Position numbers and translations under genes: made by a program
Notes under the pieces: model-generated
Told to the model about the DNA's origin: nothing
The model's database searches: none
What the model saw: the letters and a program-made list of their open reading frames with translations, nothing else
Part shown: piece after piece, positions 1-64,000 of the stretch
Layout: each line of letters starts with the position of its first letter
Position numbering within the stretch: position 1 is the stretch's first letter
Source: Bugulina stolonifera
Taxonomy: Eukaryota; Bryozoa; Gymnolaemata; Cheilostomatida; Bugulidae
Length of the DNA: 64,000 nucleotides
Assembly: GCA_935421135.1 (NCBI GenBank)
Contig: OW285197.1
Location: 1,801,068 to 1,865,067, forward strand
Reading direction: 5' to 3'

Positions 1-61
1 CGCAGGTAGCGCCTAAAATCACAATAATTAAGATACAAGTACAGCTTTCATGATATCTGAA

Positions 62-275
62 ACCTTACCGACTTATGCCCCTGGGCGTGACCAGCCTCAT
101 GCAGTTACATGTAGAACTGCTAGGTGGCAGTGTTGATCTACTCCCTCTTAGAAAAGCCAAGATCATATAGTAGGGGTAGAGGAGTTGCCCAAACGCCATC
201 CTGGTTTGCATGACCTCAAGGACTACAGTGTATATCTGGCGCACAGGAGCAATTGCGGCTAGATGTTTTTTCTAC
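62..275 (-). repeat. 5'-truncated SINE tail, copy 1
   Basis: The stretch reading CTTATGCCCCTGGGCGTGACC and onward matches, with divergence, 40047-40268 and 43015-43305. Shared landmarks are the GTGACCAGC block, the GCCAGTG block and the GGAGTTGCC block. The 43-kb copy ends in a tRNA-like head on the minus strand; this copy diverges before that head. It is therefore a truncated minus-strand SINE, with no coding potential. Confidence 0.6.
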
Positions 276-547
276 AGCGCATGTTACATGGACGCACAAC
301 TGCTATGAATATTGCAAATTTAAAAACGAAAAACATAGTAAAGTATTTAGATATTAACGTCGGTCTACATTAGTATTATTACCAACCAAATTTAAAGAAT
401 ATAAACTATTTAGTGTAAAATATAGTTTGCATTGAATGCACCTAGCAAACACTAATAATGATAGTATAATAATATACCTGCAGATAGCTTGCTGTACCAA
501 CAGATATTATTTTACACACATACTGAATGATAATACTATAGACATAC

Positions 548-596
548 CAAGGACAGCAGCTACTAGAGCTGAACAGATGACAGCTTTCAGTAACAT
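548..596 (-). CDS. first exon (signal peptide) of an S1 protease paralogue, truncated by the window edge
   Basis: A 49-nt minus-strand exon starts at ATG 596-594 and ends at a GTATGT donor. It encodes MLLKAVICSALVAAVL plus one base, a typical hydrophobic secretion signal. Length, phase and sequence match the first exon of the complete protease gene at 16425-16473. The roughly 450 bp upstream (600-1070) also align with 16475-16930, including GAGGGAGAGCACCTGTATAATTC. This is therefore a tandem paralogue transcribed leftwards, with its remaining exons outside the window. The protease identity is inferred from the paralogue. Confidence 0.7.
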
Positions 597-599
597 GTT

Positions 600-1075
600 G
601 GTTAAAGAGAGAATACCTTCTAATGAAAGACGACTCCCACTTCCTTATATATACTGTACTGCTGTGTGATACACGACCATCTGTTGGAATCCCAGAGAGA
701 AAAGGAGTGTAAACAGATATTCCTCTTCTGCTGGCTTGTGAATACAGGACGTTTCATCAGTCTATACTTTTGGTAAAGGAGTAATAAATGCTGAGTTTAT
801 TTATTTTCTACTAAGGTGAAGATTGCAATATTGTCTTAATTGTCAATGCTACAAAAGTCATGTACATGTAGCATAGCAGATATGGCAAAAACAAAGCTTG
901 GCTGTCTTTATCCGCCACTGTCAGTTGTGTAACCTTACCTTCTGCTCTCTAGTGTTTATTGCCTCTCCAGAAATCTCAGTTATCTGGAGAGAGTTTGAAG
1001 AGGGAGAGCACCTGTATAATTCACAGACACTGTGAGTTTGTGATGTGAGAACTTGCAGCAGGTGCTTACATATAA
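600..1075 (-). promoter_or_regulatory. duplicated upstream region of the protease paralogue
   Basis: This gene-free block upstream of the 548-596 exon is homologous to 16475-16930 upstream of the intact protease gene. The conserved segments are CTGCTGTGTGATA, GGAGTGTAAA(C/T)AGATATTCC and GAGGGAGAGCACCTGTATAATTCACAGACAC. TATATATA-like sequence lies near 645. Conservation between the two copies fits a shared proximal promoter, but I see no experimentally defined motif. The rest, to 1274, shows nothing recognisable. Confidence 0.45.
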
Positions 1076-1282
1076 ACAGAATTCTAACGAGTCAAAAATA
1101 TGCCATCAACCTTTTTTATTTTCATTTGTGAATTTTTGCTAGAAGTTTAGAGGTGTGCATCTAGATATTGTAACCCCTATTAACCTAGCTGTAATGCAAT
1201 CTACACTACATCTACAAGACTAGTGTTAGAAAAACATAATTATGTAGGTGACCTCCATCTGGTCTTAATTGTCACATCACAC

Positions 1283-2860
1283 TAGGCCTGCACCGGTGTT
1301 GCCTCCCCACTGATATTCGGTTTTTGGGGTGGTGGTAATCAAACACCGGTTGACACCGGTTCTCTTGTGCCTAGTCTCATTCGGTGTCAACCGATGCAAA
1401 ATTTGGATCGATCTACCGAACCGCACCGTACCCCTTGATCCTGGTCTCAAGCGGTGTTAGACGGTGTAAACTTTGGTTCGATATACCGGATCGAACCGGT
1501 CCAGGAGCTAGTTCGCCTAATAGAGTTGTCCCATCATGACCGTTCAATACAAGGGAACAAAAATCCTCAACACTTTCTTACAACATGAGTTCATGTCAAT
1601 CATTGTTTATTTTATTTTCAGATATGGTAGGCAGACAGGGCTTCATTAAAACATAGTATATGTATATTATTTTTATTTAAGTGGCTATTGGGTTAATGAA
1701 AGTAATCAGTGCTTACTCCTACTCCAAGATTTTGTATTTGCCCATGTAGTCTAGCGAGTCTTAAGTTGCATTGGGCGTATTTTATATAATTTTAATAAAT
1801 ATATTAAATATATAAACATGAGGCTTGACACACACCCAACCGACTACATATAATTTATTAGATTTATTACTGATTGTGACCAAATTACAGAAGAAAAACA
1901 GCAAGCATTGTTTCCACCACACTCGCACCATTGACACAAAGATAACAAATTTAAAGTTACGTGGGCTAACTTCATATCACAAGAGAAAGAAGAAACGCTA
2001 GCATAGTTGCATATGATGTAATGATAATGTAGGGAATCTTTCTTGCAAGCTTTCTTGATAGATTGCTGATTTGGTATAATTCAGTGTGTCCACCGATTGA
2101 ATCTAGCAGATTTGTCTTCAGATTGGATATTACGATGGCTCAGTCCGATGAATTCTACCTACAAAATATTGATTGAACATTAGTATTAGCTTATTTTAAA
2201 TAAATAAAGAGCTGGTGCTTACCAAAAGCATAACTACACAATGATTTAAAATTAAAAAACCATAATTAACAATGATTAACTATTATAAGCATTGTAGCTA
2301 TTCTTAGTTACAAGCGATTATAATCAAATTTAAACATTAGTAGTAGATTAATTATAATAGAAATAATTAATCTAATGGTATGTTTAAATTTAATTATATT
2401 ATAATAATCCATTATATTCGATCGTATACTACTATTCTATTTCAGCACACTATTCCTGAACAAAGCAATCATATGCAAACGATAGAATATAATATACGCA
2501 GAATCTGCTAGGTTACGTAATTATAAATCAATTTATTATACTTTAATAATAATTATTACCTCCACAACATTGATAATCAATCACAGCCACGATGGCAGTT
2601 AATGCTGAAACGGATAAGCGAAGGTATGCAACCTAATTTGAAGTGAGGTAAACAAGAACACGTGATATTAGACCGCATGAATATTGAATGACTACTGGCA
2701 TAGCGATCCGGTTCGATAACATCGAACTACACCGAACCATCGATATATCCTTTGGGCACGGTGCCGGTGCGATTCGGTGCATAAAAAATTTGCCAATGTG
2801 TAACACCGAGGGTTCACACACCGTTTACATCGTTTGAAACCGAAACACCGTGCAGGCCTA
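1283..2860. mobile_element. non-autonomous hAT-like DNA transposon
   Basis: The element begins TAGGCCTGCACCGGTGTT and ends with the inverted counterpart, closing in GTGCAGGCCTA. It is flanked by a perfect 8-bp direct repeat CATCACAC (1275-1282 and 2861-2868). An 8-bp TSD and TAGGCCTGCAC-like ends are characteristic of the hAT superfamily. Subterminal regions (1290-1510 and 2690-2860) are dense in ACCGGT/CGGTGT motifs, plausible transposase binding sites. The AT-rich core from about 1510 to 2690 has no transposase reading frame, so movement would need a source element elsewhere. Confidence 0.88.
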
Positions 2861-2868
2861 CATCACAC

Positions 2869-3220
2869 ACTTTACCCCCATCCAGTATTCAAAGTGCTGG
2901 TACATGAAAGTAATGGTACATCCTCCTCTTGTTTGCACATGTTCTCATCCTTGCAGTTGTGACATTATATGATTAGTAGGTGCAAGTAGAATACACTGAA
3001 TATTATTTCAGCTGATGTGTTGGATTCCTAATGATGCATTCATGTATCACAGACATTAATGTAATGTATTGAGATTATCTCCCTTGGAAGTCTCAATAGT
3101 ACATATAGTCAGCAGTCTACTGCATGTTGAGCAGCAACTGTACCTTGTATGTATAGCTATTAAATAATAAATATGCATGTAGCATCATATTATACAATAA
3201 CTAGTTACATTATTATGGTA
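2869..3220. other. spacer, nothing recognised
   Basis: This AT-rich sequence lies between the hAT element and the solo-LTR-like repeat. I see no reading frame, repeat family or RNA gene that I can support. Confidence 0.4.
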
Positions 3221-3234
3221 CATGTGTAATGGTT

Positions 3235-3790
3235 TCTGTGTTTTGGTGCGGTCGTCCTTGGACGACTATCGACCCAGAAATGAAGTGCCTATGAGTGGTA
3301 ATAGGACTTCGCATTACATGAAAGATCGAGCGGTCTCAGTAGCCCAAATACTACCAAAGACGACCCATCTGATCTCAAGTCCGACCTTCAGACTATACAA
3401 TGAAAGAGAGTGATCCGACCTAGTAGGCAGTTCGCAAAGCGAATGACCTGGCAAAAGGAAGTGAAAGTCTCTGTATCAAGTATAGATGTGTCTTTATTGA
3501 AAGCCAAGTGAAGACTGAGACAATGAACAGTAAAACAGTGCCCTTTATATAGTATAAGGACTTCCGGCCAACGTGACGTCGGGAAAAGACGACGTGTGGT
3601 CGTCCGGAAGTTGCGCAACGAGATGGCCGCCGGAAGCCCGACGGCCGACCCAAAATAGGTTGGGTTCTACAAAAGTTGCTTAAAATGAATATCAATGGAT
3701 TCTGAGAGGTCGGGCCTCTGTACATGGGTATAAAAGGCATTAAAAGACTTAGTAACAATCATGTAACTATATACAATAACATATAGTAAG
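3235..3790 (-). mobile_element. solo-LTR-like interspersed repeat, copy 1
   Basis: The block aligns with 43520-44100. On the minus strand it has ETS-like CCGGAAGT, a TGACGTC CRE-like site, a ATGGCCGCC stretch (ATGGCGGC in the other copy), then TATATAAAGG, and about 50 nt later CAATAAAG. A TATA box followed closely by a polyadenylation signal is LTR-like (U3-R-U5). No internal region or partner LTR is adjacent, so a solo LTR is the best reading. I could not fix the TG/CA ends or a TSD, and an unrelated promoter-bearing repeat remains possible. Confidence 0.45.
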
Positions 3791-4160
3791 GTACAAGCAG
3801 ATATATACATGTATGTGCACACAATAATGAGTGTCAGATGGAAGATACGACTTGGCGTACCATCACACATGTACGTATGCTCAACTTTCCTATAAGCCTC
3901 AGTTACTTGTGAAACTCGACTATTTTGTAATCTCTTATGTCGTTTATACATGTACCTACAACATAATCACAGGTTTTCTCTACAGAAACTTAAGTTCTCG
4001 ATCTAGTCTTTGGGTTTCTTTGACTGCAAACTTGAATCCAACAAGTTTAGACAGCATGGGATGCATTGTACCTTATTACGGACACTATTTATAGGTAGTC
4101 AGTCCCAAGCACTACCCAAGCTAATAGCTGATATGCTGCCTGCAGGTATTCAGTACAGTA

Positions 4161-4577
4161 CTCTGTTGGTCACTGTTGGTCACTGTTGGTCACTGTTGGT
4201 CACTGTTGGTCACTGTTGGTCACTGTTGGTCACTGTTGGTCACTGTTGGTCACTACCACACTTGCCAAGTCATTGCTGCTCCAAACAGGGAAGATTGGGG
4301 CAGTGGAGGGGCTAGCCATGTAGCCACTGTAGTCACTGTAGTCACTGTCGGTCACTGTCAGTCACTGTCGGTCACTGTCGGTCACTGTTGGTCACTGCTG
4401 GTCACTGCTGGTCACTGCTGGTCACTGCTGGTCACTGTTGGTCACTGCTGGTCACTGTTGGTCACTGTTGGTCACTGTTGGTCACTGTTGGTCACTGTTG
4501 GTCACTACCACACTTGCCAAGTCATTGCTGCTCCAAACAGGGAAGATTGGGGCAGTGGAGGGGCTAGCCATGTAGCC
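4161..4577. repeat. 10-bp minisatellite inside a ~75-bp duplicated unit
   Basis: The tandem decamer CACTGTTGGT occurs in two arrays, about 4161-4253 and 4323-4505, with GTCACTGTCG and GTCACTGCTG variants in the second. Each array is followed by the same ~75-bp segment containing CTTGCCAAGTCATTGCTGC (4251-4325 and 4503-4577), so array and flank were duplicated together. The 10-bp unit leaves several frames open, and the translated product is only repeated V-G-H-C-W-S-type peptide, so no protein is claimed. Confidence 0.9.
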
Positions 4578-4619
4578 AAAAGTGTTTATTATAATACCCA
4601 GGTAGATTTATTGAATTAA

Positions 4620-5200
4620 CATTATACTTGTAAATAGTCCAAGTAATGCTTTATAAAACATATTGTTTCACTTGTCAAGAGTACAGAGTGAAAATGTCGA
4701 TAACTATCCAATAAGAAGCTGATCTTAGCAGATTGAGCTAATATACATCAGGATCCATGAGCCACAGAAATCTCTCACTTGCACTATACATGTATGCAGT
4801 GATCTGAATAGGCTTCTTTAGTAACTAGTGTTATGAAGCACCATTGTTTGCCCGTTGGGAACTACATTTATTGGTATACTTAGCTATATAACTAGGAGCC
4901 ATAGACTTGGTGACGATCTGGAGGGAACAGGGAGCTTTCAGTAAAGTGGGAGCAGGAGTCTAGAGTATGGGAAGATGGGAAGACTTGGCAAGTATGGTCC
5001 CTACACTTAGAAGTTGGTCCCATGCGTTACATATGTCCTTAGCAGAGTGTTGCACCCCCCCCCCTAGTGATAGATGATATTCATTATGTACCATCCAAGG
5101 GTGGCACAAGTACTAGCTAGTTGACTTTATTGGTTTATGTCATGTTGGCTTCGTATGTTGTTGTCTCACATTGTGCGCCATGTCTGATGAAACAGAACAT
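4620..5200. other. spacer, nothing recognised
   Basis: No gene is supported. A homopolymeric C run lies at about 5057-5066. The sequence is otherwise AT-rich and featureless at this level. Confidence 0.35.
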
Positions 5201-5208
5201 ACATGTAC

Positions 5209-5345
5209 ATGATACTATGTACAATTGGTGCAGCTCTACATATATATGATAGGTACTGTTCACATGATACAATCGGTGCAGCTCTATGTGATAGGCACTG
5301 TTTACATGATACTATCAATGCAGCTCTATATGATAGGTTCTGTTA
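5209..5345. repeat. ~53-bp tandem repeat, about 2.5 copies
   Basis: Units containing TGCAGCTCTA and ATGATAGGTACTGTT recur at about 53-bp spacing with substitutions. No coding role is apparent. Confidence 0.75.
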
Positions 5346-5741
5346 CCTTTTTAACGTTCATGAGAACATTCAGGGTCAACCGCAAAAAATTGAGTAACTG
5401 GAAACCCTGTAGCTCACCATCTTGTTACGGCTGACTGGGCGATCTTAATTTTCTGTGGCGTGAGAGAGTTTTAAAGTATAGTAGTTTATTATGACATTCA
5501 CTAAAATAGATGATAGCCATGAACCCATTTTGACTTGCCACTGTTTGGATAGCTACGAAGTGAATGGAAGTTTTAAAAAACACACCTGAAATTCACATTT
5601 ACCTGTCATCTACATGTACATTGTTGTTTTATGTTTGTAATGGAAGACAATAGCTGGATTGATTACCCATTAAATAGCTGGGAACCATAAGCTTACAACT
5701 AGTTAACATTATCAACTGAGAACACAACTCCTAATAAACAG

Positions 5742-5859
5742 ATGAAAACTGAATGGCCAATCAGCATGATTGTTGTTTTAGTGTTGCTCATGGTGTTGGA
5801 TCTCTATCGGGTGTTGTCCTTTCAGGAGGAGACAACTTCAAACAGACAGAAGGGATTAG
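5742..5859 (+). CDS. possible first exon with an N-terminal membrane segment
   Basis: An ATG at 5742 opens a frame with a strong hydrophobic stretch (ISMIVVLVLLMVLDLY, residues 7-22). It then reads LSFQEETTSNRQKG up to a potential GTAAGT donor near 5860. No downstream exon could be joined with confidence, and the peptide matches no family I recognise. It may be a signal-anchor exon or a chance frame. Confidence 0.2.
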
Positions 5860-6135
5860 TAAGTAAACTAGAATTATTATCACTAAATATTTTCAAGATA
5901 AATCATCTTATTGGTGTAAAAGAAAAGTGTTTGCTATTAACACCAAATACAAGTCGTAAATACATTGTCTCTTTAATGAACAATCACATTCGTCTGCTAT
6001 ACCTATAATCAATTCTTGCTTATGAAATGGGGCTAATGACACGTCTCACTGAAGTTGAGACTTGGTCATCGTGGGCTTTTTATTCAAATAATGATTTATT
6101 AATTCATTCTAACTGTGGTTTGTTTATACCGACAA

Positions 6136-6303
6136 TGCAGCCACTGAGAGCCTTTAGATTACATGTTTTTGTACAATACAGCCAATGAGAGCCTTTAGAT
6201 TACATGTCTTTGTACAATGCAGCCAATGAGAGCCCTCAGATTACATGTCTTTGTACAAAGCAGCCAATCAGAGCCCTTAGATTACATGTCTTTGTACAAT
6301 GCA
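6136..6303. repeat. ~42-bp minisatellite, four copies
   Basis: Four consecutive copies share the core CAGCCAATGAGAGCC, TTAGATTACATGT and TTTGTACAA. Copies two to four are the most alike. Confidence 0.85.
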
Positions 6304-6649
6304 GGAGTATAGATGAACAATACTGGCTAGCATGTTACTCTTGTATACTGCATACACATGTACATTCCCTGATTGAATCTACAGTCCAATCATGGACACA
6401 CAGTAGATATTGATCATAGTTAGAACTTTTCTTCACTAAATTGAGAGAAAGCAACTTCTAATTAAAGTCTGTATGCATAATATAGTAGATAGTAAATATA
6501 CATGTAAGATATGATCATTTCATTGAGTAATACAAAGTATATGCGCAGTGGATTGCACTGCATAAATAATGTTGAATTAGTCCTCCTGTATTATCAGTAG
6601 CTAGTAAAAGTTAAAAATAAGCTAATGATTGAGTCCGCACAGATGTGAT

Positions 6650-16473
<9,824 letters not shown>

Positions 16474-17600
16474 GTTGGCTGAAGGGAGAATACTTTCTGA
16501 TAGAGGGTGGCTCTCTTTTTTATACAATATAGAGTGCACTGCTGTGTGATATGCGAACATCTGTTGGGCGTTGCAAGAAAAAGGAGTGTAAATAGATATT
16601 CCAGAAGTATTCTTCTAGTATTTTCGGTTTATGTTAAGGAAATCGAGGATTTAATGCACTTTCTTTCATCTTTACAGCAGCAAACGCCACTCATCTCCTA
16701 CAATGTCTGAATATGTTTCGGTCTAATCACTTTTATTAATACTAATTTGCTAGATATTCCCCCAATTAAGCTGTTGTTGCCTACCACTGTGAAAAGGTAC
16801 ATTGGCTTTACTTCAACACTCTAGTATTTATTGCCCCTCCAGAATTTAACTTATCCGGGAGAGGAGTTGAAGAGGGAGAGCACCTGTATAATTCACAGAC
16901 ACTGACAACTTGCAGCTGGTGCTTTATACACTGTAGAAGATATGAGAATTATACAAGTCACGATACTGTTTTCTACTCATTTCTGTTTTCCCTGCGGAGA
17001 TGTGACAACTAACACAGGCTATTCCACTTACAATGATGACGCTTTTGTAAAAAATTTAGATCAATATTAAGTACTTGTGTAAATATTAATGGAGCACATG
17101 CAAGTCTGATATTCTGTAATAGCTTTACATTCTAAAATACTCATCTGCTGGTCTCATATCTACATGTACATGCATATACATGTACATGTACATGAAAGCC
17201 CAGTCATTCACAATATCCAGTTACAAAATAATTTTGTATAAATTTTATTCAAAACAAACTTGTGGTTATACACGTAGTTCATAGTGCTATCAGATCATAG
17301 TGAGTGCCAGCATCCAATGGGCGTTATTATAATACAGTGAGTTACATTTAATCTATGATTGTTGTGGATTTATTGCACAATATAATCCAATGTCCTCTAT
17401 CATTCAATGCCTTGGTAACCTTAAAGTTTCACATTAACTCCTCCACCTGATAGTGAGTCCCCATATGTAACCAATACAATTAGTCAGTCAATTAGTCTGC
17501 TAGATTGTCTAGGCGCTTCCTCAGCATTCCAACTTACTGTAAGTCAGGTGAGTATTCAGCTCAGTCCTAGTAGCAGTCAAAATAGCTCATTTTATTGCCT
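16474..17600. other. protease upstream region and spacer
   Basis: 16474-16930 is the proximal upstream region of the protease gene, homologous to 600-1075. A TTTTTTATAC element lies about 50 bp above the start codon. From 16930 to 17600 I see an ACATGTACATG microsatellite (about 17160-17195) and no gene. Confidence 0.4.
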
Positions 17601-17672
17601 CAAACAGAGAGCTACATTGTAACTAATGTATACAAATTTACGAGTAGTTATGGACTAACAGGTCTGGCCAAA

Positions 17673-18158
17673 ATGAGTCAATGGCTAGCGGAAGTTACAC
17701 ATAGAGTAGAACAGATTGAGGACTTAGCCAGGAAACGTAGAATGGTATATCCGTTGGAGATTGGTGAATTAATAACAGCTGTATCCAGGGAATTACTTGT
17801 GCCATTATTTGGAACTAAAAATATAGTGATGAAACAGTTAGAAACCATCTTGCTGATTGCCGCTGATTGCCAGGTACGAAACCAAGTATATAGACATATA
17901 GATACAAAACCAAGTACATGTACAGTATATAGACATATAGATAAGAATTACAATGAGAGACTAGATGTCATCTATGGGCGACAGTTGTCTGCAACTCGAT
18001 GTTGCAAGTAAGACTAGCATTTGCACAGTAGGTGACAAATATCTACTGCCAAATATTAAAATAGTATTTGTAGCATATATGTCTACAGGCGAGCACCAAT
18101 GTAGAATTAGTGTACAAGTATGTTTGTTGAACAAGCAAGTACAAACATGTACATGTAA
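17673..18158 (+). CDS. hypothetical small two-exon gene
   Basis: An ATG at 17673 opens 67 codons ending at CAG|GTACG (17873). The peptide is helical and charged (EVTHRVEQIEDLARKRR, then ELITAVSRELLVPLF) and ends AADCQ. A candidate second exon follows TCTACAG near 18088 and reads ASTNVELVYKYVC before a stop. I recognise no family. The splice model rests only on boundary sequences and phase, so the gene could be longer or not real. Confidence 0.3.
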
Positions 18159-18241
18159 GCACCAAGTAGGTCTTAGAGGTCAAGAGTTCTGCTAAATAAA
18201 GAGCAACTAACTAACATATTAACTATCATTGTTATAATATA

Positions 18242-18745
18242 GTCATTAAGACTATCCTACGCACCTCGGGAGAGACTATACTGTAACACCGATTGACTAA
18301 GGAGAAGGTGATTTTCGATTGAAAGCTGAGAAAGCTTGGATATAGAACTTATCTTCATAAACTTTGGTGAAGGAAGACGTACTGACTAATGGTTGACACC
18401 TCTTACTATTACGATGCTCTGGTATCCCCATGTCCAAGTTTGTATAGGATGACACATTACATGTGTATTGTTACCTGTTGGAACATGTTTCTGTCCCATT
18501 ACTTAGCAAGAGAAACTCTAGGAATTTATTCTTTTATTCCTAATGTTCAATAAGCAGGTTCGAAATATCGGTATTACATTGTATATGTAGCAGTCATGAA
18601 TACGTCTTCACTCACCAAAGGTTATGAACATATAGTTGTAGTAGCTTTCTCAGCTTTCTCAGCTTTCCTAACCGGAAATAACCTTCTATTTTTAGCCAAT
18701 CAATACTACTGTCTCTCCTGAGGCGAGTAGGATAGTCTTAATGAC
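18242..18745. mobile_element. 504-bp MITE
   Basis: The inverted ends read GTCATTAAGACTATCCTAC on the left and its complement GTAGGATAGTCTTAATGAC on the right, extending imperfectly into (A/G)CCTC(G/A)GGAGAGAC. The element is flanked by TATA on both sides (18238-18241 and 18746-18749), consistent with a TA-type target duplication. There is no coding capacity. The superfamily is uncertain; TA targeting suggests Tc1/mariner-like mobilisation. Confidence 0.8.
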
Positions 18746-19491
18746 TATACATCACCTAATACCTTGCATTTATATGCTAATCCTAAAGGAAAAATAATTT
18801 TAGAAATACTAAGGGTTACGATGTAACACTTACCTTTAGCACTTCCAAAATTATCTTTCCTTTACGACTAGCATTGAGATACGTATCAGAAATAAAAGAA
18901 TGAACTCCTAGAACACCGCTTGCTAGTTTTGACCATACAAATATTATAAACAGCTTGCAAGAGCTCGGCCAGATGGTAACAGGTTTTGTTTCAGTTTACC
19001 AAAGTGGCTGAATTCACACTGAGTTTGAAACTTTATGCAGTTAACTGAAAATGCTTTTGTGATTTTAACACCAACCAGACTAAATTCTCTCTTTGGCACC
19101 TTTAAATAATATTCCTACATTCTTGCATAATGGTCGTGTATCTGAAATGGATGGATTTTATACTTAAAACATCTTTATCCATCTGGAAGATATTCTATAT
19201 TTTATTGTGAATATTCCCATGAGTTGCAGTACACATTGTATAACAATATTTGTGATGTCAGCAAAATTTAAGATGCTAAATCAACAATTGTATGATATTG
19301 TGGATTCAGTTACGTTACGTTACGTTACAGTTACGTGTATTACTACTGAACATTGGTGACGTTGTGCTACTTATTTAAATGGAATGTATAATAGACTGTG
19401 CTACTAGTTTTAGTACAAATGGCTTCGCGCCAAATTGATTGTTGTGAGTTTAGTTCATTCGTTTTGAATAACCTTGAACTGAGAGTCAAAT

Positions 19492-21880
19492 ATGGAGGAG
19501 ATGTTTGTATTCTTGCTATGTTGGTGTATAACTTTACTGTCGGGTAAGCCATAATACAATTATACACATTGTAGATATTTATGTACGTAAGTAGAGAACA
19601 CAAGTTATATTCCGTAGTGTGCAGTAAAAGAGTAGACAAGTACTAAGTTAAATAGAATATTTCAGCCATTTTCTTGACCCTAACTCCTATGCATGTATAA
19701 TATATAGCCATAGATCTTATTGATAGACTGACTGCTCTGTCCCAGGTTAATAGTACTTATATTACTTACATTACAACTACTTGTATTTCAAAATTTTACG
19801 ATGTTATTAATCATTTGTTATTTTAGTCGCTGTGATCAGATTATGGCAAACACTGTGCAATGAGAGAGAGGTATGACCATTGTATCATTATATTGCATAA
19901 TTTAGTTGAAGTTGTGTTCTCTTTCAATACACAATAGTATCATTATTTTGTTAGCCAGTAGATTTAGTGTTTGAAGTAAATTGGTTGCTTCCTGATCAAC
20001 AATTAATGCCAATCTTTCTATTTGTGTTTTAGAATGGAAGCAGAGCTGAGAAACTGTGGAAGAAGTGGGTACTTTATAATAAACCTAGAGTGATAGAGTG
20101 ACCAGCATAATAAACTATAATACTGTATAGTTTGAGTTAATTCATCAATAATTAGAAACACATCATGTCTCTCAACTCCCTTTACTCTACTATTCATTCA
20201 TCAAGCTCTACTAACTCTACCTGATCTGGAGGAGTTGGACTAACTGTCCCAAATGTATTCTCTATGCTAGCTTTAGTGTTCTTGATAGCTTGCTAACTCC
20301 GTTGCGTTGTATATGACCACTTTATGTATGTAAATGTTTTTATCCTTTACAGGAGAGTCGTTGAGTTAGAGGAAGTGATTTACAGGAGAGTCATTGACTT
20401 GAAAGAAGTGATTAATGCAGATGTGAGTTGGATTAATGCGGTTGTATGTTCATAGGTCTATGTTCTGTGTGCTATTATACACACATTATTTCATACCAGC
20501 TAATATGAAACATGCCAGAAGATTGTACAAAGTAGAAAGTAAAGCTTGTGGTAAAAATTCCATCTACAGTGTCGTTTGTTTATCTTCTGCTTAGTTCTCT
20601 TGTCTGTTTTACAGTTCAGAGCTTCGAAAATAGAGAAAGATGAGCTGATGGCTGAAATCTGTCAATTAGAAATGGAACTGTGAGTCTTCTTTATAACCCT
20701 TACCTAATATTATTAGTGTGCCAAATGTTAACTACAGGTTCAATGTTACGGTCTCAACGCATAAATATATTTCTCTGAGGAGCACATTGCTTTCCACTTT
20801 ATTTTTCAATACTCTGTTTTAGTAACAAGGGGAGTGTTGGGGTTGATAGTTGTGTACAGACAGATAATCAGATCTACAGAGCGAACACAACTCCAGAAGG
20901 TGCTGAGACAGAACCCACAATGGACAATGTTTCCCAGACAGATGGTCCTAGAACAGTAGTGGAGGTAAAAGACAAGAAGTTTGGAGGAATGATGTCAGAA
21001 GATATGCAAGTACTCAAGCTGCTCTAACAACTGACGTAGAACGTATTCATGAGGAGTTTCTGTTGGTTATATGAATGTGCTTCATGAGCTTACACCACTA
21101 GTTTGAAATTCTTTATTATTACTTTTCGTTTATCGTCTAGCTACAGAAGTTTTACCTAGAAATCAATGCTGCCACTTGTTTTAAGTTTCAATTGTTTGTT
21201 TGTAGCAAAAAGAGCACAAGAGAAGACAACTATACACAGACTGTAGATGAGGTGTGTGGAACTGATGCTAGTGTGCAGGTTGAAGGGATGAAGGTCAGAA
21301 TGGAGAGAGGTGAGCAAACAGTCAGTCTTGGAGATGAATTGGTGAAAAGTGTCGAGATTGTGGGAGTGAGGCCCTCTATAGGTGAGGCTATGACAGCAGT
21401 GCAAGCTGAACCAGACGTGAAGGAAGTCAATGAAACTACAGAGAAGGGGTAAGTACAACGTACAATGTATGTATTTGGTTCAAAACTTTCTGGAGATGTT
21501 CACATATTCTTAGCAAACACTGATAATCTAGTTTACCTGCAGAGAATGTTAACACAGTTACTTGTAGCATACCATGTGTATAAATGTATACAATATAATA
21601 AAATGTATTTTAAAGGGCAGGAAGTAAGAAGGGTGACACAGTATATCAGGGAGCTAACAGGAAGTAAGTGTGATTTTATTCTTAGTATTAATTACTATTC
21701 TTACTATTAATGTAGATATTGTATAATGCAGTTGGCAGAACAGAGTATACCTGTGTAACAATGTGAATAGTTCTGTAATGCACTTATAATTATTTATATT
21801 GTAGGAGAGGATGGAGATCCAGAGCGTTGTCCTGCTTTGGAAAAGGCAAACATAACTAGTCTGTTAAATCATAGTTAAAG
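19492..21880 (+). CDS. hypothetical multi-exon protein with N-terminal membrane segment and charged helical region
   Basis: Exons with in-phase GT-AG joints are 19492-19543, 19827-19870, 20033-20064, 20353-20422, 20615-20679 and 20823-20964. The product begins MEEMFVFLLCWCITLLSVAVIRL, a signal-anchor, then turns charged and probably coiled-coil (RRVIDLKEVINAD, KIEKDELMAEICQLEMEL). A Thr/Gln-rich acidic stretch (CVQTDNQ, NVSQTDGPRT) follows. Reading through 20965 ends the protein at TAA 21027 (MQVLKLL). Alternatively, later exons at about 21206-21450 (GTDASVQVEGMKVRMERGEQT) and 21806-21880 belong to the same gene, since their QT-rich style matches. No family is recognised. It is probably a type II membrane or secretory protein. 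Confidence 0.5.
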
Positions 21881-21889
21881 TAACTGTCA

Positions 21890-23600
21890 TATTTATATCA
21901 TGTTCTACTAAAATCTTAATAATAATGGTCATACAGTATTATTACAATATTATATCTACTTCATGTACACGGTAAATAAAATAGTTTACATTTAATAAAG
22001 AATGACGTTTTGTTGTCCCATGATGCACCATCAGATATAAACACAGAATGTAGAGTACCATGATGTCACAACTCCTATATTATGTCATCACATGATTAAA
22101 AGTGTACCTCAATATTTTCATATTCAATACATGTATAACAAAATAAAACATGAGTATAAATATATCAAATTTCCGAGTCATAGTACATGAATTGTATTAT
22201 TTATTATTAATAGATATACAGCACTAAGAAAAATACCAGTATGTTTGAACTAAACATTCTTCTACATGTAGATAAACTATTTCAATATAGTAGAAAGGTA
22301 GCAGTAACAGTAACGCAGAACATCACAAAGCGTCAACATAAACAGAACAAACTATCTATTTCTAGTTGCTACAATATTCAGTGCTTTACCAAATAATCAG
22401 TTCATACGATACAATAATTTAATATAAAGTATTTCATAAAATATGTTTACAATATACAGGATTAAAGGTCATTGGATAAAACAACACTAAGCGTAGGCCA
22501 CACTGCAGCGAATTTTTAGTGAATAGCAACTTTTGGCCAGTGGTGCATTTGCAGAATTGCAAAATATGTGCTAATTCGCGGAAAATTTGCGAATTCGCAT
22601 TCGCTGGACTGAATCAGCGACAGAAAACAGCCCAAACACAAACAGCATTTGTACCATCCAGAACCTTGCTAATTTTGCAACAAGTTCTATCAAAAGCTAA
22701 TTTATGTCTAAGGCTTGGTTGGAATTTAAGAGTCATTTGCTTAGTTACGTTGTTTGGTGTCATTATATGCCTCTGCATGGACGGAAACCTATGAGCAAAC
22801 ACCAAATTTGATTCTCAATTTTTGGTCCGATTCCAAAGCCCAGTATTGAATAAATAGGTCTTCGATGAAAAACCTATTAATCCTATTAGAACTAGTAGGT
22901 GCTCAGCTTTACAATGATGTATAATTTGCATGGTTTAAATAAATTATGTAATGTGCAAGGTCTGTTGAACATAGATCTCATTTATATTCGATTGCTAAGG
23001 TTATAATGAGGGGTGTTAATATGTTTTAACATGGCTGTAATTCCCAACTCACTATTTTGTGATTGGCCAATTGTACCTGTCACACTATGCTCACGTGTTC
23101 AGAACCACAGAGTTTCAAATGATCATGTGTTTTATTATTATAATAAAGTATGGATTTTAACTGATGAATGAAATCAACAATTGCATTTGCAAAAATTGTG
23201 TAAAACAAATAGAAGCAAGAATAAAATAACTATCATGTTTCAATCTACTTTAGTTATAGTTTTATTTTAAATCTTTTTGGAGTTCTAGTTCTGCAGTGAA
23301 TGAGAAACATGACCGAGGAAAATAGTTTTGATCTCTCATTCGGCGAAATCAGAGTGTCTACAATGCTTATTTGTTTATAGTTTTTGCAGTATAGCATGGT
23401 CAATTCTAATTTGCGAATCCGCCTTCGGCTAAAGTTCGTTAATAAAAAAAGTCTGCGGCAGTGTAGCCGATGCGTAAAACACCGTAATAATTTTTCGGCC
23501 ATGCATAGCAGCGAGAGTTGCATGTTAGGAACTCAATAGCTTTCATGTACGAGAAATTTATTAAAGCACAACACTATTGCAACAGTTTATCTAGCTGCAT
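21890..23600. other. spacer, nothing recognised
   Basis: The sequence is AT-rich. 22519-22794 contains an open stretch but has no splice context or family resemblance. I call no genes here. Confidence 0.35.
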
Positions 23601-23611
23601 TGTTGTCTCTC

Positions 23612-23841
23612 TTAGTACTCTCTCTCACATATCGAGACCCGTCTACCGGTAATACAAGATGTAGAGCGGTAAGTGAATCCACCGTCACGATATCTGGCTT
23701 TGGTGCAGGTGTGATTCTTTGATGGATCTACTGTACGACCGGTAAAGTAGGAGGAGTTAACCGGTGTTCCATCATTCCACAGCCAAACTCCATCTACTCT
23801 GGATGCTCCCACATTTACAAATATGTCATCAATGTACCAAT
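23612..23841 (-). CDS. C-terminal exon of a C-type lectin domain protein
   Basis: The minus-strand exon starts after GCTGTAG (phase 1) and ends at a stop at 23612. It reads ...VDGVWLWNDGTPVN... through HTCTKARYRDGG and ends SICEREY. W-x-W-N-G/D-G-x-P-V-N, a downstream Cys and the closing S-I-C-E-R are hallmarks of the second half of a C-type lectin fold. It is a clear paralogue of 45192-45422. The first-half lectin exon expected upstream is not found between here and the Polinton-like element. The nearest same-strand PAN exon (36922-37159) ends in a compatible phase but lies beyond the 11-kb insertion. The exon is either an orphan or the end of a disrupted gene. Confidence 0.7.
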
Positions 23842-24622
23842 CTACAGCATTAGTAGATAGAGGATGGGAAGGTATAATATATGGAGTGAGTAATGCAGCT
23901 CCATTCAGAACAATAATAATACTCATCATATGTATGTACATGATACTGTTGTAGACTAGCAATGACCTCTACGTGTGCTGTTGTGTGGCTGTTATGCCCA
24001 CAAAGTATAAGTGGTAGGTAGGCCTACTTGGACGAGTTTGACTCGGAATCAAAAAGCAGATATCAAATGTTACCAAATTTCCATCTACCGTTCAGGGTCA
24101 CTAATATGGTAAGATAGACATTACCACTGTTCGGTGCAAGAAAACTGAAGAACTTGTCACTTTAGGCTCTTGAGTTGCAGTGCTGTGCACCATCAAAATT
24201 GAACTGTAGCTAACATGGAAGAGCATTCCAGGCACAAATGTCAATTTAACTAGATAATGCTGGTTGGACATGGATACTCATGGTAGGGCAGCAGAAACAG
24301 AAGGCACAAAAATAGCTAACAAAGACAAGTAAAGTGAGTAGGGTCAATAACGAGTTAGGTCAGCTGATCTATAGCTGACCAATGATAATGGGACTGTATA
24401 GTGACAGAGGATTCTACAAGTGTAAAATGTATCACATGAATAAAAATATTACACAATGCACCATGTCATTTAATTCACTGTGTTATCAGTTACTACGTAC
24501 AAAGTGTAAGCATGTGCAATGCATATGTACCTATATACGTATATGCATATGACACTATTTAACTAATAAATATCAACATAATTATGCAGATGTACATGTA
24601 GTATATTGGTAAAGTATCATCA
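23842..24622. other. spacer between lectin exon and Polinton-like element
   Basis: I searched this stretch for the missing first-half lectin exon by comparison with 45639-45827 and saw no match. No other feature is supported. Confidence 0.35.
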
Positions 24623-24628
24623 CTTATA

Positions 24629-24655
24629 AGTAGTATAGTCAGTGCAGATCTGCAC
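24629..24655 (+). repeat. outer left terminus with 14-bp palindrome
   Basis: The terminal AGTAGTATAGTCA is followed by the perfect palindrome GTGCAGATCTGCAC. The same arrangement recurs at 28852 and, inverted, at 35697. It could form a small hairpin or bind a dimeric protein close to the end. Confidence 0.85.
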
Positions 24656-24894
24656 AGACACCCGGCCATTTCCGCGTCTTATTAGCCCTAGATCCAAAAA
24701 CTCCCCGGGCGGACGACCACCCCACCCATCCTCTCGCCCCCTTCCCTAAACCTCACTCTATGTGCAAAGCCCTAGAACCTACCCCCCGATCGCGGGTGGG
24801 GTTTCAAAAACCTCATCGGCTGTTCCGTAGAACCCAGTCTAAAGAGCAAACCCCGCGCCCCGTCCCACGACTCAGGCAAGAGGGTGCGCGCGTA

Positions 24895-25095
24895 CGCGCG
24901 CGCCCCTCCCCGCCCCCCCGCCCCGCGAACCCCACCCGTCCCCGCCCCTCCCCACCCCTCCCCTCCGCCTCGCCCTCCGCCTCGCGGCGGTTCTCGTTTG
25001 CGAGTCCAGCCGTGGCCCCACGCCGCCCTCCCCCCGCCCATCCCCCGCCCCTCCCCGCCCTCCCGCCCCAACGACCCATCGCGGCCCTCGCGGGC
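24895..25095. repeat. C-rich subterminal tract, left arm
   Basis: The top strand is nearly pure C/G with many CCCC runs and a CGCGCGTACGCGCGCG stretch. Its G-rich complement lies in the inverted right arm at about 35240-35440. Open frames here are composition artefacts. Several G-runs on the complementary strand could support G-quadruplexes. Confidence 0.8.
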
Positions 25096-25975
25096 GGACC
25101 GTCGGCTGGAGTAGGGTGAAGCGAAGGAAAATACGGGTTAGAGTAATGATAGGCTACGCCCGTGTGGAGTGCCCGTGCAGAGTTTACGACGCTGACTGTA
25201 CTACTATAAGAAACTTACCGAGTGGTGGTGGTGCTTCCGGATGATTTCTTCGCCGGGGACTGTTGAGACTGAACTGGTCGGGGTGACACCGCACTCGCGC
25301 GCTCCTCCGTTCGAGCGCCCCCGGACCCTCCCCTAGGGAAATCACCCGTCCCGGTGACGAGTGGCGAGGGAAAGTGAAGGCGGTGGCTCTTCCGCGCCTC
25401 AAACCGTAGACTTCGCGAGGAGGTTAGCCGACGACATCATCGCTCGGAGGGGTAGAAATAGATATAGATAAACGGGATAGATGGATGCTTGTCTTCTCAT
25501 CGCCATCGTCATCATCATCATCATCATCATCCTACAAATAGACCCGCCTCTACGATGATGTCGTTGACTCGCCACCAATTTCTTTGACCACCGCGTCCAC
25601 TTTCCCCCGGGTAGCAAACTCCGATAGGGAGAGAGCGCATCGTGCGCGTGTGATGTCACCCCCACCTACGAATGAAGACAATAGAAGAAATGTGAACTGA
25701 TAAGGGGTGAGTATGAGTGGAAGCTGCGCTAGTACCGTCTACCCCTTTGGTTTGGAGAGGTAAATGGTTTTTAATGTATTAGCTAGTGTTTTATTGCTCG
25801 GTTTTAAGGCTACAACCGGTAAACCCTCCGTTTCGAGGACGGAGACCCCTTACAATAGAGAGTGAATGTGAAAAGAATTATACGGATATATATTATATAT
25901 ACAAGGGTTATGATGCACTGTTCGTTCACTCTCCGATTTATCGAATGAAGTAGTCTCATCTCCGAGAAATCAGTA

Positions 25976-28506
25976 CTAGCATTCTATAGGAGACGTACTC
26001 ACCCCGTCTTCCGCAACCTTCCGCTTACCGTAGAAGTAGGTGAGTCCGGTTTTTAGCTGAGTATAGCTATACGTTTGATTTCCTCTTCTGATAAAACCCC
26101 GATTGTCTCCTCTCACCGACTCCCCTGTTTTGAGCACGGAGAGGAACTTCTCTTTGGTTAGGGCGTTTCCTCTTTTATTTAGTCTTTTGCTGCTATACTT
26201 GCTATCGTCGTCAGCGGACCAACAAAAGTATGTTTTTGAGTTGAGCGCGATGACCCCCTCCCCCCGAAACTCCTCCTTAAACAGGCCAGGGGTTCGTGTT
26301 TCGTATCGCTGCACCTTCTCACAACATTCCCTCATCTCCCACTCTTGCCCGAGCACCTTGGTTGTGATAAAGTCTCCCTTGTGGCTATTGCAGAAGGGTC
26401 TGGGAAACCATTTACCATACTCTCTGTAGAACTCTTCTTTTTTATCTTTTCGGATGACCTCATCTATACTGCGAGCACTCAGGGCCATGTAAGCGCTATC
26501 CGTATCCATTTCTACGTACTCAATGTCCTCTCTGCTGACGAATCTGTGAAAATAAATCGGGCGGGTTGGAGGTTGCTGACACCGAAGAATAAATAGAAAA
26601 GGATTTGATAAAATCTTTGTATAGCCTAGTTCTACTCACCTATCCATAAAGTCGTAGTAGAACTCTAGCATCCTCAACTTGGCTCTCTGGAGGATGACGA
26701 ATCCTACGACGGATGGAACATCCATTCGAATCTAAAAGAAAGAGAGAGAGAGAGAGAGAAAGTTCACTCTTCCACTCGGAAAAAGTTTTGTTAAATCAAG
26801 AGTCAAAGTAAGAAAGATTGTCAGCACTTACCTTTTTCTTGTGAAGCTCTATCTCACAGTAGTTTTCATCGACTTCGTTGAGACTAGAAAAGTGCCTACT
26901 CCTCACATTGACGGCCGCCCCTCTACCGTCTCTACATACTTGACAGTCTTATGTTTTTCCTTATTTGTTATGGTCTTTCCGTAGGCTGAGTTTCCAACGA
27001 GCTTGCTGGTGCTGGCCAAGAGGGCCAGATCGGGGTCCAGATCTCCCCATCTCCTTGCGTCTGAGACCGAAGAACCAAAGTCTTTGAAGACGGCTCGTGG
27101 GATAAAGTGAACAAACTGATAGACCCTGGTAATTATCAAACCTTGATCTAGATACCATCTAGCCAGATCGGTGAGTAGTGTGATTCGCTCGCCAAAAAGA
27201 CTCCCCACGAGCATTCGCTGAGGTCTCTTCAAGAATCCGTTCTGTTTGGCAAAAGCGCGCATGTGTTCGCTAAGGTGTTCTCTTCCCACATTTACATTCT
27301 TGAAAATAGGTGCCATCTCAGAGAACTTCGCTTTTAGCTCTTCGGGTACGGAAATGTTGTTGATTATTTTATCAAGGTTGACGCAACCCCTCTCTGGATA
27401 GAGAGAAGAAAAGAAGACAGAGAGAAATGTCCTAACCTCTTCATCCGAACGAACTCGTGCTCCCCACTCACACTCCCGAGTGGTGATGAGCTTATAGCCT
27501 AGAGCCTTGATGTAATCTTCTTTCCTCGCAGTGTCCACCCGGAGCTCTTCATTCGTCATGTTTCTGACACCTTTTCCATTCCCTCCCAGCTCGCACTCGT
27601 GTCCGTGCCAGTAGCAACTGTGGAATTGGTACACAGTCCGGCTCTGTTCGCTATAACCATCCACCGGTAGGTTGTGACAGCCTATCCTCATTTCTCCTCC
27701 ATTCTGTTGGTGAAGGATGACCTCTCCACTCTTCCACGATTGGAACTCTAACCATCCATGCGCCACTTTGCTGAACTTTCTAACGGGTTCCAGGGCAAAG
27801 CCTCGGCTCTCTAGCCTCAGCCTGGGATAACCCGTAGGCATATTCTCCATCATGCAGTATAGGTAGAGAGCGTTGGCATCGACTCCCAGAATGGACCTAC
27901 AAGGTTTTGCGGATGTGCCATAAATCTTCTCTCGAATAGAGGTCACTCCAACTTCATGATGTGTGTGAAAGATGATGCTTGGCCCTCCCACGAGGTTATC
28001 GCGAAGAGTGTGGTACAGACTTTTGCTCTCCTCATCGAAAAGACATATGGGTTGTGAGTTGCAAAGTTCGCCTCGGAGAGACATTAACCTATGCAGCGGG
28101 AGAGCGGCTTGCGGAGGAGAGTAGCCATAAGGTCGGGCCTCCACCTCCATAAACAACCATCTGATAGCCAAGCCTGGAAGCGAGATTGCGGATTTCAACA
28201 TATCAATACCCTTTTGTCGATAGATAGAGCTCTGACGTGCAATGGCCTCGATGAATGGGGCCACATCGAGGTTGTTGTACCAGATGAGAAAATCCCTGAA
28301 CGTTTCCATGTTCTCTCTTTCCCACACGACCTGGCAGTGGTGATAATCTTGCTCGCTCAATTCTTGCTGAGTCAGCGAGTTGAAAAAACTCTCTCGGGGA
28401 GGGAGTCCATGATGATCCAACCTTCTCAGGGAATCTACCCAGTCGTAAGGAAAGAATCCCTACTCTCTGACACGCCAAATGCCTTCAGGTATTTGGAGTA
28501 GTTGAA
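25976..28506 (-). pseudogene. polB: DNA polymerase B 3' fragment in the inverted left arm
   Basis: The minus-strand frames 28420-26903, a short exon near 26735-26640 and 26509-25976 correspond segment by segment to the right-arm polymerase. Palm motif A (VDANALYLY), motif B (LVGNSAYGKT) and motif C (MDTDS) are present, ending VAEDGVSTSPIEC. The copy is broken in three ways. It starts inside the gene at 28506. It lacks 13 codons present in the right arm, a deletion between short ACATT repeats near 27357. One G is missing in a G-run near 26921, shifting the frame before the first intron. It is therefore non-functional on its own. Confidence 0.88.
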
Positions 28507-28851
28507 CACTACTACAATAGTACATTATCAATGGATACTGACAACATAGTCCAGAACCAAGAAGAGTTATTTGCGGGCTTAACGGACTCACAAATGGATG
28601 GAATTATTGAAGAAGAAGAGTGCAGTCAGAAGAGGAAAGAAGAGGTGGATGCGTTAAAAGAGGCACGGAAGAAGGGGAAAATAATAGGAGTGGGGAGTGT
28701 TGCCCGAAAGGATCTTTCTAACATGGCAGACTCTCCGTCCTCCCCGGAGCGGGCCTCGGTTAGGGGCGAGACCACAACATCCAAGAAGAGGAAGAGCCCA
28801 AAAGGAGATGAAATCTGTGCTAGGAAAAAGAAGAAACCCCAGGTGATTGTA
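28507..28851 (+). CDS. captured exon-like segment encoding a Lys-rich peptide
   Basis: This 345-bp segment is not shared by the two arms. An ATG at 28531 opens a frame reading MDTDNIVQNQEELFAG, then an acidic/basic helical stretch (EEEECSQKRKEEVDALKEARKKGK). It ends in nuclear-localisation-like KKRKSPKG and ARKKKKPQ before CAG|GTGATT, a plausible donor at 28841/28842. The frame otherwise runs artificially into the internal terminus at 28852. It looks like the first exon of a nuclear protein gene, either from an earlier Polinton relative or a host gene. I do not recognise it. Confidence 0.45.
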
Positions 28852-29128
28852 AGTAGTATAGTCAGTGCAGATCTGCACAGACACCCGGCCATTTCTGCGT
28901 CTTATTAGCCCTAGATCCAAAAATACCCCGGGCGGACGACCACCCCACCCGTCCTCTCGCCCCCTCCCCTTCCCTAAACCTCACTCTATGTGCAAAGCCC
29001 TAGAATCTACCCCCCGATCGCGGGTGGGGTTTCAAAAACCTCATCGGCTGTTCCGTAGAACTCAGTCTAAAGAGCAAACCCCGCGCCCCGTCCCACGGCT
29101 CGGGCGAGGGGGCGCGCGCGTACGCGTA
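28852..29128 (+). repeat. internal relic of a Polinton left terminus
   Basis: AGTAGTATAGTCAGTGCAG and about 270 bp that follow match the outer left terminus (24629 onward), including CACCCGGCCATTT and the CTATGTGCAAAGCCCTAGAA block. The 6 bp before it are ATTGTA, unlike the CTTATA flanks of the composite. This end was therefore inside the DNA that last transposed. Confidence 0.88.
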
Positions 29129-29330
29129 CGGGGTGCATCGGGTTACATCGGGTTACATCGGGATGCATCGGGAGGCTTCGGATTCACATCGGGGTGCATC
29201 GTGAGGCTTCGGATTCACATCGGGGTGCATCGGGAGGCTTCGGATTCACATCGGGGTGCATCGGGAGGCTTCGGATTCACATCGGGGTGCATCGGGAGGC
29301 TTCGGATTCACATCGGGATGCATCGGGGTA
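29129..29330. repeat. 31-bp minisatellite with GGGTTACATC decamers
   Basis: Two GGGTTACATC decamers lead into about five 31-bp units with the core GCATCGGGAGGCTTCGGATT. Unit length and CGATG core echo the 10/31-bp array of the cargo element at 56101-57345. The array sits directly upstream of the polymerase gene promoter. Confidence 0.85.
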
Positions 29331-29369
29331 GTATTGCCAAGGGTGGGGAAATGGTTAGACTCCGCCCAC

Positions 29370-29820
29370 TGAATACTACTATTTAAGGTATGAGTTTCTC
29401 ACTCTAGCAGTATGAACAGTCAGCCTCTAGTCAACAGAGTGAGAGTAAACAGAGACAGCTACCTACTAGTCAGCGCCTGATCAGAGATGTCAACAAGTAC
29501 AACATAAGGTTAGTGCTAAATAGGGTAATCGGCAGCAATTGTGAAGTGTTTATTGTATATAACGCTATTGAGCCAAAAACAAAAAAAATTAACTTACACC
29601 CTACTACTATATATTTTTATAGGGAGACTAAACAGAGACAACTACCTTCTAGCCAGCGCATGATCAGCAGAGATGTCAACAAGTGAAAAAGGTTAGTGCT
29701 AAATGAGGTAGTTGGTAGCAATTGTGGATTGTTTACTGTTTATGTAGTGTGAAGTAAAAGAATAATAACTTACACCCTGCCATTTTTTTTTTATAGGGGG
29801 AGAGACCTCTCGTCGGGTCG
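29370..29820 (+). promoter_or_regulatory. TATA-like promoter and duplicated 5' leader exons of the polymerase gene
   Basis: TCCGCCCACT (GC-box-like) and TATTTAAGG (29379-29388) precede a leader with CAACAGAGTGAGAG. The leader exon ends AACATAAG|GTTAGTGC. A second, homologous exon-intron unit follows (about 29620-29800): GAGACTAAACAGAGACAACTACC ... GTCAACAAGTGAAAAAG|GTTAGTGC. The leader exon and its donor are thus tandemly duplicated. A further TTTTTTATAG acceptor lies at about 29797. Confidence 0.5.
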
Positions 29821-30073
29821 AGCACACCTGTCAACTATGAGGTCTGGTTCTCAGAACAGCGTTTTCTCTAGACAGGCACACAAAGAGAATGCATGCACAG
29901 GCTCACCCGCACAAGTGACCAGTTTGTGGCGGATGTTTTTATGGGAGGAGAAAGCTAGGTCATCACATGAGGCGATTTCATAGCGAGGGTAAGGTGGAAA
30001 AAGATGAGGGAGGTGCAGAGAAGTTTGATGATTTTTCTGGTCTAAACCGCCAACAGCTGAAGAGGGGGATGAG

Positions 30074-33000
30074 ATGGGGGTGCTACTAGCCCGCTATTGG
30101 AGCTCCATCAGGTCCGCAATACACTCTCGTCCCGTAGAAGATATTCTCAACGTTCGAGTGTGGAGAGGGGAAGGTGAAGACGAAGGAGATGAAGAGGTGT
30201 GGACTAAGTTGAGAGCAATGTGGAAGAGAGTGCCTTGTACTGTGAAGATTAACTGTAGCGCTGGAGTCATCCTCGAGCATAAGACCAGTGGAGAGTTGCG
30301 CATTCTTCCCCAAACCAAGACTGATCAGAACAGAGAATGAGATGAGAGAGTTTTGCGAATCTGTGCAGGAGCTCGACTTGAGAGAGAGGTCAGCACAAAG
30401 GAGACCGAAAACCGCTTGGGCTTTACGACACATTGCGAATCTGACATTCTACATCTATAAACTCCTAGAGATTGGTAAGGTGGGCGGTGTAGTGAGCAAA
30501 CTCCCAGACTACATACTTAACAACCGATACGTGATAGCACTAGACGTAGACTTTTGGGCTAGAGGAGGTGCGCGTCCCTACTCAGACAACTTGTGTTTCT
30601 TTAGATGTCTGGCCATGATGTATGACTGTAACTGCGACCAGAAGAAGGGATGTTGCTGTCGTCACCCCTCTCACGCCACAACACATCGCTCGTTTAATCA
30701 ATACATGAGACGTTCTAAATCTTCTTCCCCACCCTCATCAACTTTGTCAGACTTTCCCGGGGTGGACGCGAGTGATCTACTGGCCTTGGAAGATCATTTT
30801 GACATATCTATAATAGTCTTCCGCCTAACTGATGAGGGGGTAGCTCCGATAGTCTGGCCGTCTGGGGCACAAAACAAAGCCCATAAACTCTTCGTCAACA
30901 TGTACGAAAAACACTTCAGCTGGATAAAGAATGTTGATTCGTTTGCCAGATGTTTCACCTGCAAGCTGTGCGATAGCGCGTTTACACGCTTGTCCAGCCT
31001 ATGACGACACAAGTGCTCGCCAGAAGAGGCATCGGTGTTCGTTTTCCCCGGTGGAACGTTTGGACCCCCGCCAACCATATTCACAAAACTCAAGCGAGTG
31101 GCGGGAATAGAGGTGGTGAACCCCGACCTCTTATACTACCCCTACTATATCACCTATGATATCGAATGCTTCATGCCAAAAGACAACCTACCAACTAACA
31201 CCACCACGATGACTTTTAGTGCAAGACACGAGCTACTGAGCATATCCGCGTGTTCTAACGTCCCGGGGTTTGAGCGGGCCAAGTGTTTTGTGAGGAGCGT
31301 CGACAGCAAGGATGGGACGAAGTGCATTCGTCAATTCGTCCAATACATAGCAAAGATTGCTGACGTGGCAGGAGATTTGTTCGGAGAAAGATTCCAGGAT
31401 GTACGCGAGCGACTCTCTACCTTCCTCGCGGATCGGGCAGATAGAGAAGAGGCCTTTGCTGACGACAAGTTCTCTAACGTCTCGACTTACAGGGTGAAGT
31501 CCGGTCTCTCCGGATTAGAAAGAGAGTTAGAACAGCACATCTCCAGCGTTCCGGTGGTCGGCTTCAACTCGCAAAAGTATGACCTAAATATACTAAAGGG
31601 ACCTTTACTTCGCTCTCTACAAGAGGAGGAGGGAGAAGATTTTGTTTTCATCGTTAAGCGTGTTAACAGTATGTCCTGCGTGGAGAGTAGACATTTTAGA
31701 TTCCTTGACATATGCAACTTTATCGCACCAGGCTTCAACTACTCCAAATACTTGAAGGCATTTGGCGTGTCAGAGAGTAAGGGATTCTTTCCTTACGACT
31801 GGGTAGATTCCCGGAGAAGGTTGGATCATCATGGACTCCCTCCCCGAGAGAGTTTTTTCAACTCGCTGACTCAGCAAGAATTGAGCGAGCAAGATTATCA
31901 CCACCGCCAGCTCGTGTGGGAAAGAGAGAACATGGAAACGTTCAGGGATTTCCTCATCTGGTACAACAACCTCGATGTGGCCCCATTCATCGAGGCCATT
32001 GCACGTCAGAGCTCTATCTATCGACAAAAGGGTATTGATATGTTGAAATCCGCAATCTCGCTTCCAGGCTTGGCTATCAGATGGTTGTTTTTGGAGGTGG
32101 AGGCCCGACCTTATGGCTACTCTCCTCCGCAAGCCGCTCTCCCGCTGCATAGGTTAATGTCTCTCCGAGGCGAACTTTGCAACTCACAACCCATATGTCT
32201 GTTCGATGAGGAGAGCAAAAGTCTGTACCACACTCTTCGCGATAACCTCGTGGGAGGGCCAAGCATCATCTTTCACACACATCATGAAGTTGGAGTGACC
32301 TCTATTCGAGAGAAGATTTATGGCACATCCGCAAAACCTTGTAGGTCCATTCTGGGAGTCGATGCCAACGCTCTCTACCTATACTGCATGATGGAGAATA
32401 TGCCTACGGGTTATCCCAGGCTGAGGCTAGAGAGCCGAGCCTTTGCTCTGGAACCCGTTAGAAAGTTCAGCAATGTGGCGCATGGATGGTTAGAGTTCCA
32501 ATCGTGGAAGAGTGGAGAGGTCATCCTTCACCAACAGAATGGAGGACAAATGAGGATAGGCTGTCACAACCTACCGGTGGATGGTTATAGCGAACAGAGC
32601 CGGACTGTGTACCAATTCCGCGGTTGCTACTGGCACGGACACGGGTGCGAGCTGGGAGGGAATGGAAAAGGTGTCAGAAACATGACGAATGAAGAGCTCC
32701 GAGTGGACACTGGGAGGAAAGACGATTACATTAAGGCTCTAGGTTATAAGCTCATCACCACTCGGGAGTGTGAGTGGGGAGCACGAGTTCGTTCGGATGA
32801 AGAGGTTAGGACATTTCTCTCTGTCTTCTTTTCTTCTCTCTATCCAGAGAGGGGTTGCGTCAACCTCGATAAAATAACCAACGACATTCGTAGTGGAGAG
32901 TACTATGGTTTAGTGGAGTGTGACATTTCCGTACCCGAAGAGCTAAAAGCGAAGTTCTCTGAGATGGCACCTATTTTCAAGAATATAAATGTGGGAAGAG

Positions 33001-34305
33001 AACACCTTAGCGAACACATGCGCGCTTTTGCCAAACAGAACGGATTCTTGAAGAGACCTCAGCGAATGCTCGTGGGGAGTCTTTTTGGCGAGCGAATCAC
33101 ACTACTCACCGATCTGGCTAGATGGTATCTAGATCAAGGTTTGATAATTACCAGGGTCTATCAGTTCGTTCACTTTATCCCACGAGCCGTCTTCAAAGAC
33201 TTTGGTTCTTCGGTCTCAGACGCAAGGAGAGGGGGAGATCTGGACCCCGATCTGGCCCTCTTGGCCAGCACCAGCAAGCTCGTTGGGAACTCAGCCTACG
33301 GAAAGACCATAACAAATAAGGAAAAACATAAGACTGTCAAGTATGTAGAGACGGTAGAGGGGGCGGCCGTCAAAGTGAGGAGTAGGCACTTTTCTAGTCT
33401 CAACGAAGTCGATGAAAACTACTATGAGATAGAGCTTCACAAGAAAAAGGTAAGTGTTGACAATCTTTCTTACTTTGACTCTTGATTTAACAAAACTTTT
33501 TCCGAGTGGAAGAGTGAACTTTCTCTCTCTCTCTCTCTCTTTCTTTTAGATTCGAATGGATGTTCCATCCGTCGTAGGATTCGTCATCCTCCAGAGAGCC
33601 AAGTTGAGGATGCTAGAGTTCTACTACGACTTTATGGATAGGTGAGTAGAACTAGGCTATACAAAGATTTTATCAAATCCTTTTCTATTTATTCTTCGGT
33701 GTCAGCAACCTCCAACCCGCCCGATTTATTTTCACAGATTCGTCAGCAGAGAGGACTTTGAGTACGTAGAAATGGATACGGATAGCGCTTACATGGCCCT
33801 GAGTGCTCGCAGTATAGATGAGGTCATCCGAAAAGATAAAAAAGAAGAGTTCTACAGAGAATATGGTAAATGGTTTCCCAGACCCTTCTGCGATAGCCAC
33901 AAGGGAGACTTTATCACAACCAAGGTGCTCGGGCAAGAGTGGGAGATGAGGGAATGTTGTGAGAAGGTGCAGCGATACGAAACACGAACCCCTGGCCTGT
34001 TTAAGGAGGAGTTTCGGGGGGAGGGGGTCATCGCGCTCAACTCAAAAACATACTTTTGTTGGTCCGCTGACGGCGATAGCAAGTATAGCAGCAAAGGACT
34101 AAATAAAAGAGGAAACACCCTAACCAAAGAGAAGTTCCTCTCCGTGCTCAAAACAGGGGAGTCGGTGAGAGGAGACAATCGGGGTTTTATCAGAAGAGGA
34201 AATCAAACGTGTAGCTATACTCAGCTAAAAACCGGACTCACCTACTTCTACGGTAAGCGGAAGGTTGCGGAAGACGGGGTGAGTACGACTCCTATAGAAT
34301 GCTAG
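30074..34305 (+). pseudogene. polB: protein-primed DNA polymerase B of the Polinton-like element
   Basis: The gene is read in pieces: 30074-30340, 30288-31004, 31035-33449, 33550-33641 and 33738-34305. The N-terminal part has a D-x-x-C-F-F-R segment (near 30588) and a downstream H (near 30912), resembling the OTU-like region of Polinton polymerases, then a C2H2-type finger starting CKLCDSAF. Exonuclease motifs YDIEC (about 31155) and NSQKYDLNIL (about 31568) follow. The polymerase motifs are VDANALYLY, LVGNSAYGKT and MDTDS, and the natural-looking end is GKRKVAEDGVSTTPIEC. The two introns match those in the left arm. Breaks are a frame change around 30300-30340 and a TGA at 31001-31003 inside the zinc finger, where CGA (Arg) is expected. 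Replication function is therefore lost in this copy unless supplied in trans. Confidence 0.9.
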
Positions 34306-34873
34306 TACTGATTTCTTGGAGATGAGACTACTTCATTCGATAAATCAGAGAGTAAACGAACAGTGCATCATAACCCTTGTATATATAATATATATCCGTA
34401 TAATTCTTTTCACATTCACTCTCTATTGTAAGGGGTCTCCGTCCTCGAAAAGGAGGGTTTACTGGTTGTAGCCTTAAAACCGAGCAATAAAACACTAGCT
34501 AATACATTAAAAACCATTTACCTCTCCAAACCAAAGGGGTAGACGGTACTAGCGCAGCTTCCGCTCATACTCACCCCTTATCAGTTCACATTTCTTCTAT
34601 TGTCTTCATTCGTAGGTGGGGGGTAACATCGCACGCGCACGATGCGCTCTCTCCCTATCGGAGTTTGCTACCCGGGGGAAAGTAGACGCGGTGGTCAAAG
34701 AAATTGGTGGTGAGTCAACGACATCATCGTAGAAGCGGGTCTATTTGTAGGATGATGATGATGATGATGATGATGACGATGACGATGAGAAGACAAGCAT
34801 CCGTCTATCCCGTTTATCTATTTCTATTTCTACCCCTCCGAGCGATGATGTCGTCGGCTAACATCCTCGCGAA

Positions 34874-35112
34874 GTGTACGGTTTGAAGCGCGGAAGAGCC
34901 ATCGCCTATACTTTCCCTCGCCGCTCGTCATGGGGACGGGTGATTTCCCTAGGGGAGGGGCCGGGGGAAATGAGGGTTAAGGCGCGAGTCTTTCATCAAA
35001 GGTCCGGGGGCGCTCGAACAGAGGAGCGCGCGAGTGCGGTGTCACCCCGACCAGTTCAGTCTCAGCAGTACCCGGCGAAGAAACCATCCGGAAGCACCAC
35101 CACCACTCGGTA
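34874..35112 (+). CDS. small basic exon-like frame conserved between arms
   Basis: The frame ends ...SAVSPRPVQSQQYPAKKPSGSTTTTR at a canonical GTAAGT donor (35111 onward). The inverted left arm (about 25210-25300) encodes the same tail with Tyr-to-Ser and Pro-to-Ser changes and the same donor. Immediately beyond the donor, at 35123, a terminal-type motif begins, so the downstream exon is missing. It may be the start of a lost Polinton gene. The N-terminal part is not conserved between arms, so the start is unsure. Confidence 0.3.
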
Positions 35113-35117
35113 AGTTT

Positions 35118-35703
35118 CTTATAGTAGTATAGTCAGCGTCGTAAACTCTGCACGGGCACTCCGCACGGGCATAGCCTATCATTACTCTAACCCGTATTTT
35201 CCTTCGCTTCACCCTACTCCAGCCGACGGTCCGCCCGCGAGGGCCGCGACGGGTCGTTGGGGCGGGAGGGCGGGGGACGGGCGGGGGACCGGCGGGGGAG
35301 GGCGGCGTGGGGCCACGGCTGGACTCGCAAACGAGAACCGCCGCGAGGCGGAGGGGAGGGGTGGGGTGGGGAGGGGCGGGGACGGGTGGAGGGAGGACGG
35401 GTGGGGTTCGCGGGGCGGGGGGGGGGGGGCGCGCGTACGCCCGAGCCGTGGGACGGGACGGGGCGCGGGGTTTGCTCTTTAGACTGGGTTCTACGGAACA
35501 GCCGATAAGGTTTTTGAAACCCCACTCGCGATCGGGGGGTAGGTTCTAGGGCTTTGCACATAGAGTGAGGTTTAGGGAAGGGGAGGGGGCGAGAGGACGG
35601 GTGGAGTGGTCGTCCGCCCGGGGAGTTTTTGGATCTAGGGCTAATAAGACGCGGAAATGGCCGGGTGTCTGTGCAGATCTGCACTGACTATACTACTCTT
35701 ATA
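35118..35703. mobile_element. MITE-like terminal module nested in the right arm
   Basis: GTAGTATAGTCAGCG begins at 35124 and faces the inverted outer end CTGACTATACTACT at 35697. Both sides carry CTTATA (35118-35123 and 35698-35703). The left arm has the mirror arrangement (CTGACTGTACTAC then TATAAG near 25193-25210). Each arm therefore terminates in a ~575-bp unit with its own inverted ends, either a nested miniature relative or a duplicated terminus. The G/C-rich tract lies inside it. Confidence 0.5.
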
Positions 35704-36455
35704 TGTAGGAGAATTTGGTCAGACCCCAAACACTCCAAGTATTCAGTTGAGTATACTGACATTAGTTTGCATAGAGTTTCAAGACTATGACATGGTGTAG
35801 AAAAAAAGATGGAGGCTAATGCCAATCATATGTTAGCAGGCATGTACATGTACATGTACATGTACATGTGTACATGTACATGCACAAGGTAATGAAACAA
35901 GTGCTGTGTTGTAACTTTTAATTTTACATCAACTCAAATTGAATCACATGCATTTCATTTTCATTTTCATTTTCCATTTTCAGAGTTCTTTAGTAGCAAT
36001 AATATGGTTGTAAGCATAAGTAAACTAAAATGACTTTTACTAGCGGAATGAATCATCAAGATTTGTATTGAATGATATACAGAAGTAAACTATATTGCCA
36101 AAGTTGGGGGTGTGGCCATCTTTTTTCTACAATGGTGTATTTTTAGCAAGGAAATTACATTTATTGTGGAGCAGGGGTCCCTTGTGTGCAGTTCGCTCAG
36201 AGCATATCTGCTGCTCACTGGTGCAGCCTTCCTTTATTATGATTGCTGAGCTGGTGTAGCGGTAGCATGTTCTGTTCACTGTGCTAGGCAATTACATGTA
36301 GGTACCGTAGAGGCCCCGGATTCAAACCCCAGTCAGGGACTGGTGCTTTCATGGATTTGAAACAAGTGTCTAACTGTTCAAAAATAATTTTCTTGCTTAA
36401 AATACGTCATTTCCAAAGTTGCTTCAATCAAATTAGTCCCATCTAACAAAAACAT
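35704..36455. other. spacer with microsatellite and tRNA-like repeat
   Basis: An ACATGT microsatellite runs about 35843-35885. At 36243-36345 a tRNA-like SINE fragment on the plus strand shows an A-box-like TGGTGTAGCGGTAGCATG and a B-box-like GGATTCAAACCCC. The rest is featureless. It does not fold as an intact tRNA gene, because an ~20-nt insertion lies in the anticodon/variable region. Confidence 0.45.
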
Positions 36456-36504
36456 TTATGGCAATCTATCTGTCCATCTGCATATTTTATGTACATGTAT
36501 ATAG

Positions 36505-36722
36505 ATTGTATTGATTGTATCAGATCTGTAGATAGACTGATATGGTGAGAAGCTACACGACTTTGATGGAGTGTCAAAGGTGAACGCCTCACAAGCAGCA
36601 CTTCTCACCAGACATCTGACAGCACATACTTGGGGGTTTTCAGCAACAAATGATTCTGATATCAACATCAGATCTCTTCCTTTAACTCTTTTAAATATCT
36701 TTTCTTCTTGAATTCTAGTTAC
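36505..36722 (-). pseudogene. orphan PAN/apple-domain exon
   Basis: It starts after CTCAG and encodes VTRIQEEKIFKRVKGRDLML ... CAVRCLVRSAACEAFTFD ... YQSIYRSD, a PAN-type module with the family's Cys pattern. The 3' end has lost the GCTGATGATGTAGAC segment and the usual donor seen in the copies at 36922 and 38047. No signal-peptide exon belongs to it. It is a decayed duplicate of the neighbouring genes. Confidence 0.7.
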
Positions 36723-36921
36723 CTGAGTAAAATCAAATGAAGAAGGTCACAAATCACTCCAGACTCCAGACTCCACTAAATTAAATAGTTGATGAGTCAT
36801 TGCTATAATCAGTTTGTGAACCACTTCAAAGTAATTTAGTAGTTACTTTAGTCAGTATTCTGATACTACTATTGTAACAATCACACCATACATCTAGTGT
36901 ACAGGATTGTAAGATTCTCAC

Positions 36922-37556
36922 CCTGGTCATAGATGTCTACATCATCAGCAACAGTATTGACTGTATCAGATCTGTAGATAGACTGATATGGTGAGAGGTT
37001 ACACAAACTTGATGGAGTGTCAAAGGTGAACGCCTCACAGGCAGCACCTCTCACCAGACATCTGACAGCACATCTGTGGGAGTTTTTGGCAACAAATGAC
37101 TCTGATATTAACATCAGATCTTTTCCTTTCACTCTTTTAAATAATTTTTCTTCTGGTACCTGAGTAAAGTCAAATGGAGAAGGTTGCAAATTGCTTGTTA
37201 TCGAGAATCGCCAAACTTTATAACATCGTTTGTCTACCCAGTGAGTCTAATTAATAGATTGCAGCTCATGCATTCATGCTGGTTTAACCTGCTTTGAGTT
37301 TGTCTCTCTTACCACCAAGTGGTACTGAAACCTGTGATGCTAATGTCTGTATTTAACAGTAGATTCATTACTACCTCATACTGTCATCAGGTAAGACTCA
37401 AGTCAAAGTTTTGTTAGTAACTTCAGAATACATTATAAACATTTACTTGTATTAGTTGAACCTACATTATCTATGTCTAAATGAAGAAGAATATGTTACC
37501 TGGGAAAGAACCAAGACGCTGACTATACTGAATATGAACAGTATGTGTAGACGCAT
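36922..37556 (-). CDS. secreted PAN-domain protein, copy 1 (3' part unclear)
   Basis: Exon 1 (37500-37556) is a 19-residue signal peptide, MRLHILFIFSIVSVLVLSQ. Exon 2 (36922-37159, phase 0 in, phase 1 out) encodes a PAN/apple module with CAVRCLVRGAACEAFTFD and a Cys in the SSLCNLSPYQ stretch. PAN domains are disulphide-bonded modules that bind proteins or carbohydrate outside the cell. In the full-length relative at 45-47 kb this exon is followed by two C-type-lectin exons; here the expected exons are missing nearby. Possible 3' exons lie across the Polinton-like insertion (23612-23841). The gene is probably truncated or disrupted. Confidence 0.65.
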
Positions 37557-38046
37557 TTTCTCTCTGGAACAATCTACGAGTGACAAGAGTTAGTTCTTTC
37601 TTAGAAGAACAGTTTGTTGAATGACGGGCACCACTAGCCAGTGCAATGCAGGTGTTAATACTACCAAGTCAGATTTATCAATGGTATAATCCAATCGTAC
37701 ACACAATAACATACAGCTCCTTGTACAAGCATGCAGTATAACAATATTGATTCCCTAAAATACTGAATCAAGATACACTGATTGTCATTCAACTACTTAT
37801 TAATGGTGCTTCATTCATGTCATGGGCCAATTGAACATTCTGTGACTAGTTCAGATTCTGAAATTGTCACTTTTCAATGAGCTACAAACAAGTTCCTTTG
37901 TTTGGGAAACTCCTATTGATTTTCAGCGCTATTGGGAAGCTATTCAAGTCAGTATTCAGATGCTGCTAATATAAAAACCTCACCATAGTTTATATAGATT
38001 GCAAGATTCTTACTGCATGTCACTATGTAGATTGTAAAGAATGTAC

Positions 38047-38741
38047 CCTGTTCATAGATATCTACATCATCAGCAACAGTATTGACTGTATCAGATCTGT
38101 AGATAGACTGATATGGTGAGAAGCTACACGACTTTGATGGAGTGTCAGAAGTGAACGCCTCACAGGCAGCACCTCTCACCACACATCTGACAGCACATAC
38201 TTGGGAGTTTTCGGCAACAAATGACTCTGATATTAACATCAGATCTTTTTTAAATAACTTGTGTTGAATTCCAAGTACCTGAGTAAATCAAATGAAGAAG
38301 ATTTAGGTGCTATCAGGGACCTCTTAACTTCGTCTCATCCCGCGATCCTGAGAACCTACACTACATGCAACTACATGTAATAGTAAAGAGCTCATGGAAC
38401 CATTTTGGTTTCATCTGTTTTGTTTTCGTTCCTATTAGTGTCATATAGTGCTTGAACCTGTGACTCGAAATTAAATATACAAAAAAACTAAAAAATCATC
38501 ATAATCACAAGGTTAGACTCTATTCAAAGTTAGATTTTTGAACGATCACTTAGCAATTTTTATTTACATTTGTTAGCAACTTTACAATGAACTACAAACA
38601 CATATTAGTTAGCCCTACATTACAATGTAAGTACATGTGCTTACATGTAAGTACATGTGTAAGTGAAAAATAAGTTGTTACCTGAGAAAGAGCCCAAGCA
38701 CTGACTACACTAAATACGAATACGAAAAAGTGTGGACGCAT
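38047..38741 (-). CDS. secreted PAN-domain protein, copy 2 (no lectin exons)
   Basis: Exon 1 (38682-38741) encodes a 20-residue signal peptide ending SAWALSQ. Exon 2 (38047-38278) encodes a PAN module with SESFVAENSQVCAVRCVVRGAACEAF. It lacks the RVKG residues found in the sister copies (KLFKKDLML instead of KLFKRVKGKDLML) and ends at a GTAC donor. The next sequence downstream is the promoter and first exon of copy 1, so no lectin half remains. Either a short PAN-only protein is made through an unseen 3' exon, or this is a partial tandem duplicate. Confidence 0.6.
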
Positions 38742-40046
38742 TTCTTCTCTGGAGCAATTGACTAGTTACAGTAGAGTCTTTTGCTAACCGAACACAATGC
38801 ACATGCTAATCTAGTCAGCTCAGATATACAAATGTTATAATTTATGACCCAATTGCGTGTAATATTATTATAATATAATCTCATTGATTCACTGTAAAAC
38901 AGTAATATAATACAGTATGTACATTATACACATTACATACTGTAATAGTCTTATGTAACCAATACCATACAGCTATTGATTTCAAGTATGGAAAGAATTA
39001 ATTCTCACAGAACGGAAATTTGATTAGGAGATAAAAATGGTAATACTTTTGAGCAGGAAGTATTACATCATCAGCATCATCTGGAGCCACCAGTACTACA
39101 GCATGCAGAAAAAAAGATGCAGCCAGGACGGTGTGATTTACAAAGTAGACGCGGCCGCGTTTCTCGCTTTTAAGAAAACAATAGAATGGCCTGTGCCCCT
39201 CTACTGGAAGGTCTCAGTACCCTTTCTGCTGGGACATGATGGTCATAAGACCAAACCAGAGACAGTCATCCCTTCTCTCTCTGCCACTGAGGGAGAAGGG
39301 GATAGCCCAGACCCTGGCCATGGTGTGCCTATGCGGAATGACCCGGAGTCACATCACGGATGAGTTACGCAGGCTAAACGTAAGCGAACTCTGTGCCGTA
39401 AATTATTACAAGAGAGTCCTTGACATTTGAGCAATGCTTCACCATGTACTTGTACATATTATTATTTTGCATACATTGTATTTTATTCATACCATCATAA
39501 TATTTAGTTGTAATTTATTAATTAGTAATTTATTAATTAGTAATTTATTAATTAGTGATTTATTAATTAGTAAGTTTTGTATTAGTAACGTCTGTATTGT
39601 AGATATAAGTAATTACTACAGTAATGCTTTTTGTACATATAATTATGTCATAGAGGACGGTTCTTAGCATGGGTCATCCATAACGGCCTGGTAGTAGTCG
39701 TCTGGAACCTGCTGGAGGTAACTACACGTCTTCTTTGTTCGCTTCTCCTATAAAAGAGATTTGGAATTTATTATGCAGTGCAGTCAGTTTCATACTTTCA
39801 AGCTGTGAGGATCATTAAATGTACTATACCTTATAGTTACATTTCTGGAGTTATGCTTGTGCAATAACCAGTTAAAGTATAAACTACGAGCTTGAGGCCA
39901 TTGAGGCACATGAACTGCTGAGGCTAGGTAGCTATTCTGTCGCACAAACCTCGTTTCTTGTTTCTTCAATGCACATTTTCACGCTTATACAGTCAGCTCA
40001 GGTTGTAAAAATTGCTATAACCCAATTGTGTATAATAACAAAAACT
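38742..40046. other. spacer with dispersed repeat
   Basis: 39160-39450 is about 290 bp repeated at 41380-41665 (shared blocks TTCTCGCTTTTA(A/G)GAAAA, GCCTG(T/C)G(C/T)CCCTCTACTGGAAGG and GAC(A/T)TTTGAGCAATG), an unclassified interspersed repeat. A 15-bp tandem repeat TTTATTAATTAGTAA follows at about 39511-39572. No gene is supported. Confidence 0.55.
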
Positions 40047-40268
40047 CACCGGCTTATACTCCTCGGCGTGACCAGCCCCCTGCAGCTTGCACTGCCAGGT
40101 GCCAGTGCTGGCTAAATAACTCTCTGTGAGAAAGCCCAGGTGGTACGGCATTTTTAGCAGGGGTGGAGGAGTTGCCTTGAAGCCATGCTGGCTTGGATGA
40201 CCTAAAGGTCTTCTTCATGAAGCACGGGAGCGATTCTGGACGAATGCTCTTCCTAACACCACGTGCTT
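40047..40268 (-). repeat. SINE tail, copy 2
   Basis: It matches the 43015-43225 tail closely (GTGACCAGC, CTTGCACTGCCAGGTGCCAGTGCTGGC, GAAGCCATGCTGGCTTG) and stops before the tRNA-like head. It is a truncated minus-strand SINE. Confidence 0.7.
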
Positions 40269-40299
40269 AATGTGCATCAATGTCCAACGAACAGGCCGA

Positions 40300-40880
40300 G
40301 GCATGCGCATGTACATGTACATGCGCATGCACAGTGAATATGAACGGCACTTGTAGACGCATTTTCTCTCTGGAGCAATTGACAAGTGATAGAAGTTTTT
40401 TGAACAACCTCAAAAATTGTAAAGTAGCCGGCAAGTGGAACAGCTGGCAACTCAAACCAGTGAACGTGTAGATACAGCCAGCTGAGATGTATAACGGATA
40501 TAACCCATTTGTGTATAATATTATAATAAACATATAACCTTATCGATCGACTGCAAACTAATCATATATGTACATTATACACATAAAAATGCTATCTTCA
40601 CTAAATGTGTTTATAACTATTTATTTCAAACATGGAATGCAATCATTGTGTTTCTTTGAACAACAGTTTAAGTAGGAGATCAAAACATGCAATCATTTTG
40701 AACAGAAAATCTCATTACACATATTGAGTATTGATATTGGAATAACAGACAGAAACTTATTCCTTTTGTAATTGTTTCATATCCATACAGATCTGAATAT
40801 CAAACAACAAAGTAAAATATTAGAAACAAAATACTATCTGCAGTATGGGATTAATGTCTGATTGAATTGTACATATAATA
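40300..40880 (-). pseudogene. relic promoter and first exon of the PAN family, first of three
   Basis: 40300-40362 reads MRLQVPFIFTVHA and then degenerates into a CATGTA microsatellite with no donor. Its upstream DNA (40379-40880) is homologous to 47237-47800 upstream of the intact PAN-lectin gene, including GTAAAGTAGCC(G/A)G(C/T)AAGTGGAACAGCTG and GGAATAACAGACAGAAAC. It is therefore a segmental duplicate whose gene body has gone. Confidence 0.65.
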
Positions 40881-41102
40881 TCATGTATTGCAGCTGTACA
40901 TGACTACCTAAAACATATTATCATCAGATTAGACTCAATTCAAAGTTACATGTATATTTTTGAACGGTCACCTAGCAACTTGTATCGTATAGTTAGTAAC
41001 TTTGCAATGTGTTACAAACGCAAGTGTGCAAGCATCATTAGTTAAACCTATACATTACATGTAAGTACATGTACATGTACATGCATGTGTCAGTGAACAA
41101 TA

Positions 41103-41150
41103 AGTTGTTACCTAGTAACACTAATTACTAATAGTATGTGTAGAAGTATT
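41103..41150 (-). pseudogene. relic first exon of the PAN family, start codon lost
   Basis: The minus strand reads ATA-CTT-CTA-CAC-ATA-CTA (ILLHIL) through ISVTR to AG|GTAAC. It is a signal exon with ATG mutated to ATA and the usual donor retained. No PAN exon follows. Confidence 0.5.
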
Positions 41151-41379
41151 TCCTATCTGGAAATATCGACCAGTTATAGAGGAGTTATTTAATAACCAAT
41201 ATAACGTACATGTAGATACAGTCCGTTCAGATATATAAATGTAATATTATAACATGATTGAGTGTTATATAACTATGATAATCTCATTTATCTACTGCAA
41301 ACGAATGATTATAAAACAGTATGTAATTACATACAATGTACATGGTAGCCTTATATAACCAATACTGTATAGCTGAGAC

Positions 41380-42840
41380 TTCTTTTCTCGCTTTTAGGAA
41401 AATAATGGAATGGCCTGCGTCCCTCTACTGGAAGGTACAAGTACCCTTCCTGCCGAGACCTGATGGTCGTAAGGCTAGCTAGAGACAGCCATTTTTTCTC
41501 TTCCTGCCACTTAGGTATAAGGGGATGGTTCAGTCTCTGGCCATGGTGTGCGTATGCGAAATGAACCGGAGCCACATCATGGAGTAGTTACGCAGGCTAA
41601 ACGTGAGCGAACCATAAATTATTAGAGGAGATTACTTGACATTTGAGCAATGATTAACCATGTACATTATCTTGTACATGTGTGTCTTGTACATGTTGTT
41701 AAATTGGCATATTTTAATCCATATCATAATATTTAGCTGCAATTTATTAATTAGGAGTTATCCTTTGCTATGCTCTGCCATACCTCTACGACAGGTAGTA
41801 TTTAGCTACATATACTCTTGCTTGAATTTTTGGGTATAATTTTTTGACTTAATTAGAACCCTTATGTCTCCAATTGGGGGGGGGGACTGTGTAATGAACG
41901 ACCCCGGTCCGTTCGTGTGATTAAATAGAACAGGGATATGAAAGGAAACCAACGTGGAGTTATTGAGTATATATATATAAGGTATAGACAAACGTGAAAC
42001 GTGAAGTAATATATTGATGCTTGAGCTAGTGGCATATTGATATAGTTAAATTGACGTGGTAATTAGTATACTGTAGATTAGAGATACATGTGGATAATTA
42101 GTAACAGAACTTGGAATTCTTGGAGGCAAATAGTATAATACTTGTTGAAGTAATCGTAGTAAACTTGGATATAAATACGTGTTTCATAATATTGCCTATT
42201 GCCTTGTGTAGTACAATGTGGATAGTTAAGTGGATAGTTTACGTACAGTGATTTGTGAATTGTGTATAATTATAATAGTCTTAAGACAGATATTGGTTAA
42301 TGGTACACGGTGAATAATAGCAGTGAGATTTACGTGAATAGAGCATACAGTCATATAATAACTTTATACTCCGCAGTAACTTATTTGTCGGGCCAGTGAG
42401 CCGCTATCGTATTATTTAGAGTTACTTATTTAGTCATACAGGTTGCTAGTCGTCCTTAAGTTGCCCCATCTTATCATGTACACACTGTATTGTTTTCATG
42501 TATATCCTGACTTATTCGACTGCTCGGACCTCCTAGAGAACCCACGCAGTTATCTCCCTTGGTATAGTTGGTGGAGTGAGAGTGGTGTGTCACCTCAGAC
42601 CTACAACGACCCATATACATATTACCTGCTTACATATACATGTACATATATCACACACCCACTCCCATCACATATACTGATACTCACATTTCTGGAGTTA
42701 CATGCATGCTGGTGCAATAACTACTTAGAGCGTAAACTACAAGCTTGAGGCCATCGAGGCACATGAACTGTTCAGGCTAGGTAGCTATTCTACATTCTAC
42801 ATTGCTTGATAAGTTGTCGGTGGCTTGTGTACAAACTTTG
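41380..42840. other. dispersed repeat copy and spacer
   Basis: 41380-41665 is the second copy of the ~290-bp repeat at 39160-39450. A G-homopolymer lies at about 41876-41885. 41700-42840 is AT-rich with scattered CATGTA motifs and no supportable gene. Confidence 0.5.
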
Positions 42841-42854
42841 AGTCATTGGGGCAC

Positions 42855-42880
42855 ATCCACAACAATAGTATGTGTAGAAG
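42855..42880 (-). pseudogene. relic first exon of the PAN family
   Basis: The minus strand reads MLLHILLLWM from an ATG in the conserved AGAGAAGAAATG context, followed by no usable donor. The flanking CTCTGGA(A)CAATCAACTAGTTACAGGAGAGT matches upstream DNA of the other copies. Confidence 0.5.
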
Positions 42881-43014
42881 CATTTCTTCTCTGGAACAAT
42901 CAACTAGTTACAGGAGAGTATTTTACTAACCAATGTAATGCACATTTTCACGCTTATACAGTCAGCTCAGGTTGTAAAAATTGCTATAACCCATTTTTGT
43001 ACAATAATAAAAAA

Positions 43015-43306
43015 CTCACCTGCTTATACTTCTCGGTGTGACCAGCTCCTTGCAGCTTGCACTGCCAGGTGCCAGTGCTGGCCAACTAACTCCCTGTGAG
43101 ATGGGCCCAGATAGTATGGCTTTTTTTGGCAGGAGTGGAGGCGTTCCTTGAAGCCATGCTGGCTTGAATGATCCCAAAAATTTTTTTACAGGCACAGAAG
43201 CAATTGTGGCTGGATGCTCTTCCTAAAACCACCTCGACCTGGATTCAAACCCGGAACCTTCCGCATGACAGTTCAGCGTTCTAACCACTTGGCCACGGCT
43301 GCTCTC
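43015..43306 (-). repeat. tRNA-derived SINE, full-length-looking copy
   Basis: Read on the minus strand, the head (43226-43306) has TGGCCAAGTGGTTAGAACGC (A box) and GGTTTGAATCC (B box), the internal promoter of RNA polymerase III. The tail is the sequence repeated at 62 and 40047. Intact A and B boxes with a non-tRNA 3' body define a tRNA-derived SINE. The head lacks a clean acceptor stem, so it is not a functional tRNA gene. Confidence 0.82.
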
Positions 43307-43519
43307 TTAATTGTGTACAATCATAGGCTAGACTGAAATGAGAAGACAAACTTCTTCATATATCTTATATAATCTCAGATGAGTAAATGGAGGCAGTGGG
43401 CAGCCCATCCTCTTGTATTTATCCGAAATGCACATAAATGTACATGTATATTGTAATGTTTTCTGCTAGATTGTGTATGTTGTCTGGGATGACTTACTTG
43501 CAAAATTGACAAGCCTATG

Positions 43520-44215
43520 TGTGGTGCTAGGCCTTCGTCATTTCATGAAAGATCGACAGGTACTTGTAATCAATAGACTACCCAAGACGACCCATGTGGT
43601 CTCGAGTCAATGCTGGCTTGCTATATTGAGAAAGAGTATGTTCAGTCCTAGTAGGTTATTTGGGCATCAAAGTCAAAAACTTTATCAGCTGGAGCTACCT
43701 GTACTAGGAGAAAAGATTCTGTATAAGTAGTATAGAAGTGTCTGTATTGAGATCCAAGCATCAAATGAGACAATGATAGTAAAAACCATTCACTTTGTAT
43801 AGTATTCTAACTTCCGGAGAAAATTTCCGGTAAAAAGCCGACGCAGTGTCGTCCGGAAATTGCACACCAAGATGGCGGCTTTCTAGCCGAGGTCTGACCC
43901 AACAAAAGGTAATAACAAAAGTTGCCAAAAATCATGAGATTCACGTGCAAAATTAATCACAGTTATTTCTGAGACGTCGGCCTCAGGTGCATGGGTATAA
44001 ATAGGGTATTTACACTTAGTAATTTATAACATATACAGTAGTTCAAGTAATGCATAACATAGAACTATATGAACATACATGTACATACGATAAGTACAAG
44101 AGTAATTGGACGAGCAAGAGTTGAGCGAGACAACTACAAGCACTTAGTGTGCGTGAGTGTCCAACGAACAGGCTGAGGTCGCATTAATAAATGTCCCGGA
44201 CCGCTACAACATTTT
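43520..44215 (-). mobile_element. solo-LTR-like interspersed repeat, copy 2
   Basis: It is homologous to 3235-3790: AAAGATCGA, ACCCAAGACGACCCAT, CTTCCGGA, CCAAGATGGCGGC and GCATGGGTATAAA are shared in order. On the minus strand it could begin TGTAGCGGTCCGGGACA near 44213. The TATA and AATAAA equivalents are more eroded (ACTATACAAAG, CAATACAG). No internal retroelement genes are present. Confidence 0.45.
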
Positions 44216-45191
44216 CTTGCTCATACAATAGAGGACAACTCAAGAAAACTACACAACCTTTGGGGATTTCCTCCACTTCAACAAGATGATGTTCAAAGTG
44301 CAAATTTCATAGCTAATATTAGTGTAATTTGGTTTAGAATTCCACTAATTGATGTAACCGTGGTTATCTATATTCGTTGAAATTCACATACCCTGAATGA
44401 CTATTGAATTTTGAGCAGTTCAAGCCTTTAGCAGCCGTTCAATTCATGGAGAATGTTACACAACCACCAGATGTTACTTGAATAGACCAGAGTATAGCAT
44501 CTCTACTTTCTTTTATTTATTATTTACTAACATAAAAATTCAGAGTGAAACCTCTTCAAATTTAAATGTAGACATGCACCTGCATTTATTGTCAATGCAT
44601 CAATGTATAACAGCTTGCAATTAAAAGCATCAGAACTGTGTTTACTGTTTACAAAATCAACTCTTTACCCCAGGGTCCAACTAGTGTGAGTTGGCTGGAA
44701 GGAGATCTCAAACTTGCCTAAAAAGATTGTACCCCAGGAGAATATACGGACATGCTAATACATGTGGTGAATATTTATTTATTGAATTTTCTACCTTCTA
44801 CATGTACAATGTAAATGAACTTAAAACTGCACCTCAGTCTTTCCACATGTTGTACAAATGTAACGATATGCAACAATGCGACATAAAGCAATCAATTTCC
44901 TCTAGATATATTGACTTGTGTCAGTATTGTAGGAATATATCATTATGAGCTGGTCAAATTACTATGAATATCAGAGAATTCTAAATTAAAACAAAAAGCT
45001 TATTCCAATTTGTAACAATATTCAGTGTTTCACTCAAATAATCATTTTGACCTCTAAATATTACCAGAGCAATGCTGGTTCACTTAATCTCTAATTTAGC
45101 AGATAAGCACACATTGTGCATAATTTTTGTACATTATATGCTACATGCATAACTGATTTACGTGTGCATAAAATTAAATAGTACTGAGACA
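44216..45191. other. spacer, nothing recognised
   Basis: AT-rich sequence. Short frames such as 44691-44948 have no splice context or family resemblance. Confidence 0.35.
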
Positions 45192-47223
45192 TTATCTACT
45201 GAAGTAGTCTCTCTCGCATACTGACCTCCGTCCGTTTCCATTACAACGGACGGAGGTCATCGAAAGTACCGCTGACATATCTGATTTTCATGCAGGTGCC
45301 TCGGTGGTTTGGATCTAGTATTACACCGCTACCATAAGACATGTTAACCGGTGTTCCACCATTCCACAGCCAAACTCCATCTACCCTGGATGCTCCCACA
45401 TTTACTTGATTAATGTCCCAATCTAAAGAGATGTATGCATAGTAATGTTACTACTTAGAAGATAATAAGCTATAGCATATTGAGTGGATTACTATGTTCT
45501 ATTTAGCTGAGGGTAGAGTCTAATTCACATATGAAGTATGAAGTATGTAATGTGTGACCAGCTTCTAGCAGTAACGCTTAAGCTAGCATGTGAGTGCAGC
45601 ACTTTCTTTAGTTTGGCGTTACAGATATATACATGTACCTAGATTGTTGAGAGCAATGTTGATCAGCCAATCAACTGAGGATGTAGTGGTCAGCATAACC
45701 AGAGTTCCATTCATACTTTCACAGTGAGTCTGGGCATCAGAAGGTGTTTGTCTGTCATTGACATACAAGAGACATCTCTTACTAACTGGATGTCTACGCC
45801 AACCTTCCTCTTTACATTGGTCAATTTCTGTAAGATATATTACTATCTGGGGACAGCGCCTTTGAAACATACTAATAATCTTCCTAGATTAGAGAAATGC
45901 CGTTCAACCTGTTTGTTCTGTATCAAATACCTATATAGCTTCTACCAAATTCTAATACATCGAAAGTACTTGGCTTATTATTAAAATAATGTTATTAATA
46001 ATTGATTAATTATTGTTTTTTTTTAAAATATTGATGAATGATGTCATATATTTGGTTGTGACTCATACTATAGTCAGCCAGTGACTCATTTTGAATTACT
46101 ACTACTACTCTGTATCAACTCAAGACACACTGACTGCCATTATCATTAATGGTCCCTCAATCATGTAATGGGTCAATTGGACAATCTGTGACTGCTTCGA
46201 ATTCTGTAACTATCACCCGTAATGAGCTACAAAAGGCTCTTTAAACCTGCTTATGTTAAAGAAATAGAATGTTCTACTGATTTTCAGCATAGTTTATAAG
46301 TTACTTAAGTGAGTATTCTGATGCTACTTTCATAGCAATCACACTGCCGTATAATATATAGAGTGTGAAGAACTTACTCTGTTCATAGATGTCTACAGCA
46401 CCAGCAACAGTATTGACTGTATCAGACCTGAAGATAGACTGATACGGTGAGAGGTTACACAACCCTGATGGAGTGTCAAAGGTGAATGCCTCACAGGCAG
46501 CACCTCTCTCCAGACATCTGTCAGCACATCTGTGGGAGTTTTTGGCAACAAATGACTCTGATATTAACATCAGATCTTTTCCTTTAACTCTTTTAAATAA
46601 CTTCTCTTCTTCAATTCTAAGTACCTGAGTAAAGTCAAATAGAGAAACTTTTAGTGCTAACAGGAATTGCCTAGCTTCCTCTCATCCGGTCACCCTGAGA
46701 GCATAACTAATGGCATACAGCTAATGGAAGCATTGACTAAACTTATAATTATGTATTAGTATCACACAGCGCCTGAACCCTTGACTCTAAGATCTCTGGT
46801 CAATGGCAAATTAAATAACTAAAACATCATATCATCGTGGGATTAGTGCCGATGGGGTTCTGAGATTGAGGTTAAAAAATAGGATTATTTTACGAGACTT
46901 GGAGCGTGAGGATTGATGAGCTTCACTTCTATTCTTATCATCCATGAATCTAGTTGCACTGTGAGATCCTATCTTGTACAGACTATACCGTGACTTGGCA
47001 ATCATCAGGTTAGACTCAATTCAATGTTAGATTTTTGGACCCCGAATTCTTGTCAACTGGTATTGTATATTTGTTAGCAACTTTACAATGAATTAAAAAG
47101 GCAAGTGCACAAGCATCATTAGTTAAACCTACATTACTTGCATGTAAGTGAAGAAGATGATGTTACCTGGGAAAGAGCCAAGACACTGGTGACACTAAAT
47201 GCTAACAGTACGTGTAGACGCAT
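45192..47223 (-). CDS. secreted PAN plus C-type lectin protein, probable frameshift in last exon
   Basis: Exons are 47167-47223 (signal peptide MRLHVLLAFSVTSVLALSQ), 46378-46624 (PAN module, CADRCLERGAACEAFTFD), 45639-45827 (lectin first half: GWRRHPVSKRCLLYVNDRQTPSDAQTHC) and 45192-45422 (second half: VDGVWLWNGGTPVN). Phases are 0, 1 and 1. In the last exon the annotated phase hits a stop after DDLRPL. Shifting one base restores CNGNGRRSVCERDYF, matching the paralogue at 23612, and the exon is one base longer than that paralogue modulo three. So a 1-nt insertion near 45245-45265 probably truncates the lectin fold, or the sequence has an error there. PAN-lectin proteins of this kind are usually extracellular recognition factors. 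Confidence 0.75.
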
Positions 47224-47236
47224 TTTCTTCCTGGAG

Positions 47237-47800
47237 CAATCGATGAGTGATAGGAATTTTTTAAACAGTTTCAAAAATTGTAAAGTAGCCAGTAAGTGGA
47301 ACAGCTGACAACTTAAACCAATGAACGTGTAGATACTGCCAGCTCAGTTATATAAATGTTGTAGCCTAATTGTGTATAATATTATAATTATCATATTATA
47401 ACATTATTGATCCACTGCAAAATAACAATATATATGTGCATTATAGACATACATGTAGAGAGAAGAAAATTACATCTTCAGCACGCGTGTCCATGTACAT
47501 GCATAGAACTACTTATTATAAGGATGGAAGGCAATCATTGTGTTTCTTTGAACAACAGTTTAAGTAGGAGATCAAAACATGCAATCATTTTGAACAGAAA
47601 ATCTCATTACACATATTGAGTATTGATATTGGAATAACAGACAGAAACAAATTATTTTTGTAATTGTTTCATATCCGTGCAGATCTGAATGTCATACAAC
47701 AAAGTAAAATATTAGAAACAAAATACTCTCTGCAGTATGAGATTAATGTCTGATTGAATTGTACATAATATATCATGTATTGTTGTACTTGAGTATACTC
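47237..47800 (-). promoter_or_regulatory. upstream region of the PAN-lectin gene, duplicated at 40379-40880
   Basis: The block is conserved with 40379-40880 over roughly 560 bp, including GGCAATCATTGTGTTTCTTTG and AGTATTGATATTGGAATAACAG. Conservation marks the extent of the segmental duplication. I cannot identify discrete factor sites. Confidence 0.45.
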
Positions 47801-48028
47801 GAGTGTTCTCAAGGTACATTTTGGGATTACTTGGTACTCATTTGCATTTTCTTTACTAAAGTTTGTGATATTCGCCACCGTCATGTGCAGATTTAGAGGT
47901 AAAGACAAACAAATACATTACAACATTCGTATGAACTGCGCATATCTTACCTTAGCTATAATCAATTTCCACAATCAGTTTATCCTTCCATCATCAAAGC
48001 AAACTTTTTCACCCCTGAAACTGCGGGC

Positions 48029-48366
48029 AGCCCTTTATCCTGTCGGCAGCCCCTTATCCTGTGGACAGTCCCTTATCCTGTGGACAGTCCCTTATCCTGT
48101 GGACAGTCCCTTATCCTGTGGACAGTCCCTTATCCTGTGGACAGTCCCTTATCCTGTGGACAGTCCCTTATCCTGTGGACAGTCCCTTATCCTGTGGACA
48201 GCCCCTTATCCTGTGGACAGTCCCTTATCCTGTGGACAGTCCCTTATCCTGTGGACAGTCCCTTATCCTGTGGACAGTCCCTTATCCTGTGGACAGCCCC
48301 TTATCCTGTGGACAGTCCCTTATCCTGTGGACAGCCCCTTATCCTGTGGACAGTCCCTTATCCTGC
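48029..48366. repeat. 19-bp minisatellite, about 18 copies
   Basis: The unit CCCTTATCCTGTGGACAGT repeats with rare T-to-C changes (CAGCCCC variants). Because 19 is not a multiple of three, all frames cycle and stay open, giving long apparent proteins of YPVDSPLSCGQSLILWTVP-type repeats. These are not treated as genes. Confidence 0.95.
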
Positions 48367-49085
48367 TTTGGCCAAATACTTCTGCAGTCCATTGTTTTAT
48401 ACAAATAATACTGATACTTCCATAATTATTAATGTTTGCTTATTTTCTAACTACTAATAATAAATGTTCAATTTGCTACGAAAACTCCTCACTTACCTTT
48501 TGCCATAACTAATGGTTTTAGCTCTAGCACAGCTGAACTTGGAAGTGATTGCGCAATCCTTAAACATCTGAGCAGCCACCTTGTAAAATAATCTGCCACA
48601 TTGAATGCAATGTTGTAATTTGGTGATAATATTTACAAACAGTGCTCCAACTTAAAAGGTGTACATGTACATGTATGTGTAAGGCGAAGAGGGAAGTGAG
48701 ACGGTAGGTGAAACTACATGTATAACCACATGCATTTATACAATGTAATTCTCACCAACTAACATGCCATGGTTAACAGAATGTGGTTTGTAGAGACCAA
48801 GTGAATTGGGAGTTTTGTTTAATCAGGAGAGTGTTGTTGTGGTAACAACATAGAAAGTGCAGTGGTACGTGGATGTGTGTTATTTGCTAGCAATACGGTT
48901 AGCTGTTTGGTTGAGGATATAGACTGAGAACTACTAGGCAGTTGCTTAGTGTCAAAAGATCATTATTGGTGTAGTGCAGTGTTATTAGAGAACCTACATG
49001 TATTTAAAATAGCTTCATTAAATTGCTAATATAGCCCAAAGATTAGTCAGAGTTTATGGTATTGTGGTGTTTCGACATGCCCAAC
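48367..49085. other. spacer, nothing recognised
   Basis: AT-rich sequence with short CATGTA microsatellites (about 48661-48676). No gene is supported. Confidence 0.35.
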
Positions 49086-49087
49086 TA

Positions 49088-49226
49088 TCCACACACAAGC
49101 CACGCACCAGCCACGCACCAGCCACGCACCAGCCACACACCAGCCACGCACCAGCCACGCACCAGCCACGCACCAGCCACGCACCAGCCACGCACCAGCC
49201 ACGCACCAGTCACGCACAAACCACAC
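49088..49226. repeat. 11-bp minisatellite, about 12 copies
   Basis: The unit CACGCACCAGC is repeated nearly perfectly, with one CACACACCAGC variant. Frames on both strands are open as a result of composition only. Confidence 0.93.
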
Positions 49227-49230
49227 AAAC

Positions 49231-49515
49231 CACAATGACAATTCAATACTTACATGTATTTTCATACACTCCTCTGCATTGATGCACATGTTTGTAATTG
49301 TTGTATTCTTCTAACAGTTTATTTAATGTCTTATGTTACTGCTCAATCTCAACTCTGACTTTACCATATAGCAGAAGTGTTTATATACCAAAAAATATAT
49401 CTAACATCTTACAGCTATAAGCTATTCTAGCCAAAAGCTAGCTTTGCACATAATATGACAGGAGGCGATGACTCCAAGAAAACACAACAGTAATTATAGT
49501 CATATTATAATGTCT
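49231..49515 (-). other. probable 3' LTR region of the second Gypsy copy
   Basis: On the minus strand the integrase stop is followed by a purine-rich tract (CAGGAAAGAGG). Then comes TGTTGAGACATTATAATATGAC, a credible LTR start at 49515. The matching 5' LTR is absent and the CA end cannot be placed, so the LTR length is unknown. Confidence 0.4.
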
Positions 49516-49547
49516 CAACACCTCTTTCCTGAAATTTGATTATTCCT

Positions 49548-51267
49548 TTATTTGGGCTTCCGGTTTCTTGTGGATCGTCTGGGGTTAGAACGTGTGTATG
49601 CACTTGGGTCTGGCATCCTGGGATTCCGGTATTTGATCTTCGGTGGTGTTGGTGATGTATTGTGTTCAGGTTCTGTACTTCTCTGCTTATTAGTGTTGCT
49701 TGTAGGAGATTCAGGTATATGTATATCTTCTGGTGGTTCACCATCCTCTGCACTGACATGTCGAAGCTGTAACTGATCTATGTGCCTTTTCCAGACTGGT
49801 CCTCTTGGCATAATCTTGACCATTACCGATCTGCTTCCCAGAACTTTGGTGACCACTGCCTCTATCCATTTAGGTTGCCTGTTTCGTCTAGGTCCACAAT
49901 ATAGCGCATAGCAGGGGGTTCCCACATTATAGCAATGTAACTTTTTAGTCCTCTGGACGTCTTGCATTTGTTTTCCTTGAGCCAAATGAGCCGGAGAAGG
50001 TAACAGCACATCTATCTTTGTCCTGATCTGTCGTCCATTCAGTAGCTCACTAGGAGAGAATCTATAGGATAGCGGTGTTCGTCTATATTGCATTAGAAAC
50101 TCCTGAAGAGCTTGGTTGGTGGAAAGAGTAGACTTCTTTAGAGACTGTTTAAATGATCCCACCATTCGTTCAGCTGCTCCATTAGTGGCTGGATGGTAAG
50201 GTGCTCCTCGTAGGTGGATGATTCCCCTCTCCTTACACCACTGCTGAAACTCGTCTGAGGTGAAGCTTGTTCCATTATCTGTGACTATGGTATGAGGGTA
50301 ACCAAAGTGAGCAAAATCTTTTTCCAGTAGGTCTGTAGTTGCTTTGGTAGAGATAAAACTGGTTGGATGTATACAAGGATACTTTGTGTAAGCATCTACT
50401 AGGACCAGCCAATTGGTCCCCATGAAGTTGATTGCGTGGTCGATGTGTAGTCTGCTCCACGGCTTTTCTGGCATCATCCAAGGGTGAATTGGTGCCTTAG
50501 TTGGTTGGTTCTGATGTTCCCTGCAGGTGGTGCATTTCTGAGTCATCTCCATAATGTCCTTGTCCATACGAGGCCAGTATACTGCAGTGCGAGCCAGTTG
50601 CTTCATTCTCTGCATGCCAAAATGTCCCATATGTATCAGTTGTAACACTTCCTTTTGGAGAGATAGGGGAATTACCACTCTGCTTCCATATAGTAAACAT
50701 CCATTTTCAATTGATAGTGATGCAGTTAACTTCTGGAAATCCTTGATGCTGTAGCCTTCCAAGTTTACTTCACTCTGATATGGATTCCGCTCTTCATCTT
50801 GCCAGCCTTCCCTGGTATATCTCATAATTTTGCTTAGTACTGGATCTTTAGCCGTTTCTTTCTTCAGCACTCCAGGTTCTGTTGGAGAGAGCTGTGTGCC
50901 GATAGCTTTGATACAGCAAACAGTGTCTATATCTTCTCCTTCTTCTTCTGCATCAAACTTAGCATCAGGGCCACTAGGTAGTCTGCTGAGTACATCTGCA
51001 TTTCCATGTTCTGAGGTTTTCCTGTATTCAATGGAGTACTGGTACTGGTTTAGTGTAAGTGCCCATCTGGCGAGTCTGTTGGCCGCCATAGCCGGTGTTG
51101 CTTTGTTGGGGCCAAACAGAGTAAGTAGAGATCGATGATCCGTTATGAGTATGAACTTCCTCCCATATAAGAACTGATGGAACTTGGTGATGCCAAAGAT
51201 AATAGCTAGTGCTTCCTTCTGGGTTTGGCTGTATCCTCGTTGAGTCTGTGTCAGTGTCTTGCTTGCA
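49548..51267 (-). pseudogene. pol: Ty3/Gypsy-like pol 3' part (copy B): RNase H to integrase
   Basis: From 51267 downward the frame reads SKTLTQTQRGYSQTQKEALA, then TDHRSLLTLF (RNase H/connection). The integrase HHCC region follows (HMGHFGMQ ... CTTCREH), then a D,D-E core (HIDHAINF, TDNGT, GAAERM) and a C-terminal GPF-like module (PVWKRHIDQLQLRH). The C-terminus is basic and Pro/Arg-rich. The frame is open to its natural stop at 49548. Upstream, residues before SKTL come from the inserted Polinton-like terminus and are not part of pol. The remainder of copy B continues at 60155 beyond the 8.9-kb insertion. Confidence 0.88.
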
Positions 51268-52508
51268 AGTAGTATAGTCAGTGCACTTCTAGACAGACAC
51301 GCACTCATTGACCCCTGTTTTCAACCAATCACAAGCCGGTATTTCCGATTTCAACCAATCACAGAAGAGCACAAAAATTTTGCACACGACCTTGCCAAGG
51401 TCACCCCAAAATCCCCCTTCTGATTGGTCGAAAAAACATTTGCACACTTGACCCCGAACCCGGCCACGACCCCTTCCCTCCCTCCTTCCCGCCCTCCTCC
51501 CCTCCCCCTCCCCCACCTCCCACTCCTCCCCCACTCCCTGCCACCGCCCTCGTCCCGTCCGCACCACCGCCACCGCCGCCACCACCGCCCTCACCACCGC
51601 CACCGCCGCCGCCACCACCGCCGCCACCACCGCCCTCACCACCGCCGCCGCCACCGCCGCCGCCACCGCCGCCACCGCCACCACCGCCACCGCCGCCACC
51701 GCCACCACCGCCGCCGCCACCACCGCCGCCGCCATCACCGTCATCACCGCCACTCCTCCTCCACCGCTGCCCACCCTCCCCCCCCGCAACCCCCACTCAC
51801 CCGAACGACCGATCGTTTGAGGCGGTCAAGCCGCGTCCGCCCACGTTGCGTGCGGCGCCGACCGTACACGTGGAGGCGACGCCGGTGCCCCGTATCCACC
51901 GGACCAAGCGACTAGGCAGCGGCCCGTCGCTTCTCCTGCGCCCTCCACTCGAAAAGCTTGTGATCTAAGCGAGCGAATTCGGCTGCGCTTCGCCTATAGC
52001 TCTCATTAGCGATAAGAAGAAGTACTACGGAAGGCTTGGTTTCAGCGATAAGAAGAAGTACTACGGAAGGCTTGGTTTATGATGTGCATTGCATTGTTAA
52101 TAAAGAAATGTGTAAAGTCTTGGCTATAAATATACTGATGGGAAGAAGGGTTGTTTCTATGATATACATTGTATTGACAACAAAGAACCGTGTGCATGTG
52201 TTAAGTCAGCATATATAATGCATTAAATAAACTTTTCGCAATGGTGACAATAGAATGAATAAAAGATTGTGTACATGTGTTAAAACACAATTGAAAGAAT
52301 AAAAGACACATATTTAAAAGAGTATGTCATATCTGTTATTAGCAAGGAAGTCTGTGTGCATGTGTTAAGACAGTGTATATTATACATTATATAAGCTTTT
52401 CACAATAGTAGCAATAGAATAAATAAAAGGTTGTGTGCATGTGTTAAGTCAGCATTATGTAATATATTAAATAAACTTTTCACAATAGTAGCAATAGAAT
52501 AAATAAAA
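51268..52508 (+). repeat. left terminal inverted repeat
   Basis: It is the inverse of 58967-60154. In order it holds the AGTAGTATAG terminus, three CCAATCA/TGATTGG motifs within the first 160 bp, a C-rich CCG/CCA triplet tract (about 51480-51790), and a unique segment ending near AGCTTGTGATCTAAGCGAGCG. The first copies of an AT-rich ~80-150-bp tandem repeat with AATAAACTTTTCACAATAGTAGC follow. The two TIRs differ mainly in triplet-tract length. Confidence 0.9.
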
Positions 52509-52930
52509 GATTGAGTGTATGTGTTAAGTCAGCATTATGTAATACATTAAATACACTTTTTACAACACTAGCAATAGAATGAATAAAAAAGCTACATATG
52601 TAAAGGAGTATGTCATAGCTATTGTTAGCAAGAAAAGTCTGTGTACATGTGTTAAGGGCAGCATATATAATACATTAAATAAACTTTTCACAATAGTAGC
52701 AATAGAATAAATAAAGATTGTGTACACATGTTGAAATATCATTATAATATGATTTAAACACAATTGAAAGAATCAAAGACACATATGTAAAGGAGTATGT
52801 CATAGCTATTATAGCAAGAGACAGCTGTGTGCATGTGTTAAGTCAGCACATATAATACATTAAATGAACTTTTTACAATAGTAGCAATAGAATGTATAAA
52901 AGGATGTGTATAAGTGTTAGAATACCATTA
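52345..52930. repeat. AT-rich tandem repeat at the inner edge of the left TIR
   Basis: Units contain GTGTGCATGTGTTAAGTCAGCA, TATTAAATAAACTTTTCACAATAGTAGC and AATAGAATAAATAAA. They recur about seven times on the left from 52200 onward and about three times on the right (58967-59260). Confidence 0.8.
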
Positions 52931-53074
52931 TACAATAATTTAAAAAAATAATTTAAAAAAATCCTCACTGATTTGCTATCACATAAAAGTAAATGCAGAG
53001 GGAATGAGACACTACAGAGAGAGAGAGTGGGAGAAAGAGAGTGGGAGAAAAAAGAAAAAAAAAAAAAAAGATTA

Positions 53075-55933
53075 TTAGAGCTTTTCTTCACTGACTCGAA
53101 GGTAAGCTTCAGCTTGTGCTATTACCTCTCTGTGATACCCATTCTTCTTGAGATGAAAAATGGCAGAGCGGTAATACTCAACTGCTCCAGAGAAAAAAGA
53201 TGGGGGGAGTCTGCTTCGATCAACTAGTTCACTGACAGTCTCCTCTTCTATGGGGGTAATAGTGGTGGGGGTATTAAGATTGAGTTCAGACGAACAAGAA
53301 GGAGATTGCGAGCTAAGTAGCTCTCTTCCAAAAGAAAGAGAGGGTGAAGCTAAAGAAAAGGAAGAAGTGGTAGTAGTAGAAGTAGTAATAAAAGTAGGTA
53401 TTGAAAGACTAGTAATTGTATTATTAGATCTTCCAAGAGAAAAAGAGGGTGAATCTAAGAAAAAGAGTGGAGCAGGTGAAGAGGTGGGAGTAGAAGTAGG
53501 TATCGAAACAGTGGTAACTGTATCATCAGATCTTTCAGGAGAATGAGAGGGTGAATGTGAAGAAAAGAGTGGGGGAAAAGAAGCAGTAGAAGGAGTGGTA
53601 GTAATGGTAGTAGTAATAGTAGTAGTTGTAAGAGAAGAAGTAGAGGTGGTAATGTCTCCATTAGTAAGAGAGTTACTGATGGAAGAAGCATCTGAATCAA
53701 AATGATGGTGAGAAGGGAGAGGAAATTGTGAAGAGCACACCCCAGACTTTACAGATCTTTCAGGAGAATGAGAGGGTGAATGTGAAGAAAAGAGTGGAGG
53801 AAAAGAAGTAGTAGAAGGAGTAGTAGTAATAGTAGTAGTTGTAAGAGAAGAAGTAGAGATGGTAATGTCTCCATTAGTAAGAGAGTTACTGATGGAAGAA
53901 GCATCTGAATCAAAATGATGGTGAGAAGGGAGAGGAAATTGTGAAGAGCACACCCCAGACTTTAAAGAGAATGGAGTAGTAGACATCCCCTTAAAGAAGG
54001 GAGGGTATACTACAAAAAAAGGATATGGTCTTTTTTAATGAATAGATATCAGTTAGAAAGCGTGTGTTGAATGAGATGTGTCGGTGACAGGGCTTTCCAT
54101 CAATATGATGATTAGATGGAAAGTTGTAGTGTCTATTCATCCCCTCATCATCTACTGTTATGTGATAGCAAAAACAGATTCGGAGCAAAAAATGTTGTTG
54201 AATGTGGACACCTCGTCGGTGCCCAACATTCTTATTGCATAAAAAGCAGGGGTCGTCCGATTCAAATGGCTTTGTTAGTGACATCTCCAGTCTTCTTTTT
54301 GTCTCATCACTAACAAAGACATAGAATCTTAGACCCCCCCTTACATATCGGCTTTGCTCTGAGTCCTAAAAAAGAAAAAAAATAACAAGAATAAGTGAGA
54401 GAGAACATATGACTTACTTGTAAATCAGAAAAAAAAAAAAAAAGATTCTAAATATACAAATAGATACTAGATCATTCTTACCTATCTCGAACCCATCTAC
54501 TCCCCCACATTCTTCAAATAATGCAATTTCTTCTTCCCCTAGTTCTGTTTCTTTTTCATTCTATAATGTAAATAAAATGTGCAGAGACTAATTAACAAAC
54601 TACATTAACATAGTTATTTGTAATATATGGTTTTTGAAGAATTTGATGAAAAAACTAGCACTCTAAGTACTAAGCAAGTCTACTAAAGCCTGTCTATTTA
54701 CTCACATAAAGAGAAATACATCATTAACATAAGAAAACCAGTTGTAATTTATGTTATATTTTTTCACATAAGAAAAGAAAAAAAAAGTGTCTTATTGATG
54801 AAAATAATACATAAGAAAGAAAGTGCAATACTTATAATAAAAATATCACTAATCTTTAACATCTTAGACATGGTAAGAGACTTATAGAATTAGAGAAAAT
54901 CATACTATGGCTAATTAACATCTGGTTTTAAAAAGGAAGTAGTCTCTTTTGACATTCTAGACATGGTAAGAGGCTTATAGTATAAAAAAGTACATCATCA
55001 TTATGTGTAACTAACATGTACTTCTGAAGAAATGTCAGTAATCTCCTTTGACATCTTAGAAACCCAACACCATAGTGGATTGAAGGTGTAATGCATGTGT
55101 GAACAAATAAGATAATAGACTAACCATTTCTGGAGATGGGATTCTTTTCCTCGAGATTCGTCTTCTGTCTTCCGAATCATACGTAATCATATACTTCATT
55201 CCTTTTTTTGATGTTTTAATTTTTCTTATATATTTCTTTCTTTGATATTTAGATGTAGAAGCCTGTAAGTATATGTAGAGTAATAAACATATACCAAAGC
55301 ATGAGTCAAGTAGATGGAACTACTAATGCAACATAGCTACTAAAGAAAGAAACACTACAGTGGTATAACCACTTATAATAAAGTTTCTAAGCTCTGGTCA
55401 CACTGATTGTAGTATAGACAGAGCAGATCTCTACACACATGCTCTCATGTTGAGAATCAAAACAGTTTAATATATAAGCTTACAACGTTTTTAAGCCCCG
55501 GACATACCAAAGGAGAATTATACCACTACTAAAATATAATTAGCCCCAATGTTAACTCAAATGAGTAAGTTCATATTAGAATACATATTAAAATAGCTAG
55601 GATGTACTAGTATAGCCAGTACAAGTGGTAATAAACTGTTTTGATACTTATTACACTACTAGTGGTATAACTACTCATATTGAAAATAAATCTCACCACA
55701 TATAAAGCTTCTAAGCTCCGGTCACACAAATTGTAGTATAGACAGATCAGATCTCTACATACTTGCTCTCATGTTGAGAATCAAAACAGTTTAATACATA
55801 AGCTTACAAAGTTTCTAAGCTCTGGTCATACCAAGGGAGTATTATATCATTACTAAAATAGAATTAGTCCCAACGTTAACTCAAATGAGTAAATTCATAC
55901 TAAAATACATATTAAAATAAGTTTACTCACCAT
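53075..55933 (-). CDS. cargo gene 2: unknown, probably nuclear, Ser/Thr-rich protein
   Basis: The predicted exons are 55931-55933 (ATG only), 55125-55262, 54482-54560, 54089-54358 and 53075-54009, totalling 474 residues. The joints are in frame, but the 54089 donor (GTCACC) and the 54358 acceptor are weak, so the middle is less sure. Residues 2-47 are very basic (KYQRKKYIRKIKTSKKG, RRRISRKR), like a nuclear or DNA-binding segment. A conserved-looking core follows (RYVRGGLRFYVFVSDET), with CFLCNKNVGHRRGVH, a possible Cys2His2 zinc site. A long Ser/Thr-rich stretch contains two near-identical ~80-residue repeats (SSQFPLPSHHHFDSDASS). The C-terminus is helical (AVEYYRSAIFHLKKNGYHREV) and could be a TPR-like hairpin. 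I recognise no family. It is transcribed away from the IkappaB-like gene and reads toward the left TIR. Confidence 0.55.
55381..55925. repeat. two ~220-bp direct repeats with terminus-like motifs inside intron 1 of cargo gene 2
   Basis: Copies at 55381-55603 and 55705-55925 share AA(G)CTCTGGTCACAC, GTTGAGAATCAAAACAGTTTAAT and CAAATGAGTAA. Each holds GTAGTATAGACAG(A/T)(G/T)CAGATCTCTACA (55409 and 55733). This resembles the terminus GTAGTATAGTCAGTGCAGATCTGCAC of the polymerase-bearing composite more than this element's own end. Confidence 0.7.
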
Positions 55934-56100
55934 ATTAATTGTTGAGTGATGTTTATTCAGAGAAATTAGTAAATATCCACAGAGTTGCAAGTCTTTACTA
56001 GGTGGTTGAGTGGTAATGATAAAAATCCTCTCTCACTCTTGCTTTTATGGAAATCTCTGTCCAATCAGAAGTGATTTGCCTTTTTTTAGTCTGATTTATT

Positions 56101-57345
56101 GCATCCTGATGTGATTCGATGTAACCCGATGTAACCCGATGTAACCCGATGTAACCCGATGTAACCCGATGTAACCCGATGTAACCCGATGTAACCCGAT
56201 GTAACCCGATGTAACCCGATGTAACCCGATGTAACCCGATGTGTTTCCGACCTCCCCCGATGTGTTTTCGACCTCCCCCGATGTGATTCGATGTGTTTTC
56301 GACCTCCCCCGATGTGATTCGATGTGTTTTCGACCTCCCCCGATGTGATTCGATGTGTTTTCGACCTCCCCCGATGTGATTCGATGTGTTTTCGACCTCC
56401 CCCGATGTGATTCGATGTGTTTTCGACCTCCCCCGATGTGATTCGATGTGTTTCCGCCCTCCCCCGATGTGATTTGATGTGTCCCGATGTGTTTTCGACC
56501 TCCCCCGATGTGCTTTCGACCTCCCCCGATGTGTTTTCGACCTCCCCCGATGTGATCGATGCGTTTTCGACCTCCCCCGATGTGATTCGATGTGTTTTCG
56601 ACCTCCCCCGATGTGATTCGATGTGACCCGATGTGTTTTCGACCTCCCCCGATGTGATTTGATGTGTCCCGATGTGTTTTCGACCTCCCCCGATGTGTTT
56701 TCGACCTCCCCCGATGTGATTCGATGTGTTTTCGACCTCCCCCGATGTGATTCGATGTGTTTTCGACCTCCCCCGATGTGATTCGATGTGTTTTCGGCCT
56801 CCCCCGATGTGATTCGATGTGTTTTCGACCTCCCCCGATGTGTCCCGATGTGTTTTCGACCTCCCCCGATGTGATTCGATGTGTCCCGATGTGTTTTCGA
56901 CCTCCCCCGATGTGATTCGATGTGTCCCGATGTGTTTTCGACCTCCCCCGATGTGTTTTCGACCTCCCCCGATGTGATTCGATGTGTTTTTGACCTCCCC
57001 CGATGTGTTTTCGACCTCCCCCGATGTGATTCGATGTGTTTTCGACTTCCCCCGATGTGATTCGATGTGTTTTCGACCTCCCCCGATGTGATTCGATGTG
57101 ACCCGATATGTTTTCGACCTCCCCCGATGTGATTCGATGTGTCCCCGATGTGTTTTCGACCTCCCCCGATGTGATTCGATGTGTCCCGATGTGTTTTCGA
57201 CCTCCCCCGATGTGATTTGATGTGTCCCGATGTGTTTTCGACCTCCCCCGATGTGTTTTCGACCTTTCCCGATGTGTTTCGATGTTTCCCTATGTGTTTT
57301 CGATCTTCCCCGATGTGATTCGATGCACTCTGATGTGTTTCCAAT
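56101..57345. repeat. 10-bp and 31-bp tandem array between the two cargo genes
   Basis: Twelve exact GTAACCCGAT decamers (56121-56240) are followed by about 35 units built from CGATGTGATTCGATGTG and TTTTCGACCTCCCC (31-bp full unit, with 20-bp and 10-bp partial variants) to 57345. Both strands of several frames are open for over 400 codons, but the peptides are pure repeats (HIGGGRKHI, SHRGRSKTH), so no protein is called. The array lies exactly between the divergent start sites. A related 31-bp array precedes the polymerase promoter at 29129. Confidence 0.93.
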
Positions 57346-57364
57346 GCGCTCCAATGTATATGCT

Positions 57365-57495
57365 GTTAGCCAATCAGCTTTATTTGTATCTTTTTATTCA
57401 CTATATAAAGAGAGGTGGAAACAGTAGTTTAGTTAACTCTTTCTAGCTCCAGTCTGTTCTTAATAGAAATTAAAGAAGGTTAGCACACAAATAGC
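57365..57495 (+). promoter_or_regulatory. core promoter of the IkappaB-like cargo gene
   Basis: A CCAAT box (AGCCAATCAG, 57368-57377) lies 33 bp before TATATAAAG (57402-57410). The ATG is about 85 bp downstream, with TTTAGTTAACTCTTTCTAGC as the likely start region. The spacing is that of a conventional RNA polymerase II promoter immediately abutting the tandem array. Confidence 0.65.
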
Positions 57496-58936
57496 ATGGA
57501 AAGTGGATATGGATCAAGCGAGTATAGCAACAAGCTAATGACTCCTATAAACCAAGAGCTGATGAAGGTAACAGTGGAAAGATGTACAGAACAAAGCAAG
57601 TATGAGAATAAAGACTTATTTGAGGGGGTGTCTGAGCTCTTTCTCCAAAAAAGCTTACCTCTAGACTGGCAGAAATGGGATCCTTTAACCGATGTTCGTA
57701 ATAAGCTTAGCACACAGTTACTAGAAGAAATTCGTTCTATCTTTTGGGAGCAAGATGGAAAGGATGAAGAGTTGTAAGTTATACATACTTCCAACTATTT
57801 TTTTTTGTTTCGTATTGTCTTTTATGATCAAAATAAAATATGATAGACAAATTTCCCATATAACTACCTCTCAACTATGTGAAAAACAAATATCATGCTA
57901 AATGATGTAGTGAGGTACTAGAAGCAGCCCGAGATAGAGATGAGAGAGCCGTTGCACTCGCGGTATTTGTTGCGAGGAGTCACAAACAACTGAATACAAA
58001 GAATGCGAATCGGCAGACGTTACTTCACCTAACTGTACAGTCTTATTGTTCGGATTCACTAATTCGCCTCATCATCACAAGGGGAGCAGATGGAGCAATA
58101 GCCGATGCTTGGGGTTAGTGTTTTATAGCACCAATGTTTGCATGCATTGCTTGTTAAAAAATAAAGTGTTGCAAAACTTGTAACAATTCGGTACTTATCT
58201 ATATTGCTAATGTTTATTTGGAAGGTGACACCCCCCTTCACATTGCTGCACGTCTGGGTAGAGCTAAGGTTATTCATGCTCTAACCACAAGTTTGACCAG
58301 AGCAGAAGTAAAGCATCCATACTTCAGAGTTCCTTACAAATCACTTCCCCAAGACAATGTACAGAGCTACAATCATGATGGAAGGAGTGTAGTCCACCTC
58401 ATTGTTGAAACAGCGCATAGCAGCAAGCATAGAGAGGCACTAAAGGTACTAAAAAAAAATACTCGGGCTGACTTTGATATGAGGGTAAGTGAATACATTA
58501 CAGTGGAATAAAAGTAGAGTAGATCGAATTGATAAGTTAGATGGGGAGTTTAATTCTATTCTCTTGTTTGATATTATAGCGAATGGGAGATGGATACGCC
58601 CCATCTCACATTGCCATAGAGAATGAAGACTACGAATGTCTACATACATGTCTAAGATTGGGAGCTGATTCTGAAGTTCGTAACTACAAAAGTGAAACCC
58701 CTCAACAACTAGCTCACCTCTACAAATCAGCAGATATGGTAAGGGACCAACAACATAAAGAAGTATAGATTTCTTGCTTTGTCCACCTTGAGTGATATTC
58801 GTCTGAGTAAAATACTAAAATCATCTTGTAGGTAAGACTGTGTCAAGAGTTTGGAGCTGGAGCATATCAATTAGAGTATGCTGAGACCGAAGTCGTAAAC
58901 ATTATAGCTCCTACGACTTCTGATGAAGATGAGTAA
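57496..58936 (+). CDS. cargo gene 1: IkappaB-like ankyrin-repeat protein
   Basis: Five exons join in frame to 334 residues: 57496-57773, 57911-58113, 58225-58484, 58580-58738 and 58832-58936. All have GT-AG joints and matching phases. The ankyrin repeats follow the IkappaB order: NANRQTLLHLTV; IADAWGDTPLHIAARLGR; then a ~30-residue insertion before NHDGRSVVHL; then GDGYAPSHIAIENED; and a last half-repeat SETPQQLAHLY. The N-x2-Q-T-x-L-H-L signature and the long loop between the third and fourth repeats are characteristic of IkappaB proteins. The tail is acidic (TSDEDE). The N-terminus holds ESGYGSS (residues 2-8), close to the DSGxxS phosphodegron recognised by beta-TrCP. The known family role is to mask NF-kappaB. 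Acting as a decoy inhibitor here is inference, and capture of a host IkappaB gene by the element is an equally valid description. No frame damage is seen. Confidence 0.8.
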
Positions 58937-58966
58937 TAAGTACCTAAACTCCTCTTTTATTTATTC

Positions 58967-60154
58967 TATTGCTACTATTGTGAAAAGTTTATTTAATATA
59001 TTACATAATGCTGACTTAACACATGCACACAACCTTTTATTTATTCTATTGCTACTATTGTGAAAAGTTTATCTAATGTATAATATACACTGTCTTAACA
59101 CATGCACACAGACTTTCTTGCTAATAATAGATATGACATACTCTTTTAAATATGTGTCTTTTATTCTTTCAATTGTGTTTTAACACGTGTACACAATCTT
59201 TCATTCATTCTATTGTCACCATTGTGGAAAGTTTATTTAATGTATTATATATGCTGACTTAACACATGCACACGTTTCTTTATTGTCAATACAATGTATA
59301 TCATAGAACCAACCCTTCTTCCCATCAGTGTATTTATAGCCAAGACTTTACACATTTCTTTATTAACAATGCAATGCACATCATAAACCAAGCCTTCCGT
59401 AGTACTTCTTCTTATCGCTAATGAGAGCTATAGGCGAAGCGCAGCCGAATTCGCTCGCTTAGATCACAAGCTTTTCGAGTGGAGGGCGCAGGAGAAGTGG
59501 CGGGCCGCTGCCTAGTCGCTTGGCCCGGTGGATACGGGGCACCGGCGTCGCCTCCACGTGTACGGTCGGCGCCGCACGCAACGTGGGCAGACGCGGCTTG
59601 ACCGCCTCAAACGATCGGTCGTTCGGGTGAGTGGGGGTTGCGGGGGGGGAGGGTGGGCGGCGGTGGAGGAGGAGTGGCGGTGATGACGGTGATGGCGGCG
59701 GCGGTGGTGGCGGCGGCGGTGGTGGTGGTGGCGGTGGCGGTGGCGGCGGTGGCGGTGGTGGTGGTGGCGGTGGCGGCGGTGGCGGCGGCGGTGGTGAGGG
59801 CGGTGGTGGCGGCGGCGGTGGCGGTGGTGAGGGCGGTGGTGGCGGCGGTGGCGGTGGTGCGGACGGGACGAGGGCGGTGGCAGGGAGTGGGGGAGGAGTG
59901 GGAGGTGGGGGAGGGGGAGGGGAGGAGGGCGGGAAGGAGGGAGGGAAGGGGTCGTGGCCGGGTTCGGGGTCAAGTGTGCAAATGTTTTTTCGACCAATCA
60001 GAAGGGGGGATTTTGGGGTGACCTTGGCAAGGTCGTGTGCAAAATTTTTGTGCTCTTCTGTGATTGGTTGAAATCGGAAATACCGGCTTGTGATTGGTTG
60101 AAAACAGGGGTCAATGAGTGCGTGTCTGTCTAGAAGTGCACTGACTATACTACT
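58967..60154 (-). repeat. right terminal inverted repeat
   Basis: It is the inverse of the left TIR. The gene-proximal part is the AT-rich repeat, followed by a G-rich GGC/GGT triplet tract (about 59620-59960), TGATTGG motifs and the terminus CTATACTACT at 60154. It starts just 31 bp after the IkappaB-like stop codon and may supply polyadenylation signals. Confidence 0.9.
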
Positions 60155-60700
60155 CTTGCATGGGCAATTGGTCGTTCAGATCCATCTCCGTATCGATGGA
60201 ATAGCACTACCCCGAGTCTCACTGCTGATGCATCACAGGATATGCCTAACTTTAATGATGGGTCAAAATGTGGCAGGATAAGGTCACTGCATAACATATG
60301 CTTGAGTTGAGAAAATGCTGCTTGTTGAATTGGTGTCCATTGCCATTTCTCTCCCTTTCTTAATAACTTCTGAAGAGGTGCTGTGACTGTTGATAGATCT
60401 GGTAGAAGGTTGAGATTAGGTATTTTGCTGATTACAAAATGAAGGGGTTTCTCTTGCTGACCTCCTACTTTGGTGTTGAGTGTACACGTTCCTATAATCT
60501 CTATCGGGTGATGGGTAGCTGACTCCTAGTGAATCAGTGGTGGTTGCAGTGTAGGTGCTCCTAGTCTTCTCCAATTGTGTTCTGATAGAAAGTTGTCTCC
60601 CGCTCCTGTGTCCACTTCTAGTTGCAGTGGTTGTCCTTGAAGAATTAATTCTACTTGAATTTGTGGAACAGCACGTACTGTTTTTAGAGCCCTCACAATA
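60155..60700 (-). pseudogene. pol: Ty3/Gypsy-like pol 5' fragments (copy B): protease fused to RT tail
   Basis: On the minus strand a protease piece (LEVDTGAGDNFLSEHNW, about 60640-60590) is followed, after a stop and about 100 nt, by the end of an RT (LLPDLSTVTAPLQKLLRKG, about 60415-60360) and the start of RNase H (ISCDASAV, GSERPIAHA) up to the Polinton insertion at 60155. Most of RT, including the catalytic YxDD box, is deleted. Together with 49548-51267 this forms one dead element. Its upstream edge (about 60700) is fused directly to copy A. Confidence 0.82.
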
Positions 60701-61063
60701 TTTAATGGTCATTCCTGGCCACCAAACTACCTCTCTAGCTCGTCTTAGGCACTTGTTCTCTCCCTGGTGTCCTTTATGAACTGCTATCAACACAGAACTT
60801 TGCTCTAACTTTGGAATGAATACTCTATTCATGTAAAATACAACACCGTCAACATAGGTTAAATATTCTTTGAACGTATACAGGTTCTTTACAACTGGAT
60901 CAATATTTTTAAATTGAGGCCATCCTTCCGAAATGTAGCGTACTAGTAATCTTCCTACCTCGTCTTCTAGCAACGCCGCTTTTAGCCTCTCCAATCTGCC
61001 ATTGGATATGGCAAGTGAATTAACTAATTCACCAACCATTCCGGAATGGGCCACCTCGCTCAC
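60700..61063 (-). pseudogene. pol: Ty3/Gypsy-like copy A: integrase zinc-binding segment, truncated
   Basis: The frame reads SEVAHSGMVGELVNS through HKGHQGENKCLRRAREVVWWPGM, the HH half of an integrase HHCC domain. It breaks off before the catalytic core, where copy B sequence begins. It is separated from the copy A RT frame by a one-base loss in a T-run near 61110-61116, where the RNase H end motif FADALSRS would otherwise continue. Confidence 0.82.
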
Positions 61064-62784
61064 GTTCTCTGTTTCACTAATAGGTGACCTTGACAGTGCA
61101 TCAGCAAAAAAATCATCTTTTCTCCTGGTGTGTATTTCATGCGGTAGCTGTAGGACATCATATTTAGCCTGAATCTCTGAACTCGAAGAGGCAGTCTAGC
61201 TAGCTCCTTTTCTCCAAGTATAGATACTAAGGGTTTATGATCGGTTTCTACGACAAACTCGCGACCCGCTAAATAGTAGTGGAATTTTGTGCACCCCCAT
61301 GATATTGCTAGTGCCTCCTTCTCGATCTGAGCATACCTTTTTTCAGCAGGTGTTAGTGTGCGTGATGCATATGCCACAGGTTGCCACACACCGTCAACTT
61401 CCTGAAGCACCACTGCACCTAACCCATAGGACGAGGCATCTGTACTAAGCATTGTCGGTGACCGCAGCCTAAATGTAGTCAGGGTAGGAGTTTCTGCCAT
61501 GCTTTGCTTTAACTGTTCAAACTCCCTTGCGTGATCAGGTCCCCATGTCCAGCTAGACTCCTTCTGCAACAACTGTCGAAGATGGTGTGTGCTTTGTGCC
61601 AATGAGGGTGAGAACTTCCCTAAGTAGTTTACAATTCCAAAGAAACGACGGAGTTCTTTCTTACATATGGGAGTAACAAATTTAATTATTGCCTCGGTTT
61701 TACTTGGGTCTGCTCTTATGCCTGCCGCAGATATAACATGACCTAAAAACACTATTTCTGTCATATTAAACTGACATTTGTCCTTGTTTAGCGTTATCCC
61801 TGCCTCTTGGAGTTTCCCGATAACTCTTCTGAGACGAATGTCATGCTCCTGTTGATTAGTTCCATACACCAAGATATCGTCCATCTGACACACTACTCCT
61901 TCACAGTCAACTAAAGCTTTTTGCATTTCCCTTTGGAAAATTTCAGGCGCCGAACTAATTCCAAAAGGGAGCCTCTTGCACATGTATCGACCAAATGGGG
62001 TTATGAAGGTAGTTAGCTCTTGAGATTCTTTGGCCAGTCTCATTTGCCAGTATCCGCAGTTCGCGTCCAATTTACTGAATATCGCTGCAGAGCCTAATTC
62101 ACTCAACGTTTCCTCTGTTGTAGGTAGAGGGTGATATTCACGCATTACTGCTTGGTTTAGTCTGGTGAAATCTATGCATACTCGAATTTTGCCATTCTTC
62201 TTGGGTACGACGATACACGGGGAGCACCATTCTGTCGGTTTCTCTATTCTTTCGATTACCTCTAGCTTTTCCATTCTCTGCAACTCAACCTCCAGTGGAT
62301 GTTTACGTGTGGCAGCTATTCTCCGGGGCACTGACTGAGCAAATGGCGGTATTGACCCTTTTAAGACAATGTTCACTTCATTTTTCATGGATCCCAATCC
62401 TTCAAATACTTTGGGAAATTCAGTAAACCAGGGGCAACTACCCTCTATTTCATCTATAAACTGAATTAATCCCAATTTAGATATGGCTGGCTTTCCCAAT
62501 AATGGGGTCACTAGACAATCCACTAAGTAAACTGTCTCCTCAATTTGCCTCGAGTTTCTACACAACTGTGCTTTGGCCACACCCGTTATTTCCAACTTGT
62601 GGTTTCCCGCACCTCTTAATATTTTCTTAGATGGTTCTGTGTCCAAGAACTTCTCAGACATATTTGCAGGAACTGCAGTCACTGCTGCACCTGTGTCCAC
62701 TTTGAACCTAACAGGTTCAGAATTTATCATGATTTCCACAAACCATGCTTTGCCAGTGTCAGTGACTGGGCTAGAGTTGACCAC
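61060..62784 (-). pseudogene. pol: Ty3/Gypsy-like copy A pol: protease, RT and RNase H
   Basis: Protease motif VDTGAAVTAVPA lies near residue 30. RT shows VCIDFTRLNQ, FSKLDANCGYWQ and an active-site box QMDDILVYG. RNase H shows STDASSYGLGAVV and TDHKPLVSILG and ends YTPGEK. The frame is the same as gag and is separated from it by a single UGA. The first plausible codons after that stop are LDVVNSSPV. The T-run frameshift at its end disconnects integrase, so this copy is defective. Confidence 0.9.
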
Positions 62785-62790
62785 ATCTAG

Positions 62791-63717
62791 TCATTCTGAG
62801 TCGGAACCTAAAAACAGTCCCTCAACTTCATCTGCCACTTCATTTGCCGAGCTAAGCTTTCTGCCCTTGCAGAATTTAGATTTGGCCCAGTGTCCCCTTG
62901 TCTTGCGCACATGGCAAAGGGCATTTCTTGCTGGGCATGTTTCCCTGCTGTGAGGTCCATATTTGCAGTACAAACAGCTTTTCCAACGATTTCTCGTGTC
63001 TACCTGCTGCTTGGCACCTTCCGTTTGTCGGCTGTTCGACGTCTTATCGCGTTGAGTTCGAAGCACATCAATATTGTTATCGCTGGTAGCCACTGCCAAC
63101 CTGTCAGATTGCTCATGATGGCTTACAAACTGCTTTGCTTTTTGAATACATTTCTGCAAATCCGGGTCATCGAGGTCTATTAGATACTCTCGGAGGCGCT
63201 TATCCTTCACTCCAACTACAATCCTGTCACGAACCAGCTCATCCTTCATTGTTCCATATTCGCATACATCAGCTTGAGTCTGGAGTTTAATTATAAACTG
63301 GTGTATAGGCAGCTCTCCTTGTACAATACTGTTAAATTTCATCCGTTCATATATGACATTCTTGACTGGTTCAAAATATTTCCCGAAAAATTTGAGAACA
63401 TTCACCAGGGTCTTCTTCTTATCATCATTTGTTTCATCAAATTGAAACTGCTCATATATCGGCACACTTTCAGGTCCCATCAATAGTAATGTATTAGCAA
63501 TCTTCACGTCCTCTGACATTTCATCATATTTTTTTGCTATCTTGTAAATGTTAAGTTGTGATTTAAAGGTATTCCAGCTTGCAGCTAAATTACCCCCAGA
63601 AAAATTTATTCGTTGCACAAACCTTTCCTCTTTACCACCTTCCGCCATTCTACTACTAATATTGTTGCACAGGCACCGAAAGTAATCGTTCGTATTTGCA
63701 GCAACCAGAGAGTTCAA
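62791..63717 (-). CDS. gag: Ty3/Gypsy-like copy A gag
   Basis: The ATG at 63648 (MAEGGKEERF) is the likelier start; an in-frame ATG at 63717 extends it by 23 residues. A capsid-like helical region (about residues 40-190: SWNTFKSQLNIY, FGKYFEPVKN) is followed by a CCHC knuckle CLYCKYGPHSRETC. A second, decayed knuckle follows (CHVRKTRGHWAKSKFC, with Arg in place of the second Cys). It ends GSDSE then TGA-CTA-G, in frame with pol. The frame itself is intact. Confidence 0.88.
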   Translation of the reverse strand: MNSLVAANTNDYFRCLCNNISSRMAEGGKEERFVQRINFSGGNLAASWNTFKSQLNIYKIAKKYDEMSEDVKIANTLLLMGPESVPIYEQFQFDETNDDKKKTLVNVLKFFGKYFEPVKNVIYERMKFNSIVQGELPIHQFIIKLQTQADVCEYGTMKDELVRDRIVVGVKDKRLREYLIDLDDPDLQKCIQKAKQFVSHHEQSDRLAVATSDNNIDVLRTQRDKTSNSRQTEGAKQQVDTRNRWKSCLYCKYGPHSRETCPARNALCHVRKTRGHWAKSKFCKGRKLSSANEVADEVEGLFLGSDSE

Positions 63718-64000
63718 CTAAACTCGGCGTACTCGTATTTTTGATTCCACCAAATCAAATCATAGATAATTATAAATCAGATCAGATACGCTTATTAGTG
63801 GGAGTTTAACTAAACTCCACTTCACTTGTTACTGTATTATAATTTATGAAGTAATTAATTAATCCTAGTTATTCGTAGTTAATCAGGTCAGACAAATCAA
63901 ATCACTATTTTAGTCATTAATTAGATATCTGTATCAATCAAGTTCAACCAAACTTGACTCTCCACCACCTTAATCAGGTTCAACTAAACCTGATAATCGT
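63718..64000 (-). other. 5' leader/LTR of copy A with four related hairpins
   Basis: Upstream of gag lie four imperfectly related palindromes: 63710-63725, 63801-63818, 63938-63957 and 63973-63994. All have the core TT(C/T)AAC(T/C)AAA and different but self-complementary arms (for example CAGGTT/AACCTG and CAAGTT/AACTTG). The LTR limits are not visible because the window ends here. A TGGTTGCTGC stretch next to the 63710 hairpin could be the primer-binding site. Confidence 0.55.

What the first reader, a model, noticed from the sequence alone, without database searches (positions are those of the whole stretch)
51268..60154. A Polinton-like cargo element that carries an IkappaB-like gene and an unknown partner instead of its own replication genes
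The boundaries are unusually secure: AG...CT termini, ~1.2-kb TIRs, a perfect 6-bp TSD, and restoration of the interrupted Gypsy RNase H frame when the element is removed. Termini match the polymerase-bearing element 16 kb away. Inside are only two spliced, divergent genes. One has the full IkappaB ankyrin layout. Virus-derived elements that travel with an NF-kappaB inhibitor are known in other settings (polydnavirus vankyrins). A Polinton-class equivalent in an early animal would be a candidate immune-modulating cargo system.
Basis: partly seen in the sequence, partly recalled or inferred. Interest (0 to 1): 0.93.

Follow-up and report, generated by a model that had tools for sequence, protein, structure and literature searches.

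The report
Split virus-like transposon carrying IκB
In a bryozoan (moss animal) genome, a virus-like jumping element appears to be divided into separately inserted parts with the same kind of ends - one with capsid and integrase genes, one with the DNA polymerase, and one (the element studied here) with a gene resembling the immune brake IκB/Cactus of a related bryozoan.

Summary
The element is real: 8,887 bp, long inverted repeats, 6-bp duplication, and removing it restores the interrupted Gypsy frame. The host is not an early animal but the bryozoan Bugulina stolonifera: contig 1 has the published length to the base. The cargo is genuine IκB (Cactus), 71% identical to Bugula neritina Cact. 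Its exact 29-bp terminus occurs 271+279 times in the genome; a word from an IκB exon occurs 144 times.

The larger finding: these ends flank different gene sets. About 10.7-kb elements carry integrase, packaging ATPase, double-jelly-roll capsid protein and a protease-like ORF. About 9.7-kb elements with closely related ends carry PolB. About 9-kb elements carry IκB plus an orphan gene. Of 66 end-paired elements on chromosomes 1-2, 24 showed only the integrase marker, 21 only IκB, 14 only PolB, 7 none, and none two. All 16 elements examined have perfect, different 6-bp duplications.

Best reading: a Polinton split into separately inserted components, the IκB element being moved in trans. Trans-mobilisation and NF-κB inhibition are inferred. 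The host's own Cactus gene could not be sought (tool unreachable), other Polinton families were not searched for, and the window's partner gene is disrupted, though an open copy exists elsewhere.

The parts
51262..51267 (.). left target-site duplication CTTGCA
51268..52510 (+). left terminal inverted repeat; outer 150 bp identical to the right one; exact 29-bp terminus repeated 271+279 times in the genome
53075..54365 (-). exon 4 region of the partner gene, disrupted in this copy (an open 525-aa version exists in L011)
54482..54560 (-). partner gene exon 3
55125..55262 (-). partner gene exon 2
55931..55933 (-). partner gene exon 1 (the start codon alone, predicted)
56117..57340 (.). minisatellite between the two divergent genes (10-, 21-, 31-bp units around CCCGATG); arrays with the same core in a capsid and a PolB element
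57496..57773 (+). IκB/Cactus-like gene exon 1
57911..58113 (+). IκB/Cactus-like gene exon 2
58225..58484 (+). IκB/Cactus-like gene exon 3
   Evidence: 30-mer from it found 144 times in the genome
58580..58738 (+). IκB/Cactus-like gene exon 4
58832..58936 (+). IκB/Cactus-like gene exon 5 with stop
58953..60154 (-). right terminal inverted repeat
60155..60160 (.). right target-site duplication CTTGCA
24629..35697 (.). PolB-type element in the same window: inverted partial duplication, 6-bp TSD CTTATA, terminus 32/40 bp like that of the IκB element
31005..33485 (+). PolB open frame (DNA_pol_B_2, 3e-7)

Best explanation
The IκB element is the non-autonomous third part of a Polinton-type mobile DNA that is split over separately inserted elements. 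Class A (~10.7 kb) supplies integrase and virion proteins, class C (~9.7 kb) supplies the B-family (presumably protein-primed) DNA polymerase, and class B (~9 kb, this element) carries a captured bryozoan IκB/Cactus gene and an orphan gene. All have the same kind of terminus and make 6-bp target duplications, so A's integrase and C's polymerase most likely act on all three in trans. Shown: anatomy, copy numbers, TSDs, separation of marker genes, Cactus homology, closely similar copies. Inferred: trans replication and integration, co-packaging, capture from the host lineage, and that the IκB protein holds host NF-κB (Rel) inactive while the element replicates.
For: Shared exact terminus, 271+279; the 100 places listed form 50 plus-then-minus pairs of 8.4-17.2 kb. 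On C1+C2, 66 end-paired elements: 24 INT only, 21 IκB only, 14 PolB only, 7 none, 0 with two markers (2 unpaired PolB-type ends dropped). On C1-C5, 86 INT, 56 PolB and 59 IκB marker loci; the 3 INT-PolB pairs within 25 kb are not in one element. 16 of 16 elements examined in four classes have perfect, different 6-bp TSDs (window included). Class A: rve and Chromo above cut-off, Pox_A32 ATPase above cut-off, capsid protein whose model (pLDDT 80.6) matches PBCV-1, Sputnik and mavirus capsids, E 4e-17 to 1.5e-15, TM 0.5-0.6, protease-like ORF (motif recalled). Class C: L029 matches the window's PolB region at 97% and shows no integrase ORF. Terminus types agree at 32 of 40 bp. One non-coding core (96%) occurs between either terminus type, L016 and L030. 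Cargo 71% identical to B. neritina Cact; 7 of 10 other copies read open.
Against: No transcript, particle or extrachromosomal DNA was examined. The PolB class shares only about the outer 40 bp with classes A and B, so recognition by one integrase is inferred. Markers were exact 30-mers and listings stop at 100 places; of 267 PolB places with up to 2 mismatches only 100 zero-mismatch ones were listed, so divergent PolB copies and a rare or divergent one-piece Polinton are not excluded. Only 7 class A and 1 single class C element were read directly. The window's partner gene, the PolB frame of L029 and the IκB frame of L011 are disrupted, so many copies may be defective. Host Cactus could not be placed. 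dN/dS is about 0.45 only in comparisons with L025 and rests on few changes.
Confidence: 0.68

Rival explanations
1. The IκB element is a passenger: a non-autonomous derivative that captured a host gene by chance (as Pack-MULEs do with fragments) and spread because its ends are recognised; the IκB protein has no role for the mobile system.
For: Non-autonomous elements with shared ends are common (general knowledge); the class without large unique ORFs (L016, L026, L030) also has perfect TSDs. Copies are so similar (0-22 of 1002 CDS differences) that open frames alone prove little.
Against: The whole ankyrin domain is present with splice sites, whereas full-length genes are said to be rare in Pack-MULEs and Helitrons (PMC6431247, passages). 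About 29% amino-acid divergence from B. neritina Cact without loss of the frame suggests long constraint, if that divergence arose inside the element. 144 copies of the exon word.
Confidence: 0.25
2. Classes A, B and C are independent remnants of a one-piece Polinton that is now rare, lost or not in this haplotype; the separation is decay, not a working arrangement.
For: Typical Polintons are 15-25 kb and encode PolB and integrase together (PMC6431247 section 10; PMC11071308, passages). Classes A and C share a 627-bp stretch at 96%.
Against: Tight size classes (18 of 24 INT elements within 10.5-11.2 kb; 12 of 14 PolB elements within 9.6-10.0 kb) and 0 of 66 joint elements, marker words in 144-267 copies, complete ends and distinct TSDs; decay would be expected to leave some full-length copies and ragged sizes.
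Confidence: 0.12
3. Two separate families: A plus B (same inverted repeats) and C, each helped by unseen partners; the similarity of the outer 40 bp is kept for general Polinton-end reasons.
For: Inverted repeats of C differ from those of A and B beyond the outer ~40 bp.
Against: The first 18 bp are identical; one non-coding core sits between either terminus type; A and C share a stretch and the same kind of CCCGATG minisatellite; neither class showed the other's enzyme marker.
Confidence: 0.2

Closest known systems
Polinton/Maverick (Polintoviricetes; animal adintoviruses)
   Same: 6-bp TSD and AGT...ACT ends (Polinton hallmark recalled), long inverted repeats, rve-Chromo integrase, packaging ATPase, double-jelly-roll capsid protein, PolB
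   Different: gene set divided over separate elements; no element of 66 carries both PolB and integrase markers; an IκB class in addition
Bidnaviridae (segmented viruses with a Polinton-type PolB)
   Same: genes on separate segments, some species with up to twelve (PMC11071296, passage; PMC4061559, abstract start in a listing)
   Different: parvovirus-like, superfamily 3 helicase and single-jelly-roll capsid; here double-jelly-roll capsid genes, integrase and integrated copies
Polydnavirus vankyrins
   Same: IκB homologs carried on virus-derived DNA; said to lack sequences for regulated degradation (PMC3757122, abstract start in listings), resembling the missing canonical degron here
   Different: polydnaviruses serve a wasp against another animal; here copies amplify in the genome of a bryozoan and the gene keeps 71% identity to a bryozoan Cactus
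Pack-MULE/Helitron gene capture
   Same: host gene carried between transposon ends
   Different: spliced gene with an intact domain, more than a hundred copies, Polinton-type ends
ASFV A238L and poxvirus ankyrin proteins (recalled, apart from a poxvirus review seen in the listing)
   Same: viral proteins with ankyrin repeats, several acting on NF-κB
   Different: not compared by sequence here

Membership tests
Polinton/Maverick | 6-bp target-site duplication | tested here: met
   CTTGCA here; 16 of 16 elements examined
Polinton/Maverick | long terminal inverted repeats with AG...CT-type ends | tested here: met
   AGTAGTATAGTCA ends, arms to ~1.2 kb
Polinton/Maverick | protein-primed PolB in the element | tested here: not met
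   no PolB marker in IκB elements (0 of 21) or integrase elements (0 of 24); PolB sits in another class
Polinton/Maverick | rve integrase in the element | tested here: not met
   marker in 0 of 21 IκB elements and 0 of 14 PolB elements; only in class A
Polinton/Maverick | the system as a whole holds PolB, integrase, ATPase, DJR capsid protein, cysteine protease | tested here: met
   the protease by recalled motif only (nearest PDB chain, ASFV S273R, E 0.12)
IκB/Cactus | ankyrin-repeat domain | tested here: met
   Ank_2 5.8e-13, three stretches
IκB/Cactus | homology to IκB rather than to generic ankyrin proteins | tested here: met
   of 14 hits the best two are named Cact and NF-kappa-B inhibitor alpha-like (71%, 59%) and six unnamed ones align with them; cargo pairs with B. 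neritina Cact, support 84/89, below the strict threshold. Against: the PDB sequence searches list other ankyrin proteins in the 60 rows shown
IκB/Cactus | canonical phosphodegron DSGxxS | tested here: not met
   ESGYGS at residue 2; B. neritina has DSGFMS at 51; two unnamed relatives have ESGYxS; Watersipora showed none by this scan
IκB/Cactus | binds and retains Rel/NF-κB | not testable with these tools
   Rel-domain matches exist at C8:10,899.6-10,902.4 kb; binding needs experiment
Polydnavirus vankyrin | made by a parasitoid wasp and delivered to another animal | tested here: not met
   host is a bryozoan
Segmented virus | essential genes on separate molecules with common ends | tested here: inconclusive
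   integrated copies fit; no free DNA or particle examined

The most novel reading that the evidence does not exclude
A segmented, integrating Polinton virus of bryozoans: separate capsid/integrase, polymerase and immune-brake segments that replicate together in trans and insert independently, one segment being a captured host IκB that keeps NF-κB silent so that the other segments can be expressed.
Probability: 0.4. Interest if true: 0.95.

Novelty: new variant of a known kind. Interest (0 to 1): 0.9.

Why it matters
Polintons are described as self-synthesising because polymerase and integrase travel together. A family in which they are separated, spread over hundreds of copies and accompanied by a host-derived IκB would show how an integrating DNA virus can become multipartite, and would be a natural case of a mobile element carrying the brake of its host's immune switch. 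The assembly, the alternate haplotype and the RNA-seq named in the genome note (PMC10213821, section 5) make it testable now.

Tried and rejected
Partner gene: no Pfam family for its first 234 residues and only sub-cut-off hits for pieces of the window copy, no homolog among 249 candidates for residues 1-215, PDB best E 0.67, AlphaFold model useless at pLDDT 31; function left open. PDB sequence searches with the cargo list ankyrins and DARPins and show no IκB among the 60 rows displayed. The first PolB 30-mer was variant-specific (4 hits) and was replaced. The 731-aa PolB piece of L029 hits zinc fingers but not a PolB family in Pfam; the PolB name rests on the window frame and 97% DNA identity. 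The penton-like ORF has no relevant PDB match. The capsid protein has 40 homologs, none named as capsid or with a Pfam domain, and only a sub-cut-off Pfam hit. Viral contigs: none for IκB, MCP, PolB, integrase; none for MCP among phage records. A weak search of about 10 kb beside the Rel-domain matches showed no ankyrin repeats; not relied on. Papers: titles and abstract starts listed in ten searches show no segmented or multipartite Polinton; one search found no paper holding both 'bryozoa' and 'Polinton'. Passages read; abstract: 112; sections: 114, 127. The library lacks most subscription journals.
Full report
Identity of the element. The stretch 51268-60154 is an inserted element of 8,887 bp. 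CTTGCA stands on both sides. The outer 150 bp of the ends are perfectly complementary and further arms reach about 52510 and 58953. When the flanks are joined, one frame runs open through the junction and reads as a Gypsy-type RNase H region (name by eye).

Host. The window lies at G000:C11:1801068-1865067 of a 235-Mb assembly. Contig C1 is 36,811,656 bases long, exactly the longest scaffold given for Bugulina stolonifera tzBugStol2.1, and the listed sizes of chromosomes 2, 3, 8, 10 and 11 agree with C2, C3, C8, C10 and C11 (PMC10213821, section 5 read; contig lengths). The total differs slightly (234,951,659 held, 234,982,697 published) and 27 contigs are held against 30 published scaffolds. 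The host is a cheilostome bryozoan, not an early animal.

Cargo. Five exons give a 334-aa protein with ankyrin repeats. In a search of 5.8 billion proteins it has 14 hits, the first being Cact of Bugula neritina (71% identity over 87%) and the second an NF-kappa-B inhibitor alpha-like protein of Watersipora subatra (59%). In the ankyrin region 165 of 220 aligned residues are identical to B. neritina Cact. In a 9-row tree cargo and B. neritina Cact pair with support 84/89, below the strict threshold. The cargo is shorter at both ends (334 against 398 aa): it lacks a canonical DSGxxS motif (B. neritina has DSGFMS at 51) but begins MESGYGS, and two unnamed relatives carry ESGYES and ESGYAS. Whether ESGYGS works as a degron is unknown. 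Of 10 other copies read, 7 are open over the full frame; L011 is not, and L002 and L006 could not be read as full genes by my mapping. Among 8 open copies, the window's included, pairwise differences are 0-22 of 1002 coding bases; dN/dS is about 0.45 in comparisons with L025 (dN 0.014-0.018, dS 0.031-0.038, introns 0.029-0.038) and too few changes exist elsewhere.

Partner. In the window the second gene is disrupted: its exons yield 195 aa only with one of the acceptor choices tried. Locus L011 encodes an open 525-aa version, L024 an open exon-4 frame to the same end, L023 one with a shorter, different end. It has no relatives found in Pfam, PDB or the protein collection and no usable model.

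Family of shared ends. The exact 29-bp terminus occurs 271 times forward and 279 times reverse, 0 for the reversed-pattern control. The 100 places listed form 50 pairs, 8.4-17.2 kb apart. A 30-mer of the integrase occurs 191 times, one of the IκB exon 144 times, one of PolB 267 times with up to 2 mismatches; controls were 0 in each. The PolB-type terminus occurs 120+125 times. The two terminus types agree in 32 of the outer 40 bp, the first 18 identically.

Classes. Elements fetched fall into four kinds. A (7 read): integrase with chromodomain (rve 2e-11, Chromo 1.2e-6), packaging ATPase (Pox_A32 1.9e-6, above its cut-off), a capsid protein whose model (mean pLDDT 80.6) matches double-jelly-roll capsids of PBCV-1, Sputnik and mavirus (TM about 0.5-0.6), a protease ORF with the HW, D, Q, C arrangement (recalled motif; best PDB match E 0.12), a penton-like ORF (recalled motif; no relevant PDB match) and several unknown ORFs. 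Their DNA matches to the window's PolB element lie, in the rows displayed, outside the PolB frame. B (3 read besides the window): IκB plus partner; one, L024/L025, has further inserted DNA. C (L029, and the rearranged window element): PolB, with C2H2 zinc fingers, and no integrase ORF. D (L016, L026, L030): 8.4-8.6 kb elements without large unique ORFs, with strong inverted repeats and stretches matching the non-coding and end parts of the PolB element; in L030 two 4,219-bp arms are complementary at 100% as rounded by the tool, with 3 substitutions in the outer 230 bp.

Separation of the markers. On C1 and C2, 48 elements with the IκB/capsid terminus and 18 with the PolB terminus were paired (2 unpaired PolB-type ends dropped; 2 pairs on C3 not counted). 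24 hold the integrase marker, 21 the IκB marker, 14 the PolB marker, 7 none, and 0 of 66 hold two. On C3-C4, 22 of 26 PolB-terminus pairings hold PolB and none holds the others (5 unpaired ends dropped); one of the 26, 57 kb long, is probably a chance pairing. On C1-C5, 86 integrase, 56 PolB and 59 IκB marker loci were compared: 3 integrase-PolB pairs lie within 25 kb; the two on C1 lie in separately terminated neighbours and in the one on C3 the integrase marker lies outside the PolB element. Markers are exact words and the PolB list holds only zero-mismatch places, so divergent copies are missed. Some marker loci lie outside exact-end pairs: 5 of 29 integrase, 2 of 23 IκB and 2 of 16 PolB loci on C1-C2.

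Insertion and age. All 16 elements examined (7 A, 4 B, 2 C, 3 D, the two window elements included) have perfect and different 6-bp duplications. In 12 of 16 the outer 230 bp of the two ends show no substitution; over 700 bp the counts run from 1 to 166, much of it in G+C-rich simple repeats that align poorly. Together with the similarity of the IκB copies this speaks for mostly recent insertions. Inverted-duplicate elements with proper TSDs fit integration of linear replication products; this is inference.

Mechanism. No integrase was seen in C and no polymerase in A, yet both are abundant, insert with clean duplications and are alike at the ends. The simplest account is help in trans: A's integrase joins all ends, C's polymerase copies all linear forms, A's capsid proteins may package them. 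The CCCGATG minisatellites found in one A, one C and the window's B element suggest common binding sites for a regulator; this is untested. B then brings a captured Cactus. Since IκB proteins retain Rel dimers in the cytoplasm (established knowledge), it would damp the host response; Rel-domain matches exist in this genome.

What is not shown. No expression, no particles, no extrachromosomal DNA. Another Polinton family supplying enzymes was not searched for. The host Cactus search did not complete (20 calls). No relatives were found in viral contigs or phage records.

Comparison with print. Polintons are described as encoding PolB and integrase in one element of typically 15-25 kb (PMC6431247 section 10; PMC11071308 passages). 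Segmented PolB viruses are known in the bidnavirus group (PMC11071296 passages). Vankyrins are IκB homologs said to lack sequences for regulated degradation (PMC3757122, abstract start in listings). Searches for segmented, bipartite or multipartite Polintons and for bryozoan Polintons listed nothing that describes this system by title or abstract start.

Verdict. The named element is an IκB-bearing element with Polinton ends, and it appears to belong to a split Polinton system, which is the more surprising result. I file the whole as a new variant of Polintons, not the single IκB element as a Polinton, because it fails the polymerase and integrase criteria.

Noticed in passing
window 24629-35697: Inverted partial duplication of a PolB element (a second terminus at 28852) inserted as one unit with TSD CTTATA; possibly an integrated palindromic replication product.
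   Followed up: partly
L030:138-8595: Near-perfect palindrome: two 4,219-bp arms, 20-bp spacer, 6-bp TSD; a 2.2-kb core also occurs at 96% in L016 between the other terminus type.
   Followed up: partly
window 56117-57340; L009:1225-1909; L029:2588-3347: Minisatellites of 10-, 21- and 31-bp units around CCCGATG in an IκB, a capsid and a PolB element: a candidate common regulator binding array.
   Followed up: partly
L029:2196-2811 and L013:581-1206: PolB and capsid elements share a 627-bp stretch at 96% that includes the 5' part of a small ORF and minisatellite.
   Followed up: no
window 60416-63717 (-): Gypsy-like gag-pol frames next to the insertion site, apparently a second retroelement beside the interrupted one (by eye).
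   Followed up: no
window 36881-37246 (-) and 46301-46681 (-): Two closely similar cysteine-containing ORFs about 9.4 kb apart, perhaps exons of duplicated PAN/Apple-like genes (recalled resemblance).
   Followed up: no
window 10855-15217 (+): Retroelement-like frames with zinc knuckles, reverse transcriptase and integrase-like residues (by eye).
   Followed up: no
G000:C1:14183858-14220827: Three elements inserted close together: PolB, capsid/integrase, PolB.
   Followed up: no
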